From positions 1 through 54,636 of the forward strand of contig JAPPNA010000149.1 of NCBI GenBank assembly GCA_028873925.1: 54,636 bases of DNA, in the 5' to 3' direction. The notes beneath the pieces are model-generated. The model did no database searches and was not told the origin of the DNA. It saw only the letters and a program-made list of their open reading frames with translations. Numbering within the stretch: the first letter of the stretch is position 1; every line of letters starts with the position of its first letter. Shown one piece after another: positions 1 through 54,636 of this stretch. The translations under genes and the position numbers were made by a program. Source of the stretch: Bacteroidota bacterium. Lineage in GTDB: Bacteria > Bacteroidota > Rhodothermia > Rhodothermales > Bin80.

Positions 1-141
1 GCGATCTCAGCCGTCCTGGCTGACTCCAACCGCCACAAAAAGGGCCAAATAGAAGGATATTTTTCGGGTTTCCCAACAAGTTAGCGCTTATGGGGCTCAG
101 AAAATAGTCAGCGCAGTGTGAAACCTCTTGATTCTGGCTAC

Positions 142-159
142 GTATACTGTAGCGTTACA
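142..159 (+). promoter_or_regulatory. Putative promoter -10 with overlapping operator palindrome
   Basis: A TATACT hexamer at 143-148 lies 27 bp before the chosen ATG at 175 and could be a -10 box. It is immediately followed by and overlaps TGTA-GCGT-TACA (148-159), an inverted repeat with 4-bp arms. A GTATAC palindrome sits at 142-147. This resembles the operators of HigA-type antitoxins, and the protein encoded just downstream begins with such a DNA-binding domain. Autorepression is therefore plausible but inferred. Confidence 0.45.
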
Positions 160-174
160 CTTTACATCACTGCT

Positions 175-3100
175 ATGAAAAAGTCAGCAAACATGCAGCA
201 GAAAATCGGGGAGTTTATTCGGCGGAAAATCATCCCGACAGGGTTGACCATCACGGATGCAGCCAAGAAATTGGGAGTGAGCAGACCCGCGCTCTCCAGG
301 GTGCTCAACGGCCACGCGTCTCTTTCGCGGGATATGGCCCTGCGTCTACAGGAAACATTTGGCGCTAATGCGAGCGAGATCCTCGGAATGCAGGAGGACG
401 TAAAGTCCGGCACGCAGCATCGCACCACCCAGTCCCATCGATACGTACCGGATTTTCTCACTATCAAGGCTGCCGATATTGAATCCTGGAGCGAACGGAG
501 AATTGAGGCGCGCAGCGAACTTCCCGTTCTGGTGCGACGCCTTGTTTACGCCACCGGTAGTGAATTGCTACATGTGGATTTCCCAGGCTTTGACAACTCC
601 CAGCGGCCTAGCTTTGACGGGCTTGTCAAGGCTGGTACAGCAACACCGTTCGTACCAGCGGGTCCATCGGCGTGGGAGTTGAGCACTGAAAAGAGGACGA
701 TGGCTAAGGCTAACCGGGATTTCAATTCTGGACTGAACAAGATCTCTCAGCAAGAACGTGCAAAACGCACCTTCGTGTTCGTAACCACGCGGAATTGGAC
801 GGGCAAGAATGATTGGGCGAAGACGAAGAATCAGCTGGGCGAATGGAATGAGGTGCGTGCTTATGATGCATCTGACCTAGAGCAGTGGCTGGAGTCGACG
901 ATAGCACCTCGAATTTGGCTCGCTGAAAAGCTGGGCATGCCTACCGAGGGTTATCGGACCATTGAGGCATTTTGGGACGATTGGGCGAATGCCACTAAGC
1001 CGCCATTGACCGCAGAGCTATTCGCACCCTCAATAAGACTCCACGAGGAAAAACTGCGAGAATGGCTGGCAGCGCCGCCAGACCGCCCATTAATTGTTGC
1101 TGCCGACTCCCGAGAAGAGAGCATTGCGTTCATTGCCTGCCTCCTGCTTGCGGAGAAATGTCGGAAGGCAGCCCCGGGTAGCGCGGTTCTTTTTGAATCG
1201 GCCAGAACGCTCAGATTTCTGGCGGAATCAACGGCACCATTCGTGGCCATCATCGCTAACGACGAGATTGAGCGCGAAGTCGCCAGTGTATTCAGGAAGT
1301 ACCATTGCATCGTGGTGCACGCGCGCAATAACCCCTTTACCCAGCCGGATATCTCTATTGATTCTCTGAATCAATATTCATTTGACCATGCACTCGCGGA
1401 CATGGGCATTGGCCTAGGCGAGATGGCCCGCCTTGCTCGTCAGTCTGGTCTGTCCCGGACCAGACTGCGATGGCTACTCATAAACACTGCAATCGGAGCG
1501 CAACAGTGGTCCAGTGATGCACGAAGCGCCAAAAAACTCATTCCGATGGCTCTCGTAGGGGCGTGGAACGAGGGATTTGATGCTGATCGCGAGATCCTTG
1601 AGAAACTCTCCGGCACCTCCTACGAATTCGTTGAACGTGCGGTCGTTGACCTCTTCGCGATTGAGAATGGCCCAGTCTGGTGCATAGGCAAGTATAGGGG
1701 GGTCGCGCCAAGAATTGACGCACTATTTGCCGTGGCTCCATATCTGATCAAGAAGGACTTGGATTGCTTCCTGGAGAGGGCCAAATATGTGCTTACAGAG
1801 TCCGATTTTCCACTTGAGATTCCACACAACTCGCGTCTCCGGGATGGAATTGTTGGTAGAACGCGTGAGCACTCTCCTGAATTGCGAAGCGGCATTCTCG
1901 ATATGTTGATTCTCCTAGCGATTCATGGAAACCGCCTCTTTAGGGATCGCACGGAAGTAGATGTGGAAGATAGAATCAGTAGTCTTGTGGATCGCCTTCT
2001 GGTCCCGCTGACCGGCGAAAAGCTGAAGTCGCATGACCTCGATTTGCCTGATTTGGCAGAGGCCGCGCCGGATAAATTTATTGAAATCCTGCGAAAAGAC
2101 CTAAAGCGTTCGGAATCTGCTCTGAAGTCCGTGCTTCTGGCTCCCAAGCAGGATCTGTTCGCCAGCCCGTCACTAACGGGAATTCTGTGGGCGCTGGAGC
2201 GTTTGGCATGGCACCGAACCCACTTTATGGATGTGGTCCTTATCCTTGCCGAGATGTCAAGTATGCGGAACAATGAGGGCTGGAGCAGTACGCCGCTGAA
2301 TAGCCTTGCTGGAATTCTTGATTCTCGGCTACCCCAGACGAACGTATCGGTGAGTGATAGGATTCTTGCACTGAAAAAACTGTGCCGCGAGTTTCCTGAT
2401 ACCGGCTGGCAGGTCTGCTTACGACAGATTGATGATAGTAACCGGGTCATTAACTACTCAAATCGTCCGCGTTGGCGTGACGCAGGATCAGCGATGCCGA
2501 CGAGCAGGAATGATCTCCTGGAATCCATGCAGGCAGCACTGGATCTGGTCCTTGATAGGCCTTCCCCTGACGCAAAGGCAGTAAAAGATCTCTTGCCGCG
2601 CATGTACGGCCTGGATGAGCACATACAGCTTAAGATTCTGTTCTGGGTCAACAAATGGGCGGAGTTGCACCCAGTCGATAACGGCAGAGCGGAAATCCGT
2701 GATGAAATAGGACGATTCGTGCAGTACTTACCCGGCACGCTCGCAGTTCCAGGCAGCGAGGTGCTTAAGGCGGCGCAAGATCTCCTCGATCAACTTGCTC
2801 CAAAAGATAAGTTTGAGGTCCTAGCTGCTCCATTCAGGGGAATTTGGGAACACTTCAGCCTCGCACAATCACAAGATCCGAGTCTGTACTTGAGGGACTG
2901 GCCAGATAAGCACGATGCAATATGCAGGAACTCGATGGCAGACATTTGGTCTTTCCATGGAATTGATGGCGTGCTAAGGCTTCTCTACGAGGAGAATAAA
3001 GGGGGCAAGGTTGGGCAATATGCAGCTGAGTGCGCGCACGACTCAAATATGGCTTCCGAAGTGATTAAGGCTGCCTTATTGGCAAAGACAGTCCCCCGCG

Positions 3101-4251
3101 AGAGGATCGATGACTTCCTAACGGGCTTTCTCTATGGACTTAGAGCCGAGACCTTCGCTAAGGTACTGACCGAGCTACCAAATGATGTCCCTGATAACGA
3201 AACCGTTCGACTCTTCCGTTGTGCGCGACCTTGCAGGGAGACATGGAGGCTCCTTGAAAAGCTGCCACGATCCCTCCAAGACCAATACTGGACTACTGTT
3301 GAGGTGTCCTCTGGACCGATTCCTTTTCGGGAATATTCTGTGCACGAAGCGCGAATACTCACTCATCATATGTTGCGCGTCGGTCGGCCATGGGACGCAT
3401 TTGCTGCACTGATGGATGAGTGGGATCGCGTGGATTCCAAAACGCTCAGGTGCCTGCTCCAATGCGTTACCGAACAGGGTTTGGAACAGAGACATTTTTT
3501 CGGGAATCTGGCACGCAATATGCCGAACGCAATTGGCTCCCTAGCGCGGCGCAAAGGGGTTTCGGAGCAGGAGTTGGCGGATTTGGAATTGGCCTCCATC
3601 AATTGGATCCCCCCAGAAGATCGCAAGGTGCCTAATCTTGAATCCCGGATCATTAGTTCACCGGAGTACTTTGTTTACATGCTCTCATTATCCTCAAAGC
3701 GTGGAACTGCAGGGCAAGATCCACCGAAATGGCAGATTGAAGACGAGGGCGAACGAGAGATCATGGCGGTGAGGGCTGGCAGCCTGCTTGATGTATTGCA
3801 CAGGCTGCCTGGTCAAGATACAGAGGGACAGATCGATTCATCAGAGCATATCAGCTGGATTGCAGAGGCTCAGCGCATTGCTTCGGAACATGGCCGCTCC
3901 GAGATTTGCGACCTGCAGATCGGCCGATGGCTGTCCAGAACTCAACCGCAGAATGAGGCCCCATGGCCAAGTCGCCCAGTCTGCACTGTACTGGAGCACT
4001 TTGCGTCCGAAAAGATGGCTGAGGGGTTGCGTGCTGGTGTGCATGAAGCGCGAGGAAGCACAACGCGATGCACCTATGATGGCGGCGCACAGGAGCGGAG
4101 TCTTGGAGAGGAGTTTCGGGGCTGGGCGGAGCATTGGTCAATTGAATATCCGATTGTATCTAGGATTCTCAGAAAGATCTCAGACAGTTACGGGAGGATG
4201 GCAATGCACGAAGATCACCAAGCCGGTGCAAGACAGCGCCATGACCTGTAG
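175..4251 (+). CDS. Xre/HigA-like HTH fused to a large STAND-like putative defence protein
   Basis: This 1358-aa protein is unlike any housekeeping enzyme I recognise. Residues about 7-72 form a HigA-type helix-turn-helix (ITDAAKKLGVSRPALSRVLN). Residues about 140-185 contain FDG followed by GPSAWELST and KAN, a pattern like PD-(D/E)XK-related domains at the front of bacterial STAND proteins. Then comes TFVFVT..NW..K..W and YDASDLEQWLE, a block I associate with the same group. A following segment (LIVAADSREESIAF) sits where a P-loop would be but lacks GK, so nucleotide binding may be lost. The rest is long, helical and repeat-like. ATG at 175 is chosen because the HTH begins there; ATG at 193 is possible, and a GTG at 118 would overlap the operator. 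Anti-phage sensing is inferred from architecture. It is not a simple antitoxin because no HigB gene is adjacent. Confidence 0.7.
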   Translation: MKKSANMQQKIGEFIRRKIIPTGLTITDAAKKLGVSRPALSRVLNGHASLSRDMALRLQETFGANASEILGMQEDVKSGTQHRTTQSHRYVPDFLTIKAADIESWSERRIEARSELPVLVRRLVYATGSELLHVDFPGFDNSQRPSFDGLVKAGTATPFVPAGPSAWELSTEKRTMAKANRDFNSGLNKISQQERAKRTFVFVTTRNWTGKNDWAKTKNQLGEWNEVRAYDASDLEQWLESTIAPRIWLAEKLGMPTEGYRTIEAFWDDWANATKPPLTAELFAPSIRLHEEKLREWLAAPPDRPLIVAADSREESIAFIACLLLAEKCRKAAPGSAVLFESARTLRFLAESTAPFVAIIANDEIEREVASVFRKYHCIVVHARNNPFTQPDISIDSLNQYSFDHALADMGIGLGEMARLARQSGLSRTRLRWLLINTAIGAQQWSSDARSAKKLIPMALVGAWNEGFDADREILEKLSGTSYEFVERAVVDLFAIENGPVWCIGKYRGVAPRIDALFAVAPYLIKKDLDCFLERAKYVLTESDFPLEIPHNSRLRDGIVGRTREHSPELRSGILDMLILLAIHGNRLFRDRTEVDVEDRISSLVDRLLVPLTGEKLKSHDLDLPDLAEAAPDKFIEILRKDLKRSESALKSVLLAPKQDLFASPSLTGILWALERLAWHRTHFMDVVLILAEMSSMRNNEGWSSTPLNSLAGILDSRLPQTNVSVSDRILALKKLCREFPDTGWQVCLRQIDDSNRVINYSNRPRWRDAGSAMPTSRNDLLESMQAALDLVLDRPSPDAKAVKDLLPRMYGLDEHIQLKILFWVNKWAELHPVDNGRAEIRDEIGRFVQYLPGTLAVPGSEVLKAAQDLLDQLAPKDKFEVLAAPFRGIWEHFSLAQSQDPSLYLRDWPDKHDAICRNSMADIWSFHGIDGVLRLLYEENKGGKVGQYAAECAHDSNMASEVIKAALLAKTVPRERIDDFLTGFLYGLRAETFAKVLTELPNDVPDNETVRLFRCARPCRETWRLLEKLPRSLQDQYWTTVEVSSGPIPFREYSVHEARILTHHMLRVGRPWDAFAALMDEWDRVDSKTLRCLLQCVTEQGLEQRHFFGNLARNMPNAIGSLARRKGVSEQELADLELASINWIPPEDRKVPNLESRIISSPEYFVYMLSLSSKRGTAGQDPPKWQIEDEGEREIMAVRAGSLLDVLHRLPGQDTEGQIDSSEHISWIAEAQRIASEHGRSEICDLQIGRWLSRTQPQNEAPWPSRPVCTVLEHFASEKMAEGLRAGVHEARGSTTRCTYDGGAQERSLGEEFRGWAEHWSIEYPIVSRILRKISDSYGRMAMHEDHQAGARQRHDL

Positions 4252-4779
4252 ATCGGCGATGGAGAATTCAGCTGAGAAAGACCCAGGTGGTGTCACGGAA
4301 CGCATTCAACCGCCCGCATCGACAGCACTCGGGATTGTCCAACGACAACTATAACTGGGGACATCGAAAATTACTCTGCCCCGTGGTATCCCTCGCCAAC
4401 TCTGCTTTGCGGAGCCAGGCACTTTAACTCATTGAGAGGCACATGATCAGGGAGTAGGCTGGAAGTCACATTGTGATGGGATCGATACCGCTCGGCTTCC
4501 AAGGTTAGCTCTATGCGCAGTTGAGGCGAACGGCTGGCATCCCGGTCACTGACGGACTCGGACCCCCACTTCCGAGACTAAACTCTTCGTTCGCGGGCTC
4601 AAATTACCCGAAAACAGCTCAAAGCTCCCGCCACCTGGGTGCCGGTTCCGGCCGAATTACCAGTTTACCGCATGCTTAACACTGTTTCGGGATGGCCTTC
4701 TCAGCGGCAGCTGCCGACGCAACAGGCAACATAGTGACAGAAACTGCTATCTTTACGGCTTCATGACACCCTTAGAGAA
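4252..4779. other. Intergenic stretch without a recognisable gene
   Basis: These 528 bases hold no ORF with coding character on either strand, no tRNA and no clear terminator. They separate the large HTH-fusion gene from the PLP decarboxylase gene. The promoter of the latter should lie near the right end, but I see no strong consensus. Confidence 0.6.
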
Positions 4780-6222
4780 ATGACTGGGCGTAGTGCCGCC
4801 GCCGATTCGACCGAATTCAATCAGAACGGCCTGCAGATGTCTGCGGGCGAAATGGCAGACCTCGCGCAGTATGCGACCGAAATCCTGGTCGAACGGTGGC
4901 AGCAGCTGGCCGATGAGCGGGCCTGGGAAGGGGACTTCAGAGACTCTCTGGCAAGCCTGCTGGACGAAGATCCGCCGGAAGAAGGACATCCGCCCCGTCA
5001 CGTTATTGATCGGGCCGTAAAAGATGTGCTGTGCAATACGCTGAGACTCGATCATCCGCGCTCCTTCGGGTTCATACCGACCTGCCCTACCTGGCCTGGG
5101 GTCCTGGCAGATTATCTGGCCGCCGGCTTTAACGTAAACGCCGTGGCATGGCTGGTCGCAAGCGGGCCATCCCAACTTGAAGCCATCGTAGTCAATTGGT
5201 TCCGGCAATGGTTCGGACTGCCGGAAGGAGCCGGTGGTCTGATCACCAGCGGTGGCTCGGCTGCCGCCCTCCATGCATTGGTAGCAGCGCGGGAAGCCGC
5301 CAATAATCCCCGGCGCGCCGTGGTCTATATGAGTGATGCCACTCACAGCGCGCAAATGCAGGCGGCTCGCGTAATCGGGATCCCCGCCAGCCGGATAAGG
5401 GCTCTTCCCTCCGATCAGGGCAGACTGATGCCAGACTCCGTAGCGCAAGCCGTGTCCGCCGACAGAAAGGCCGGACTCACGCCCATGATCGTCTGCGCCA
5501 ATGCGGGCACATCAAGTCGCGGTGCCATAGATCCGCTGTCTGAGTTGGCGGAAATCTGCGCGGATCAAGGCATCTGGTTCCATGTTGACGCGGCTTACGG
5601 TGGAGGTGCCATCCTGACGCAAAGGGGGGCCAAAGCTCTGAAAGGCATTGATCTGGCGGATTCCATCGTCTTTGATGCCCATAAATGGCTGTTCCAGCCC
5701 TATGAGGGAGGCTGCGTGCTGGTGCGTAGCGCCGATGCACTTGAAAAGGCGTTCGCCATCCAACATGATGTCCTGCAGGACACTGTCTGGGGGGTCAAGC
5801 ACGCTAATCCTTCGGACTTGGGCATTCAGACGAGCCGCAGTTTCCGCGCACTGAAGATCTGGATGTCTATTCAGACGTTCGGCCTTGCGGCGTTTCGTTC
5901 AGCCATTGATAACGGCCTTGACCTGGCCGAGCACGCAGGTGAGTATATCCGCGCGAGCTCCGTATTGGAACTGATGGGTGGATCGCTGAGCATTGTGTGC
6001 TTTCGTGTCAATCCGGGCGGTATGGACGAGGATGCCCTGGCGCACATCAACCGCGTCGTGCTGGCCCAGATGTTCTGGCACGGTCACGCATTTCTCTCTT
6101 CAACAAGTCTTGACCGCCGACCCGCACTGCGACTCTGCATCGTCAATCACACCACTACATGGCGTGATGTAGTGGAGACGCTCGTGGAAATCGAAGAATG
6201 GGCCCAGGAGGCGGTCAGTTGA
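4780..6222 (+). CDS. PLP-dependent group II decarboxylase (aromatic-L-amino-acid decarboxylase family)
   Basis: This 480-aa enzyme belongs to the group II pyridoxal-phosphate decarboxylases (DDC/TyrDC/GAD type), which convert amino acids to amines in the cytoplasm. The fold-type I landmarks are in order: TSGGSAA near residue 217, HVDAAYGG near 268, and DAHKW with the Schiff-base lysine at K302. N-terminal DHPRSFGF and PTWPG match the substrate-side N domain of this family. Length is typical (470-500). The ATG at 4780 follows a purine-rich AGAGAA. It stands alone, with about 500 bp upstream and 400 bp downstream empty, so context gives no substrate. Aromatic amino acids are a guess; glutamate or 2,4-diaminobutyrate cannot be excluded. 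Confidence 0.85.
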   Translation: MTGRSAAADSTEFNQNGLQMSAGEMADLAQYATEILVERWQQLADERAWEGDFRDSLASLLDEDPPEEGHPPRHVIDRAVKDVLCNTLRLDHPRSFGFIPTCPTWPGVLADYLAAGFNVNAVAWLVASGPSQLEAIVVNWFRQWFGLPEGAGGLITSGGSAAALHALVAAREAANNPRRAVVYMSDATHSAQMQAARVIGIPASRIRALPSDQGRLMPDSVAQAVSADRKAGLTPMIVCANAGTSSRGAIDPLSELAEICADQGIWFHVDAAYGGGAILTQRGAKALKGIDLADSIVFDAHKWLFQPYEGGCVLVRSADALEKAFAIQHDVLQDTVWGVKHANPSDLGIQTSRSFRALKIWMSIQTFGLAAFRSAIDNGLDLAEHAGEYIRASSVLELMGGSLSIVCFRVNPGGMDEDALAHINRVVLAQMFWHGHAFLSSTSLDRRPALRLCIVNHTTTWRDVVETLVEIEEWAQEAVS

Positions 6223-6631
6223 CGGGAAGCCGTGGGGCGATGATGTTTGTGCTTTTCTTTGGGGAAATGCATGATGCGGAATCATCTGATGGCTCCTCCG
6301 ACAGGTACGACCGCTGTTGGCAACGCCTGCCGATTCGCGGTCGCGCCTGATCAACAACGGCTTTGGCTGAGTCCGCGCGAAGTATGGACCAATTCCTCCC
6401 ACATACCACCCCCGGGCGAGTAGGCAGACTCAGTCACACCGGCTGTCGGTGCACGCAAGGAAATCCCCGGTCACGCCTCCAGAGTCGAAAACCATACATC
6501 TGGCGCAGACCCACTCCGCATCAGGCGAATGCCCGCGCTGTACCAGCAACTCGGCCTATTCGCATGCAGGCTGCAGTACGGTGGCACAATTCTTGCGTCA
6601 GTTCAGGACCGTAACCGGAATCACTGATGCT
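6223..6631. other. Intergenic stretch without a recognisable gene
   Basis: About 410 bases between the decarboxylase and the TonB-domain lipoprotein. Open frames here lack coding features, and the lipoprotein signal peptide starts only at 6632. No RNA gene or strong hairpin was noticed. Confidence 0.55.
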
Positions 6632-7075
6632 ATGAATCTCCAACCTGTTCTGCCGCTGGCCGTGCTGCTGCTTTTTTCCGCCTGTATGGAAGCCACCATC
6701 ACGCAGGAAATCAAAGATCCGTCCGCCCCGGAAGCCACCCAGGCTCCAACACAACCGGAGCTGGAGGATCTTGGGATAGTTTACAAGACCATCACCGATC
6801 CGCCGACCCTGATCGGTGGACATTCCAGCTTGGTTGATCAGATTCAGTACCCCACCATTGCTAGGAAGGCCCAGGTGGAGGGGAGCGTGATTGTTCAATT
6901 CGTGGTGGACCCTGAAGGTAACGTTCGCAACGCTGTGGTGACCCGAGGTATTGGCGCAGGATGTGATGAGGAGGCACTGCGGGTCATTCGGCAAGCTAAG
7001 TTTAACCCAGGGTACAACGAGGGCGCGGCTGTAAATACGAGCATGTCCCTGCCCATTTTGTTCAAGCTCCAGTAG
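6632..7075 (+). CDS. Lipoprotein with C-terminal TonB domain
   Basis: A 147-aa protein starting with a lipoprotein signal peptide. The lipobox FSAC ends at residue 18, so the cysteine after the hydrophobic run would be lipidated. Residues about 65-147 form a TonB C-terminal-like domain, with YP..A..A.VEG.V.V.F.VDP.G.V, then C.EEA.R.I..AKF.PG and a final SLPI.FKL strand. Such domains normally contact the TonB box of outer-membrane receptors. Here the usual membrane anchor is replaced by a lipid anchor, as in many Bacteroidota-type energy-transducer-like proteins. The reading frame runs upstream in-frame, but the signal peptide fixes the start at 6632. No ExbB/ExbD genes are nearby, so partnership with TonB-dependent transport is inferred. 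Confidence 0.8.
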   Translation: MNLQPVLPLAVLLLFSACMEATITQEIKDPSAPEATQAPTQPELEDLGIVYKTITDPPTLIGGHSSLVDQIQYPTIARKAQVEGSVIVQFVVDPEGNVRNAVVTRGIGAGCDEEALRVIRQAKFNPGYNEGAAVNTSMSLPILFKLQ

Positions 7076-7127
7076 AAACCAAGCGGTCGGGTCCTGCCCG
7101 TATCGCCGCGTTTCACGCCCGCCCAAT

Positions 7128-7144
7128 GGGCCGCGCAGCGGCCC
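7128..7144. terminator. GC-rich perfect hairpin after the TonB lipoprotein gene
   Basis: A perfect 7-bp inverted repeat (GGGCCGC, 3-nt loop, GCGGCCC) lies 53 bp past the stop codon at 7075. There is no U-tract, so a rho-independent terminator is only possible. It may be an mRNA 3'-end stabilising hairpin. Confidence 0.3.
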
Positions 7145-7244
7145 GAACTTCGGTGGTTGTGCACCCTAGGCGCGACGGGTCGGGGTTGCACCGCAAACAA
7201 ACCTGGAGATTGTGGAATGATCCAATTGGGCGCTGACGGGTTAG

Positions 7245-8468
7245 ATGCCTGATTCCAATGCCATCTCCGTGTCCACGCGACAGAACTCCGTTTCCGTCAG
7301 TGCCTATGTGCGCACGCTTAAGCGTACCGTTGAATCCGTAGCACCCTGCTGGGTGACCGGTGAAATTCAGCAGTTCAAGGCCAGCGCCAGAGGTCACTGG
7401 TACTTTACCGTACGGGACCGGGATGCCAGTTTGGACTGCGCGATGTGGAGCCGGCAGGCACGGCGCGTACTGTTCAGGCCGGAAGCGGGCATGCTGGTGG
7501 ATATATACGGCAGCCCCTCAGTGTACCCCAAACAGGGTCGCCTACAGTTCTACGCCGAAAAACTCACCCGGCAGGACTCCGAAGGCGCACTGCTTCTGGC
7601 ATTTCGGCGGCTCAAAGCCAAGCTTGAAAAAGAAGGCCTGTTTGAAGGCAGCCGCAAACGGCCGATCCCCCAGTTCCCGCATACAATCGGTGTCGTCACC
7701 TCGGCGACGGGAGCGGCTTTTCAGGATATCGTCCGCATCACCGGCCAGCGATATCCCCTTTGTCGGATTTTGCTTTCCCCTTCTCTGGTTCAGGGCGACG
7801 AAGCGGCAGTTCAGATTGCCGGGGCCATTGAGCGGCTGGGCACGCTGCGGCCGCCCGATCGCCCGGATGTGCTGATCGTCGGTCGCGGAGGCGGCTCCGT
7901 ACAGGATTTACAGCCGTTCAATGAAGAAGCCGTGGCTAGGGCGATTTTTGCCTGCCCAATACCGGTAATTAGTGCCGTGGGACACGAAACCGACGTTACG
8001 ATCGCTGATCTGGTCGCAGACCTGCGTGCCGCCACCCCGTCCCATGCCGCAGAGTTGGCCGTGCCCGACCAACAGGTGCTCTACAGCACTGTGCAAGTGG
8101 TTTCGGACCATATGCACTCCCGGGTGCTGCAGCAAGTCGCCGCACGCCGCGCCGGAATTGAGCACATTACGGATTCATACGAGTTTAACACCCCGGTCAA
8201 TCGTGTCCGGGAAGCGCAGCAATGGCTTGAGGAATTGACAGAACAGTTGCACACAAGCCTGTCCGGCCGGCTGCTTTCGCTGCGACATGCCGCTGAAAAA
8301 CAGCTCGCCAACCTCACCGCCCTTGACCCAAGGCGCGGGCTGCGCCAGGGCCTGGTCCGGGTTGAACGGATGGGCAAACCGGTCCGGTCAAGCAGCAGCC
8401 TTCAATGGGGCGACCGAATTCAGCTGCATTTTCTGGATGGCCAGCGCGTAGCCGTTATTGATTCCTGA
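7245..8468 (+). CDS. xseA: Exodeoxyribonuclease VII large subunit
   Basis: A 407-aa XseA. With XseB it forms exonuclease VII, which degrades single-stranded DNA from both ends in repair and recombination. The N-terminal OB-fold (residues about 10-105) includes VTGEI..FK.S..GHWYFT. The catalytic domain shows GVVTSATGAAFQDI, RGGGSVQDLQPFN and the characteristic SAVGHETDVTIAD followed by RAATPSHAAEL. The C-terminal part is helical or coiled-coil as expected. Length matches the family (400-450). The small subunit gene xseB lies 2 kb downstream at 10462 and is not adjacent, which is common. Start ATG at 7245; the sequence just upstream has no strong ribosome-binding site. Confidence 0.95.
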   Translation: MPDSNAISVSTRQNSVSVSAYVRTLKRTVESVAPCWVTGEIQQFKASARGHWYFTVRDRDASLDCAMWSRQARRVLFRPEAGMLVDIYGSPSVYPKQGRLQFYAEKLTRQDSEGALLLAFRRLKAKLEKEGLFEGSRKRPIPQFPHTIGVVTSATGAAFQDIVRITGQRYPLCRILLSPSLVQGDEAAVQIAGAIERLGTLRPPDRPDVLIVGRGGGSVQDLQPFNEEAVARAIFACPIPVISAVGHETDVTIADLVADLRAATPSHAAELAVPDQQVLYSTVQVVSDHMHSRVLQQVAARRAGIEHITDSYEFNTPVNRVREAQQWLEELTEQLHTSLSGRLLSLRHAAEKQLANLTALDPRRGLRQGLVRVERMGKPVRSSSSLQWGDRIQLHFLDGQRVAVIDS

Positions 8469-8509
8469 ATTCTGACCGTAAGCTGGCCTCCGACCATTCA
8501 CCCTGCTCC

Positions 8510-9625
8510 ATGGAAAAACCCGCCACCGCCGCGGCCTGCATTACGCTGATCCCGCAGAAGAGATTAGACATTATTGATGTGTCTCAGCAAATGGTGGAGG
8601 ATCTGCATGCCCGATTCGCAGGGTTCCCGCGGCTGCTGTGCTGCTCACTGCATACCACCGCCGGCTACCTGCACGAACAGCTGGCCACCAAACTGGGTCC
8701 GGATCGGGAGTCAGTCAGCGCCTACGTCCGCTCGGCCCAGCGGTTGTTCCCGGAGGGTGCCCCGTACTGGCATGATCAGATGCACCTCCGCAATGAGCTG
8801 TCAGAAGAACAGCGCAAACAGGAGCCCCTGAATGCGGACTCCCATCTGGCTTATATCTGCCTGGGACTGGCCAACTGTGTCACCTACCGCAATAATCCTG
8901 CGGCTCCGATTCATTTTATTGACCTGGATGGCAAATTCAACGGATCCACGCGGAGCCGTAAATCCTGGATTGTCGGCTACGATGCCACCGACTGTATCCA
9001 CGAATCGGTCGTGGATATCCCGATACCCAAAAAACATGTTCAGGCGATAAGCCTCACCGGCACGGCCACCAACCTGCTGACACCCGTTGAGCAATTGGTC
9101 CGGCAGCACAAACTCAGCCGTGGACTGGTAACCATCGACTTGGAAGACAACGAAAAACACGCAGGTCTCACGGTTAATGAATTTGAGACCCTTCTGGTGG
9201 AAAAAGACCTCACCACAGCGCTGTTGGATCCGCTCAAGTATGTGGTGCGCAACAGCCCTAAACTGCTGCGGGATCCGCTTTCGCTTCCGTCAAGGGCCCA
9301 GCAGTTCCTGACCGCCGAACTGAAAAGGATCGTACCGGAAGTCCTCAACACCGCGAGCCGGAATGTGTCCCGGCTGGAGTATATCGTGGAAAGGCTGGGG
9401 TTTCACCTCCATTTTCTGGAATACATCATTGACCGGCTCGCGGCACCATCGGAAACACGCTGGATGAACCTGGGGCGCCATATCAATCTGCTGGTCAATT
9501 CGGAAACCGAGAACGGCCCCGGCCGCGTACACCTCGGCACCTACCAGAGTCCGATCCTTATCCAATGGCGCCACCCGGAGCAGTCTGTCCGCCGGCTGGT
9601 CGTTCGTCTGCACCGCTTCTGCTGA
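8510..9625 (+). CDS. YjbQ/UPF0047-like domain protein with C-terminal extension
   Basis: A 371-aa protein. Residues about 10-150 resemble the UPF0047/YjbQ thiamine-phosphate-synthase-like fold: a short strand then SLHTTAGYLHEQ near residue 46, HLRNE near 92, and N-A-D-SH around 108-112 where YjbQ has NGHAH. The remaining 220 residues are not recognised and include two similar segments, RLEYIVERLGF and FLEYIIDRLAA. YjbQ proteins are about 140 aa, so this is a much longer variant or a distant relative. It starts 41 bp after xseA in the same direction, so co-transcription is possible. The function is unknown; thiamine salvage would be a guess. Confidence 0.5.
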   Translation: MEKPATAAACITLIPQKRLDIIDVSQQMVEDLHARFAGFPRLLCCSLHTTAGYLHEQLATKLGPDRESVSAYVRSAQRLFPEGAPYWHDQMHLRNELSEEQRKQEPLNADSHLAYICLGLANCVTYRNNPAAPIHFIDLDGKFNGSTRSRKSWIVGYDATDCIHESVVDIPIPKKHVQAISLTGTATNLLTPVEQLVRQHKLSRGLVTIDLEDNEKHAGLTVNEFETLLVEKDLTTALLDPLKYVVRNSPKLLRDPLSLPSRAQQFLTAELKRIVPEVLNTASRNVSRLEYIVERLGFHLHFLEYIIDRLAAPSETRWMNLGRHINLLVNSETENGPGRVHLGTYQSPILIQWRHPEQSVRRLVVRLHRFC

Positions 9626-9626
9626 C

Positions 9627-10403
9627 TCAGATCAGTGATCGGGACTGACCGCCATCCACATTCAGGCAGGCACCGGTCACCAAGCTGGCACGCTCAGAAA
9701 GCAGAAACGCCGCCACATCGCCGATTTCTTCGGCCCGGCCAAATCGTCCGATCGGCAGGTTCTGTGTTACAAACGCCTTCATACCTTCGGGATCACTCTG
9801 GACCCGACGGTCCCAGGATCCGCCCGGAAAACGAATGGAGCCCGGAGCCAGCGTGTTGACACGGATGTTTTCGCCGGCCAGCTCGAGCGCCATTATTTTC
9901 GCCGCACTGATCAGTGCGGACTTGGTTGCATTGTAGGCTGAAAGCCCGGCACCCCCCGCCTCTCTTCCGAAGATTGAGGAAACAAAGAGGATCGACCCGC
10001 CCCCACCGGCGCGCATGTGCGGCACTGCCGCGCGGCTGGCACGCAGATGCACCCTGAAATTCAAGTCCAGAATAGCCTCCCAATCCCCGTCTGTCAGCTC
10101 TTCAAACCGGCCGCGCCGGTTGCCACCCACATTGTTGACCAGACAGTTGAGGCATCCGAAGTGACTCGCCGCCTGGCTGATGATCTGCTCGGGAGCACCC
10201 GGCGAACATACATCCGCCGGAAGGGCCAGAACCTCTACATCCAGCGCGCGCATGGCCGCAGCGGCTTCCGACAGGGGTTGCTCCTGCCGGGCACATACCG
10301 CGAGGTGGCATCCTTCACGGGCCAGCCGCATGGCAATGGCCCTGCCGAGTCCGCGACTGGCTCCCGTCACGACAGCCACCTTGCCCTTCAGCTCAAGATT
10401 CAT
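9627..10403 (-). CDS. Short-chain dehydrogenase/reductase
   Basis: A 258-aa classical SDR. It has the TGASRGLG cofactor loop near the N terminus, NNVGG, the catalytic serine in VSS, and YNATK containing the Tyr and Lys of the active site. It ends with VTGACLNVDGG, the usual C-terminal signature. The absence of an acidic residue right after strand 2 (VCARQ) hints at NADPH. ATG at 10403 gives the standard start (MNLELKGK); a second in-frame ATG at 10430 would add nine residues. It is divergent from xseB and ends 1 bp from the YjbQ-like gene on the opposite strand. The substrate is unknown; 3-oxoacyl-ACP reductase-like or sugar-alcohol dehydrogenase are both possible. Confidence 0.88.
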   Translation of the reverse strand: MNLELKGKVAVVTGASRGLGRAIAMRLAREGCHLAVCARQEQPLSEAAAAMRALDVEVLALPADVCSPGAPEQIISQAASHFGCLNCLVNNVGGNRRGRFEELTDGDWEAILDLNFRVHLRASRAAVPHMRAGGGGSILFVSSIFGREAGGAGLSAYNATKSALISAAKIMALELAGENIRVNTLAPGSIRFPGGSWDRRVQSDPEGMKAFVTQNLPIGRFGRAEEIGDVAAFLLSERASLVTGACLNVDGGQSRSLI

Positions 10404-10461
10404 CTTTTTGACCGCTTTTGCGTACAACATTCATCGTACACAGCACACCCAGTCTTGTTTG

Positions 10462-10677
10462 ATGAGTGAAGCCGTCCCGCTTGAGGAACTGTCCTTTGAG
10501 GCACTTATGCAGCGCCTGGCATCGCTGGCGGAAAGTCTGGCAGAGGATAACGACGGACTGGAAACCGCGCTACAGCGGTATGAAGCCGGGATGGCGGTGG
10601 CTGCAGAATGCCTCCGCCGCCTGGAAAAGGCGGAACAGCGGGTTATGCAGATCAAAGAAGGCGCTGAGGCCCAATAA
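10462..10677 (+). CDS. xseB: Exodeoxyribonuclease VII small subunit
   Basis: A 71-aa protein with the complete XseB pattern: LSFEALMQRLASLAE near the start, then DGLETALQRYEAGM, and a helix rich in Leu/Glu/Arg. It binds XseA to form exonuclease VII. Length is typical (60-85). It is the first gene of a four-gene same-strand run (xseB, 173-aa protein, potassium channel, L,D-transpeptidase) with gaps of only 6-11 bp, so probably an operon. The start at 10462 lies in the short divergent region shared with the SDR gene. Confidence 0.9.
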   Translation: MSEAVPLEELSFEALMQRLASLAESLAEDNDGLETALQRYEAGMAVAAECLRRLEKAEQRVMQIKEGAEAQ

Positions 10678-10683
10678 GCAGAT

Positions 10684-11205
10684 ATGCCGGAAGACAACTA
10701 CAGCATGGCACCCGACCTCTTCCCGGACCTGCCGGGATCGGCCCGGACCTGGATATTTGCGCTTGAAGGCACACCGGCAGAATGCCGGAGCGCGCTTGGC
10801 CGGGTCAATACCTTTTTGAATTCGTGGCTCTCCCATGGGCACGCCGTGTCGGGGCAGGCCACGCTCGCCGGCGGGCGTTTCCTGATCGTCAGCGGTCAGG
10901 TGTCAAACGGCCAGGTCAGCGGCTGCAGCATTGATACGCTGACCCGAGCGGTTACCGAAGCGGTCCGGGAAGCGGGATGCAGGATGGTTTCTCCGATGAA
11001 AATCAGCTACCAATGCGTGGACGGCACTATCGCCTTTGCCTCACGTCCTGTATTTCGGCAGCTGCTCAGCGCCGGTAAGGTTACGCCTGCAACACCGATC
11101 TGTGATGTGGCCATCAGTCAGCTGCGCGATTTGCGGGCCGGAAAATTCATGCGGCCCCTTTCCAGATCTCCCTTCGCACGCGTTTTCCGCGTTCAGCCGG
11201 AATAG
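10684..11205 (+). CDS. Conserved small protein of a Bacteroidota-associated family
   Basis: A 173-aa protein with ARTWIFAL near residue 20, F..SW..HG..VSG, RFLIVSG and SGCSID in the first half. This combination recalls a short conserved Bacteroidota protein often mislabelled as an ABC transporter ATPase; no Walker motifs are present here. The function is unknown. It begins 6 bp after the xseB stop and ends just before the channel gene, whose ribosome-binding site overlaps this stop codon. A later ATG at 10705 is an alternative start. It has no signal peptide or membrane segment, so it is probably cytoplasmic. Confidence 0.7.
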   Translation: MPEDNYSMAPDLFPDLPGSARTWIFALEGTPAECRSALGRVNTFLNSWLSHGHAVSGQATLAGGRFLIVSGQVSNGQVSGCSIDTLTRAVTEAVREAGCRMVSPMKISYQCVDGTIAFASRPVFRQLLSAGKVTPATPICDVAISQLRDLRAGKFMRPLSRSPFARVFRVQPE

Positions 11206-11215
11206 GAAAAAACGA

Positions 11216-12289
11216 TTGCCAGGTCCCGTGCTGCCGCCACATGTAACCCAGTGGGTCAAGGAGAAGCCCTCCGAGCAGCGGGAGATGATTGCCGCGATGG
11301 TCTTTCTCGGGGTGTGGATGTGTGTCGGTACCGCCGGCTACCGCATTCTGGAGCACTGGCCGCTGCTGGATGCCTTCTACATGAGCTTCATCACGCTGAC
11401 CACGATTGGCTTCAGCGAAATACACGCTCTGTCAGCCGAGGGGCGGATTTTCACCGTGGTTTTTGCATTCGTGGGCATCGGCGTTGTAGCTTTTACTGCA
11501 GCCCGCGGGGCTCAGCTGCTGGTCGCCGGTGCTATAATTCGGCAGCGACAGCGTGCACGTAAGATCAGACTTATGCGTAATCACTATGTCATCTGCGGCT
11601 TTGGCCGCATAGGTCAGGATGTCACGGCTGCCCTGGTCAGAGCAGGCAAGCCTGTCGTCGTGGTTGACCTCAGCAAACAGCGGAATCATAGCGCGATCGA
11701 CCAGGGCTATCTGGCCGTGTTGGGGGATGCGACCCAGGAGTCCACGCTGCGATCCGCCGGCGTGGAGCATGCCTGCGGGCTGATCACGCTGTTGCCTGAA
11801 GACAGCCTGAATGTCTACGTCACCCTGGTCGGGCGCGAAATCAACCCGGAGCTGTTTATCCTGGCCCGAGCCTATGACCTGGCCAGCCGTAAGCGCCTGG
11901 TACGAGCCGGGGCCACGCAGGCCGTTGCGCCCGCTCATGTCGGCGCTTCGCGCATCGTCCAGGTCATACTAAAGCCGTTCGTGGATCAGTTTATATCCAA
12001 TGTGCTCACGGTTGGAGATCTGGAACTGACCATTGAACAAATTCGTGTCACTGACGACTCCTACTTAGCGGGGAAAACACTGGGAGAACTTCAGTTCCGG
12101 GATAATTTCAAGGCCGTCGTCACCTGTATCCTGAAGGCACCGGCAATGACCATGCTTTTTCCGCCGGGGCCTGACGATCGGATTGAGGCAGGAGACATGC
12201 TGCTGGTGCTTGCCTCGAATGAAATGCTGGGGCAGCTGAGCCACCTTGGCGAGCATGCGGACCTTTCAGCCCTTACTGAGCCACACTGA
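11216..12289 (+). CDS. Two-TM potassium channel with TrkA-N (RCK) domain
   Basis: A 357-aa channel of the MthK/Kch type. A first TM (about residues 25-43), a pore helix with the filter TLTTIGFSE, and a second TM (FTVVFAFVGIGVVAF) precede a Rossmann RCK/TrkA-N domain (YVICGFGRIGQDV). A TrkA-C domain follows (TLGELQFRDNF to the end). The filter is TIGF rather than the canonical T-V-G-Y-G, so ion selectivity is uncertain. No ATG fits. I chose TTG at 11216, which has AGGAAA 6-11 bp upstream overlapping the previous stop; GTG at 11228 is an alternative. ATG at 11285 would remove the start of TM1. It is third in the xseB operon. Confidence 0.85.
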   Translation: MPGPVLPPHVTQWVKEKPSEQREMIAAMVFLGVWMCVGTAGYRILEHWPLLDAFYMSFITLTTIGFSEIHALSAEGRIFTVVFAFVGIGVVAFTAARGAQLLVAGAIIRQRQRARKIRLMRNHYVICGFGRIGQDVTAALVRAGKPVVVVDLSKQRNHSAIDQGYLAVLGDATQESTLRSAGVEHACGLITLLPEDSLNVYVTLVGREINPELFILARAYDLASRKRLVRAGATQAVAPAHVGASRIVQVILKPFVDQFISNVLTVGDLELTIEQIRVTDDSYLAGKTLGELQFRDNFKAVVTCILKAPAMTMLFPPGPDDRIEAGDMLLVLASNEMLGQLSHLGEHADLSALTEPH

Positions 12290-12300
12290 ACTGACACGCA

Positions 12301-13263
12301 ATGAACCGAATCCAAACCCTCCTTATCGCGATGTGCCTCGCATGGACCGCTGCGGATGTAGCGCAGGCCCAACGCGCGAGTTATATCGATCAGGAAGCGG
12401 TCGCCGACCTGCTGAATCTGCGTTTTGAAAGCCTAGAGGCCGTACCGGAGGTGCACTATGAGTACTATGTGCTGGAGAACGACCGCGGCAACAGTGCGCT
12501 GGCGCGTAACGATCTGTACCGGTACATCGGCGAGGGGGATGTGCATCTGGGCAAGACCCGCGCTGAACTGGTGCAGATGATCAATCGTCGGCTCATGCAA
12601 ACCTACAGCGTGGGCGATACCGTAATTGTGCCGACCCAGTTTAATCTGGATTTCCGGGCGTACACCCCATTCCCGCGCTACTACACCGGCGGACGTGAGT
12701 TTGACAAGCTCTTCATCATGGATAAGACCATCCAGGCCTTCGCCGCCTATGAGTACGGTCAGCTCATGCGCTGGGGCATCATCAACACCGGTAATCCGGA
12801 CGAAAAACCTACCCCGAACGGACGCTACAACTTCAATTGGCAGCAGGAGGAGCGTATTTCCACGGACAGCCCGCCGGGTGAGGAATGGCTCATGTACTGG
12901 GTAATGAATTTCCATGCGGACCGGGGCATGCATGTCCACCAGTATGAAATGCCAACGGGCGGTCCCATGAGCCACGGATGCGTACGGCTGGTGGACGCGG
13001 ACGCGGAATGGGTCTACCACTGGGCGGACACCTGGACCACCACGAGCTCTTCGGTCGGCATTGCGTCGGTGGGGGCGCGCATTCTCAAACAGGGCACCAC
13101 GGTCCTGGTCATCGGCACGGAGCCGCGCGGCAAACCTCGGCCATTCTCACACGGCCGCCGCTATCCTGTCATCAACACCGTAGATCTTCCCGCACACCCG
13201 TACGATGTGCCGCCCGGCACCCCACAGCAGAAACGCTTTGATGAACTGCGCAGCGCCGGATAA
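12301..13263 (+). CDS. Exported L,D-transpeptidase (YkuD family)
   Basis: A 320-aa protein with a signal peptide ending about AQA-Q (residues 21-24). The YkuD catalytic motif is SHGCVRL, with the nucleophile C227 and upstream histidines at H211 and H213. The family forms 3-3 peptidoglycan cross-links or attaches proteins to the wall in the periplasm. The central region (residues 100-200) carries the beta-sandwich strands including NTGNPDEKPTPNGRY. It starts 11 bp after the channel gene and is last in the operon, ending 5 bp from the convergent lepB gene. The region before the catalytic domain has no LysM repeat. Confidence 0.88.
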   Translation: MNRIQTLLIAMCLAWTAADVAQAQRASYIDQEAVADLLNLRFESLEAVPEVHYEYYVLENDRGNSALARNDLYRYIGEGDVHLGKTRAELVQMINRRLMQTYSVGDTVIVPTQFNLDFRAYTPFPRYYTGGREFDKLFIMDKTIQAFAAYEYGQLMRWGIINTGNPDEKPTPNGRYNFNWQQEERISTDSPPGEEWLMYWVMNFHADRGMHVHQYEMPTGGPMSHGCVRLVDADAEWVYHWADTWTTTSSSVGIASVGARILKQGTTVLVIGTEPRGKPRPFSHGRRYPVINTVDLPAHPYDVPPGTPQQKRFDELRSAG

Positions 13264-13268
13264 TTCGG

Positions 13269-14414
13269 CTATCGGATGGCACTGAACATTCGCCCGAACC
13301 GAATTTGACCCACCAGTGCGGGGCGGTTATCCTTATCCCAGGAGAAATACACCAGGATAGCCCGGCCGACGACATGGTCCATGGGCACAAATCCCCAGAA
13401 GCGGCTGTCCATTGAATTGTCCCGGTTGTCCCCCATGACAAAAAAATAGTCCTGGCTGAACGTGTAGGACTCCTGCAGCTGACCATCAATACTGTAACCC
13501 TCGTCGGTTACGGCCACTTGACGACCCTCGTACTGTCTTAGAACGGGTTCAATTATCGGCCAGGACTCTTCATCCAGCGCCAGCGTCAGGCCTTCGCCCG
13601 GGATCGGGACCGGCCCGTAATTGTCGGTCGTGTACCCGCGTCCCAGCGGATAGATGTCATCGCGCCCACCCCGCGTCGGACTGACCACAGCCGGGCGAAT
13701 ATCTTCAATGTACTCCCATTGCCGCATCTGATCGACCGCCATATCGGTGGCTTGAATGCGCTCAATGGATGGATTGGGAGTGGGAACGGACCGTTCCACC
13801 CCCGCCTCCTCCAGCCGGGCGCGTGGCAGGCGGATCCGCGGGTCATTCTTGTAGACATACCAGGAGCGCTGCATCGTATCTTTGAACGGCAGCTCTGTTT
13901 CGCGGAAGGCCAGCACCTCCCCTCCGATATGAACGACTTTGTTGACAATCTCAAGCGTATCGCCGGGCATACCGATAATGCGCTTGATGTAGTGTTCCTT
14001 GCGGTCAATGGGTTTGCCCGGGTCTGTAGGCCAGTTGAATACGACCGAATCAAAGCGCTTGGGACCTGAAAACCCCGGCAGTCGGGTCCAGGGTAGCTCC
14101 AGTCCGCGGATATAAATCTGCGTAAACGGAATGCCAAGGGTGATCGGCGTACGCATGCCGTAGTGAAGCTTGGAGACCATGATATAGTCTCCCACCAGCA
14201 GACTCTTCTCCATGGACGGAGTCGGAATCCGGAACAGATCAATAAACAGTGAGCGCACGATAATCATGAACACCACTGCGAAGATCAGAGCATCCAACCA
14301 TTCTCTGATGGGCCCCTTCTTCTTCGGCGGCGGGCCCTTCTTGCCCGCCTGTCTTTTGGCGGCCCGTTCGGCGCGCTGCTGTCGGCGCTCCCGTCGGCTC
14401 AATGAATCAGCCAT
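13269..14414 (-). CDS. lepB: Signal peptidase I with a long insertion
   Basis: A 381-aa leader peptidase that removes Sec/Tat signal peptides at the outer face of the inner membrane. A lysine/arginine-rich cytoplasmic tail (1-37) precedes one TM (about 40-60). The catalytic serine is S67 in PTPSMEKSLLVGDYI and the general base is K144 in YIKRIIGMPGD. The terminal signature GDNRDNSMDSRFWG is intact. Residues about 170-320 are an insertion between the base and the GDNRDNS box, as in Bacteroidota/Rhodothermota-type long enzymes (Escherichia: 324 aa). It is third in the lepA, secreted protein, lepB run on the minus strand, 27 bp after its upstream neighbour. Confidence 0.95.
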   Translation of the reverse strand: MADSLSRRERRQQRAERAAKRQAGKKGPPPKKKGPIREWLDALIFAVVFMIIVRSLFIDLFRIPTPSMEKSLLVGDYIMVSKLHYGMRTPITLGIPFTQIYIRGLELPWTRLPGFSGPKRFDSVVFNWPTDPGKPIDRKEHYIKRIIGMPGDTLEIVNKVVHIGGEVLAFRETELPFKDTMQRSWYVYKNDPRIRLPRARLEEAGVERSVPTPNPSIERIQATDMAVDQMRQWEYIEDIRPAVVSPTRGGRDDIYPLGRGYTTDNYGPVPIPGEGLTLALDEESWPIIEPVLRQYEGRQVAVTDEGYSIDGQLQESYTFSQDYFFVMGDNRDNSMDSRFWGFVPMDHVVGRAILVYFSWDKDNRPALVGQIRFGRMFSAIR

Positions 14415-14441
14415 TTGCGGTTACTGGGTGTAGGGTCGTGT

Positions 14442-15245
14442 TCAGCGGTCCGCATCCACCAGTTCAGGGCGTCCGCGGGACAGGTTGGGCGGTCTGATTT
14501 CACGGAGAAAATAAGCCTCTCCGTTATAGCCCGTCCGATACCATCGCTCCGTGACCGAATTGAAGAAATAGTCCACATGAGGTGCCGGTGCCGTATCGGC
14601 CAAGATTGCCCCGAGCAGTGTCTGCCGCAGCCGATACAATTCATTACGGTAACGGTGGTCACCGGATACCAGAATGCCCCGATCAAAGGGTCCCCCGGTG
14701 TCCATAAACATGACCAGCACCGAGTCATTAACGACCATCCAGTACTCAAACTGCATCGATTCCACGGGCACCCCGTCAAGAAACTCCTGCTCCACAAGTG
14801 TCCGGGTCGGTGTCCCGAATCGGCGCTCCATACGTGCCCGAATGGCGTGTGTTGAAAGGGTATCCAGCGTCGTGAAGTAGTTGTTGCCCAGATACGCCCA
14901 CTGCACCTCATCGAACTGATGCTGCACATCCGCCCGGTTTTCCGGTCTGATCACGACCCAGTTCTCAAACGGATTCAAAGCGGAACTTTCTTCGGTCTGC
15001 TCCGGGGGCAGCGCCGGATTGAGCCCCCGCACCCAGATGCCGAACGAATCTGAGGCTACCGGCAGAACCTGCGGGGTCCGCGGGTGTACCGTGGCCCCAT
15101 ACTCGGCTATAAAGGCATCGTAGGCGCGGGCGGAGCGGGCCTCTGCGTATATGCGCCCCACATCGTCAGCACCGATACGCGGGGTCTGGGCCTGCGCACC
15201 CGCGGCCATCGCCATGATACCGACCCAGGAAATAATTCCTCGCAT
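14442..15245 (-). CDS. Secreted protein of unknown function between lepA and lepB
   Basis: A 267-aa protein with a signal peptide (MRGIISWVGIMAMAAGAQAQ) and no membrane anchor after it. The middle segment, ARMERRFGTPTRTL followed by FEYWMVV and VMFMDTGGPF, faintly recalls GWxTD-type proteins of Bacteroidota, where a predicted gliding or assembly role is discussed. The match is weak and the name-giving motif is absent. The ATG at 15245 is 1 bp from the lepA stop codon (TGAtATG), arguing for translational coupling. An upstream in-frame ATG inside lepA would destroy the signal peptide layout. No catalytic motif is visible. Confidence 0.75.
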   Translation of the reverse strand: MRGIISWVGIMAMAAGAQAQTPRIGADDVGRIYAEARSARAYDAFIAEYGATVHPRTPQVLPVASDSFGIWVRGLNPALPPEQTEESSALNPFENWVVIRPENRADVQHQFDEVQWAYLGNNYFTTLDTLSTHAIRARMERRFGTPTRTLVEQEFLDGVPVESMQFEYWMVVNDSVLVMFMDTGGPFDRGILVSGDHRYRNELYRLRQTLLGAILADTAPAPHVDYFFNSVTERWYRTGYNGEAYFLREIRPPNLSRGRPELVDADR

Positions 15246-15246
15246 A

Positions 15247-17046
15247 TCAATGCTCCATGGATAGAACGGCCAGGAATGCCTCCTGGGGCACTTCAACGCT
15301 GCCCACCTGCTTCATACGTTTCTTACCCTCTTTCTGTTTTTCCAGGAGCTTTCGTTTGCGCGTAATGTCACCGCCGTAGCATTTGGCGGTGACATCCTTG
15401 CGAACGGCCTTCACGGTGGTCCGTGCAATGACCCGACTGCCGATAGCCGCCTGGATCGCCACCTCAAACATCTGACGCGGGATCAGGTCCTTAAGACGCG
15501 CAGTCAACTTTCGGCCCATTTCGTAGGCCTTGCTGCGATGCACAATTGCGCTCAGCGCATCCACCGGATCCTTATTGATTAGGATGTCCAACTTTATCAG
15601 GTCACTCTTCCGGTAGCCGCTGAAGTCATAGTCAAAAGAGGCGTACCCGCGGCTGAGGCTCTTGAGCCGGTCATAAAAGTCAAAGACGATTTCACCCAGC
15701 GGCAGCTTATATTCAAGGCTGGCGCGCTGGGTGTCCAAGTAGGTCTGATTCACGTAGACACCGCGTCGCTCCTGGCACAGCTTCATGATATTGCCGATAT
15801 ATTCGGTGGGCGTGATGATTTCCGCGGTCACATACGGCTCCCGGATATGATCTCTGACATTCGGCACCTTGTTCGGATTTTCGATCACTTCCACTTCGCC
15901 ATCTGACCTGACCACTTCATATTTGACATTGGGAAGGGTGGTGATGATGTCCATGTTGAACTCACGGTCCAGCCGCTCCTGTACGATTTCCATGTGGAGA
16001 AGCCCGAGAAAACCTACACGAAACCCGAATCCCAGTGCGGCGGAGGTTTCCGGCTCGTATTCGATGGCGGCATCATTGAGCTGCAGGCGCTCGAGGGATC
16101 CACGCAGATCCTCAAAGTCTTCCGCATTGGCCGGGTAGACCCCGGAAAACACCATGGGCTTAACTTCCTTAAAGCCGGCGATGGGTGTTTCAGCGGGATA
16201 TCTGGTGTGGGTAATTGTATCGCCCACCTTGGTATGTCGGACATCCTTGATGGACGCGATTACGTAGCCCACATCTCCGGCCCGCAGTTCGTCAGCGGGC
16301 TGCATCCCCAGCCGCAGGTGTCCGATTTCTTCGGCGAGATATTCCTGGCGAGTCGCCATGAATCGAATCGGATCACGTCGGCGCAGCGTACCCTCAAAGA
16401 TGCGGACATAAGCAACCGCCCCGCGATACTGATTGAATACGGAGTCAAATATGAGTGCCTGCAGGGCTGCGTCCGGATTGCCTTTCGGTGCCGGTATGCG
16501 CCGGACGATGCAATCCAGTAGGGCCGACACTCCGTCCCCTGTCTTAGCGCTGATTTTAAGGATATCTTCCGCCGGCTCTCCAATCAGATTCTCCACTGAC
16601 ATGGCCACCAGATCCGGGGCAGCCCCGGGCAGATCAAGTTTATTGAGAACGGGGATAATCTCCAGATCATTATCCAGGGCCAGGTACAGGTTGCTGATCG
16701 TCTGGGCCTCAATGCCCTGAGCCGCATCCACCACCAGAATCGCTCCTTCACAGGCATTCAGCGCCCGTGACACTTCATAGGCAAAGTCCACATGGCCTGG
16801 GGTATCTATCAGGTTGAGCGTGTACTGTACGCCATCCGGTGCCCGGTACCGCATCTGGATTGCGTGGCTCTTGATCGTGATGCCACGCTCGCGCTCCAGG
16901 TCCATGGAATCCAGCACCTGATCCTGCATTTCCCGCTGCTCCACTGTGCCGGTCAGTTCCAGCATGCGGTCAGCCAGCGTGCTTTTGCCGTGATCAATGT
17001 GCGCAATTATGCAGAAATTGCGGATTCGGCTCAGGCCCGACGACAT
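15247..17046 (-). CDS. lepA: Elongation factor 4 (LepA), back-translocating ribosomal GTPase
   Basis: A 599-aa LepA, the usual length. G1 is AHIDHGKST, followed by [10 protein letters not shown] (G2), DTPGH (G3) and NKLDLP (G4). The family-specific C-terminal domain ends with [19 protein letters not shown]. It acts on the ribosome to relieve stalled or mistranslocated states. ATG at 17046 gives the canonical [20 protein letters not shown]; a longer in-frame start at 17127 is not conserved in type. The first 58 codons or so are duplicated as a pseudogene at 18341-18515. It heads the lepA, secreted protein, lepB operon. Confidence 0.97.
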
Positions 17047-17292
17047 CAGCCCCCGCGAAGTTCGGTGGAGTCCGGCAAACTGCAGATACGGGCGGGATTC
17101 TGTTGCACGAAACCGAAGGGTCTGCATTTTGGGGATGCCTCGGAGCCAGCCTGGAATCCCGCGGGCTGCCGTGGGCCGAACTGCACATAGCTCCTGCCCC
17201 GGCTGAAGGGTACTGGCAGGCCGGTGATGCGCAGCGTTGCGTCAGGCTCTGATTCAGCAGGCACTTCCAAGATGATCGGCTGGGTCCAAAAC

Positions 17293-17325
17293 AAAAAATC
17301 CCTGCAGACCTAAGGGCTGCAAGGG
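17293..17325 (-). terminator. Rho-independent terminator of tRNA-Leu
   Basis: Read on the minus strand just after the tRNA, CCCTTGCAG and CTGCAGGG pair with one bulged base around a 7-9 nt loop. A run of six T residues follows. It lies 7 bp beyond the tRNA 3' end. The same hairpin, slightly changed, is present in the duplicated copy near 18760-18795. Confidence 0.65.
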
Positions 17326-17332
17326 TAGCTTG

Positions 17333-17416
17333 TGCCCTGGAGAGGACTCGAACCTCCACGTCCGTACGGACACAGCATCCTGAATGCTGCGCGTCTACCA
17401 GTTCCGCCACCAGGGC
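17333..17416 (-). tRNA. tRNA-Leu (anticodon CAG)
   Basis: The minus-strand sequence folds as a long-variable-arm tRNA. The acceptor is GCCCTGG/CCAGGGC with discriminator A, the D arm starts at GCGGAACTGG, the anticodon arm is CAGCA-TTCAGGA-TGCTG, and the variable arm is GTCCGTACGGAC. The T loop is TTCGAGT. The anticodon CAG reads CUG leucine codons. CCA is not encoded. A degenerate copy lies at 18801-18884. Confidence 0.95.
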
Positions 17417-17618
17417 ATGGTGAATTTGAATGCACGCAGGGTGGGACTGTTCCCGCTTCCAGTCGACCGGATGAGCGGTTGGCTCGTATTTCTCTGCCGA
17501 GTCCTTACCCAGCGCGCGTAGCCCGGGCGGAACAGCTGTTCCGAGGATTGATTATTGGGCCGTGGGAAACTCGTTGGGTGAACAGGCTTACGAGATATCC
17601 AGATCAGATTGCACAAAG

Positions 17619-17810
17619 ATGGGAAATCAGGAGCGCTCCAGCGATCCCAAGCGATCTTCCGATGATAGACGCGAGGAAGATGCGTCGCGCAAAGAAGAGC
17701 CGAGACCACCAAGGTGGATCAAGGTGCCTGATGTGAGGGCCGAGCCTGAGACAATGACAGCCAGAGAATTCTGGCGGGCCGTCGGAAGGGGGCTCACAGA
17801 AAGAGTTTGA
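17619..17810 (+). CDS. 63-aa conserved small protein, copy A
   Basis: A small hydrophilic protein with no recognised family. The N half is rich in Asp/Ser/Arg/Glu (DRREEDASRKEEP). The C half is PPRWIKVPDV, then MTAREFWRAVGRGLT. The second copy at 19092-19283 has the same length and frame and nearly the same C half, although the surrounding noncoding sequence has drifted. That argues that it is or was a real gene. There is no clear ribosome-binding site. It is convergent with the membrane-protein sequence and overlaps the 3' end of the latter in copy B. A role as a CBASS-linked accessory is speculation. Confidence 0.5.
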   Translation: MGNQERSSDPKRSSDDRREEDASRKEEPRPPRWIKVPDVRAEPETMTAREFWRAVGRGLTERV

Positions 17811-18345
17811 TCAAGAACAGCCATAGTAGAGCGGGCATGGGGGACCATTGAAATGAGGCCGCCAATGCCCGCACAATCTGGGCGCAATCGCGGTCGTTCC
17901 GAGCTGCCGGAGTCAGTTTGCTGAACTTGCCCGGCGTGTTGCGCCAATTCCTTGTATCGCGCTGAGGGCGGAGATGGCAATGCTGAACACACGCAAGCCC
18001 ATCACGAAGCTGAGTCCCTTCTCCAAACCTTAAGCTTGGGTCCGTGCCTCCCAGTCTGTCCCGAAAACAAAGATGGAGGCTGCAAACGTGACGATGCCCA
18101 TGGCTTTGACCCCATACTCCTGACTCAAAGCGCGATTCTGGCATTGGGCCAGAAATACTTCTGCGCTATCACGCGCGGGGGCTAAGCCTTCTTCAAAGTC
18201 GTCAGGATGGATGGCGATTACGTTCTCAGACTCAAGTTCCGTTACAGAATCTGTTACGGGAAACGCCGCTAGGTCGTACATGTCCACATCTACTGAGGTC
18301 GCCAACCGCCACGAAAAACTTGAACCACGCCCGCTGACCTTGATT
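17811..18345 (-). pseudogene. Broken 3' fragment of the CBASS-linked membrane protein gene
   Basis: Minus-strand sequence here encodes [37 protein letters not shown] and [12 protein letters not shown]. These match residues about 185-255 of the intact protein at 19267-20382. A five-codon deletion follows LSQE, after which the frame is lost (frameshifts and stops) and only nucleotide similarity continues toward 17811. The N-terminal half, including TM1, is absent. At 18341-18345 the sequence joins the lepA fragment, giving a short chimeric reading frame that lacks a proper start. Confidence 0.8.
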
Positions 18346-18515
18346 GCGATGCTTCGCTCGCGCTTGAGATCCATGGAGTCCGGCACCTGATCCTGCATTG
18401 CCCGCTGCTCCACTGTGCCGGTCAGTTCCAGCATGCGGTCGGCCAGCGTGCTTTGGCCGTGATCAATGTACGCAATTAGGCAGAAATGGCGGATTCAACT
18501 CAGGCCGGACGACAT
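18341..18515 (-). pseudogene. lepA 5' pseudogene fragment
   Basis: A copy of the first 58 or so lepA codons from MSSGLS to about RERSIAIK. Codon 7 is TGA at 18495-18497 where lepA has CGA. The G1 motif reads DHGQST instead of DHGKST, so the GTP-binding lysine is lost. It cannot make LepA. The fragment is the left end of the second repeat unit. Confidence 0.85.
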
Positions 18516-18800
18516 CGGCCCCCGCGAAGTTCGGTGGAGCCGGGCCAACTGCAGATACGGGCGGGATGCCGGTGCACGAAACCGAAGGGTCTGCATTTTG
18601 GGACTGCCTCGGATCCGGCCCGGAATCCCGAGGGCCGCCGCGGGCCGAACTGCACACAGCCCCTGCCCCGGCTGACGGATACAAGCAGACCGGTGAGGCG
18701 CAGCGTTGCGTCACGCTCTGATTCAGCACGCACTTCTAAGATGATCGGCCGGATCCAAAACAAAAAGCCCCGCAGACCTAAGGGCTGCAAGGGTAACATG

Positions 18801-18884
18801 TGCCCTGGAAAGGACTCTAACCGCCACATCCGTACGGACACAGCATCCTGAATGCTGCGCGTCTACCAGTTCCGCCACCAGGGT
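18801..18884 (-). pseudogene. Degenerate tRNA-Leu copy
   Basis: Duplicate of the tRNA at 17333-17416. The anticodon arm is unchanged. The acceptor stem now begins with A opposite C, the T stem has lost pairs (GGCGG against CCTTT), and the T loop reads TTAGAGT rather than TTCGAGT. It is unlikely to give a functional tRNA. Confidence 0.75.
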
Positions 18885-19091
18885 AAGGTGAGCTGGACTG
18901 CTTGCGGCGGCACTGTTTCCATCATCAGGATCTAATTGTCGCCAAACAGAGCTGTTGAGCTGGCTGATTGGGATCGGTGCCGGAATGCCTGCTCTTCGCG
19001 CGTAGTCCTGACAAAACAGGTGTCAATTAATGGGTCATGGGAAACATGTTGGATGAGTGGGCGTACGAGACCCAACTTAGCTTGCGCAAAG

Positions 19092-19283
19092 ATGGGAAAT
19101 CAAGAGCACTCCAACGATTCCAAGCGACCTTCTGACGGTTCGCGCGAAGTAGATGCGTCGCGCACGGAAGAGCCGAGACCACCAAGGTGGATCAAGGTGC
19201 CTGATGTTAGCTCACCACCCCAAAAGATGACCACAAGGGAATTCTGGCGGGCTGTTGGCAAAGGGCTCACACTAAGAATTTGA
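19092..19283 (+). CDS. 63-aa conserved small protein, copy B
   Basis: Same length as copy A. It shares EEPRPPRWIKVPDV and REFWRAVGKGLT, while the middle and N-terminal acidic/serine segment differ by several substitutions. Sequence upstream of this ATG differs from copy A by a 2-base length change, so longer N-terminal versions would not be in the same frame in both copies. This supports the short start. Its last 17 bases overlap the convergent 3' end of the CBASS membrane-protein gene. No domain is recognised. Confidence 0.5.
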   Translation: MGNQEHSNDSKRPSDGSREVDASRTEEPRPPRWIKVPDVSSPPQKMTTREFWRAVGKGLTLRI

Positions 19284-20382
19284 GCAGACACAGGAAGAAC
19301 AGAGGCAGCATGGCGGTAAACGTCATGAAAGTCAGGCAGGCTGCTTTGTTCGTGAGTACCTTTTCGTTTTCTTGGATGGCGGTCTGATGTGAAGCGGCTA
19401 TCGCTCTGATGAGTTTCACGGAATCAGCGTCGTTCCGTGCATTGAGTGCCAGCATCTCGATTTTTCCTAAATCGCAAGCATTCCACCACCCTCTTGGCCT
19501 GATTATGACACTGAGGGCCGAAGTGATGATGCTGAGTACACTCGCCGCTAAAGCAAACCCGAGCAGTCTTTCCAGAATCGATGATTCGGGCCATGCCCCC
19601 CAGTCTACACCGAAGACCAGCATGGAGGCTGCAAACGTCACGATTCCCATTGCCTTAACCGCGCATTCTCTATTGAATCGTTCCTGACTCAGAACTCTAT
19701 TCTGGCATTGGGCCAGAAACACTTCTGCGCTATCACGCGCGGGTGCTAAGCCTTCTTCAAAGTCGTCAGGATGGATGGCGATTACGTCCTCGGACTCAAG
19801 TTCCGTTACAGAATCTGTTACGGGAAACGCCGCACGGGCCTGTCGTAAACGTCTACGCTGACTGAGGTCAGCAATCACCACCAGGAATTCGAACCACGCG
19901 TGCTGACCCTGATTATGTGGCGAACGAACACCGATCTTCTCCAACTGAAGTTCTAACGCTACGCGGGCCTCGATTCTGGTTGCCAGTGATCGACCCGGCT
20001 GGCCACTTTCATCCAGCTCTTCTCGCGTAGCTCGTAGTTCACGCTTAATTTGAGGGTGCAGCGCCCTGAATCTAGCGGTGGGTCGAACTCTAATTGGCCA
20101 AGGCCACTTAGCCCAGAAGGGCGTGAAGAATCCAGGCGCGGCGGAGCTGATGCTCTGTAGCCTATTTGTGGCAACATACTCCCAGAATTCCGGTCCATAT
20201 ATGCAGTAGACCAAGCCGGTGACCACAGCAACCGGCACGGCAACGCGGCTGAAAAGGTGTGTCACGCTTGAGGATTGAACACATTCCGCCCGGTTACCTG
20301 CAACTGCGCACCCCTCCGGTCGCGCAGGTCTAGAGGCTAACTGAATGATCCCGGCCGTCAAGCTGTACCCAAATCGCGTCAT
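19267..20382 (-). CDS. Four-TM membrane protein coupled to the CBASS operon
   Basis: A 371-aa protein, not a family I can name. Predicted TMs lie at about 45-62, 243-260, 272-294 and 347-369. A charged soluble region (100-240) has many Glu/Arg helices, and an inward loop (296-345) carries WWNACDLGKIEML and NDADSVKLIRAIAASHQ. Long helices on a membrane-spanning bundle resemble the SLATT or Pycsar-type TM effectors only in layout. The start codon overlaps the E2 stop as ATGA (20379-20382), so it belongs to the CBASS operon as fourth gene. A membrane effector or an accessory factor is inferred. Its 3' part is duplicated at 17811-18345. Confidence 0.7.
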   Translation of the reverse strand: MTRFGYSLTAGIIQLASRPARPEGCAVAGNRAECVQSSSVTHLFSRVAVPVAVVTGLVYCIYGPEFWEYVATNRLQSISSAAPGFFTPFWAKWPWPIRVRPTARFRALHPQIKRELRATREELDESGQPGRSLATRIEARVALELQLEKIGVRSPHNQGQHAWFEFLVVIADLSQRRRLRQARAAFPVTDSVTELESEDVIAIHPDDFEEGLAPARDSAEVFLAQCQNRVLSQERFNRECAVKAMGIVTFAASMLVFGVDWGAWPESSILERLLGFALAASVLSIITSALSVIIRPRGWWNACDLGKIEMLALNARNDADSVKLIRAIAASHQTAIQENEKVLTNKAACLTFMTFTAMLPLFFLCLLKFLV

Positions 20383-20801
20383 GACTGTCCCGGTCCAATG
20401 TGCGGTGCTTCGGGTCCATACCAGATCCCGGTTTCAAGCCAGCCTTCGTAGAAGTAAAACCAAAGAGCAGTCCACGGCAGCACGGTCTTAGCCAAAAGGA
20501 GTCCCTCATGCGCCCTGAAAATCTGGGGATGAACTAGGCACAGTGAGCCATTCCTGTATAGGTGAGGTGCGCGCGGGTGCAGCTTCGGCGAAATTACCGA
20601 TATGCGCCCGTACGGCAGGGGCGGATATTCAAGCCTCACTGAGTACGCGGGTGAATTTATGCTCGGAGTGAGACTGCCTCCACAAATCAGCTTCTGCCCC
20701 TTGATCCTGCACCTGAAGCCGGGGAAGAATCGTTGAATCGCAGCCTTTTGAGTCGGCAGCCTATTGGCGCTGAACGGCTTTGAATAAAGATTATTCGCCA
20801 T
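20379..20801 (-). CDS. CBASS E2-like protein (type II short)
   Basis: A 140-aa protein of the CBASS-associated E2 fold. Strands carry YSVRLEYPPLPYGRISV, then PHLYRNGSLCLVHP with the probable catalytic C88 and H80. The C-terminal signature TVLPW, YEGWLETG.W, EAPH is typical of E2 proteins encoded next to bacterial CD-NTases. In related systems the E2 attaches the CD-NTase C terminus to a target and primes it. No E1/Cap2 or JAB/Cap3 gene is present, so this is the short form. ATG at 20801 lies inside the CD-NTase gene (11-bp overlap). Longer in-frame starts lie well inside the nucleotidyltransferase and lack coding sense. Confidence 0.82.
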   Translation of the reverse strand: MANNLYSKPFSANRLPTQKAAIQRFFPGFRCRIKGQKLICGGSLTPSINSPAYSVRLEYPPLPYGRISVISPKLHPRAPHLYRNGSLCLVHPQIFRAHEGLLLAKTVLPWTALWFYFYEGWLETGIWYGPEAPHIGPGQS

Positions 20802-21831
20802 AAAAACCCTCATTGTTCGGAGTGCTAATGCCGGAACCGCCGATGATGCCATCAAGGCCCACGGTGATGCCGCCGACAGCAAATCTTTTCGCGATCTCTT
20901 GCTGCCGTTTACCAATTCCCCTGATGGTTGTCGGGAATCGGCCATCAAACAAATTCGGCCCGTTCCAGAGCTTGATGGTCTCCTCTTCGCCGCGGGATTT
21001 AAGAGCTGCCTCGGCAGCCGAACTGGCGCGGCCTATTCGCTCGCGGAAACTGCCAATAGAATGAGGAGGCCAGTTTCGAGCTAAGTTCTCAGACTTAAGG
21101 GAAGGATTTAACACTCTCGGAATGCCATGATTTGGTTGCTGGCCTGCCCATGCCGATATTCCCGCCATTGTCAGAGCCAGTGCCTCATCTACAGAACGAG
21201 CATCATGTGGCAGATGCAAGCCAGCGAGCGTGGTGAGCACCATCGAATTCGGGTGCTCAAGGCGGTGAAGATCCCGCCAGAATTTTAGCAGTCGCGCAAC
21301 TTTAGGAAGGAATCCGCCATGATCTGAATTGGTCATTCTGAACCATTCGATGTACCCCTTTGGATTGGACTCGCGCCAATCCTGAGGTATCTGCAGCGGC
21401 TTCCAATCGCCATTCTTCAGGTGGGCTGGCAGCACGTCCAGGTGAAAATCCAGCCCATCAGAGCTGTATGCCACCCGGATGCATCTATTGAGCATCCGCG
21501 TTTTGCCCGAGTACATGCTCACGGCCTCCAGTGCCCCCTTAACCTTTAGCAGCACCACCGCACCATGAGGGAGCAGCCCCTGCTGATCCATTAGCTCCAT
21601 CCCGAGCACTACGTCGACATCGTATGGCTTATCGGCATGAGGACTCTTTATGGCAGTATTGAGGGCATAGCTTCCCTGAAGCAGGGTCCTACCCGCGTGT
21701 TCGCGAATCCAATCGTCCTGTTCAAGACTTGCGCGCACGGAACGGTGCGCGGACTTTATCCGGTCAAGACGAGACGGATTCAGGTTAACACTCTTCTGCA
21801 GGAATTCGGAAAAGGACTTGTTGAGAAACAT
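20791..21831 (-). CDS. CD-NTase (cGAS/DncV-like nucleotidyltransferase) of CBASS
   Basis: A 346-aa enzyme that would make a cyclic oligonucleotide second messenger upon phage infection. The nucleotidyltransferase core is clear: QGSYALNTAI with G53-S54, DVDVV with D71 and D73, and the third acid D132 in FHLDVLP. The helical OAS-like half follows. The C terminus ends -GFYGE, relevant because E2 proteins act on the CD-NTase tail. ATG at 21831 is chosen because it begins the usual N-terminal helix; ATG at 21876 would overlap capV by 29 bp. Neither has a clear ribosome-binding site. The messenger identity cannot be read from the sequence. Confidence 0.9.
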   Translation of the reverse strand: MFLNKSFSEFLQKSVNLNPSRLDRIKSAHRSVRASLEQDDWIREHAGRTLLQGSYALNTAIKSPHADKPYDVDVVLGMELMDQQGLLPHGAVVLLKVKGALEAVSMYSGKTRMLNRCIRVAYSSDGLDFHLDVLPAHLKNGDWKPLQIPQDWRESNPKGYIEWFRMTNSDHGGFLPKVARLLKFWRDLHRLEHPNSMVLTTLAGLHLPHDARSVDEALALTMAGISAWAGQQPNHGIPRVLNPSLKSENLARNWPPHSIGSFRERIGRASSAAEAALKSRGEEETIKLWNGPNLFDGRFPTTIRGIGKRQQEIAKRFAVGGITVGLDGIIGGSGISTPNNEGFYGE

Positions 21832-21847
21832 GAAAAAGGATGTTTGG

Positions 21848-22927
21848 TTAACAGTTGTTTTCGGGTACGGGGACAAACGGATCGGTCTCGCTGTTCAGGA
21901 ATCTGCGAGCCGTTGATTCTGCGCTGGCTTTGGCCTCTTCATGGGCGATTTCGGAAAGCCTCCCCACCTTATCCGTGGCATCAAGGTCAAACCCGCGGTC
22001 AGGAAGGGAGAACTGAATCCGCAGGTGTCCGCTCTCGCCAAGCAATTGATTCATGACATTTTCGCCGCTATCAGTCTGTGCCTGCATGGACAGTGTAACG
22101 AGGTCTGTATTCCAGCCAAGCAGGCCGTTGGACCCGAAGGGAGTAAGGCGATGAAGCCAGGTCTGCGTCACAGAGCGCTGGAAGAAGCTGCTGCCTGTTC
22201 CGATCGAAAGCAGGTCGATCGCATCCAAATTGAAGTCCATCCGCAGGGCTTCCGTGATCGCTACGACTGTAGGGCAATTGGCCCAAATGCCGCCATCTAC
22301 GTATTCGCCAACACCACGCAGCCTGAAAGGGCTGAAATAGATGGGCGCAGCAGATGTGGCCGCGGCAATCTGCCAGGCCTTGAGCAGATAGTCACGCACC
22401 AGATACGCTTCATGCCGAGTCTTGAAAACGGTGACCCGCCCGGTGGCAATATTGACAGCCGGAATGCACAAGCGGCATCGCGCCGCGCCCAGCTTTGTCT
22501 CAGATCCAAGGACATCACGGAGCACACCGTGAAAAGGACCGCTCCGATATAGAGAGTCTCGGAGCGCCGCATACAGCCTCATTGACTTGGGATGCCGCCG
22601 AGAAAATATGTCGTCGGTCTTATTGCGGAATAGGCTGAAGATCTCTTTGGCAGGCACATCAAGAGCAATTGCAATCGCGATGATGCCGCCAGCGGAGGTT
22701 CCGCAGATCAGGTCAAAAAAACGCCGGACGGGAGATCCCGCAATCTCCTCCAGCCTGGCCAGATAGGCGGCCGTGCATACTCCGCGCACGCCGCCGCCAT
22801 CCAGTGCGAGGATGCGGAATCGCTGGGTGCACCGCGTGCGTTCAACCCCTGACTCATCCAAGGCTGGTTTCTGCTGCATCCTGTCTGCCTGCCTTAGGCT
22901 CTGTTCAGGTATCGTAGAGTTTGTCAT
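21848..22927 (-). CDS. capV: Patatin-like phospholipase, CBASS effector (CapV-like)
   Basis: A 359-aa patatin-family lipase. The oxyanion motif DGGGVRG is at 43-49, the nucleophile S78 lies in GTSAG, and the aspartate D211 lies in DGG. All catalytic elements are intact. In CBASS, CapV is activated by the cyclic nucleotide from the neighbouring CD-NTase and degrades the inner membrane, killing the infected cell. It is the first gene of the four-gene minus-strand operon and is divergent from the regulator pair at 23056, across a 128-bp control region. Confidence 0.92.
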   Translation of the reverse strand: MTNSTIPEQSLRQADRMQQKPALDESGVERTRCTQRFRILALDGGGVRGVCTAAYLARLEEIAGSPVRRFFDLICGTSAGGIIAIAIALDVPAKEIFSLFRNKTDDIFSRRHPKSMRLYAALRDSLYRSGPFHGVLRDVLGSETKLGAARCRLCIPAVNIATGRVTVFKTRHEAYLVRDYLLKAWQIAAATSAAPIYFSPFRLRGVGEYVDGGIWANCPTVVAITEALRMDFNLDAIDLLSIGTGSSFFQRSVTQTWLHRLTPFGSNGLLGWNTDLVTLSMQAQTDSGENVMNQLLGESGHLRIQFSLPDRGFDLDATDKVGRLSEIAHEEAKASAESTARRFLNSETDPFVPVPENNC

Positions 22928-22997
22928 ACGGCTGCCTACTGTGGTTCGTTCCTATGACAACCCATTCGTGCACACTTGGTTCCCAGCGGCAAATCAA

Positions 22998-23020
22998 TTG
23001 GCATAAGCGTAGATTGCCAA
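22998..23020. promoter_or_regulatory. Inverted repeat in the CBASS divergent promoter region
   Basis: TTGGCA and TGCCAA form 6-bp arms separated by 11 bases in the 128-bp gap between capV and the Xre gene. The position, 36 bp before the Xre ATG, suits an operator for the Xre protein. No -10/-35 pair is obvious, so this is a candidate only. Confidence 0.4.
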
Positions 23021-23055
23021 GGTTGAATCGGCGATGATCACTCTCTGAGGCCATA

Positions 23056-23412
23056 ATGGAAGCATTCGGCAAGCGCGTGAGGCAATGGCGGATCGAACGC
23101 GGACTAAGTCAGGCCGAATTTGCTGAACTGGTCGGGATTTCGCGGAATTACGTTTCGCAAGTGGAGCGTGGGGTGTCTAACAATCTGTCTCTAACAGTGG
23201 CGCGCAGAATTTGCGGCGAACTCGGGATTCGATTGGACCCCCCGGAGGTGACTGTCCCGGAGAGTCTGCGGCAGTTTGCTAAGCAGGACGGGCTTGAGCC
23301 GGAGGAAGTCCAAGTCCTGGCAGCCATTGAGTATCGGGGGAGCCGGCCGTACACGGTAGAAGCCTGGCGACTGCTTCACCTCGCCATCAAATCAGCGGCC
23401 GGAGGGCGATAA
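23056..23412 (+). CDS. Xre-family HTH regulator (CapH-like position)
   Basis: A 118-aa protein with an Xre/Cro helix-turn-helix in residues 5-60 (WRIERGLSQAEFAELVGISRNYVSQVERG). The short C-terminal part contains GLEPEEVQVLAAIEYRG and AWRLLHLAIKSA. It is divergent from the CBASS core and 3 bp upstream of a peptidase gene. This matches the arrangement in which a CapH repressor holds a CBASS promoter and a CapP peptidase relieves it by cleavage. DNA binding is sure by motif; the CapH role is inferred. It could equally be a generic Xre/ImmA phage-type switch. Confidence 0.85.
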   Translation: MEAFGKRVRQWRIERGLSQAEFAELVGISRNYVSQVERGVSNNLSLTVARRICGELGIRLDPPEVTVPESLRQFAKQDGLEPEEVQVLAAIEYRGSRPYTVEAWRLLHLAIKSAAGGR

Positions 23413-23415
23413 GCG

Positions 23416-24333
23416 ATGGTGAAACGGCACCAGTATCAGCGTCCGGGCAGGCAGTTTATTGAACAGTCTCCACCGCTGGACCGGATCGCGGACTTTTCGG
23501 AGTATTTGGATCGGTATGCCCATTTTCTCAGGGAGGAGTCTGGAGTGGGGCACTGCCCGCCGATTGATTTGGACAAAATCTGTAAGCATTTCGGGATAAC
23601 TTTTGCCGAATGCCCCCTCGATCCAGACACAGAAGGCGCATCCAGTGAGGCCATAGGGTGGATTGGTGTTAACAGCCAGGTTCGTGCCAGGACGCGCAAG
23701 CGGTTCACCGTTGCCCATGAGCTTGTGGAGCTGCTTGTTGCAGTACTGCGGGATTCGCCCATTGCGGACAGTATTCGGTTCCAGTTGGAGGGATCCGAAA
23801 AGGAGGCTCTTTGCAACAGCGGAGCTGCGTCGCTGCTGATTCCCCCCTCCAGCCTTCAAGTGAATGGCCAGAACCCCGCCTGCTCTGCCACCTCCATCAG
23901 ATCCCTGGCACGACGGTATCAAACTTCTTTTCTCGCCACGACCATCAGCGTGGTGAGGCATAGTCCTGATCGGGCAGCCCTAGTCGCCTGGAAACGAATG
24001 CGCAAGCCCACAGAAGAAAGAAAGCTCAATGGAGGCGCTCAGTTGAGTTTGGGGCAAGGCTTTGAGATCGAATTTGAGCCTAAACTCCGCATCAGGTGGA
24101 CCATCAGATCACACGCTGCGGGTGTACCCTTCCTGCCCGTGTATAAGTCGGCAGCCGAGAATTCAGTCATCCATCAATGCCTTCGTGAGCAGCGGGATTT
24201 CCTCGGTAGCTCGGTGGTTGACCCTGACCTTAAACTCGGGCCGGACTGCACAATCGATGTAATTCACCAGCATCCGGAAAGTGAATTTGAGGTGTTGACA
24301 CTTCTGAGATGGCCGAAGGTGCCGAGCAGCTGA
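23416..24333 (+). CDS. ImmA/IrrE-like metallopeptidase (CapP-like position) with HExxE motif
   Basis: A 305-aa protein of the ImmA/IrrE/COG2856 type. RFTVAHELVELLV aligns with the zinc helix, but the usual HExxH reads H101-E-L-V-E105, so the second histidine is a glutamate. Downstream EALCNSGAASLLIP matches the conserved helix with the third ligand region. The C-terminal 110 residues (from about LNGGAQLSLG) are an unrecognised beta-rich domain that could sense a signal. It begins 3 bp after the Xre stop and is co-transcribed. If active it would cleave the Xre repressor and switch on CBASS. The altered motif leaves catalysis open. Confidence 0.75.
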   Translation: MVKRHQYQRPGRQFIEQSPPLDRIADFSEYLDRYAHFLREESGVGHCPPIDLDKICKHFGITFAECPLDPDTEGASSEAIGWIGVNSQVRARTRKRFTVAHELVELLVAVLRDSPIADSIRFQLEGSEKEALCNSGAASLLIPPSSLQVNGQNPACSATSIRSLARRYQTSFLATTISVVRHSPDRAALVAWKRMRKPTEERKLNGGAQLSLGQGFEIEFEPKLRIRWTIRSHAAGVPFLPVYKSAAENSVIHQCLREQRDFLGSSVVDPDLKLGPDCTIDVIHQHPESEFEVLTLLRWPKVPSS

Positions 24334-24488
24334 CCTTCATAGGCATTGATCATGACCGGAGTAAGCTCGGGCTGGTAGGACCCCGACGGTGGGGCAGGCC
24401 GGGTTCGCCAAAGCAGATAGCCACAGGTGACAACGCACGGAAGAGACCCTTACCGGTCACGCACGATGCCGAGCGAATCCCGCCCACC

Positions 24489-25721
24489 CTACGCCCAGAG
24501 GGCGGATAGCGGCGCGGCAATCAGGCGGTCGCCAAACGATACGACACGCGAACCGTCATAAAGCACAATCCCCTGCCTGAAACGGGCACCCGTGGCCATC
24601 TCCAGATGCCTTAACCCCGAAAAATCCCGGCTACGAATGGTAGCCGCTGCCTTTACCTCAACGCCGATAGTGCCGCCGGTACGGTCCTCAATCACGAAGT
24701 CCACCTCGCGCCCCTCTTTGTCCCGAAAATGATAGAAACGGTACTGCTCGCCCGTCCATCCGGCACACTTGAGCAGCTCGGCAAATACGAATGACTCCAG
24801 CAAAGGCCCGAAAAGCCTCCGATCGATCTTCACTTTTTCCGGACTGATCCCCAGCTGTGCCGCCAGTAATCCTGCGTCCGTAAACTGGATCTTGGGGGTG
24901 CGAACAAGACGCTTCAGTCGGTTGGAATGCCACGGCCTGAGCCTCTGGATCAGAAACAGCTGCTCAAGGAGCCCGACATACGTACGGGCCGTTACGTTTG
25001 ATACCCCAATAGCATTACCGAGGGTGGTATAGTTCATCAGGTTGCCCGATAAAGCCGCGACAGCCGATAACGCCTCCGGCATTACCGACATTCGCCTGAT
25101 ATTGGCGATGTCGCGAATATCACGCTGAAGGAGACTCTCCAGGTACGCGTCAAACCAGGACTGGTGCCGCGGCCACTCGTGTCGCCTTAAGGCTTCCGGG
25201 AATCCGCCGGATAACACAACCTTTACCAGATCGTCATCCAGCCGAACATCAGATACGCAAGGGGCAAGGCCACCGAAGGTATGCTCTAGAAAACGGGAGG
25301 GCCTGCCACGGACCTCCGCTTGGGCCAAGGGCCACAAATGTAAGGTGGACATTCTGCCAGCAAGTGAATCGGCAACCTGCGAGGCCCTCAAAAGACTGGT
25401 CGACCCCGTCAGAAAAAACCGTCCGGCACGCTGATCTTCGTCAACCGACTGCTTGAGCGGCAGCAGGATCATAGGCACCCGCTGTACCTCATCAATAACG
25501 GCCCGGTCCAGCCTGCGCACAAATCCAGAGGGATCATCAAGCGCGATTTCCCGCGTTACCGCGTCATCAAATGTGATATACGGCATGGAGGACCCTGCGA
25601 CTTGTCTGGCCAACGTCGTCTTGCCAGCCTGCCGAGGTCCGCACAGGAACACGATTCGGGTATCGGAAAGCTCAACCTCAATTCGGCGTTGCACGAATCG
25701 GGGATACAACGGGTCCTCCAT
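24489..25721 (-). CDS. AAA ATPase with DUF4143 domain
   Basis: A 410-aa protein. The Walker A motif is GPRQAGKTT near residue 29, Walker B is AVIDEVQRVP near 74, and the sensor-like SGGFPEALRR comes near 177. The C-terminal half is the DUF4143 domain, ending with a nuclease-like strand pattern (EVDFVIEDR....GVEVKAA). Such proteins are common stand-alone ATPases, often moved between genomes, of unclear function. The ATG at 25721 is preceded by AGGGTGAC. Three 22-bp-spaced TAAAATA boxes lie just upstream. The neighbouring CBASS locus and tRNA-Asn suggest an accessory island. Confidence 0.85.
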   Translation of the reverse strand: MEDPLYPRFVQRRIEVELSDTRIVFLCGPRQAGKTTLARQVAGSSMPYITFDDAVTREIALDDPSGFVRRLDRAVIDEVQRVPMILLPLKQSVDEDQRAGRFFLTGSTSLLRASQVADSLAGRMSTLHLWPLAQAEVRGRPSRFLEHTFGGLAPCVSDVRLDDDLVKVVLSGGFPEALRRHEWPRHQSWFDAYLESLLQRDIRDIANIRRMSVMPEALSAVAALSGNLMNYTTLGNAIGVSNVTARTYVGLLEQLFLIQRLRPWHSNRLKRLVRTPKIQFTDAGLLAAQLGISPEKVKIDRRLFGPLLESFVFAELLKCAGWTGEQYRFYHFRDKEGREVDFVIEDRTGGTIGVEVKAAATIRSRDFSGLRHLEMATGARFRQGIVLYDGSRVVSFGDRLIAAPLSALWA

Positions 25722-25742
25722 GTCACCCTGATCTGACGATTA

Positions 25743-25793
25743 TAAAATAAATGCCCGACCAATCTAAAATAAGTCCCTGACTACTTTAAAATA
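25743..25793. repeat. Three TAAAATA boxes at 22-bp spacing upstream of the DUF4143 ATPase
   Basis: TAAAATA occurs at 25743-25749, 25765-25771 and 25787-25793, each exactly 22 bp apart. The bases between the boxes are also partly alike (CCCGAC, CCCTGAC). They sit 22 bp upstream of the minus-strand ATPase start, on that strand reading TATTTTA. Two helical turns between boxes suggests a protein binding on one face, hence a control site. Confidence 0.6.
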
Positions 25794-26081
25794 TCGGGCT
25801 GGCCAAACTAACGTGCTAACAGCATCAGCCGGATGAGCGGGGCTTGCCCCGGAGGCAGGGCAGTCCGTGCAAAGCCATCATGTGCACCGGGAATCCTTGG
25901 CAGCGCCCTGCTGAAGGACTCGGTACCCTTAAGGTAATCTACCCTTCCCGGGACATCGCCGGCGCGCCCAAAGATTCCGGGCCCGCGCCGCAGCAATCAG
26001 GCGCAACAGGGCCGGTGGCCTGGAACCCAATCGGCTGTGCGGCATTTGACGGGAGCTAAGTGAATGGGCCTGGCAGCCAAT
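25794..26081. other. Intergenic stretch before tRNA-Asn
   Basis: No coding frame or RNA gene is evident in these 288 bases; the stretch is GC-rich and ends at the tRNA. Short frames on both strands lack start signals and family resemblance. Confidence 0.5.
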
Positions 26082-26156
26082 TCCTCGGTAGCTCAATGGT
26101 AGAGCATGCGGCTGTTAACCGCAGGGTTGTAGGTTCGAGTCCTACCCGGGGAGCCA
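26082..26156 (+). tRNA. tRNA-Asn (anticodon GTT)
   Basis: A 75-nt cloverleaf. The acceptor TCCTCGG pairs with CCGGGGA (one G-T pair), the D arm is GCTC..GAGC, the anticodon arm has GTT in CTGTTAACC, and the T loop is TTCGAGT. The discriminator is G, and CCA is encoded at 26154-26156, unlike tRNA-Leu in this window. Confidence 0.96.
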
Positions 26157-26172
26157 CAGATCCGACTGCCAT

Positions 26173-26982
26173 TCAGCCGGACTCCTGGTCCCACTCCGAC
26201 TGGGGCATGGCCCGCACCGCCCCAATGGAAACGCCACCATCGACCAGAATGGTCTGGCCCGTTACATAGCGGCTGGATTCAGAGGCCAAGAACACCACTG
26301 CCCCATCCAGATCCTGCGGCTGACCGGGACGGTGCAGCGGAATTCGCTCCTTCAGCATACTCAGCCACTCCGCGTCCGCATAAAGCCCCTCACTCTGAGC
26401 CGTTCTGAACCAGCCCGGGGCCAGGCAATTGACCGTGATCCCATACTCCGCCCAGTCATGCGCCAGTGACATGGTCAGCTGTTTCACACCACCCCGACTG
26501 GCACAATACGGCCCCATTCCGGCGTACCCGAAAACACAGGTGACCGATCCGATATTGATGATGCGCCCGTATCCGGCAGTCTTCATCAGGCGGGCCGCCG
26601 CCTGCGCCACGAAAAATGTGCCCCGCAGATTGGTATTAACTACCTGATCCCACTCCTGGGCGGTCACATTCAATGCCCTGCGGCGAATATTGCATCCCGC
26701 ATTGTTGACCAAGATGTCCAGGCATCCAAACCGATCCTGGATCCGCTGCATCATCCGGGTGATGGAGTCCGGCTGGAGCACATCCAATTCCAGTGGCAGC
26801 GCCTCCCTGCCAAGGTCACCGATCAGCTGCACCGTCGGATGCAGTCTGTCAGTGCTGCGACTGGTGATCACGATCGAAGCCCCCGCACGAGCCAGAGCCA
26901 GTGCCATACACTGACCCAGCCCGCGGCTTGCGCCGGTTACCAGTGCCACACGGCCGGTAAGATCAAGTAACGCACCGGACAT
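26173..26982 (-). CDS. SDR oxidoreductase, gluconate 5-dehydrogenase-like, with Tyr-xxx-Arg
   Basis: A 269-aa SDR. TGASRGLG, NNAGCN and GQTILVDGG at the C terminus are intact, and the body resembles gluconate 5-dehydrogenase/KduD-type enzymes. The active-site segment reads PYCASRGGVKQLT, so the catalytic lysine four residues after tyrosine is arginine; the codon is CGG. Either activity is altered or the nearby lysine compensates. ATG at 26982 starts the Rossmann fold after a short lead (MSGALLDLTGRVALVTG). It is divergent from the SDR-FAH-GntP-IlvD operon across 76 bp, suggesting joint control in sugar-acid catabolism. Confidence 0.85.
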   Translation of the reverse strand: MSGALLDLTGRVALVTGASRGLGQCMALALARAGASIVITSRSTDRLHPTVQLIGDLGREALPLELDVLQPDSITRMMQRIQDRFGCLDILVNNAGCNIRRRALNVTAQEWDQVVNTNLRGTFFVAQAAARLMKTAGYGRIINIGSVTCVFGYAGMGPYCASRGGVKQLTMSLAHDWAEYGITVNCLAPGWFRTAQSEGLYADAEWLSMLKERIPLHRPGQPQDLDGAVVFLASESSRYVTGQTILVDGGVSIGAVRAMPQSEWDQESG

Positions 26983-27000
26983 ATCTGACTGCGACTTATT

Positions 27001-27035
27001 TTTGACGCACATAGTACGGGCGTGGCCTACTTTTG
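27001..27035 (+). promoter_or_regulatory. Bacteroidota-type promoter candidate for the sugar-acid operon
   Basis: TACTTTTG at 27028-27035 fits the Bacteroidota -7 consensus TAnnTTTG exactly. A TTTG lies upstream at 27001-27004, with a 23-bp spacer at the long end of the known range. It stands 24 bp before the SDR ATG at 27059. Confidence 0.4.
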
Positions 27036-27058
27036 TGCAAGTACTGCCTACCAGTCGG

Positions 27059-27817
27059 ATGTTTAGCCTTAGTGGAAAAGTAGCCGTGGTGACCGGCGGT
27101 GCCAAAGGAATCGGGCAGGCCATCTGCGAGGTCTTCGTGAATCAGGGCGCAACGGTCTGCCTGCTTGACATTGACATGGATAGCGCCGCCGAGGTCCAGG
27201 CGGCCCTCGGGTGTGACAGGTACGCGTGCGACGTAACGGACTATTCGCAGTGGCAGGAAACTGCCCGCCGCATTGCGGCTGAACACGGCCAGATTGATGT
27301 GCTGGTCAATAACGCGGGCACAGCCCATATCGGGACGGTGGAATCCACCACCGAAGCCGAGTTCGATCGGATCTATGAGGTCAATGTCAAAGGCGTGTTT
27401 TTTGGCATGAAGGCGGCCATGCCCCACATGAGGACCCGCGGAGGCAGCATCATTAATCTGGCTTCCATTGTGAGCCGGGTCGGCCTGCCGGACCGCTTTG
27501 CCTATACCATGAGTAAGGGGGCTGTAGCAGCCATGACGCGCAGTGTAGCAGTGGACTGCCTGCCCAAGGGTATCCGCTGCAACTGCATCATGCCGGCCCG
27601 CGTCCATACGCCGTTTGTAGATGGCTATCTGAACCGTTACTATCCGGGACGACAGGACGAAATGTTCAGGAAACTGTCCAAAGCGCAGCCCATAGGACGC
27701 ATGGGAAGCGCCGAAGAAGTTGCGGCCTTGGCCTGCTATCTTGCCTCGGATGAAAGCGCCTTTCTGACCGGTGCGGCTCTTCCACTCGACGGAGGCGTAT
27801 TCACCCTGCAACCTTAA
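27059..27817 (+). CDS. SDR, probable 2-keto-3-deoxy sugar-acid dehydrogenase
   Basis: A 252-aa SDR with TGGAKGIG, NNAG, S...YTMSK (Tyr and Lys present) and GAALPLDGG. Acidic residues after strand 2 (LLDIDMD) suggest NAD. It begins an operon in which the next gene, 9 bp on, is a fumarylacetoacetate-hydrolase-family enzyme. That pairing is typical of non-phosphorylative L-fucose/L-rhamnose-type pathways, where the SDR oxidises 2-keto-3-deoxy-sugar acid at C4 and the hydrolase splits the 2,4-diketo product. The exact sugar is unknown. The start at 27059 is set by the Rossmann N terminus. Confidence 0.8.
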   Translation: MFSLSGKVAVVTGGAKGIGQAICEVFVNQGATVCLLDIDMDSAAEVQAALGCDRYACDVTDYSQWQETARRIAAEHGQIDVLVNNAGTAHIGTVESTTEAEFDRIYEVNVKGVFFGMKAAMPHMRTRGGSIINLASIVSRVGLPDRFAYTMSKGAVAAMTRSVAVDCLPKGIRCNCIMPARVHTPFVDGYLNRYYPGRQDEMFRKLSKAQPIGRMGSAEEVAALACYLASDESAFLTGAALPLDGGVFTLQP

Positions 27818-27826
27818 ACTCAAGTC

Positions 27827-28690
27827 ATGCGACTGATCCGATTTGGTCCTCCAGGAGCAGAAAAACCCGGCCTCCTGCTGCCGGATGGCTGGCGCGTGGA
27901 CGCGTCTGGGCTGGGTATGGACTACGGGGAAGAATTTTTTGGCGGCGATGGGCTGCAGGTGCTGACTGATTGGTTGAGCGCCCATCAACAGAAGCTCACG
28001 ACGGTTGACCCGGACGCGCGACTTGGGCCTCCGGTCTGCCGTCCGTCCAAACTGATCTGCATCGGGCTCAACTATGCCGATCACGCCCGGGAAAGCGGGA
28101 TGGCTCCCCCCAGAGAACCGGTGCTCTTCTTCAAGGCAACATCGGCGATCTGCGGCCCCTATGATGATGTTCTCCTGCCCGGCCGCAAGACAGACTGGGA
28201 AGTGGAACTGGCTGTGATCATCGGTCCCCAGGCGCATCGCGTTACGGAAGAAGAGGCCATGTCACATGTGGCGGGATATGTGCTGCACAACGACTACAGC
28301 GAACGCAACTGGCAGCTGGAACGCGGCGGCCAGTGGGTTAAGGGTAAGAGCTACGACACGTTTGCACCGTTGGGGCCGTTTTGGGTTACCCCGGACGAAA
28401 TCCCCGACCCCAATAACCTGGCGCTGTGGCTTACCGTAAACGGGAAGCGCGTGCAGGATGGCAGCACTTCCAACTTCGTTTTCAACGTCGCCCAGTTGGT
28501 CAGCTATGTCAGCAGGTTCATGACGCTGCTTCCGGGAGACATTATTTCCACGGGCACCCCAGCCGGCGTGGGACTCGGCATGAATCCGCCCCGGTATCTG
28601 CAGCCGGGCGATGTCGTTGAACTGGGGATTGAAGGGCTGGGATGGCAGCGGCAGGTGGCTCGGCGGGCTTACGCGGAGAGGGAGAAATGA
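27827..28690 (+). CDS. FAH-family hydrolase (2,4-diketo-3-deoxy sugar-acid hydrolase-like)
   Basis: A 287-aa protein of the fumarylacetoacetate hydrolase superfamily. The core is LICIGLNYADHA, the metal ligands lie in DWEVELAVIIG and HNDYSERNWQ, and GDIISTGTPAGVG closes the active site. Family members cleave C-C bonds in 2,4-diketo acids, releasing pyruvate. With the preceding SDR this fits 2,4-diketo-3-deoxy-L-fuconate-type hydrolysis, and ureidoglycolate-lyase-like annotations also share this fold. The stop overlaps the permease start as ATGA at 28687-28690. Confidence 0.85.
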   Translation: MRLIRFGPPGAEKPGLLLPDGWRVDASGLGMDYGEEFFGGDGLQVLTDWLSAHQQKLTTVDPDARLGPPVCRPSKLICIGLNYADHARESGMAPPREPVLFFKATSAICGPYDDVLLPGRKTDWEVELAVIIGPQAHRVTEEEAMSHVAGYVLHNDYSERNWQLERGGQWVKGKSYDTFAPLGPFWVTPDEIPDPNNLALWLTVNGKRVQDGSTSNFVFNVAQLVSYVSRFMTLLPGDIISTGTPAGVGLGMNPPRYLQPGDVVELGIEGLGWQRQVARRAYAEREK

Positions 28691-30036
28691 TCCCCATCCT
28701 GATTCTCCTACTGGCGATTCTGATTGTCGTGGGCCTCATTGTGGGTCTGCGGATCAATGCCTTTGTCGCCCTGATCATTGCCGCCATTACGGTCAGCCTG
28801 CTGGCCCCCGGCGACTGGGGTGAGAAAATTGTTCGCGTAGCCCAGGCCTTCGGCAGTACCGCCGGTAGTATCGGTATTGTGATTGCCATGGCCGCCGTGA
28901 TCGGTGTCACCATGATGGCCAGCGGGGCCGCCGATCGGATCGTACAGGCATTCATCGGGCTTCTCGGCCGCGAGCGCGGTGGGCCCGCCCTGACCACCAG
29001 CGGCTTTGTACTGTCAATTCCCGTCTTTTTTGATACCGTTTTCTACCTGCTGATCCCGTTGGCACGGTCCATGTTTACGCAGACCGGCAAGGACTACCTC
29101 AAATATGTGGTCGCCATTGCCGCTGGAGCCGCGGCCACGCACGCACTAGTGCCGCCGACTCCGGGACCTTTGGTCATTGCAGCAAACCTGAGCATAGATC
29201 TTGGACTGCTGATCCTGATTGGTGCCCTGGTTGCACTGCCTGCATCCACTCTGGGCCTGTTGTACGCGGGCTGGCTCAACCGGAAAATGCCCGTACCCAT
29301 GCGCGATGTACCCGGTGTTAAATCCGATCCCGAGCCGCTGCCCCAGCTGCCGGGTCTGGGGGTAGCCGTGATCCCGATAGTGCTGCCGGTGGTGCTGATC
29401 GCAGGCAAAACCATTTTTCTGCCCCTCCTGGAGGCGGAGTCCTTTATTGCTAATACGGCCACCATTCTCGGCGATCCGAACATGGCCCTGATTCTGGCGG
29501 CCATCGCCTCGGTCACCCTCTATATCCATATCCGACGACCCTCCCGTACCTGTCTGGGTGAGCTGCTGGAGCAGTCACTGATGAGTGGCGGGCTGATTAT
29601 CCTGATAACGGCGGCCGGCGGCACATTCGGAGCCATGCTCCAGGCTGCCGATATCGGACCTGCGATCAGCAACCTGTTTGCAGGGTCGGCACAGTCTTCA
29701 GGCCTGGTAATGCTGCTGCTGGGTTTCTGTATGGCCAGCCTGCTTAAATTCGCCCAGGGATCCTCCACCGTAGCCATGATTACAGCCTCAGCGATGCTGG
29801 CGGCCATGATCCCGGCCGGCGGACTTGGGTTCAATGTGGTATATCTGGGCACCGCCATCGGCAGCGGATCACTGGTCGGCTCCTGGATGAATGACAGCGG
29901 CTTTTGGATCTACGCGAAAATGAGCGGCCTGACCGAAGTCGAAACCCTTAAATCGTGGTCCGCCCTGCTGGTCATACTCGGCGTTACCGGCGGCCTCATA
30001 ACCCTGGTCTTAACCTTCCTACTGCCTTTGGCATAA
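28687..30036 (+). CDS. GntP-family gluconate/sugar-acid permease
   Basis: A 449-aa inner-membrane transporter with about 12-13 hydrophobic segments from the first residues (IPILILLLAILIVVGLIVGL). Family marks include PTPGPLVIA near residue 158 and QGSSTVAMITASAM near 370, the GntP loop sequences. GntP permeases take up gluconate, galactonate or related acids with protons. ATG at 28687 overlaps the FAH gene by 4 bp and is preceded by GGAGA, supporting this start over a longer frame. Here it would import the acid consumed by the operon. Confidence 0.9.
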   Translation: MIPILILLLAILIVVGLIVGLRINAFVALIIAAITVSLLAPGDWGEKIVRVAQAFGSTAGSIGIVIAMAAVIGVTMMASGAADRIVQAFIGLLGRERGGPALTTSGFVLSIPVFFDTVFYLLIPLARSMFTQTGKDYLKYVVAIAAGAAATHALVPPTPGPLVIAANLSIDLGLLILIGALVALPASTLGLLYAGWLNRKMPVPMRDVPGVKSDPEPLPQLPGLGVAVIPIVLPVVLIAGKTIFLPLLEAESFIANTATILGDPNMALILAAIASVTLYIHIRRPSRTCLGELLEQSLMSGGLIILITAAGGTFGAMLQAADIGPAISNLFAGSAQSSGLVMLLLGFCMASLLKFAQGSSTVAMITASAMLAAMIPAGGLGFNVVYLGTAIGSGSLVGSWMNDSGFWIYAKMSGLTEVETLKSWSALLVILGVTGGLITLVLTFLLPLA

Positions 30037-31731
30037 ATGTCAACACTCAACAAATACAGCCGCCAGGTCACCCAGAACAGCCGGCAGGGCGGCGCACGCG
30101 CAATGCTCCATGCGATCGGCCTGACTGAAGACGATCTCGCCAAGCCGCAGATCGGCATAGTCAGCATGGGCTGGGAAGGTAATCCGTGCAATATGCACCT
30201 TAACGGCCTTGCTGCCGACATCAAACAAAGTGTCCAAGCGCAGGAGCTGATCGGACTGATCTACCACACGATCGGAGTCAGTGACGGCATATCCATGGGA
30301 TCTTCGGGCATGCGGTTTTCGCTGCCCTCCCGCGACATCATTGCGGAGTCCATTGAGACGGTGGCTTCCGCCCAATGGTACGATGGGGTGATTGCGGTTG
30401 CCGGTTGTGACAAGAACATGCCGGGATCCATCATGGCGCTGGCCCGCCTCAACCGTCCCGGTCTGATGGTTTACGGCGGTACCATTAAACCGGGCTGTTG
30501 GCAGGGCCGCAATATTGACATTGTCATGGCCTTTGAGGCAGCCGGCCAGCGTGCGGCCGGCCGGATTACCGATGAGGATTTTCGCGACATCGTGCGCAAC
30601 GCGTGCCCCGGTGCCGGTGCCTGCGGCGGAATGTATACCGCCAACACCATGGCATCGGCGATTGAGGCACTCGGCATGACGCTACCCTATGACTCCTCAT
30701 ATCCGGCGGTAAGCGACGAAAAACGCGACGAAACCCAGGCCATCGGGCCAGCCATGTACCGGCTGCTGGAAAAGGACATCAAGCCGCGGGACATCCTCAC
30801 GCGTGAAGCCTTTGAAAACGCGCTGCGGCTCATTGTTGTGCTCGGCGGATCCACCAACGCCACCCTCCACATTACCGCGATGGCCAAAGCGGCGCAGGTC
30901 CCGTTGTCGCTGGATGATTTTCAGCGGGCCAGTGACACCACGCCGTTGCTGGGAGATCTCAAGCCCAGCGGCCGGTTTGTGATGGAAGACCTGTTTCTGG
31001 CCGGCGGCGTGCCGGGGGTCATGAAGCTAATGCTGGCAAACGGGCTGCTGGAGGGAGACTGTCTGACCGTGACCGGCAGGACTATTGCCGAAAATCTCGC
31101 CCACCTGCCCGCGCTGGATGCCAATCAGGAAGTCATCCGCCCGCCGGATGATCCCATCAAGTCAACGGGGCATCTGCAGGTGCTGTACGGCAATCTGGCC
31201 AGCGAAGGGGGGATAGCCAAGATCACCGGCAAGGAAGGCGAGCGATTTGACGGGCATGCCCGTGTCTTTGACACCGAAGAAGAGGCCATGGAGGCTATCT
31301 TGGGCGGTCACATCCGCGAAGGCGATGTCCTGGTGCTGCGGTACTGCGGGCCGAGGGGCGGCCCCGGCATGCCGGAAATGCTCCGCCCAACCGGAGCCAT
31401 TGTCGGAGCCGGACTCGGCGGGAAGGTGGCCCTGATTACGGACGGGCGGTTTTCGGGGGCCACGCACGGGTTTGTGGTAGGCCATATCACACCGGAAGCT
31501 CAGACCGGCGGCACGATCGCCCTAGTGGAGGACAACGACCCGATCACCATTGACGCGGCCAGCAATGCCCTTACCTTGGGGGTAGATGATGCCACACTGG
31601 CCCGCCGGCGCGCCGACTGGAGACCGCCACCGCTCAAGGCATCGCGGGGTGTCCTGTACCGGTACGCACACACGGTATCCTCGGCCAGCGAGGGCTGCGT
31701 TACCGACGTATTCAGTAACGGGAGCGGTTAG
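30037..31731 (+). CDS. ilvD: IlvD/Edd-family dehydratase (dihydroxy-acid dehydratase-like)
   Basis: A 564-aa Fe-S dehydratase. Signature one is CDKNMPGS followed by [16 protein letters not shown]. The second cluster cysteine lies in [16 protein letters not shown]. Signature two is [17 protein letters not shown]. These details match true dihydroxy-acid dehydratases of branched-chain amino-acid synthesis. The gene starts one base after the permease stop and sits in a sugar-acid operon, so a sugar-acid dehydratase role (feeding the SDR and FAH enzymes) is an equal possibility. The symbol is given by sequence class. The end overlaps the convergent HAD gene by 3-4 bp. Confidence 0.88.
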
Positions 31732-32603
31732 TCCCAGGGCGGATTGTTTGGCAGTACGGCACGAAGCTCCCGAATGCGGGCCTCTTCGTAGGGTCCCCGA
31801 TACTGTCCGGCGACAAACAGGTCGAGTGCGTCTGTCAGCAGGCGTTCCCAGGACGACTCTTCATCGCCTGGCAGGATGGGGTAAAAGCATGCGCCGACAT
31901 TGCGGGCTGCCTTGTAGTCTCCGAAGGCATCGCCGATCATCAGCATGCAGTCCGGGGCATACTGTGCTGCTGCCGCGTTGGTTAGCTGTTCAGTCTTGCT
32001 GCCGGTTTCCTGGCCAGCGATGACCTGGACAAAACGGGCGAGACCGTGTTCGGTCCATTCACGCTGCAGTGCGCTGCGGGGCGTGCTTGAGGCGACCATC
32101 ATGTCAGCCAGTCCGGCGGCTTTCTCCAGGCAGGCATGTACCTGCGGAAACGGCGGCACTCCATGAACCATAGCATCAACCGCCCTGTTGACCTCCTCAC
32201 TCCACTTAAGCACATCGGTCAGTTCTTCGCTGCCTGATGCGGCCATTCGCAGCGCCGGATTGCCCAGTTTGGATTCGGTCCTTATCCACTTGCGCAGCTC
32301 ATTCAGCACTGGCGGAACAATGTTGCGGTGTTGGACTTCAGCGCGGTCGCGCAGCAGGTCCATCACGGCGATCAGCGCCGGAAAGCGGTTGGTGCCGCGC
32401 AGGCGCGAGTACAGATTTACGAATTCCCATGCGTCCCGCGCATAGCGGCTGGCCGCCTGCAACCTGAAGTGGCGAATGGTTACCGGACAGAAGCACTCCT
32501 TGTGCTTCACCTCCATAGTGTCAAACACGCAGCCATCCGAGTCAATGGCCAACAAGAACCGCTTGGACTGCTGCAGCTTCAGGGGCTTGTGAATCAGCGG
32601 CAT
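31728..32603 (-). CDS. HAD-superfamily hydrolase
   Basis: A 291-aa protein. HAD motif I is [11 protein letters not shown] near residue 20, motif II may be [11 protein letters not shown], and motif IV is [14 protein letters not shown]. The aspartate nucleophile in DSDG is present, so phosphatase activity is likely, though the substrate is unknown. A helical cap of about 130 residues with many Arg/Trp lies between motifs I and II. ATG at 32603 is used; GTG at 32606 is directly before it. It is followed downstream by the convergent dehydratase and lies 19 bp or so from the TIM-barrel gene on the same strand, so it may share its transcript. Confidence 0.75.
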
Positions 32604-32624
32604 CACCAGCAGCGGACCATCGCA

Positions 32625-33551
32625 CTAGAGGCTCGGAATGAACTGACGCAGATAGGTGGCGCTCTGCCTCAGCGACGCTTTCCGGGCCCGCGGTGACCCC
32701 TCATAGGCGCGATCCTCCACTTCCACGCAGACGGCACCGCGGTAGCCGACATCGGTCAGCGCGGAAAAGAACCGCCCCCAGTCTACATCGCCCAGTCCAG
32801 GGAGCTTCGGCGTGTGGAATGCATTGGGGGTAGCCAGGATGCCCACTTCATCCAGGCGATCCTGGTCCAAACGCACATCCTTAGCATGGATATGGAACAG
32901 CCGATCGGCAAAATCCCGGATTGGCTTCACATAGTCCATACGCTGCCAGATCATATGGGAGGGGTCGTAATTGAGTCCGATATGGGCACTGCCCAGATCA
33001 TTAAAGAGGCGCCGCCAGATGACTGGCGTGTGCGCGATATTCTTGCCTCCGGGCCATTCGTCGTCGGTGAAGTACATCGGACAGTTTTCAATGCCGATCC
33101 GAACGCCTTCGCTTTCGGCGTACGCGACCAGCGGCTTCCATACCTCCAGGACGCGGGGCCAGTTGGCATCAACTGATCGGGTCCAGTCCCGCCCGACAAA
33201 CGTATTAACCGTTTTGAGACCCAGGAGCGTCGCGGCCGCGATCATGCGCCGGATCTGTTCCACATACGCCGCGGCCTCCGCCCGATCGGGCGAAAGGGGA
33301 TTGGGATAGTAGCCCAGCGCACTGATGTCGACCCCATACCTTGCGGCCAGGCTCCTGACATCGTTCGCTGCATCCGGACCAAAATCCCCCACATCCACAT
33401 GAGTAACGCCCGCATAGCGGCGCTCAGCCTTGCCGGCCGGCCAGCACATCAGCTCCACACAGTCATACCCGGCGGACTGCGCCACCTTAAAGACCTCCTC
33501 CAGGGAGCAGTCAGACAGAATTGCGCTCACAAAGCCAAGCTGCATGTTCAT
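32625..33551 (-). CDS. Sugar phosphate isomerase/epimerase (TIM barrel)
   Basis: A 308-aa protein of the AP-endonuclease-2/xylose-isomerase-like TIM barrel family. It shows [40 protein letters not shown] and VEVEDRAY, which provide the Glu, Asp, His and Glu metal ligands. Such enzymes isomerise or epimerise sugars and inositols. ATG at 33551 begins the first strand ([12 protein letters not shown]); an alternative is 33545. It is transcribed on the minus strand between the shikimate-dehydrogenase-like gene and the HAD gene, all three likely one unit linked to carbohydrate use. Confidence 0.88.
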
Positions 33552-33581
33552 TTTCTTGAATTGAATCCCCAATTTACAAAC

Positions 33582-34526
33582 TCACACCGCATGCGCAGGA
33601 GACGCGGCCACGAATGCCGCAAACCTTCGCGGAGTAATCGGTACATCAAACACCAGACCCATCACGCTCGACCATCCGTACAGGAAATAATTCCAGCCAT
33701 CCTCCACAATCAGATTACGTTCAGCCACCTGCCTTCGTGCGTGGTGGAGGAAGGGGCGGGTCCCGCGATAATTGAGTTCCCAAACCACGCCATTAACAGG
33801 AAACACAGCCCGTGTTGAGACGGGAGATCCCGGAATATCCTTGCCCATACCGGTGGCATTAATCACCATTGACCCTGGAGGCAGTTTGCTGACGAGTTGA
33901 TCGCAATCGGACGAATCCCCGGAATGCACATAATGCAGTGCCATTTGGCGGGTCCCGAGGGTGCGGGTAATGCGTTGGCAGTGCTCCAGATTGTCCTGGC
34001 GTTTTTCGACGATGGTAACGGCTTGCGGTCTGTGGTCCGCCTGGGTCAGCAGATGAACCAGAAGCGCTACCGTTGCGCCACCGCCGCCCAGTGACAGGAT
34101 CTGTGCGTCGGGGTGTCGTGGCCACCAGTCGTTGCCCAGAAAATGCCGCATGGCCAGGCCGCAGTTGGTCGGATCACAGGCATGCCCCCACAACTGGCTG
34201 CCCCGCTTGTAAAGTGCGGATACTTCACCGCACAGCCGCGCTTCCGGGGTGAGTTGGTCAATCAGATCACCGGCCGCGCGTACAATGGCCAGTTTGTGCG
34301 ACGTTACCAGTGCGCCGCGCACCGCGGGATCCTCTTTAAGCCTGCGAACGGCGCGGCGATGCTCTTGGAGTCCTTGACTCAGCGGCAGATCCACACCCCG
34401 AATCTCCGCCCGCTGCACCCCCAGCGCCCGGGCCCATTGGGGAAACAGCTTCATGGCTCCTGACCCTGCTGTAGTTACGCCGAAGAACTCAAGGATCCGG
34501 GGCGCAGAGAACTGACTGACCATCAT
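33582..34526 (-). CDS. Shikimate/quinate 5-dehydrogenase-like protein
   Basis: A 314-aa protein with the shikimate dehydrogenase plan. An N-terminal substrate domain carries GVTTAGSGAMKLFP and GALVTSHK (the catalytic lysine position). The Rossmann half has LSLGGGGATVALL and VINATGMG. Compared with AroE the substrate loops are unusual, and the context is sugar catabolism, so quinate or another polyol acid is possible and AroE duty is not assured. It starts at ATG 34526 (a second ATG follows at 34523). It is the first gene of the minus-strand group. Confidence 0.75.
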   Translation of the reverse strand: MMVSQFSAPRILEFFGVTTAGSGAMKLFPQWARALGVQRAEIRGVDLPLSQGLQEHRRAVRRLKEDPAVRGALVTSHKLAIVRAAGDLIDQLTPEARLCGEVSALYKRGSQLWGHACDPTNCGLAMRHFLGNDWWPRHPDAQILSLGGGGATVALLVHLLTQADHRPQAVTIVEKRQDNLEHCQRITRTLGTRQMALHYVHSGDSSDCDQLVSKLPPGSMVINATGMGKDIPGSPVSTRAVFPVNGVVWELNYRGTRPFLHHARRQVAERNLIVEDGWNYFLYGWSSVMGLVFDVPITPRRFAAFVAASPAHAV

Positions 34527-34860
34527 GCATCAGGCGGCGTTTCGGGTCTTGCGCACAACCCCGCATGGACCGCCGACGAACTGACCCTGACGTTTACTTG
34601 CATGGCCCTGGGGCAGGAAGTCCACCAACATTCCTTCCAAACCAATCTGGTTGTGCGGACATGCTGGAGGTCAGACAGGTGTGTCAATTGCAAAATCCCA
34701 GAATCGGACATTTGCCAGCTTAAGTAGCGGCGAAGAGCATCGTACTGGTCTCAAAAGCTGGGGCATCTGGAGATTGCGAGACAGGCAAAACTCCGTGATT
34801 CGCGAGTCCTGATTCAGGTTAAGGCAAATTCAGTAAACCGGCCCCGCCCCGACACATGAG
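34527..34860. other. Intergenic stretch without a recognisable gene
   Basis: About 330 bases between the shikimate-dehydrogenase-like gene and the end of the restriction-modification gene. I see no coding frame with family resemblance and no RNA gene. Confidence 0.5.
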
Positions 34861-37581
34861 TCATGGCCCAACGGAGTATTGCTTCCCGGTTACCGATGGC
34901 TCGCTGGAAAGCAGGTGCCGTGCATCAATGCATGTGGACAGGTCGTAGCCGGTATGCTTACAGACAGCCCGATCAATTTCCGCCTGCACCTCACACAAAT
35001 GAGCCTCAGGCAGGCTGCGCTTCCTGAGAGGAGCCAGATGATCATAAGCCTCGGCCAGCGATTCGACTGCTGCGGAGCCGAGGCATCTCAGATTGGGTAT
35101 GACGACCCGATGCTGGTCTGCAATCGAAATCGGGGCATAACTGAGCTTGCGGAATACCCGCACCAGCATATACGCCAGTTTGCCCGGGGTTGAATTCAGG
35201 ATCAGCACCAGTGCTTTTTCCAGCGCAACAGTATCAACCCCGTTAACGGCTATCACACTGCAGGTGCGCCATGATGACCCGACCGCCGGCACGGTGGTAC
35301 GGCAGGCAAAGACCCTGATGGTCGGAAAATTCATCTTATTGGTCAGATGCAGATAGTTGGCCTTCCGCAGTGATGCGTTGATTTTTTCCACCGCATCAGG
35401 ATCGACCTCATTGGAACCCTTTTCTTTCGTCCTTGGGGGGCGTACATGGCAGTCGGGCACGAGCTCCATCCTGTCACAGTAGTTTGCATTGTGGTCGTAA
35501 AGGGCGGCCGTGGCGAAACGCTCGTTTTGCCCGCACTTGATGGTGTTGCGAATCGGCCGCCCGGCCACTTCAACGCGGACCTGATGGCCCAAGGTACTGG
35601 TCCAGGGTGTGTTTGTGGTAATGCGATACAGTTCGTTGCTCATGAACTGAACCGCGGACCAGTCGCCATCCAAGATGGCCGCCGGTTCCGCCAAGTCAAT
35701 TACGGCCCTCCCGTAGTCTGCAGCCGTGCCGTTGTTGATGCTGCTCATGCAAGTTGAGGCATCCGCCGCGGATGCCGGATTGTCTATCAGCTTGACTACT
35801 TCAGTCGATCTTCGCTCTTGCAGGCCGTTTCTGTCCAGCACCATCAGCATTTCTCCTATTGATGTCTCGCCGGACATAAACAGGCGCGTAGGGTCGTGTG
35901 AGACAACAATGCGCCGAACATGAAACCTACCAGCCAGGTACATCCTCGTGCCTCGTGCAGAAGGGGCTGTGCAGAATGAGCTGGGTCCCACTATTCCGAG
36001 CCTGCCCGTAGCAGAATTCAGAAATCTCTCTGCGAGAACCATAAACCCGTTTGCGTTGCTGGACCTGGTTATCGGCAGCCCGGCATACAGTTCCGCCTCC
36101 CTTTGACCCAGCCTCTTCTTGAGGCCCGGTCCCAACTGGTCATGCCGAATGTCGACCCGTGTATACGGAGGATTCATGATAGCCAGATCAAATTCCGAGC
36201 ACTCAATCGGCGCGGGGCTGGCATCTATTCTGGTACCGGTAGTCGGCCTGGGATTCAATGAAAGCTGCCCCTTATCAGCAAGCAGTTCAAGTGATCCCAG
36301 ACGGGCATGCCCGATGTGATCAGCCCCGAGTACCATGCTGTAGAGATGCATCCTGTTGAAAGTCACCGGCGGGAACACCATTCCCAAGCCCGTAGCCGTC
36401 TGGAAAATGGCCCGGTTGTTGATGTCAAATCCATATATAACCTGCTCCAGAAGTGCCTGGCAGACTTCGTCGCGGCGGCCTGTTCCTTCGTGTTGCAGAA
36501 TGTGGTTCACCACGGCAATCAGTAGCGTGCCGGTGCCGCAGGCAAAATCCACGACGCGCAGTCCGATCACCTGGTCATAATCGGTCCAGTCTATCCCCAG
36601 CCCATTGAATAGCAGGCCGGCAAGCATAACGGCGGCAGGCAGTGAGGTATACATGGATCCGTCGCTCCTGGCGGTTTCGACTGACTGGCAGAACGTAATG
36701 CCAATGAGATCATGGTGGTCCTTGCCCTTTGCGCTTTGTATGTCCAGGGCGGCGCGTATCAGCGTGGCGGCGGCCTCCTCTTTGGCCGGAGACTCGGGAA
36801 GTGCATTCAGGATCGCACAACTCCACTCCAGAATCTGCCGGTAATCCACAGCCAGCCAACTCCGATGGGCTTCGTACAGCAGCCGGGTGATCGTAATTGA
36901 CTGCTGGCACGCCCGCACCGTTGAGGGGGGCCAGCCCGCTGTGATCCCGACCGGCCTCGGCGTATCATGTCTGATTCCGTCCAACTGAGCATGAAACATG
37001 ATTGCCGTAAGCAGATCTGTCATCAGTCCCCGGACATTGGTGCCCTTGGCCGAGGGTCCCATGTTGGCCATAATGAGTGCGGCCTGAGGTTTGGTAAATT
37101 TACCGGCCGCTTTTAGTACCGCAGTCCTTGCCATGCCGGCCAGCACTTCAGGGGATCCAAGCTCGTTTGGCAGTTGAAGGATCAGGGCGGCCAGATCCAT
37201 CGTACGCAGCCGCCGCCACTCCGCTTTGCCTGGGGGTGGGCGGTGCTGCTTCATGCGAACGGAAACCTCTACCTCGCCGCTTCGGACATCGTCTTCCGTT
37301 TCAAATGTATCCGGGTAGAGCAGTGCTAACGACATTGTGCACACATCCCGCCTGATAAGTTTATCATCTGCGGCCCGAAGCGCCAACCTCCTGCGTCCCG
37401 CCACTTCCTTTGCCGTACGTCCGCGCCCAATCTTCGCCTCGATGGCAATCTTTGTATCGTCGACTCGGCATTCAATGTCCGTCTGGCTGGCATCCGGTTG
37501 ACGGACCTCGGGTGCGGCATCCACCCCTCCGGCTCTGAGCAGGCTGGCCAGATATGTGTTCAGAACGGCCTCAGCGGCCAT
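34861..37581 (-). CDS. Single-chain restriction-modification enzyme (Type IIG-like)
   Basis: A 906-aa fusion. Residues 30-50 hold a PD-(D/E)XK nuclease motif (TDIE with D35, then IAIEAK with E48 and K50). Residues about 60-335 are a helical connector. An N6-adenine methylase follows, with the SAM motif DFACGTGT at 345-352 and the catalytic NPPY at 470-473. The C-terminal 350 residues probably recognise the DNA target. One chain would both methylate adenine and cut, protecting against phage and plasmid DNA. No separate HsdS/HsdR genes are present. ATG at 37581 is preferred; a TTG at 37620 would add 13 residues. BREX PglX is an alternative, but no BREX genes are near. Confidence 0.82.
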   Translation of the reverse strand: MAAEAVLNTYLASLLRAGGVDAAPEVRQPDASQTDIECRVDDTKIAIEAKIGRGRTAKEVAGRRRLALRAADDKLIRRDVCTMSLALLYPDTFETEDDVRSGEVEVSVRMKQHRPPPGKAEWRRLRTMDLAALILQLPNELGSPEVLAGMARTAVLKAAGKFTKPQAALIMANMGPSAKGTNVRGLMTDLLTAIMFHAQLDGIRHDTPRPVGITAGWPPSTVRACQQSITITRLLYEAHRSWLAVDYRQILEWSCAILNALPESPAKEEAAATLIRAALDIQSAKGKDHHDLIGITFCQSVETARSDGSMYTSLPAAVMLAGLLFNGLGIDWTDYDQVIGLRVVDFACGTGTLLIAVVNHILQHEGTGRRDEVCQALLEQVIYGFDINNRAIFQTATGLGMVFPPVTFNRMHLYSMVLGADHIGHARLGSLELLADKGQLSLNPRPTTGTRIDASPAPIECSEFDLAIMNPPYTRVDIRHDQLGPGLKKRLGQREAELYAGLPITRSSNANGFMVLAERFLNSATGRLGIVGPSSFCTAPSARGTRMYLAGRFHVRRIVVSHDPTRLFMSGETSIGEMLMVLDRNGLQERRSTEVVKLIDNPASAADASTCMSSINNGTAADYGRAVIDLAEPAAILDGDWSAVQFMSNELYRITTNTPWTSTLGHQVRVEVAGRPIRNTIKCGQNERFATAALYDHNANYCDRMELVPDCHVRPPRTKEKGSNEVDPDAVEKINASLRKANYLHLTNKMNFPTIRVFACRTTVPAVGSSWRTCSVIAVNGVDTVALEKALVLILNSTPGKLAYMLVRVFRKLSYAPISIADQHRVVIPNLRCLGSAAVESLAEAYDHLAPLRKRSLPEAHLCEVQAEIDRAVCKHTGYDLSTCIDARHLLSSEPSVTGKQYSVGP

Positions 37582-37791
37582 GTAGTGGGTGAATCTGCAT
37601 GCATGCAACCATGACCTCAAAATTACGCTAAACTTCAGTCAGCGGGCATACCTGTACCATAAGTCCGATAGAGGGATGGATGCATCGGCGTTCATGGCAT
37701 CGCCACATTGATGGGCCTCTGCCCATCTCCCGGTATCCAGCCGGTCTGAGCATGTCCCACCCACCAGGGGCCGATAGGCCATACCCCTCCC

Positions 37792-38985
37792 TCAACATGC
37801 CGTTACCCTGCCCATCGTCTCAACCGGATCATCGCTGAACAGGTCGACATAGGCATCATAGCAGAACACCCGATGCCGCTTGCGATTTGTGATTTCGCGT
37901 ACGATACCATAGCTGGCGATTCGGGCAACCAGATGATTGACATCATTACCGGTCAGTCCGGTTGCCTCAGCAATCTGCGCGACCGTGAAAAGGGGCCGCC
38001 GGTAGAATTCCGCGAGCACCCGCACGCCGGGGGCCGCCCCTCGACCGAATTCACCCATTATCAAATCAGTGTGCGCGCTGCGCAACATTGGGACAAGCCG
38101 CACAATGACGATGGCCCGATAGCATGCGACCACCACGGCGGTCAGGAAATACTTAATCCATCCCTCCCAGTCCCCATCTTCGTGAATGCCGCTCAAATAC
38201 CGGTAATACGCCATTTGATGCTCCAACAGATGCGACGATATTACCAGCACCGGATGCCGAAGGGCTTTCCGCTCGTGCAGCATCAATAGGATCAGTATCC
38301 GCCCGACCCGCCCGTTCCCGTCCAGAAAAGGGTGGATGATTTCAAACTGTGCATGAGCCAGCGCTGCCTGTATGGCAGGCGACATGCCGGAGGGCGTGTT
38401 CAGGTACTTTTCAAGCTCCCCCATGACGGGAATTACCTCGTGCGGCGGAGGCGGGACGAATCTGGCCGTGTGCAGCGTGGAGCCTGCCTGTCCTATCCAG
38501 TTTTGGGACTTGCGCAGCTCCCCGGGATCTGCATAGTTGCCCCGAATCCCCTGCATCAGTTTCCGATGGATCCGGCGCAGGAGGCGTGTGCACAAAGGCA
38601 GGTCTCCGAGCTTTTCAAGTCCATATTGAGTGGCCCGTATGCAATTAATGACCTCTTCGGCTGCAACGCGATGATCGGGCCCGAGCAAACCGGCTTCAGC
38701 CAGCAGCAAATCGCCAAAGGTGCACTGAATCCCTTCAATCTGACCTGACAGCAGAGCTTCCTTGCGGACGAACATTTCCAGGTAGTGACCGATTTCGGGC
38801 ACCTGACCCACCGCACGGTCCAGCTGCCCCAGCATACGGTCTGCCTCAGCCGCCAATTCCTGAAGCCTACCTTCAACCCGCAGCGGTGGATCAGGCGGCA
38901 GTCTGCTTGGAATAAATGCGTGGTAACCCGAGGACTGTCGTACCCATTGCCCAGCCCTGTGGCTGCCATCCTTCTGCTGCTCCAT
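37792..38985 (-). CDS. Fic-domain protein with N-terminal inhibitory motif and HTH
   Basis: A 397-aa protein. The Fic active site HPFLDGNGRVGR (H218 to R229) is complete, predicting AMP or nucleotide transfer to a protein hydroxyl. The inhibitory helix SGQIEG (S80, E84, G85) is N-terminal, a class II arrangement in which the glutamate blocks ATP until relieved. The C-terminal 100 residues contain a winged-helix-like segment (AQIAEATGLTGNDVNHLVARI). ATG at 38985 is chosen; a GTG at 39006 is in frame. It lies upstream of, and on the same strand as, the restriction-modification gene, with about 200 bp between, so the two may form a defence pair. Confidence 0.88.
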   Translation of the reverse strand: MEQQKDGSHRAGQWVRQSSGYHAFIPSRLPPDPPLRVEGRLQELAAEADRMLGQLDRAVGQVPEIGHYLEMFVRKEALLSGQIEGIQCTFGDLLLAEAGLLGPDHRVAAEEVINCIRATQYGLEKLGDLPLCTRLLRRIHRKLMQGIRGNYADPGELRKSQNWIGQAGSTLHTARFVPPPPHEVIPVMGELEKYLNTPSGMSPAIQAALAHAQFEIIHPFLDGNGRVGRILILLMLHERKALRHPVLVISSHLLEHQMAYYRYLSGIHEDGDWEGWIKYFLTAVVVACYRAIVIVRLVPMLRSAHTDLIMGEFGRGAAPGVRVLAEFYRRPLFTVAQIAEATGLTGNDVNHLVARIASYGIVREITNRKRHRVFCYDAYVDLFSDDPVETMGRVTAC

Positions 38986-39281
38986 GGATATTGCGCGACC
39001 AGTCACAGCTCCTTATACACATTGGTCAATACCTATGACAGATGCTTACGGCCCATGAGCAAGTATGAGCCATCCCATGCTGCGGACCGCTGGCAGGAAA
39101 GTCCTGCAGAATATTGAGTGCATCGATGGGATGACCTGCGGTTTACAGTGCCTGCTACGGACCGATACATGTATTGGCCCTGCGATGACCACGGCAGACC
39201 CTCTGTTCGGATGATCTTGCGGATGGGGGGGGGCAAAGCTCCATCTCCAGTCTCGGTTTCCCATTGAAGAGGTGGGCCGTA

Positions 39282-39310
39282 TTAACTTTCCAGAGGTGGG
39301 CAGATATAAT
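39282..39310 (+). promoter_or_regulatory. Sigma70-like promoter for the sulfatase gene
   Basis: TTAACT at 39282-39287 and a perfect TATAAT at 39305-39310 are separated by exactly 17 bp. They lie 60 bp before the sulfatase ATG. A run of nine G residues at 39225-39233 lies further upstream. The rest of 39007-39370 has no gene. Confidence 0.5.
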
Positions 39311-39370
39311 TGCGCCTGCTCCCGGATCTTGGGCTTCGTCCCTATCTTCCCTTACGCTGCCTGCTTATAA

Positions 39371-41005
39371 ATGCGCATTGTTCTGCCCCTGATTCTCTGC
39401 TGTGCCGGCAGTGTCGCCGCCCGGCCACAGCCCGACTACGGCGCGCTTTCGCTCCCGGAGCGACCTAACATCCTGTGGATTGTGGCAGAGGATATGAGTG
39501 CCACGATTCCGGCCTTCGGAGACTCCACCATTGAAACACCCAACCTGGACCGGCTGGCCCGTGAAGGCATCCGGTACACGCACATGTTTTCGGTGTCCGG
39601 TGTTTGTGCTCCGAGCCGGTTTGCCATTGCGACCGGCGTGTATCCTACCCGCGGTGGCGCATTGCATATGCGCACCAGCTCCCGACCGGAGTACATGGAG
39701 CAGATTGGGGTGGTGCCCTACGAGGCAGTCCCCGATCCAGAAGTGCGCATGATGAGCGAAGTGCTCCGAATGCACGGATACTATACCTCAAACAACAGCA
39801 AGCAGGATTATCAGTTCACGGCTCCGGTTACGGCTTGGGATGCAAACTCACGTCAGGCGCATTGGCGCAACCGGCCAGATAATACCCCTTTCTTCGCGGT
39901 CTTCAATTTCGGGATTACCCATGAATCTCAGATCTGGAGCCGTGCGCAGGACTCCCTCTGGGTGGATGCCGATTTGGACGTACCCGTGCCGCCTTATCTG
40001 CCGAACACCGAGCCCGTTCGGACGGATATTCGCCGCATGTACTCCAACATCCGAATCCTGGACCACCGGATCGGTCAGTTACTCACTGCACTTGGGAGCG
40101 ACGGGCTGTTGGATGAAACCGTCATTTTCTTCTATTCAGATCACGGAGGGCCTCTGCCCCGCCAGAAGCGTCAGCTCTATGATTCCGGCCTACATGTCCC
40201 GCTGATGGTACGTTTTCCGCATGCGCAGCAGGGTGGACGGATTGACGCGCAGCTGGTCAGCTTTGTGGACCTGGCACCGACCGTTTTCTCGCTGGCAGGA
40301 ATCGCCCTACCCTCGTTCCTTGACGGGCAGGCTTTCCTGGGTGCGCAGCGATCTGACGCGCCCCGGTCATACATTCACGCGGCTGCCGACCGATTTGACA
40401 CCGAGTACGATACTAAGCGTGCGGTCCGGGACGACCGCTACAAGTATATCCGCAACTTCCGACCGGAGCGCGGTTACTATTTGGCGGTCACGTATCGGGA
40501 GCAGATGGCGACGATGCAGGAGCTGCTGCGGCTTCGCGATGCCGGTGAACTGGATCAGATCCAATCCCAGTGGTTCCGGCCTTCAAAGCCGGTAGAGGAG
40601 CTCTTTGACACGTACTCCGATCCGCACGAGATTCACAGCCTTGCAGACCGGCCCGAACACGCGGAGCGCCTCAGGCAGATGCGCCAGGAACTCAACAGCT
40701 GGATGGCCTCGACCGGGGATCCGGGAACAATGCCGGAAAAGGACTATGTGGCCACGCTCTGGCCCAACCACATCCAGCCGCAGACCACAGAGGTAAGTAT
40801 GCAGATGACCGGAGAGCACATCAGCCTAACTTCCGCCACCAATGGCGCGTCCATCGGGTACCAGTGGGTGGAGTCGGGCGCAGTGGCTGGCGATGCCTGG
40901 CAGGTATTTAGCGGACCCATCATGCGCATGCCAGGAAAACAGCTTGTGGCTATTGCACATCGTATCGGGTACAAACCCAGCGCGGCCACCCCCTTTAGCC
41001 CCTGA
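39371..41005 (+). CDS. Exported sulfatase (heparan/N-sulfoglucosamine-type)
   Basis: A 544-aa type I sulfatase. A signal peptide (residues 1-17, LILCCAGSVAA) exports it. The formylglycine motif is CAPSR at C79-R83, and metal sites are AED (39-41) and SDHGG (256-260). The family removes sulfate esters or N-sulfate from polysaccharides. The overall sequence resembles the N-sulfoglucosamine sulfohydrolase branch. The last 70 residues (TNGASIGYQWV to the end) look like a chitobiase/hexosaminidase C-terminal-like beta module. No adjacent sulfatase-maturating enzyme is seen. Marine algal or host glycan use is inferred. Confidence 0.9.
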   Translation: MRIVLPLILCCAGSVAARPQPDYGALSLPERPNILWIVAEDMSATIPAFGDSTIETPNLDRLAREGIRYTHMFSVSGVCAPSRFAIATGVYPTRGGALHMRTSSRPEYMEQIGVVPYEAVPDPEVRMMSEVLRMHGYYTSNNSKQDYQFTAPVTAWDANSRQAHWRNRPDNTPFFAVFNFGITHESQIWSRAQDSLWVDADLDVPVPPYLPNTEPVRTDIRRMYSNIRILDHRIGQLLTALGSDGLLDETVIFFYSDHGGPLPRQKRQLYDSGLHVPLMVRFPHAQQGGRIDAQLVSFVDLAPTVFSLAGIALPSFLDGQAFLGAQRSDAPRSYIHAAADRFDTEYDTKRAVRDDRYKYIRNFRPERGYYLAVTYREQMATMQELLRLRDAGELDQIQSQWFRPSKPVEELFDTYSDPHEIHSLADRPEHAERLRQMRQELNSWMASTGDPGTMPEKDYVATLWPNHIQPQTTEVSMQMTGEHISLTSATNGASIGYQWVESGAVAGDAWQVFSGPIMRMPGKQLVAIAHRIGYKPSAATPFSP

Positions 41006-41125
41006 CCCGTCACTTCCGGTACGCAGAGGGAAGCAGCACTGGGAATTCCGGGATTGATCTACGGACGAATTCATCCCCCGGATTGGCGTTGCGTTCGGAA
41101 ACCGCTCCGCTGTTGTGGTTGTATC

Positions 41126-41478
41126 ATGTCTGATACCTCCGCCGCCCCAGCCGAAGCCCGGCCCAGCCGCTTTGAAGATGCCGATACCGTGGTTATGACC
41201 GAACGTCGGTCATTGCGCGAGGTCATATGGACGAGCGGTTTAATGCGCTCCTTCAGGTCGTAGACAGCCGTACCCGTGAGCTGGCCAAGGCAACGGAAAC
41301 CCTGCGTGAGCTCATGGACCAGCGGTTTGACGCGCAGGACAAGGCAACCGAAGCCCTGCGTGAGGTCATGAACGAATAGATTAAAGCCCTCAATATCAAA
41401 TTCACCTTGCTGCTCTGGTTCATCGGCGCGCTGATTGCCATCGGTTTGTTTGCCCCGCTTCTGCCTTGGATCGATTGA
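41126..41478 (+). pseudogene. Coiled-coil, C-terminal TM protein gene broken by frameshift and stop
   Basis: The reading starts MSDTSAAPAEARPSRFEDAD and continues SLREVI. A duplicated AT at about 41229-41232 then shifts the frame. In the new frame MDERFNA, LRELMDQRFDA and ALREVMNE repeat a heptad-rich unit. A TAG follows at 41378-41380, then ALNIKFTLLLWFIGALIAIGLF, a TM tail, ends at TGA 41476-41478. This is a family of short coiled-coil proteins with a C-terminal anchor. Two independent lesions make it a pseudogene, unless sequencing errors are involved. Confidence 0.75.
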
Positions 41479-42353
41479 GCTGCGTCAGATCGCAGTACAC
41501 TGGGTCCTGCCCATCCACTTGAGCAGATTAATTTGGAACGCGAAGCCGGGCAGGGCTGGCCTCAATTGCCCTGTAGACCTGGCCGCTTGGCCGACATACC
41601 GATAGCTCCGTGAATCTCGTTGGGGTGGGACCGTGGCCGGTTGATCCGCACAGAATCGGACCTCTGCTAGGATTCGCAATTAAATTCAGATGTGCGCACT
41701 TGACGGAAGTGGTGGCAATCCGGCATGCGCGCCTCATAGTCAGAATCCGGTGTCGGTCCTGCATCAGTTGCTAAAACCTGTGGATACCACGGTGCCCGAA
41801 CAGTCTCAGGGAAAGTCATCAGACTTTTCCTTCCACCTGCTTTCCCGGTCCATTTGGTGTTCATTGCCCGGCGGGTGCCAGTACACCTGCCTGACAGGGG
41901 CGAGGAGTCTTCCGAAGCCGCTGCCCAATTGCATTCCGATTCAGGCAGTCACCGCAATGTGGGGGCAATCTGACTGCAGGGTTTCGTGACTCGTACCCGT
42001 GCAGACCTGGAGGAATGGCGGCACATTAAAGCCAGCTCTGCCCTGTAAGCCATATGTAACCGGAACCGGTGGCGAACAATACATCCGGCGGAAGCCGCTG
42101 TTGTTCAAGCTGTTGCGGACCGCCTGCCGGACTCCCCTTCCCACATTGGGCATTCTCTCGCTGAACGCGGCATTATGTGACCGCCTGGTAGATCTTCGGG
42201 ATGCGCGGATTCGCGCCGTAAACAAGTACCCTGCAGAATGAAGGTGTAACCACCATCGTGCCAAGGAACGGCTCCACCCGGCGTTGGCCCCCAACGGCGT
42301 GTCAAACCCGTAATTCCCGGCGCGACTTTCCACGCCGGATTGAATTTTCCGAG
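41479..42353. other. Region without a convincing gene
   Basis: About 870 bases. Short frames on both strands (for example 41999-42241 plus) have no domain, start signal or codon bias resembling the neighbours. It may be decayed accessory DNA. Confidence 0.5.
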
Positions 42354-43856
42354 CTATACCTCCCAGCCGGGGCGGTACTCGCGGTGCTTCAGGCTGTGGT
42401 CGACCTCAACATTGGTGAATCTCATGCTGGCGGAGTCCCAAACCAGATGCTCGTTCGTCCGCAGAGCAACAGCCGCCAGGCAGGTGGCCTCTGCCAGATC
42501 TGCCACATTGATGAAACTGCCCCGGCTCTGAGTGCCATCGCGGGTTGCGGTCATGTATTCATCTACCGAGTCGGTTACATCCTCCCGGTCACGAGCTGCG
42601 GGCATGGAACCTTCCAGTGCTGACATGCGGCTCTCTGGGAGCAGGCGAAAATCCTGAGCCAGGAAATTGCCCAGAATAGTCCCGAACTCGCCCACATACA
42701 GAATCCCTTCGCGGGGCAACTGCTCTCCGTAGCCCAGAAGTGCCTTCTTGATTCGCGGCTTCATACCCCCATCGTACCAGTAAATGTCCATGTCTTTGTG
42801 CTCAAAGTGGACAGTACTGGCGGCCGGGAAGCCCACCTGGGAACGCCTCCACTGGCTCTGATTGCCGACTATCACCGCCCCTGTCGCACCATTGGCGGAC
42901 ACACTGATGACGGGCCCCGGGTCCAGCATCCGATAGGTCCGCCACAGACTGTAGTTGCCCATATCACCCAAGCAGCCTGCCCCGAAATCATACCACCCAC
43001 GGAACAGCGCGTGCGTGTAATCCAGGTGGTACGGACGATCCGGCACCGGCCCCAGCCACAAGTCCCATTCCAGTCCGTCCGGAATCGGCATGGCCTCTTT
43101 GGGATTCTCCATCCAGCCCTGCGGCCATACCGGCCTGTTTGACCAGTTGTGTACTTCCTTTACCTTACCGATGATGCCGGCATCAAGCCAGGCCTTAAGC
43201 TGGTGGAACGCAGGATCATTGTTCCACGCCATCAGATGCGTGGTAACACCTGTTTCTTTGGCCACGCGTACGCACTGATGCACCTCATGCAACGTGTTGG
43301 CCAGCGTTTTGTGTGCGACAACTGCCTTACCCGCCTTCATGGCCGCAATATTGACGCATCCGTGCAGATGGTCAGGGGTCATATCAATGATCAGGTCAAT
43401 CCCTTCAGATTCCGCCAGCATGTCACGATAATCCACATACGTCTTGCACCCTGCGTAATCAGACTGTCCGCGCACATTGGCGTAGTAGCTTTCGATGACT
43501 TCACGCCCGGCTTCACGCCCGGCCCGAATACCGGTTTCCGATCCCCAGTTGGGGTTGTTGATGAATCGCCTGACCGAATTGCGAATGCCGTGAGGGCTCC
43601 AGTCACGATAGTCATCCGAGTCTCTGTTGGGATCGCACACGCAGGCCAGATGCAGGTCCTCCCGCGGCAGCCAGTCACTCATGAGCTGCCGCAGGGCCTG
43701 GGTGCCGGATCCAATCAGTGCCGCATTAATTTTGTCGCTGGGGGCCACATGGCCTGGCCCACCGAGCACGCTGCGGGGCACGATTGCGGCCGCCGCCGCC
43801 GCACCCGAGGCGGTGGCCAGAAACTGGCGGCGGGAGAAATTCTGAACCGTTAACAT
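42354..43856 (-). CDS. Tat-exported Gfo/Idh/MocA-family oxidoreductase
   Basis: A 500-aa protein with a Tat signal (SRRQFLATASGAAAAAAI, residues 8-25). A Rossmann domain follows (INAALIGSGTQALRQL, then ACVCDPN and IDMTPDHLHG, with HKTLAN carrying the EKP-like lysine position). The C-terminal substrate domain includes GAGCLGDMGNY. Such periplasmic NAD(P)-dependent or NAD-bound enzymes act on sugars and inositols and are common in planctomycetes and Bacteroidota. ATG at 43856 starts the Tat signal; longer frames lack it. It is divergent from a Tat-signal TIM-barrel gene over 77 bp, so the two probably act in one pathway. Confidence 0.9.
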   Translation of the reverse strand: MLTVQNFSRRQFLATASGAAAAAAIVPRSVLGGPGHVAPSDKINAALIGSGTQALRQLMSDWLPREDLHLACVCDPNRDSDDYRDWSPHGIRNSVRRFINNPNWGSETGIRAGREAGREVIESYYANVRGQSDYAGCKTYVDYRDMLAESEGIDLIIDMTPDHLHGCVNIAAMKAGKAVVAHKTLANTLHEVHQCVRVAKETGVTTHLMAWNNDPAFHQLKAWLDAGIIGKVKEVHNWSNRPVWPQGWMENPKEAMPIPDGLEWDLWLGPVPDRPYHLDYTHALFRGWYDFGAGCLGDMGNYSLWRTYRMLDPGPVISVSANGATGAVIVGNQSQWRRSQVGFPAASTVHFEHKDMDIYWYDGGMKPRIKKALLGYGEQLPREGILYVGEFGTILGNFLAQDFRLLPESRMSALEGSMPAARDREDVTDSVDEYMTATRDGTQSRGSFINVADLAEATCLAAVALRTNEHLVWDSASMRFTNVEVDHSLKHREYRPGWEV

Positions 43857-43933
43857 TGCAAAACAGGTTTTCCACGGTTGGAATATACCGCAAATTGTTA
43901 TAGGTTTTACAGAGATTCCGAGGTTTTCCACTC

Positions 43934-44761
43934 ATGCAAAGGCGAGAATTTATTCAGTCTTGCGCGGCACTGGCCGCGTTGCCCGCATTCCTTAAGCGCC
44001 ACACGGATCTGGCGATCGGATTCCAGACCTGGGTGGTGCGGGAACCCCTCGCGGAGGATTTTGCCGGCACCCTTGCCGAAATGGCCGCCATGGGGTATGA
44101 GACCCTTGAAATGTGCTCGCCGGTCGGCTACGGTCAGTATGGCTTTGGCCCGTTGGCCAACCTATCCGCCCGGGAAATGAAATCCATCATTGCGGATCAG
44201 GGCTTAACCTGCATGAGCTCCCATTACACCCCGGTAGAGCTTAGGGATGACATCCAGGCCCGCATTGCATTTGCCCAGGAGCTGGGACTATCTCAGATGG
44301 TGCTGTCATCGCCGGGGCTGAACGCGAACAATTCCATGGACGAATGGAAGCGGGCTATAGACGAAATGAACGCCTGGGGGCAGGTCATCACGGAGGCAGG
44401 GCTGACGTTTGGCTACCACAATCACAACTTTGAGTTTGATCGGGTAGACGGTACGCTGATTTACGACATATTGCTGGAGGGGCTGGACGCGGAAGTGGTC
44501 AAGATGCAATTCCAGGTTTGGGTAGTCAGTCTTGGGTACCAGGCGGCGGATTATTTCCGGGCGTATCCCGGTCGGTTTGTGTCTGCACATCTGGCGGACT
44601 GGAGCGGTACGGCCCAGGAGCGCACCCCAATCGGTGGGGGTGTAGTGGACTGGCCGGACTTTTTTGCAGCTGGCGACTCGGGCGGCCTGCGGAATATATA
44701 TGTGGAGATGGCACCGGAGTATCTGTCCGATAGTGCCGCCTACCTCAGGAGTCTCCGATAG
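43934..44761 (+). CDS. Exported sugar isomerase/epimerase-like TIM barrel protein
   Basis: A 275-aa protein beginning with a Tat-like motif (MQRREFIQSCAALAALPAF) and then the xylose-isomerase-like TIM barrel (GYETLEMCSPVGYG, GYHNHNFEF, VSAHLADW, NIYVEMAPE). The glutamate, histidine and aspartate ligands needed for a divalent metal can be traced. It faces the Gfo/Idh/MocA gene, and both are predicted exported. Joint handling of a sugar derivative outside the cytoplasm is inferred. Which sugar is unknown. Confidence 0.85.
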   Translation: MQRREFIQSCAALAALPAFLKRHTDLAIGFQTWVVREPLAEDFAGTLAEMAAMGYETLEMCSPVGYGQYGFGPLANLSAREMKSIIADQGLTCMSSHYTPVELRDDIQARIAFAQELGLSQMVLSSPGLNANNSMDEWKRAIDEMNAWGQVITEAGLTFGYHNHNFEFDRVDGTLIYDILLEGLDAEVVKMQFQVWVVSLGYQAADYFRAYPGRFVSAHLADWSGTAQERTPIGGGVVDWPDFFAAGDSGGLRNIYVEMAPEYLSDSAAYLRSLR

Positions 44762-44769
44762 CCGATCTG

Positions 44770-45618
44770 TTACGGTATCACCGGCGGCATGGCCTGAATC
44801 CGGCCATCGGCCGGCATGATGAGTTGCGTGGTGTCAAACGGCACCGTAAACGAAATCTCGGTGGCACGCGCTTGGGTGCCCGCCGCTTCTCCTTTGACTC
44901 CCTCTTCAAAAGTGTGCCAGATCAACCGGCTTGCCACGGTCAGCCCGTCTATGGTCACATGGTCTGTGTACATGATCAGGTTTTCGTATACGGGTTCATC
45001 TGAAGCCGGCCGCCCGCTGCCGAAGGTGGAACGGTATCGGATTCCGCTGACGGTATGGGATTCCGGGTGGATGTACAGCGTGTAATGGTCGCCGGGCGCA
45101 TCCCCAATGCCATCATCAAAGGTGCATTTGAGCATGCGATGGGTGATGCCATCCAGGGTTTCGTCCGGCAGGATTTCGTATCGGATGCCGGGGTCAGCCA
45201 GCACAAAGGGGATCGATTGAAAATAGTAGCCGGTCTCGGCCCAAAACCGGGGGTTAAGCGCCAGCGTATCGGGGCTGATCCAGGCATCGGTCCCATTCCA
45301 GGCCATCCGGCCTGCCACAGGTTGCGGTTCATCCCCTGAGCCAAGCGAGAGGATTTCGTGATAAATATGTCGTGACCGGTTGTCCGCCGTAATGCGCGAC
45401 CGGAGCATGAAACCCGGATTGCGCATCTCCCAGACATAGGAGCTGGTAGCGGTCGCCTGCCAGGTATCAAGGCCGCCGTGTGCCTCCAGGACCTGTAAAA
45501 GCAGCTGGCCGCCCTCCGTCGCGCCGAGCCGCTGCTCAACCTCACTTGTCTGCGGGTTGGGCGCTTCCATTTGGCAGGAGGCCCAGATCATGAGAGCTAT
45601 CAGGGGGATGAATCGCAT
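44770..45618 (-). CDS. Outer-membrane lipoprotein of unknown function
   Basis: A 282-aa protein with a lipoprotein signal (PLIALMIWASC, lipid cysteine at residue 15). The body is all-beta with LEAHGGLDTWQATATSSY and repeated strands such as FVLADPGIRYEIL and HYTLYIHPES. This resembles the LolA-like or DUF6503-type beta proteins seen in Bacteroidota, but I cannot assign it firmly. No catalytic motif is seen. ATG at 45618 is fixed by the lipobox. It is divergent from the nitrilase gene and ends 8 bp from the convergent TIM-barrel gene. Confidence 0.75.
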   Translation of the reverse strand: MRFIPLIALMIWASCQMEAPNPQTSEVEQRLGATEGGQLLLQVLEAHGGLDTWQATATSSYVWEMRNPGFMLRSRITADNRSRHIYHEILSLGSGDEPQPVAGRMAWNGTDAWISPDTLALNPRFWAETGYYFQSIPFVLADPGIRYEILPDETLDGITHRMLKCTFDDGIGDAPGDHYTLYIHPESHTVSGIRYRSTFGSGRPASDEPVYENLIMYTDHVTIDGLTVASRLIWHTFEEGVKGEAAGTQARATEISFTVPFDTTQLIMPADGRIQAMPPVIP

Positions 45619-45680
45619 CTTTATATTGGATTGAAAATCTTCGCCCACAAAATACGGACGGATTGTTCGTGCAGAATCCC

Positions 45681-46478
45681 ATGCGCATTGCCGCGGTGCA
45701 GATGTGTTCCGGTCAGGACTTGGAGATCAATCTGGCCCGAGCGCGTGACCTGTTGGAGGAGGCCGCCGCCGGAGGTGCCCAACTGGCCGCCCTGCCGGAG
45801 AATTTTTCATTCCTTGACCGGGAGGGCCATAAGCTCAGTGCGGTGGAGGACCTGCGTGATGGCCCCGCCATCCGGCTCTTGCGTGAAACGGCCCGCCGCT
45901 GCCAGATCTTCATTGTTGGCGGCTCGGTGCCGTTGGCGGCGGGCAGCAAGGTTACCAATACGTGTCTGGTGGTCGGACCTGATGGCTCAGTACTGGCCCG
46001 GTATGATAAGATTCACCTGTTTGACATAAAGCTGGATGCGGCGCACGATTTTCAGGAGTCGCGCTACATCGCGCCGGGCAGCGATCCGGTGACCATTGAA
46101 GCGTGTGGACATCGGATGGGCCTGAGTATCTGTTACGATTTAAGGTTTCCCGAGCTCTACCGGCGCTTGGTGGCCGATGGCGCTCGCGTGTTGTTTGTGC
46201 CTTCGGCATTTACCTGGCGCACCGGTGCTTACCACTGGATGGCCCTGCTCCGGGCTCGTGCTATTGAAAATCTAGCCTATGTTGTGGCTCCGGCGCAGCA
46301 GGGCCGGCACAATGCTCAGCGGGAGAGTTTTGGTCACTCCATGATCATTGACCCTTGGGGCCAGATTCTGTCGCAGGCACCGGACCGCGAATGCGTGATA
46401 TTTGCTGACTTGGATTTTAGCTACCAGGATCAGCTGCGCCGCAGGCTGCCGTGTCTGGACCACACGCGCGTGCTGTAG
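45681..46478 (+). CDS. Carbon-nitrogen hydrolase (Nit1/deaminated-glutathione-amidase-like)
   Basis: A 265-aa nitrilase-superfamily amidase. The catalytic triad is E40 (ALPENFSF), K110 (ARYDKIHLFD) and C151 (SICYDLRFPELY). The layout and LFD loop match the Nit1 branch that hydrolyses deaminated glutathione or omega-amides. ATG at 45681 is chosen; an upstream TTG at 45663 is in frame. It is monocistronic and divergent from the lipoprotein gene. The last residues HTRVL and the empty DNA that follows mark the edge of the gene-dense region. Confidence 0.9.
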   Translation: MRIAAVQMCSGQDLEINLARARDLLEEAAAGGAQLAALPENFSFLDREGHKLSAVEDLRDGPAIRLLRETARRCQIFIVGGSVPLAAGSKVTNTCLVVGPDGSVLARYDKIHLFDIKLDAAHDFQESRYIAPGSDPVTIEACGHRMGLSICYDLRFPELYRRLVADGARVLFVPSAFTWRTGAYHWMALLRARAIENLAYVVAPAQQGRHNAQRESFGHSMIIDPWGQILSQAPDRECVIFADLDFSYQDQLRRRLPCLDHTRVL

Positions 46479-47382
46479 GCGTTTGGGCAGCGGGCGGACT
46501 GCCGGGAGATCAGCTATCGCGCTGAAGTGCTCACGCATTCCGCCCCGTTGCACCACGGTCAGTCCGACCCGTGGCGGGCCGATCCCGACCCGCTCTAAGC
46601 TTACATGCTGCGGACCCCCGGAAAGTCCCTGCTCGCTCTGGTCGCCAGCAAGTATCCGTGGCCAAATGCTGCTGGTGGAGTACTGGCCGGAGCAGAGAAT
46701 ACGACACCCATGGCCGGACAAACTGTTTGCACTCATGCGTGCCCACGCGATCCGTAGCCGGTGTCGTATGCATGCACGCGCACAAACGGATCTGTGCCCG
46801 GGGGCGGGTAACAGGGGTCCCTACCGCGATCCAAAGCAGCTGGTGAACCTGGTTGAGGACTGCACCTCAACAGTGACGATTGGCAGCTGCGCTTTCCTTC
46901 TTCTCCCATGGATTCACGGCCCGGCTGAAGGAATGGAGGCTACATGGCATCGGCGCAGTACGGTACGATCCGCATGCGGCTGGTTAGTATAGCGGCCGTG
47001 GAATTGCAGGTCGCTTTGAGCTGGCGAACTCTCAAACAGTCCCTGATAGCCGCAGTCTATGCTTTCCATTGTGCGTGCCCGTCCACCGCCAGGTCCGTAA
47101 GCGTGGGCCGTTCGGCCACGGCCAATTAGGACAGCTCCCTTCATCAGAAGTGTGGCACCGGTGCACTCAGGAATCACCGAAAGGCCGGATTCGTGCGCCT
47201 CGCTAAAGCGACTGAATCTGTCGCCAACAGGTGTCCGTCTCACCATGAACGGCCTGCTGGCATAGATCGCGACCACCACAGCTGCCAAAATGCCGCCATT
47301 CCAGACTTGCGGGGACATGGTGAGGATGCGGATCAATCCAGGTGCCAGAGCATCCCTTGAGGCCAAGGAGTACCAGCCTTGC
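46479..47382. other. Region without a convincing gene
   Basis: About 900 bases after the nitrilase gene. The longest frame (46914-47408, minus) has no recognised domain or start signal and runs into the promoter area of the next cassette. It has the look of eroded accessory DNA. Confidence 0.5.
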
Positions 47383-47429
47383 CTGACATTGTCAGCTTTT
47401 GAAACCATTTATCTGACATGTCGTATATT
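47383..47429 (+). promoter_or_regulatory. Two GACA/TGTC palindromes with promoter-like boxes before the QueC-like cassette
   Basis: CTGACA-T-TGTCAG at 47383-47395 is a perfect 6-bp-arm palindrome. GACATGTC at 47415-47422 is a perfect 8-bp palindrome with the same GACA core. Their centres are about 30 bp apart. Between and beside them are TTGAAA (47399-47404) and TATATT (47424-47429), a -35/-10 pair with a long 19-bp spacer. The Xre domain of the third gene is a natural binder. Confidence 0.5.
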
Positions 47430-47558
47430 CTAACCGCAACTGATGGCAAATTGATGCATGATGGTCCAATTCTCTGCTCTTCTCTGTCTCGGAAATGAAG
47501 TCGTGTCGCTGATCGTGCGGCGAAACCGAGCTATTCCAAGCAGGAGAAATCTGAGGCC

Positions 47559-48017
47559 TTGACAGAGGCTCTTCAGGAGGACGCACTAGCGCTTCCATTG
47601 GAAGAATTCAAGGCGCTGCCCTCTCAGACTCGCAGAATTCCATTCGAGTCAACTGGGGAGCAAGTGGACGAGAGTCTAGAATTCCTTCAAGAATCCGGTC
47701 TGGCGGGAGCAATCAAGAGACAGTTCAGGGGGGTTCTCGCGACATACGGACATGACATGGTCAGACTGAAGCTAGCCTTCGCTGTCGGACTGAAGGAGCA
47801 TGCCCGAGCTATGGTTCGGCAGATTTGCGCTGAAAGGCGCAGGAACCTAACCTCCAGTCTATGCGATAGACTGAAGTCTGTTGTTGCTGACCACGATTAT
47901 GCCGAAGTGGCCCAGTCAATCCTATCTCCGGCATTCAATCAAAGTTCGCCCCGACGGGTACTTCGGGATGGTATAGATGATGGTCCCCAACTCCCAGAAC
48001 CCGGTGGCGCAGCATGA
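47559..48017 (+). CDS. Unknown 152-aa protein opening the QueC-like cassette
   Basis: A helical protein with no recognised family: LPLEEFKALPSQTRRIPF, FLQESGLAGAIKRQFRG and ERRRNLTSSLCDRLK, ending PEPGGAA. No ATG fits; TTG at 47559 has AGGAG at 47542-47546 and is the only usual start codon after an upstream stop at 47496-47498. The stop overlaps the next ATG (ATGA at 48014-48017), so it is translationally coupled to the QueC-like gene. A target or partner of that enzyme is inferred from position only. Confidence 0.6.
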   Translation: MTEALQEDALALPLEEFKALPSQTRRIPFESTGEQVDESLEFLQESGLAGAIKRQFRGVLATYGHDMVRLKLAFAVGLKEHARAMVRQICAERRRNLTSSLCDRLKSVVADHDYAEVAQSILSPAFNQSSPRRVLRDGIDDGPQLPEPGGAA

Positions 48018-49360
48018 GGGAGGACCGCCACAAGATTGTTGTTGCCGAATCGGATAGTTCTCTGACGATCTCCGCAGGCGGGATGGCTCAGCATGAAAGT
48101 GGAACCTTTGACCTGCAGCGAATTGAGGCAAGCGCGTTTGCATCCTCCGAACCCTTAGTACGGGACATGCTTGGGCTGGCTTGCGCTGTTGAGTTTGCTG
48201 ATAGAATCATCAAGCGGAAGAGTGGAAAGCGTCTGTTTCAGCTCCACATGCCGGTCTATGAGTATTCGTCGTGGGACTCCAATGCGGTTGTGCGGAGCCT
48301 AACTCGGGCTCTGAACATACTTACGGGCGACGATTGGAGCTTTAGGTACGAGCGTAGGGCAAGTTCGCCACCTCGGATTAGTCAGAGGCATTTGCCATTG
48401 AGTCCGCGAACGGAGGCCGTGCTGCCCTTTAGCGATGGTCTGGACTCACTCGCAGTATCTGGGCTCATGGGTGCCGAATTAGAAGGCGGCCTATTGTGCA
48501 TCCGAGTTAAGCGGGGTAGGGGTGTTCAGCGGTGTGAGGGCAGAACGGTGGCAGAAGTGCCATACCGTATAACCTATACCGGGCACTCTGGCAAAGAGCC
48601 TACCTTCAGAAGCAGAGCATTCAAATTCATCATTGTGACTGCTGCAGCGGCGCACCAGCACGGTGTGTCCAAAATAGTCCTGCCAGAAAGTGGCCAGACC
48701 GCTCTTGGACTCTGGCTCACGCCGATCGGTGATCATCACCCTATTTCCGGGAGTCATCCCCAGTTTGTCTGGCACATGAATAGATTCTTGAATGCGTTGC
48801 TGAACGCGGAATTCAATCTGCATCAGCCAAGGCTGTGGAATACGAAAGGCGAGACGCTGGGTGAATATCGTTGCCAATGTTCCAATGAGGACTGGGCGCA
48901 CACCAAGTCGTGCTGGAAACCGAACCACCAGAGTTCGGTGAACGGGAAATGGCACCATTGTGGCGTTTGCGCCGCATGCCTGCTCCGCCGCCAAAGCTTA
49001 CACGCGGCAGGTCTTGAGGAGCCGGCGGACTCGTACTTGTGCGGTAACTTGGACTCCCCTGAACTTGAGGCAGCACTTCAACCTGCATTTCGAGACTCAA
49101 TTGCGAACGGGCCCGCGTTTACGAGTCATGCGAGCTTTGGGGTGGAATCGATGGACAGTCTGGCAGAACTTGGCCGCCGAGGCTCCCAAGAACGCTTTCG
49201 GCGGTACGCGCGGGAGCTCCACAGGTATGTGGGATTGGACGAGGGCTTGGTGGAGCAGCGATTGTCACGCCTAGTCCGGCAGCATCATGTTGAATGGACG
49301 CAGTTTCTAACTTGTCTGCACCGTGATTCATTTATTCGAAAATGGGTGGACCGGAAATAA
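48014..49360 (+). CDS. QueC-like PP-loop ATPase with zinc site
   Basis: A 448-aa protein related to 7-cyano-7-deazaguanine synthase QueC. The PP-loop is SDGLDS (140-145, usual SGGxDS). The zinc site is C300, C316, C319 and C322 (HTKSCW....HCGVCAAC), typical of QueC. It is twice QueC's length (about 230), with an N-terminal 130-residue extension and a long tail. QueC-like proteins serve in phage defence as QatC and as Cap9 of type IV CBASS. Here there is no queuosine gene nearby, so defence or protein modification is likelier than tRNA modification. It overlaps both neighbours (4 and 19 bp). Confidence 0.85.
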   Translation: MREDRHKIVVAESDSSLTISAGGMAQHESGTFDLQRIEASAFASSEPLVRDMLGLACAVEFADRIIKRKSGKRLFQLHMPVYEYSSWDSNAVVRSLTRALNILTGDDWSFRYERRASSPPRISQRHLPLSPRTEAVLPFSDGLDSLAVSGLMGAELEGGLLCIRVKRGRGVQRCEGRTVAEVPYRITYTGHSGKEPTFRSRAFKFIIVTAAAAHQHGVSKIVLPESGQTALGLWLTPIGDHHPISGSHPQFVWHMNRFLNALLNAEFNLHQPRLWNTKGETLGEYRCQCSNEDWAHTKSCWKPNHQSSVNGKWHHCGVCAACLLRRQSLHAAGLEEPADSYLCGNLDSPELEAALQPAFRDSIANGPAFTSHASFGVESMDSLAELGRRGSQERFRRYARELHRYVGLDEGLVEQRLSRLVRQHHVEWTQFLTCLHRDSFIRKWVDRK

Positions 49361-50541
49361 CGCTCGCCCCGAGATCAGAAGTCCCGGCCCATGAAACCGG
49401 GCGCCGGCTAAAGGTTGCACGCGAAGAGGCCGGGCTTACCCAGGCGACAGCTGCAGAGAAGATCGGCGTAGCCCGTACGACCCTGGTGGCCATAGAGCAG
49501 GGGCAGCGACCTGCCGCGATTGAGGAGGTCGTGCAGCTGTGTAGCGCTTACAGCGCTTCGGTCAATGCTATTCTCCGTAGGGAAGCGACATTTTCAAACA
49601 TAATTCCCCGGTTTCGAAAGCTCCCGGGTTCAACTGATTCGGTAGTAGCTGACGCGGTGAGGATGTTGAATGGCTTTGTGCGATCAGAAATCGAACTCGA
49701 GAATGCGCTGGGTGTGGCATGTCAATTCAACTACCCCCCAGAGCGTCCATTGTATCCGGGGCCAGTACGGCCCCAGGCCGAGGATGATGCGCTGGAACTG
49801 CGCCGATGGCTAGGGCTGGGAATTGAACCTATTCTTGATATGCTGTCTCTATTGGAGGGACAGTTGCGCATTCGAGTCTACGGACATGAACTGGACAGCC
49901 GTATCTCCGGGCTGTTTGCATGGGAAGAAGGAATTGGAGCCTGCATGCTCTTCTCCACTTCGCACCGACAGGAACGGGTTCAATTCACGGCCGCGCATGA
50001 ATTGGGGCATTTTCTCACGGCTCGCTCCATGCCTGATGTCAGTTTTTTCGGGCATGAGCCCGGGTCCAGATTGGAGAAATACGCAAACCATTTCGCCAGC
50101 GCATTCCTGATGCCGAGATCAGGCGTAGTGAGGCAATTTGCGGCGGTTACGCGGGGATGCTCGCACTTGACCCGGCGACATGTTATCCTTCTTTCGCGAC
50201 TGTTTGGAGTCTCCCGGGTTGCCTTGGTACGGAGACTGGAGGAATTGAGGCTCGTTCGTCCCAAGACTTGGGAATGGTTTGAGGACAATGGGGGCATAAA
50301 GGACTCGCAGGCAGAAGCAGTCGCTGGCCCTTCGCTTCTAGGCAGTACCTCACGACTCCGCCCGATACCCCCGCGTATAACACTTCTTGTCCAGGAGGCT
50401 TGGGAGCGAGAGTTGTACAGTGAGGGTCAGTTGAGCCGGATGTTGAAACTCGGGAGGCGCAACCTACGGAAGCTCATTTACGAAGTTCACACGCCCGAAG
50501 ACGAAGCAAACAGGCTGCCGGATTATTCTGAAGCGTCTTGA
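49342..50541 (+). CDS. Xre-ImmA/IrrE fusion protein
   Basis: A 399-aa protein. The Xre HTH lies at about 20-75 (GRRLKVAREEAGLTQATAAEKIG), a spacer follows, then an ImmA/IrrE metallopeptidase with intact HELGH (H219-H223) and the downstream EKYANHFASAFLMP helix with the third ligand. A C-terminal helical part ends near 399. Such fusions repress genes and cleave a repressor or themselves on damage or phage signals. The ATG at 49342 lies within the QueC-like gene (19-bp overlap), indicating one operon. It likely governs the cassette through the palindromes at 47383-47422. Confidence 0.88.
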   Translation: MGGPEITLAPRSEVPAHETGRRLKVAREEAGLTQATAAEKIGVARTTLVAIEQGQRPAAIEEVVQLCSAYSASVNAILRREATFSNIIPRFRKLPGSTDSVVADAVRMLNGFVRSEIELENALGVACQFNYPPERPLYPGPVRPQAEDDALELRRWLGLGIEPILDMLSLLEGQLRIRVYGHELDSRISGLFAWEEGIGACMLFSTSHRQERVQFTAAHELGHFLTARSMPDVSFFGHEPGSRLEKYANHFASAFLMPRSGVVRQFAAVTRGCSHLTRRHVILLSRLFGVSRVALVRRLEELRLVRPKTWEWFEDNGGIKDSQAEAVAGPSLLGSTSRLRPIPPRITLLVQEAWERELYSEGQLSRMLKLGRRNLRKLIYEVHTPEDEANRLPDYSEAS

Positions 50542-50596
50542 GAAGTCGCGGCCCGTATAAGCAGTGAGGCAGGCCCGTTATCCATGATCTGAGGTG

Positions 50597-51205
50597 ATGG
50601 AGAAAAGTGAAAGTCCTTCCGATACTGTTCTGGTATTGGACACGAGTGCCATTATCAACTTGATTGCAACCAGAGAAGTTGAGCACATCCTGCGGGCAAT
50701 TCCCGATAACCCAGGAATCACATTCCAGGTGAGAGAGGAGCTTAGGCTGGGTGCACAATCCGGGCATGAAGAGTCACAGCAATTGCAGATCCTCATCAAC
50801 ATGGGATTAATTCAAGAGGTCCAAATGATTCCTGCCTGCCTACCGGTATATCGGAATCTTGTAGAGGGGGCCGCCAGGGAAACACTTGATGACGGGGAGG
50901 CCTCTTGCATCGCCTATGCGGAAATTCATGGAGCGAAAGTGGTGATGGACGAGCGCAAGGCCACGCGACTGGTGGGAGTACTGTTTCGGGAGATCCAATT
51001 GATGTCCACGGTCGAACTGCTATTTGATCAGACCGTAAGGAGCGCGCTCGGCCCCAGCCGTCATTCCGATGCAGTTTATAACGCTCTTAAGGATGCAAGA
51101 ATGTTCGTGTCCATCTCCTTTGAAACTAAGGTTGTTGAGCTGATCGGCCACGAAAGAGCGGCGGCTTGCATGAGTCTTCCGAAGCGCTTGAGACCGCTCA
51201 GTTGA
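50597..51205 (+). CDS. PIN-domain-like putative RNase
   Basis: A 202-aa protein with PIN marks: VLDTSAIINLI (D15), an acidic pair around E48-E49, LDDGEAS (D98-D99) and VVMDER (D118). PIN toxins cut RNA, often tRNA or mRNA, using Mg ions. It is longer than VapC (about 130 aa), with an extra 70-residue C-terminal part. It starts 55 bp after the Xre-ImmA stop. GTG at 50594 precedes this ATG. In an Xre-ImmA pair the PIN is usually the toxin-like effector, so it could be the killing component of the cassette. Confidence 0.75.
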   Translation: MEKSESPSDTVLVLDTSAIINLIATREVEHILRAIPDNPGITFQVREELRLGAQSGHEESQQLQILINMGLIQEVQMIPACLPVYRNLVEGAARETLDDGEASCIAYAEIHGAKVVMDERKATRLVGVLFREIQLMSTVELLFDQTVRSALGPSRHSDAVYNALKDARMFVSISFETKVVELIGHERAAACMSLPKRLRPLS

Positions 51206-52095
51206 GCTGATCGGCGGCATGGCCTCAACCTAACCGACTATTGCTGAGAGAAACTTAGGGCTGACGTTTCCAACATTTTGAATTGGAGCCAACCGGTGAG
51301 CCAGCATTTCTGTTGGAGCAAGCCATCCGAGACGGGCTTCGCCGCCAAAGTAAACGGGCGCATGAGATTACGAATCAGGAGCCTTTCCGATGCGCTCTAT
51401 CTCTCCGCATGGCCTAATGCCTTAATTCGCGTCCCGCCTCCAACATTTTGCCCATAGCGCTGGGCCAGGCCCGCATCACGAGCCAAAGCGCGTTTTGTGC
51501 GGCCTACTACTCGCTGCTGAGGAAGGGTTTGGATGGCTGGGTCAGGATAAGCCGCGCGTCGGGGCAATCCATCTGGATGGCGCTCTGGAAGCTTGGTGCC
51601 TCCTATCGCCAGGCCGGCGTGGACTTTGCCTCTGCGTAGCAGCTGGCAGCTCGGCACCGGTTTCTGCGAAAGCTGCTCAATGCAGTGGGCCTTAACACCC
51701 ATCGTAAGACCTTGGAGCTCGACAGCTGCCGCTGATGGCCTGCAACAACGGGGACCGACACCCCTAATAGTGGATGGCGGAAGCCTTTGCTGAAAATGAT
51801 GGGCATTTACGCTGCCGGTACACGCGGCCCAGACCGCACTACAGTCCCCAGCACCAATCTGATTGATGAGGCGTTATTCCAGCGAGCCCTGCCGCTCCCG
51901 GTGACAGTTGTGTCTGTGCATCAGCCCTTGCTGTTGGACCGCACCTGGTGGACCGGGTGGCAGGCTTTCCACTTAGACCGGTCGGGGCTGAACGGGAGAC
52001 GGGATACGAAGGTGGTTGCGATGCTGGATTGTGATCTGAAGGCATACGCCGAAACGGGGCGTGATTGCCATCTGCGGACGCTCCCACAAACCGAG
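51206..52095. other. Region without a convincing gene
   Basis: About 890 bases between the PIN gene and the FRG-domain gene. Short frames occur on both strands without family resemblance. A segment at 51413-51472 recurs at the right end of the window. Confidence 0.5.
51413..51472. repeat. Dispersed 60-bp repeat, copy 1
   Basis: Begins CCTAATGCCTTAATTCGCG and aligns without gaps with 54577-54636, about 47 of 60 positions by eye. Read on the minus strand both copies allow a frame with GT.IKALG, hinting at remnants of one lost gene or element. Confidence 0.6.
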
Positions 52096-52992
52096 CTAAA
52101 TCAAACCCGAAGGCTGAGTTGTAGGCTCGTTGTAAAGCATCGAATATTGCATCTCCTCTTGAACCTGCCTTGTTGCTCCATCTGCTCCCGGAAACAGGCG
52201 GGCAGCCCTGAATCCATTCCTGTGGCACAGTTCAAACAGTCGCACACTCTGCTCTACAGGAAGGGTGAGGTTTGAGATTGGAGCAAACTGGGCACCGAGC
52301 ATGAAATGCTCAAGGCCTTTGCTATCCGTAGAGCCTCCCCGCTGGGCCAAAATCGGATGCACTGTGAACAGGCCCTGCTGTGCTACGACATTCTTTGAAA
52401 CGGATTCGCGGAGCACCCGGACGCTACCGACATGGCTGTTCATTCGGGGACCCTTGTTCAATACAAGAATGGCCACTCTCTGGCCCGAAACCCATCTTTC
52501 AAACCTTCGGATCGCCTCGCTACAGGCGAAGTAGGCCGCCACATAGGGACTTAAGGTCCAGTCAAGCAGCCGTGTTGGTAGGCCGTGCAGCTGGGCCATC
52601 GCCATTATGTCCAACAAGCCATAATTGCGCGGCTCATCTAAACGGCGAAGATATTCGTCGAGAATGTACCGTGACTGCATGGGATCTCTGAATCTGTCTG
52701 AATCCGAGTGCAGTACAATTCCCGCATCGTCGCACCCAACTACGAATCTCCCAAGTATATCAATCTCCCCCAGCGCCTGCAGTTCGGACGGACTCAGTTC
52801 ACTTCCCCACGGCACCCCGGCGGGAGTGATCATTGCGCCTCTCAGCACCGAGGGAACAAGCTCCCATGTGGCATCGGCATGCCCTCAATATAGCCACTCG
52901 TGCCCAGTTCCGTCGGGTGTAGAGGGATCAATGAGGTGAGCCCACAAGTCCTCCGCGCGTTCAAAAGGCAATTCCTCAATCGCGGCAGACAT
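52096..52992 (-). pseudogene. FRG-domain gene interrupted by a TGA at the FRG motif
   Basis: Full reading from ATG 52992 gives 298 codons. Codon 36 is TGA (52885-52887, read on minus), where the family has the arginine of its name-giving [FY]RG motif: WLY-stop-GHADATWELVPSVLR. Downstream is the normal FRG core, AQLHGLPTRLLDWT and SPYVAAYFACSEA, intact to the end. The remnant from 52848 down is open. CGA to TGA is a single C-to-T change. FRG proteins are often in phage-defence or toxin loci, function unknown. It follows the 87-aa gene by 6 bp. Either a new pseudogene, a sequencing error or readthrough. Confidence 0.75.
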
Positions 52993-52998
52993 CGGGAA

Positions 52999-53262
52999 TC
53001 AGCCGCCCGGTACCGCCAATGAGCGTTTTTTGCCCCGCAGCGCACGGACCCAGTCTCCTTTACCCTCTCGCTGGAAAACCGTTTGGTAAATAAAAATGCC
53101 GGGGTAATCGTCCCGCCGCACCACCCGTGTCTCTCTGGGTGGCCAGTTTCTGGACTTGACCGCGTCCCGGTAGAAGACTTCCCAGACTGTGCCATCGTCA
53201 AGAACTATGCTGTGGCCACTGCGCGTCACTTCCGTGACCACAAATGTTGGACAAGTAGCCAT
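52999..53262 (-). CDS. 87-aa protein upstream of the FRG gene
   Basis: A small beta-rich protein (FVVTEVTRSGHSIVLDDGTVWEVFYRD, then RETRVVRRDDYPGIFIYQ) with no family I recognise; an SH3- or OB-like barrel is plausible. Its stop is 6 bp before the FRG start, so the two are a probable operon. It has no signal peptide or membrane segment. A partner or antidote for the FRG protein is speculation. Confidence 0.6.
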   Translation of the reverse strand: MATCPTFVVTEVTRSGHSIVLDDGTVWEVFYRDAVKSRNWPPRETRVVRRDDYPGIFIYQTVFQREGKGDWVRALRGKKRSLAVPGG

Positions 53263-54636
53263 GTATCTGCTATGCCCGTTTGGTGCAAGTGAATCGAATC
53301 CTGATGCCCATCCTGATTAGATCTACGCCGCCTGCGCCCATTTGATCCAAGAACCAACGGTTAACCTGAATGTGGTGTGCGGCAAGCCCGCTGCGGTGCC
53401 CGCTAGGATTGGCCCCCGGAACGGGAATGCCCTCTTCCAACTGAATAGTCATTGCTGCGCGTACGCCTTGCTCCGAGACATTCCATGATGGAGTCGGTTG
53501 AATAACCCATTTGAAGGGCTTGGCCCAAGCTCTTGATTCCTAACAGCGAGTTAAGCTTGGGTCAGCGCCAATACCGGACACTCAGGCAGCCTCTAGCAGG
53601 ACTGGAGAAAGGGCAGATTCGGCCTGTGGAATCCGTATCTGCGCGCAGTGCTCACCGCAACCTCCCCCAGATCTCCGCCCGATTAGTACTACATATCATT
53701 GGAGTCGCGGTTCTACCGGTTGATCAGGGTGTCTCCGGCCTTATGTACAGGAGTGGCAATGGTACGCTACCAGTGATTGAGCACGAACCGCAGGACGGAC
53801 CACCAGGCCGCGCATTTTGAGCTGCGTGTAAACGAGGTGCACCGCGGTGGTGAGCTACCACGCCGATCACGTTCCGGTAATGCAGTTGCCATTGCTGTTA
53901 TTGAGCGATCAGAGGCCCAACCCGGGGGTCGTGGTGTGGAATGTGCGCTCAATATCGGTGAGCCCCGGCAGGTCCGGGCTGCGTCAGCTGCTGGCCCGTC
54001 CATGTGACTGGTGCGCAACCATACCGGCTTGCGTGCATGTACCGTGGAGGCACACTCCCCCACCTTCATAGCGTACGGATGCGCCGATCACTTACAGCAC
54101 CGCTTGATGCATCCGAGTTTCGTGAGGACCTTTGATTCTTCAGATGCGCGGGCCTGCTGAGACCCCATGCAACTCGTCCACGGCGGTTCAAAACCTCGTG
54201 CGATGTCTATCTGGAATGCTGTCGCAGGTGGATTTGCGCGCCTTGTATGCACATAAGTCTTCCGGCACCTTGATCCCTCTTCTTGGTCCGCCGCTGGCTG
54301 CGTGACATCATTGGTGTCTGCTTATTCCTCTTCAACATCCTTCAATCTCCAGGTCTGAACCAATGTGCACTTACGCGTGGTCAATTCATCATCCAGATTA
54401 GACATCGGCGCGGGCGGTTTCCTGCATCTCTATGCCTAGATTCTGTCCAGCATCGGCGGTGTCCCAGCATCCGGGGCCTTCAGTCAATCCGGATCCACGT
54501 ATGCCCGTATCCACAATCACTGTGATGGCGTATCCACTGCGGTGCGCCACGCCGGACTTGAGGACAACCTGATCGCCCTAATGCCTTAATTTGCGTCCCA
54601 CGTACAACATTCGACCGATGGCGCTGGACCTGACCG
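53263..54636. other. Right-end region without a convincing gene
   Basis: Nearly 1.4 kb with only short frames, none with a recognised domain, signal peptide or start signal. No tRNA or rRNA was seen. The 60-bp repeat copy 2 lies at its end. It may be eroded accessory DNA, but a gene beginning beyond the window could extend in. Confidence 0.5.
54577..54636. repeat. Dispersed 60-bp repeat, copy 2
   Basis: Same orientation as 51413-51472, beginning CCTAATGCCTTAATTTGCG. It reaches the window end, so its true right limit is unknown. Confidence 0.6.

Follow-up and report, generated by a model that had tools for sequence, protein, structure and literature searches.

PD-lambda-4, with its component A (PADLOC PDLC03991), is a tested system (Vassallo et al. 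2022, PMC9519451). Avs4 carries a nuclease, a STAND domain and helical repeats in one chain. The former is the closest tested system, and the latter the closest fold, to the protein described here, a 1358-aa fusion in which a HigA-type helix-turn-helix (HTH) stands in front of a predicted nuclease, a STAND-like core and a long helical C-terminus. No published description of such a HigA/STAND/nuclease fusion was found in the open-access literature searched.

The window, that is the whole stretch of DNA analysed, is an entire contig of 54,636 bases (C18) from a 3.9-Mb genome that is 98.6% complete. The fusion gene is present in a single copy in this genome and lies at the left edge of the contig, and the genes upstream are therefore unseen. 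Its reading frame extends from 118 to the stop at 4251 and contains two early GTG codons in frame, one at 118 and one at 142, the latter of which had been quoted as the start in the initial annotation. Because relatives align from the ATG at 175 (L043 among them), and because the upstream GTG codons precede the operator described below or, in the case of 142, sit within it, we take ATG 175 as the likely start, giving a coding sequence at 175..4251 on the + strand. The length of 1358 aa given in the initial annotation held, and all four elements of its description, i.e., the fused open reading frame, the HigA-type HTH, the WELST block with a degenerate P-loop, and the palindrome, were indeed found. 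The nearest named relative, with 46% identity, belongs to a Rhodothermaceae genome bin of the same family (L002/L043). A scan of genomes for relatives gave at least 520, of which the best 80 were retained.

Predicted domains and comparison with known systems

The HTH (residues 9-76; 199..402, + strand) scores 58 bits with TIGR02607 (antidote_HigA) against a cutoff of 47.7 in the HMM search, is matched by Pfam HTH_3 at 6e-9, and agrees in fold with solved HigA structures at Z of about 11. The profile search of the N-terminal region thus confirmed the antitoxin-type HTH claimed for it, TIGR02607 placing it in the HigA family. The HTH was the sole match in HMM searches, the other 1270 residues being without a model in Pfam, NCBIfam or PADLOC. 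An inferred role as a DNA-binding autorepressor is a further likeness to HigA. In contrast to HigA of higBA modules, however, the domain is part of a 1358-aa fusion and not a small stand-alone antitoxin, has no HigB nearby, and is associated with a different operator.

The AlphaFold2 model of the N-terminal half, built with 77 relatives (pLDDT 89.8), together with structural matches and invariant residues, predicts a PD-(D/E)xK nuclease domain at residues 99-254 (469..936, + strand). Residues 88-254 of the model match N.BspD6I, FokI, MspJI and BstEII at Z of 8-10 in VIA, and the criterion for the PD-(D/E)xK core fold is met, with D on strand 2 and E on strand 3 of the prediction. Three residues are each invariant in 81/81 sequences: D148 (616-618, + strand), E168 (676-678, + strand) on strand 3, and K178 (706-708, + strand) on the helix next after E168. 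The WELST block, previously noted as nuclease-like, contains E168, and that claim held. The lysine of the classical ExK motif is missing, position 170 being G or S in all 81 sequences; K178 might conceivably substitute for it, but this is a guess. Nuclease activity itself is inferred from the predicted fold and the invariance of D148, E168 and K178.

A STAND/AAA+-like core with a winged-helix-like part follows at residues about 255-520 (937..1734, + strand), with Avs4 and CED-4/Dark-like proteins as its structural matches. The top Foldseek match of the N-terminal half is Avs4 bound to a phage portal (8dgf; E 2.8e-6), and the STAND/AAA+-like region matches CED-4 in VIA at Z 8-9, just moderately above the usual background. 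The degenerate P-loop ADSREES lies within this core at residues 310-316 (+ strand); the position reads ADSREESIAF in the window protein and ADSxxEALAF in nearly all 81 sequences, and Walker A was found there in none of the 81. The earlier description of a STAND-like protein with a degenerate P-loop was thus correct, the P-loop being lost throughout the 81 sequences, and this uniform loss raises the question of how an NLR-like protein switches without ATP. The rest of the chain (residues about 525-1358; 1747..4248, + strand) is predicted to be an all-helical HEAT-like superhelix (AF2 pLDDT 86.5), the C-terminal half resembling karyopherin/SF3B1/CAND1-type solenoids in Foldseek. From the architecture, this superhelix is presumed to be the sensor.

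Component A of PD-lambda-4 resembles the window protein in length (about the same), in how its domains follow one another (PD-(D/E)xK-like nuclease, STAND-like core and long helical C-terminus) and in a collinear profile match. Its homologues in the same bacterial family likewise have an N-terminal HTH, and the PADLOC model of PD-lambda-4_A begins after the HTH. In these homologues, however, the P-loop is intact (GLSGIGKS) and the nuclease motif is QxK, whereas the window protein has no P-loop and another nuclease variant. The PADLOC PD-lambda-4_A model gave no match to the window protein, and only short, weak, collinear matches in three relatives. Alignment by hhalign of the window family with a PD-lambda-4_A homologue gave a probability of 98.4% over 1083 collinear columns when the HTH was included, and 63.7% (E 7e-5, 897 collinear columns) without it, the latter being suggestive only. 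The body of the fusion protein is likely to be distantly related to PD-lambda-4_A, without belonging to that family. With Avs4, the top Foldseek match of the N-terminal half, the protein also has in common the nuclease, STAND and helical repeats in a single chain, but it differs in the absence of Walker A, in a HEAT-like instead of a TPR sensor, in the added HigA HTH and in the conserved operator; the PADLOC Avs models gave no match to the window protein at E up to 1. Filing as Avs4 or PD-lambda-4 was rejected, as the sequence models fail.

PHROG 18693 (unknown function) matches the body over its full length (residues 108-1368 in the numbering of the GTG form; 2e-108) and, unlike the window protein, is without the HTH. 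Prophage-borne relatives have the body from about residue 444 in common (100%, E 1e-130) and carry a different nuclease-like N-terminus, which shows that the effector end of the family is swappable. At the prophage or plasmid loci L135-L141, L143 and L040, the helical body is joined to a nuclease-like N-terminus with STGGGGVHFEAHVQASF...QIKHS, or to one with SGxGHNxAxDL, and neither the HTH nor the P-loop region is present.

A second HTH-nuclease-STAND-helical fusion was identified in the same genome on contig C89 (L149:3650-7762). It is a homologue of PD-lambda-4_A (PADLOC 8.5e-62) with an MqsA-like HTH in front, the QxK motif and the intact P-loop GLSGIGKS, as are L150 and L151, and is an independent example of a defence NTPase with a regulator-type HTH joined to it.

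Distribution and age of the HigA-type fusion

TIGR02607 was matched by 75/77 of the relatives scanned, which come from at least ten phyla; one of the two exceptions is cut by a contig edge, and the other, L064 (Latescibacteria), genuinely begins after the HTH. This proportion applies to the subfamily and not to the superfamily, the 80 kept loci being the closest ones. The HigA-type members are set apart by a 100/100 branch in the maximum-likelihood tree, show a single loss of the HTH, and include Rhodothermota, Acidobacteriota, Nitrospirota, Chloroflexota, Bacillota, Spirochaetota, Binatota, Myxococcota, Pseudomonadota and Latescibacterota; across the branch are relatives whose HTH is of another, XRE type and relatives that lack one. 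The fusion is an old one and has been conserved. The origin of the HTH by chance extension of the start was ruled out by the 75/77 matches and the single-clade tree. Homologues lacking the HTH, which the initial annotation had named as refuting evidence, are confined to the distant clade and the one derived loss. Its word "unusual" is right as to the type of protein, yet the gene is widespread. In a sister clade (L035, L037, L041 and L042), a control-protein-like XRE HTH replaces HigA, and the gene often adjoins AbiEi/AbiEii or RES-Xre.

An alternative reading is a fused toxin-antitoxin, in which the HigA domain would be a true antitoxin restraining the nuclease in cis, autorepression being a by-product, and in which phage would destabilise the HigA domain and unleash the toxin, as in CapRel-type fusions. 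In its favour, the HTH of the HigA family directly precedes the nuclease domain, and the predicted toxic activity needs control. On the other hand, the nuclease/STAND body is also found without any HTH or behind an unrelated one of the XRE type, which argues that the HigA domain is not required for restraint, and HigA normally neutralises the RelE-fold HigB, which is absent here. We therefore consider this reading unlikely. A HigB-like reading frame was found neither in the window nor at any of the 80 relative loci, in searches that detected the positive controls, and a HigBA module with a hidden toxin was ruled out, since HigB is near none of the 80 loci.

The putative operator and its occurrence

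The palindrome TGTA-GCGT-TACA (148..159, TGTAGCGTTACA), described in the initial annotation as lying over the -10, is longer than was stated, being the core of a 26-bp palindrome, cGTATACTGTAGC|GTTACACTTTACa, at 141..166 with its axis at 153.5. In a motif search of 82 upstream regions, run without assuming the motif first noted and with shuffled sequences as control, TGTA-N11-TACA was found in 45/82, GTGT-N6-ACAC in 38/82 and TGTA-N4-TACA in 28/82, while no palindrome exceeded 5 in the shuffled set. The family consensus from aligned upstream regions is TGTAtYgTGTAGCGCTACAcRaTACA. The PWM finds this operator before 74/79 relatives having enough upstream DNA, no clear operator being found before the other five, and scores it above every one of 260 control stretches. 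Conservation of both HTH and operator among homologues, proposed as a check in the initial annotation, is thus shown.

By the same PWM, the operator is absent from the upstream regions of L064, L036 and L039, which lack the HTH, and from those of five relatives of the XRE type; the latter five regions have no common palindrome, and an operator of their own was not found. Neither was the family motif seen in 24 stand-alone HigA loci of the same class, by which an operator shared with ordinary HigA loci was ruled out.

For the 12-mer core pattern, 0.2 chance occurrences are expected per window. The extended half-pattern, with 2 mismatches allowed, has one exact place on both strands of the 3.9-Mb genome, which is the gene's own promoter. 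With a relaxed pattern, exactly one palindromic site was detected in 17/20 host genomes, and the sites compared by coordinates with the gene fall in or near its promoter (the site of L066 about 0.3 kb upstream); a 3-mismatch site of genome G255 was left unplaced relative to the gene. A regulon under the control of the HTH was ruled out in the genomes searched by this single site. The same result bears on the possibility that the HTH is a targeting arm, guiding the nuclease to sites on invading DNA, with the promoter site as merely one target. The presence of HTH and nuclease in one chain would fit this idea, but in the host genomes searched there is a single site, lying at or close to the promoter of the gene itself, where the nuclease would cut its own gene, and we regard this idea as very unlikely.

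Operator positions -3, +6 and +14 covary with residues S36, A39, L40, A48 and L50, which lie within the recognition helix and close to it, although this covariation is confounded and inflated by shared ancestry. The outer arms of the operator correspond to TTGTAT-N17-TACAAT in the family register and cover -35 and -10 in most relatives, matches to sigma-70 at the arms averaging 6.7/12 versus 3.1 at random places. Since the arms coincide with the core promoter, the bound protein should block the polymerase. The promoter match of the window copy is weaker than that of its relatives, and the position over the -10 remains unproven for this copy because no good sigma-70 promoter was recognised there. 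Self-repression through the operator is likely, because the operator is conserved, is absent where the HigA HTH is missing, occurs at one site per genome and covaries with the recognition helix; this is a comparative inference, without data on binding or repression.

Genomic context and putative defence role

The 123 neighbouring proteins gave matches at 1e-8 to 199 PADLOC models, many of them redundant, whereas a control set of 91 proteins, drawn from 20 arbitrary positions in these genomes, gave 3. The matches include Avs2, RmrA, SoFic and OloA, and no recurring partner gene was found among 519 neighbours. Several members are on plasmids or viral contigs, the plasmid-borne ones adjoining AbiE, RES-Xre, SIR2 and Shedu-like genes. 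The HigA-type members L131 and L132 are located on viral contigs near probable genes for the terminase large subunit, suggesting prophage-carried copies.

Such locations raise the possibility of a plasmid or prophage maintenance gene, for addiction or exclusion, instead of a phage sensor. Several copies are on plasmids, one of them adjoining parAB, and two, on viral contigs, adjoin genes that probably encode terminase. However, genome contigs with defence-rich neighbourhoods account for most of the 80 loci, and there is no conserved partner antitoxin or toxin gene; we consider this explanation unlikely. A role of the fusion protein in anti-phage defence is likely, as supported by the defence-island neighbours relative to the control, the nuclease/STAND/HEAT architecture, Avs4 as the nearest fold and a remote, collinear similarity to PD-lambda-4_A. 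It is an inference from context and homology, with no data on phage protection. No known non-defence family turned up, and the reading as a self-repressing defence sensor is supported, with DNA binding, repression, nuclease activity and the phage trigger all inferred.

The explanation we favour, and consider likely although nothing was measured, is a solitary, autorepressed, P-loop-less anti-phage effector and sensor of the Avs4/PD-lambda-4-like nuclease-STAND-helical-repeat type. By strong comparative inference, an HTH dimer would bind the 26-bp operator over its own promoter and keep the dangerous nuclease low. From the architecture, the HEAT-like C-terminal solenoid would recognise a phage product, upon which an ATP-independent rearrangement is inferred to activate the PD-(D/E)xK domain, so that DNA would be cut and the phage stopped or the cell killed. 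More speculatively, that same shift in conformation or oligomeric state may free the operator and raise expression during infection, as may titration. A bolder reading, no more than possible at present, is that of a bacterial NLR-like receptor working independently of ATP, with a single chain serving as sensor, nuclease and transcription switch, the phage trigger both unleashing the nuclease and lifting the protein off its promoter; if true, it implies a burst of immune protein during infection. How single-gene immune receptors spare their host is a largely open question, and in hundreds of probable defence nucleases from many phyla, a repressor domain inside the effector, with one dedicated operator per genome, appears to provide the restraint. 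The operator is also a DNA signature for finding more members of the family.

Elsewhere in the window, a CBASS-like locus was identified at 20791-24333, consisting of an oligonucleotide cyclase (20791-21876, - strand), a patatin-like phospholipase effector (21848-22927, - strand) and a CapP-like ImmA/IrrE gene (23416-24333, + strand). The regions 34861-39006 and 48014-52848 carry a type II/IIG-like methyltransferase, SoFic (7.5e-100), PDC-S70 and PDC-S15 candidates, and a QatC-like gene followed by an RmrA-like HTH-peptidase, making the contig defence-rich. An imperfect direct duplication of about 1.47-1.56 kb, with blocks 76-95% identical, is located at 16870-19833 and takes in a SLATT-like membrane gene as well as the 5' end of lepA.
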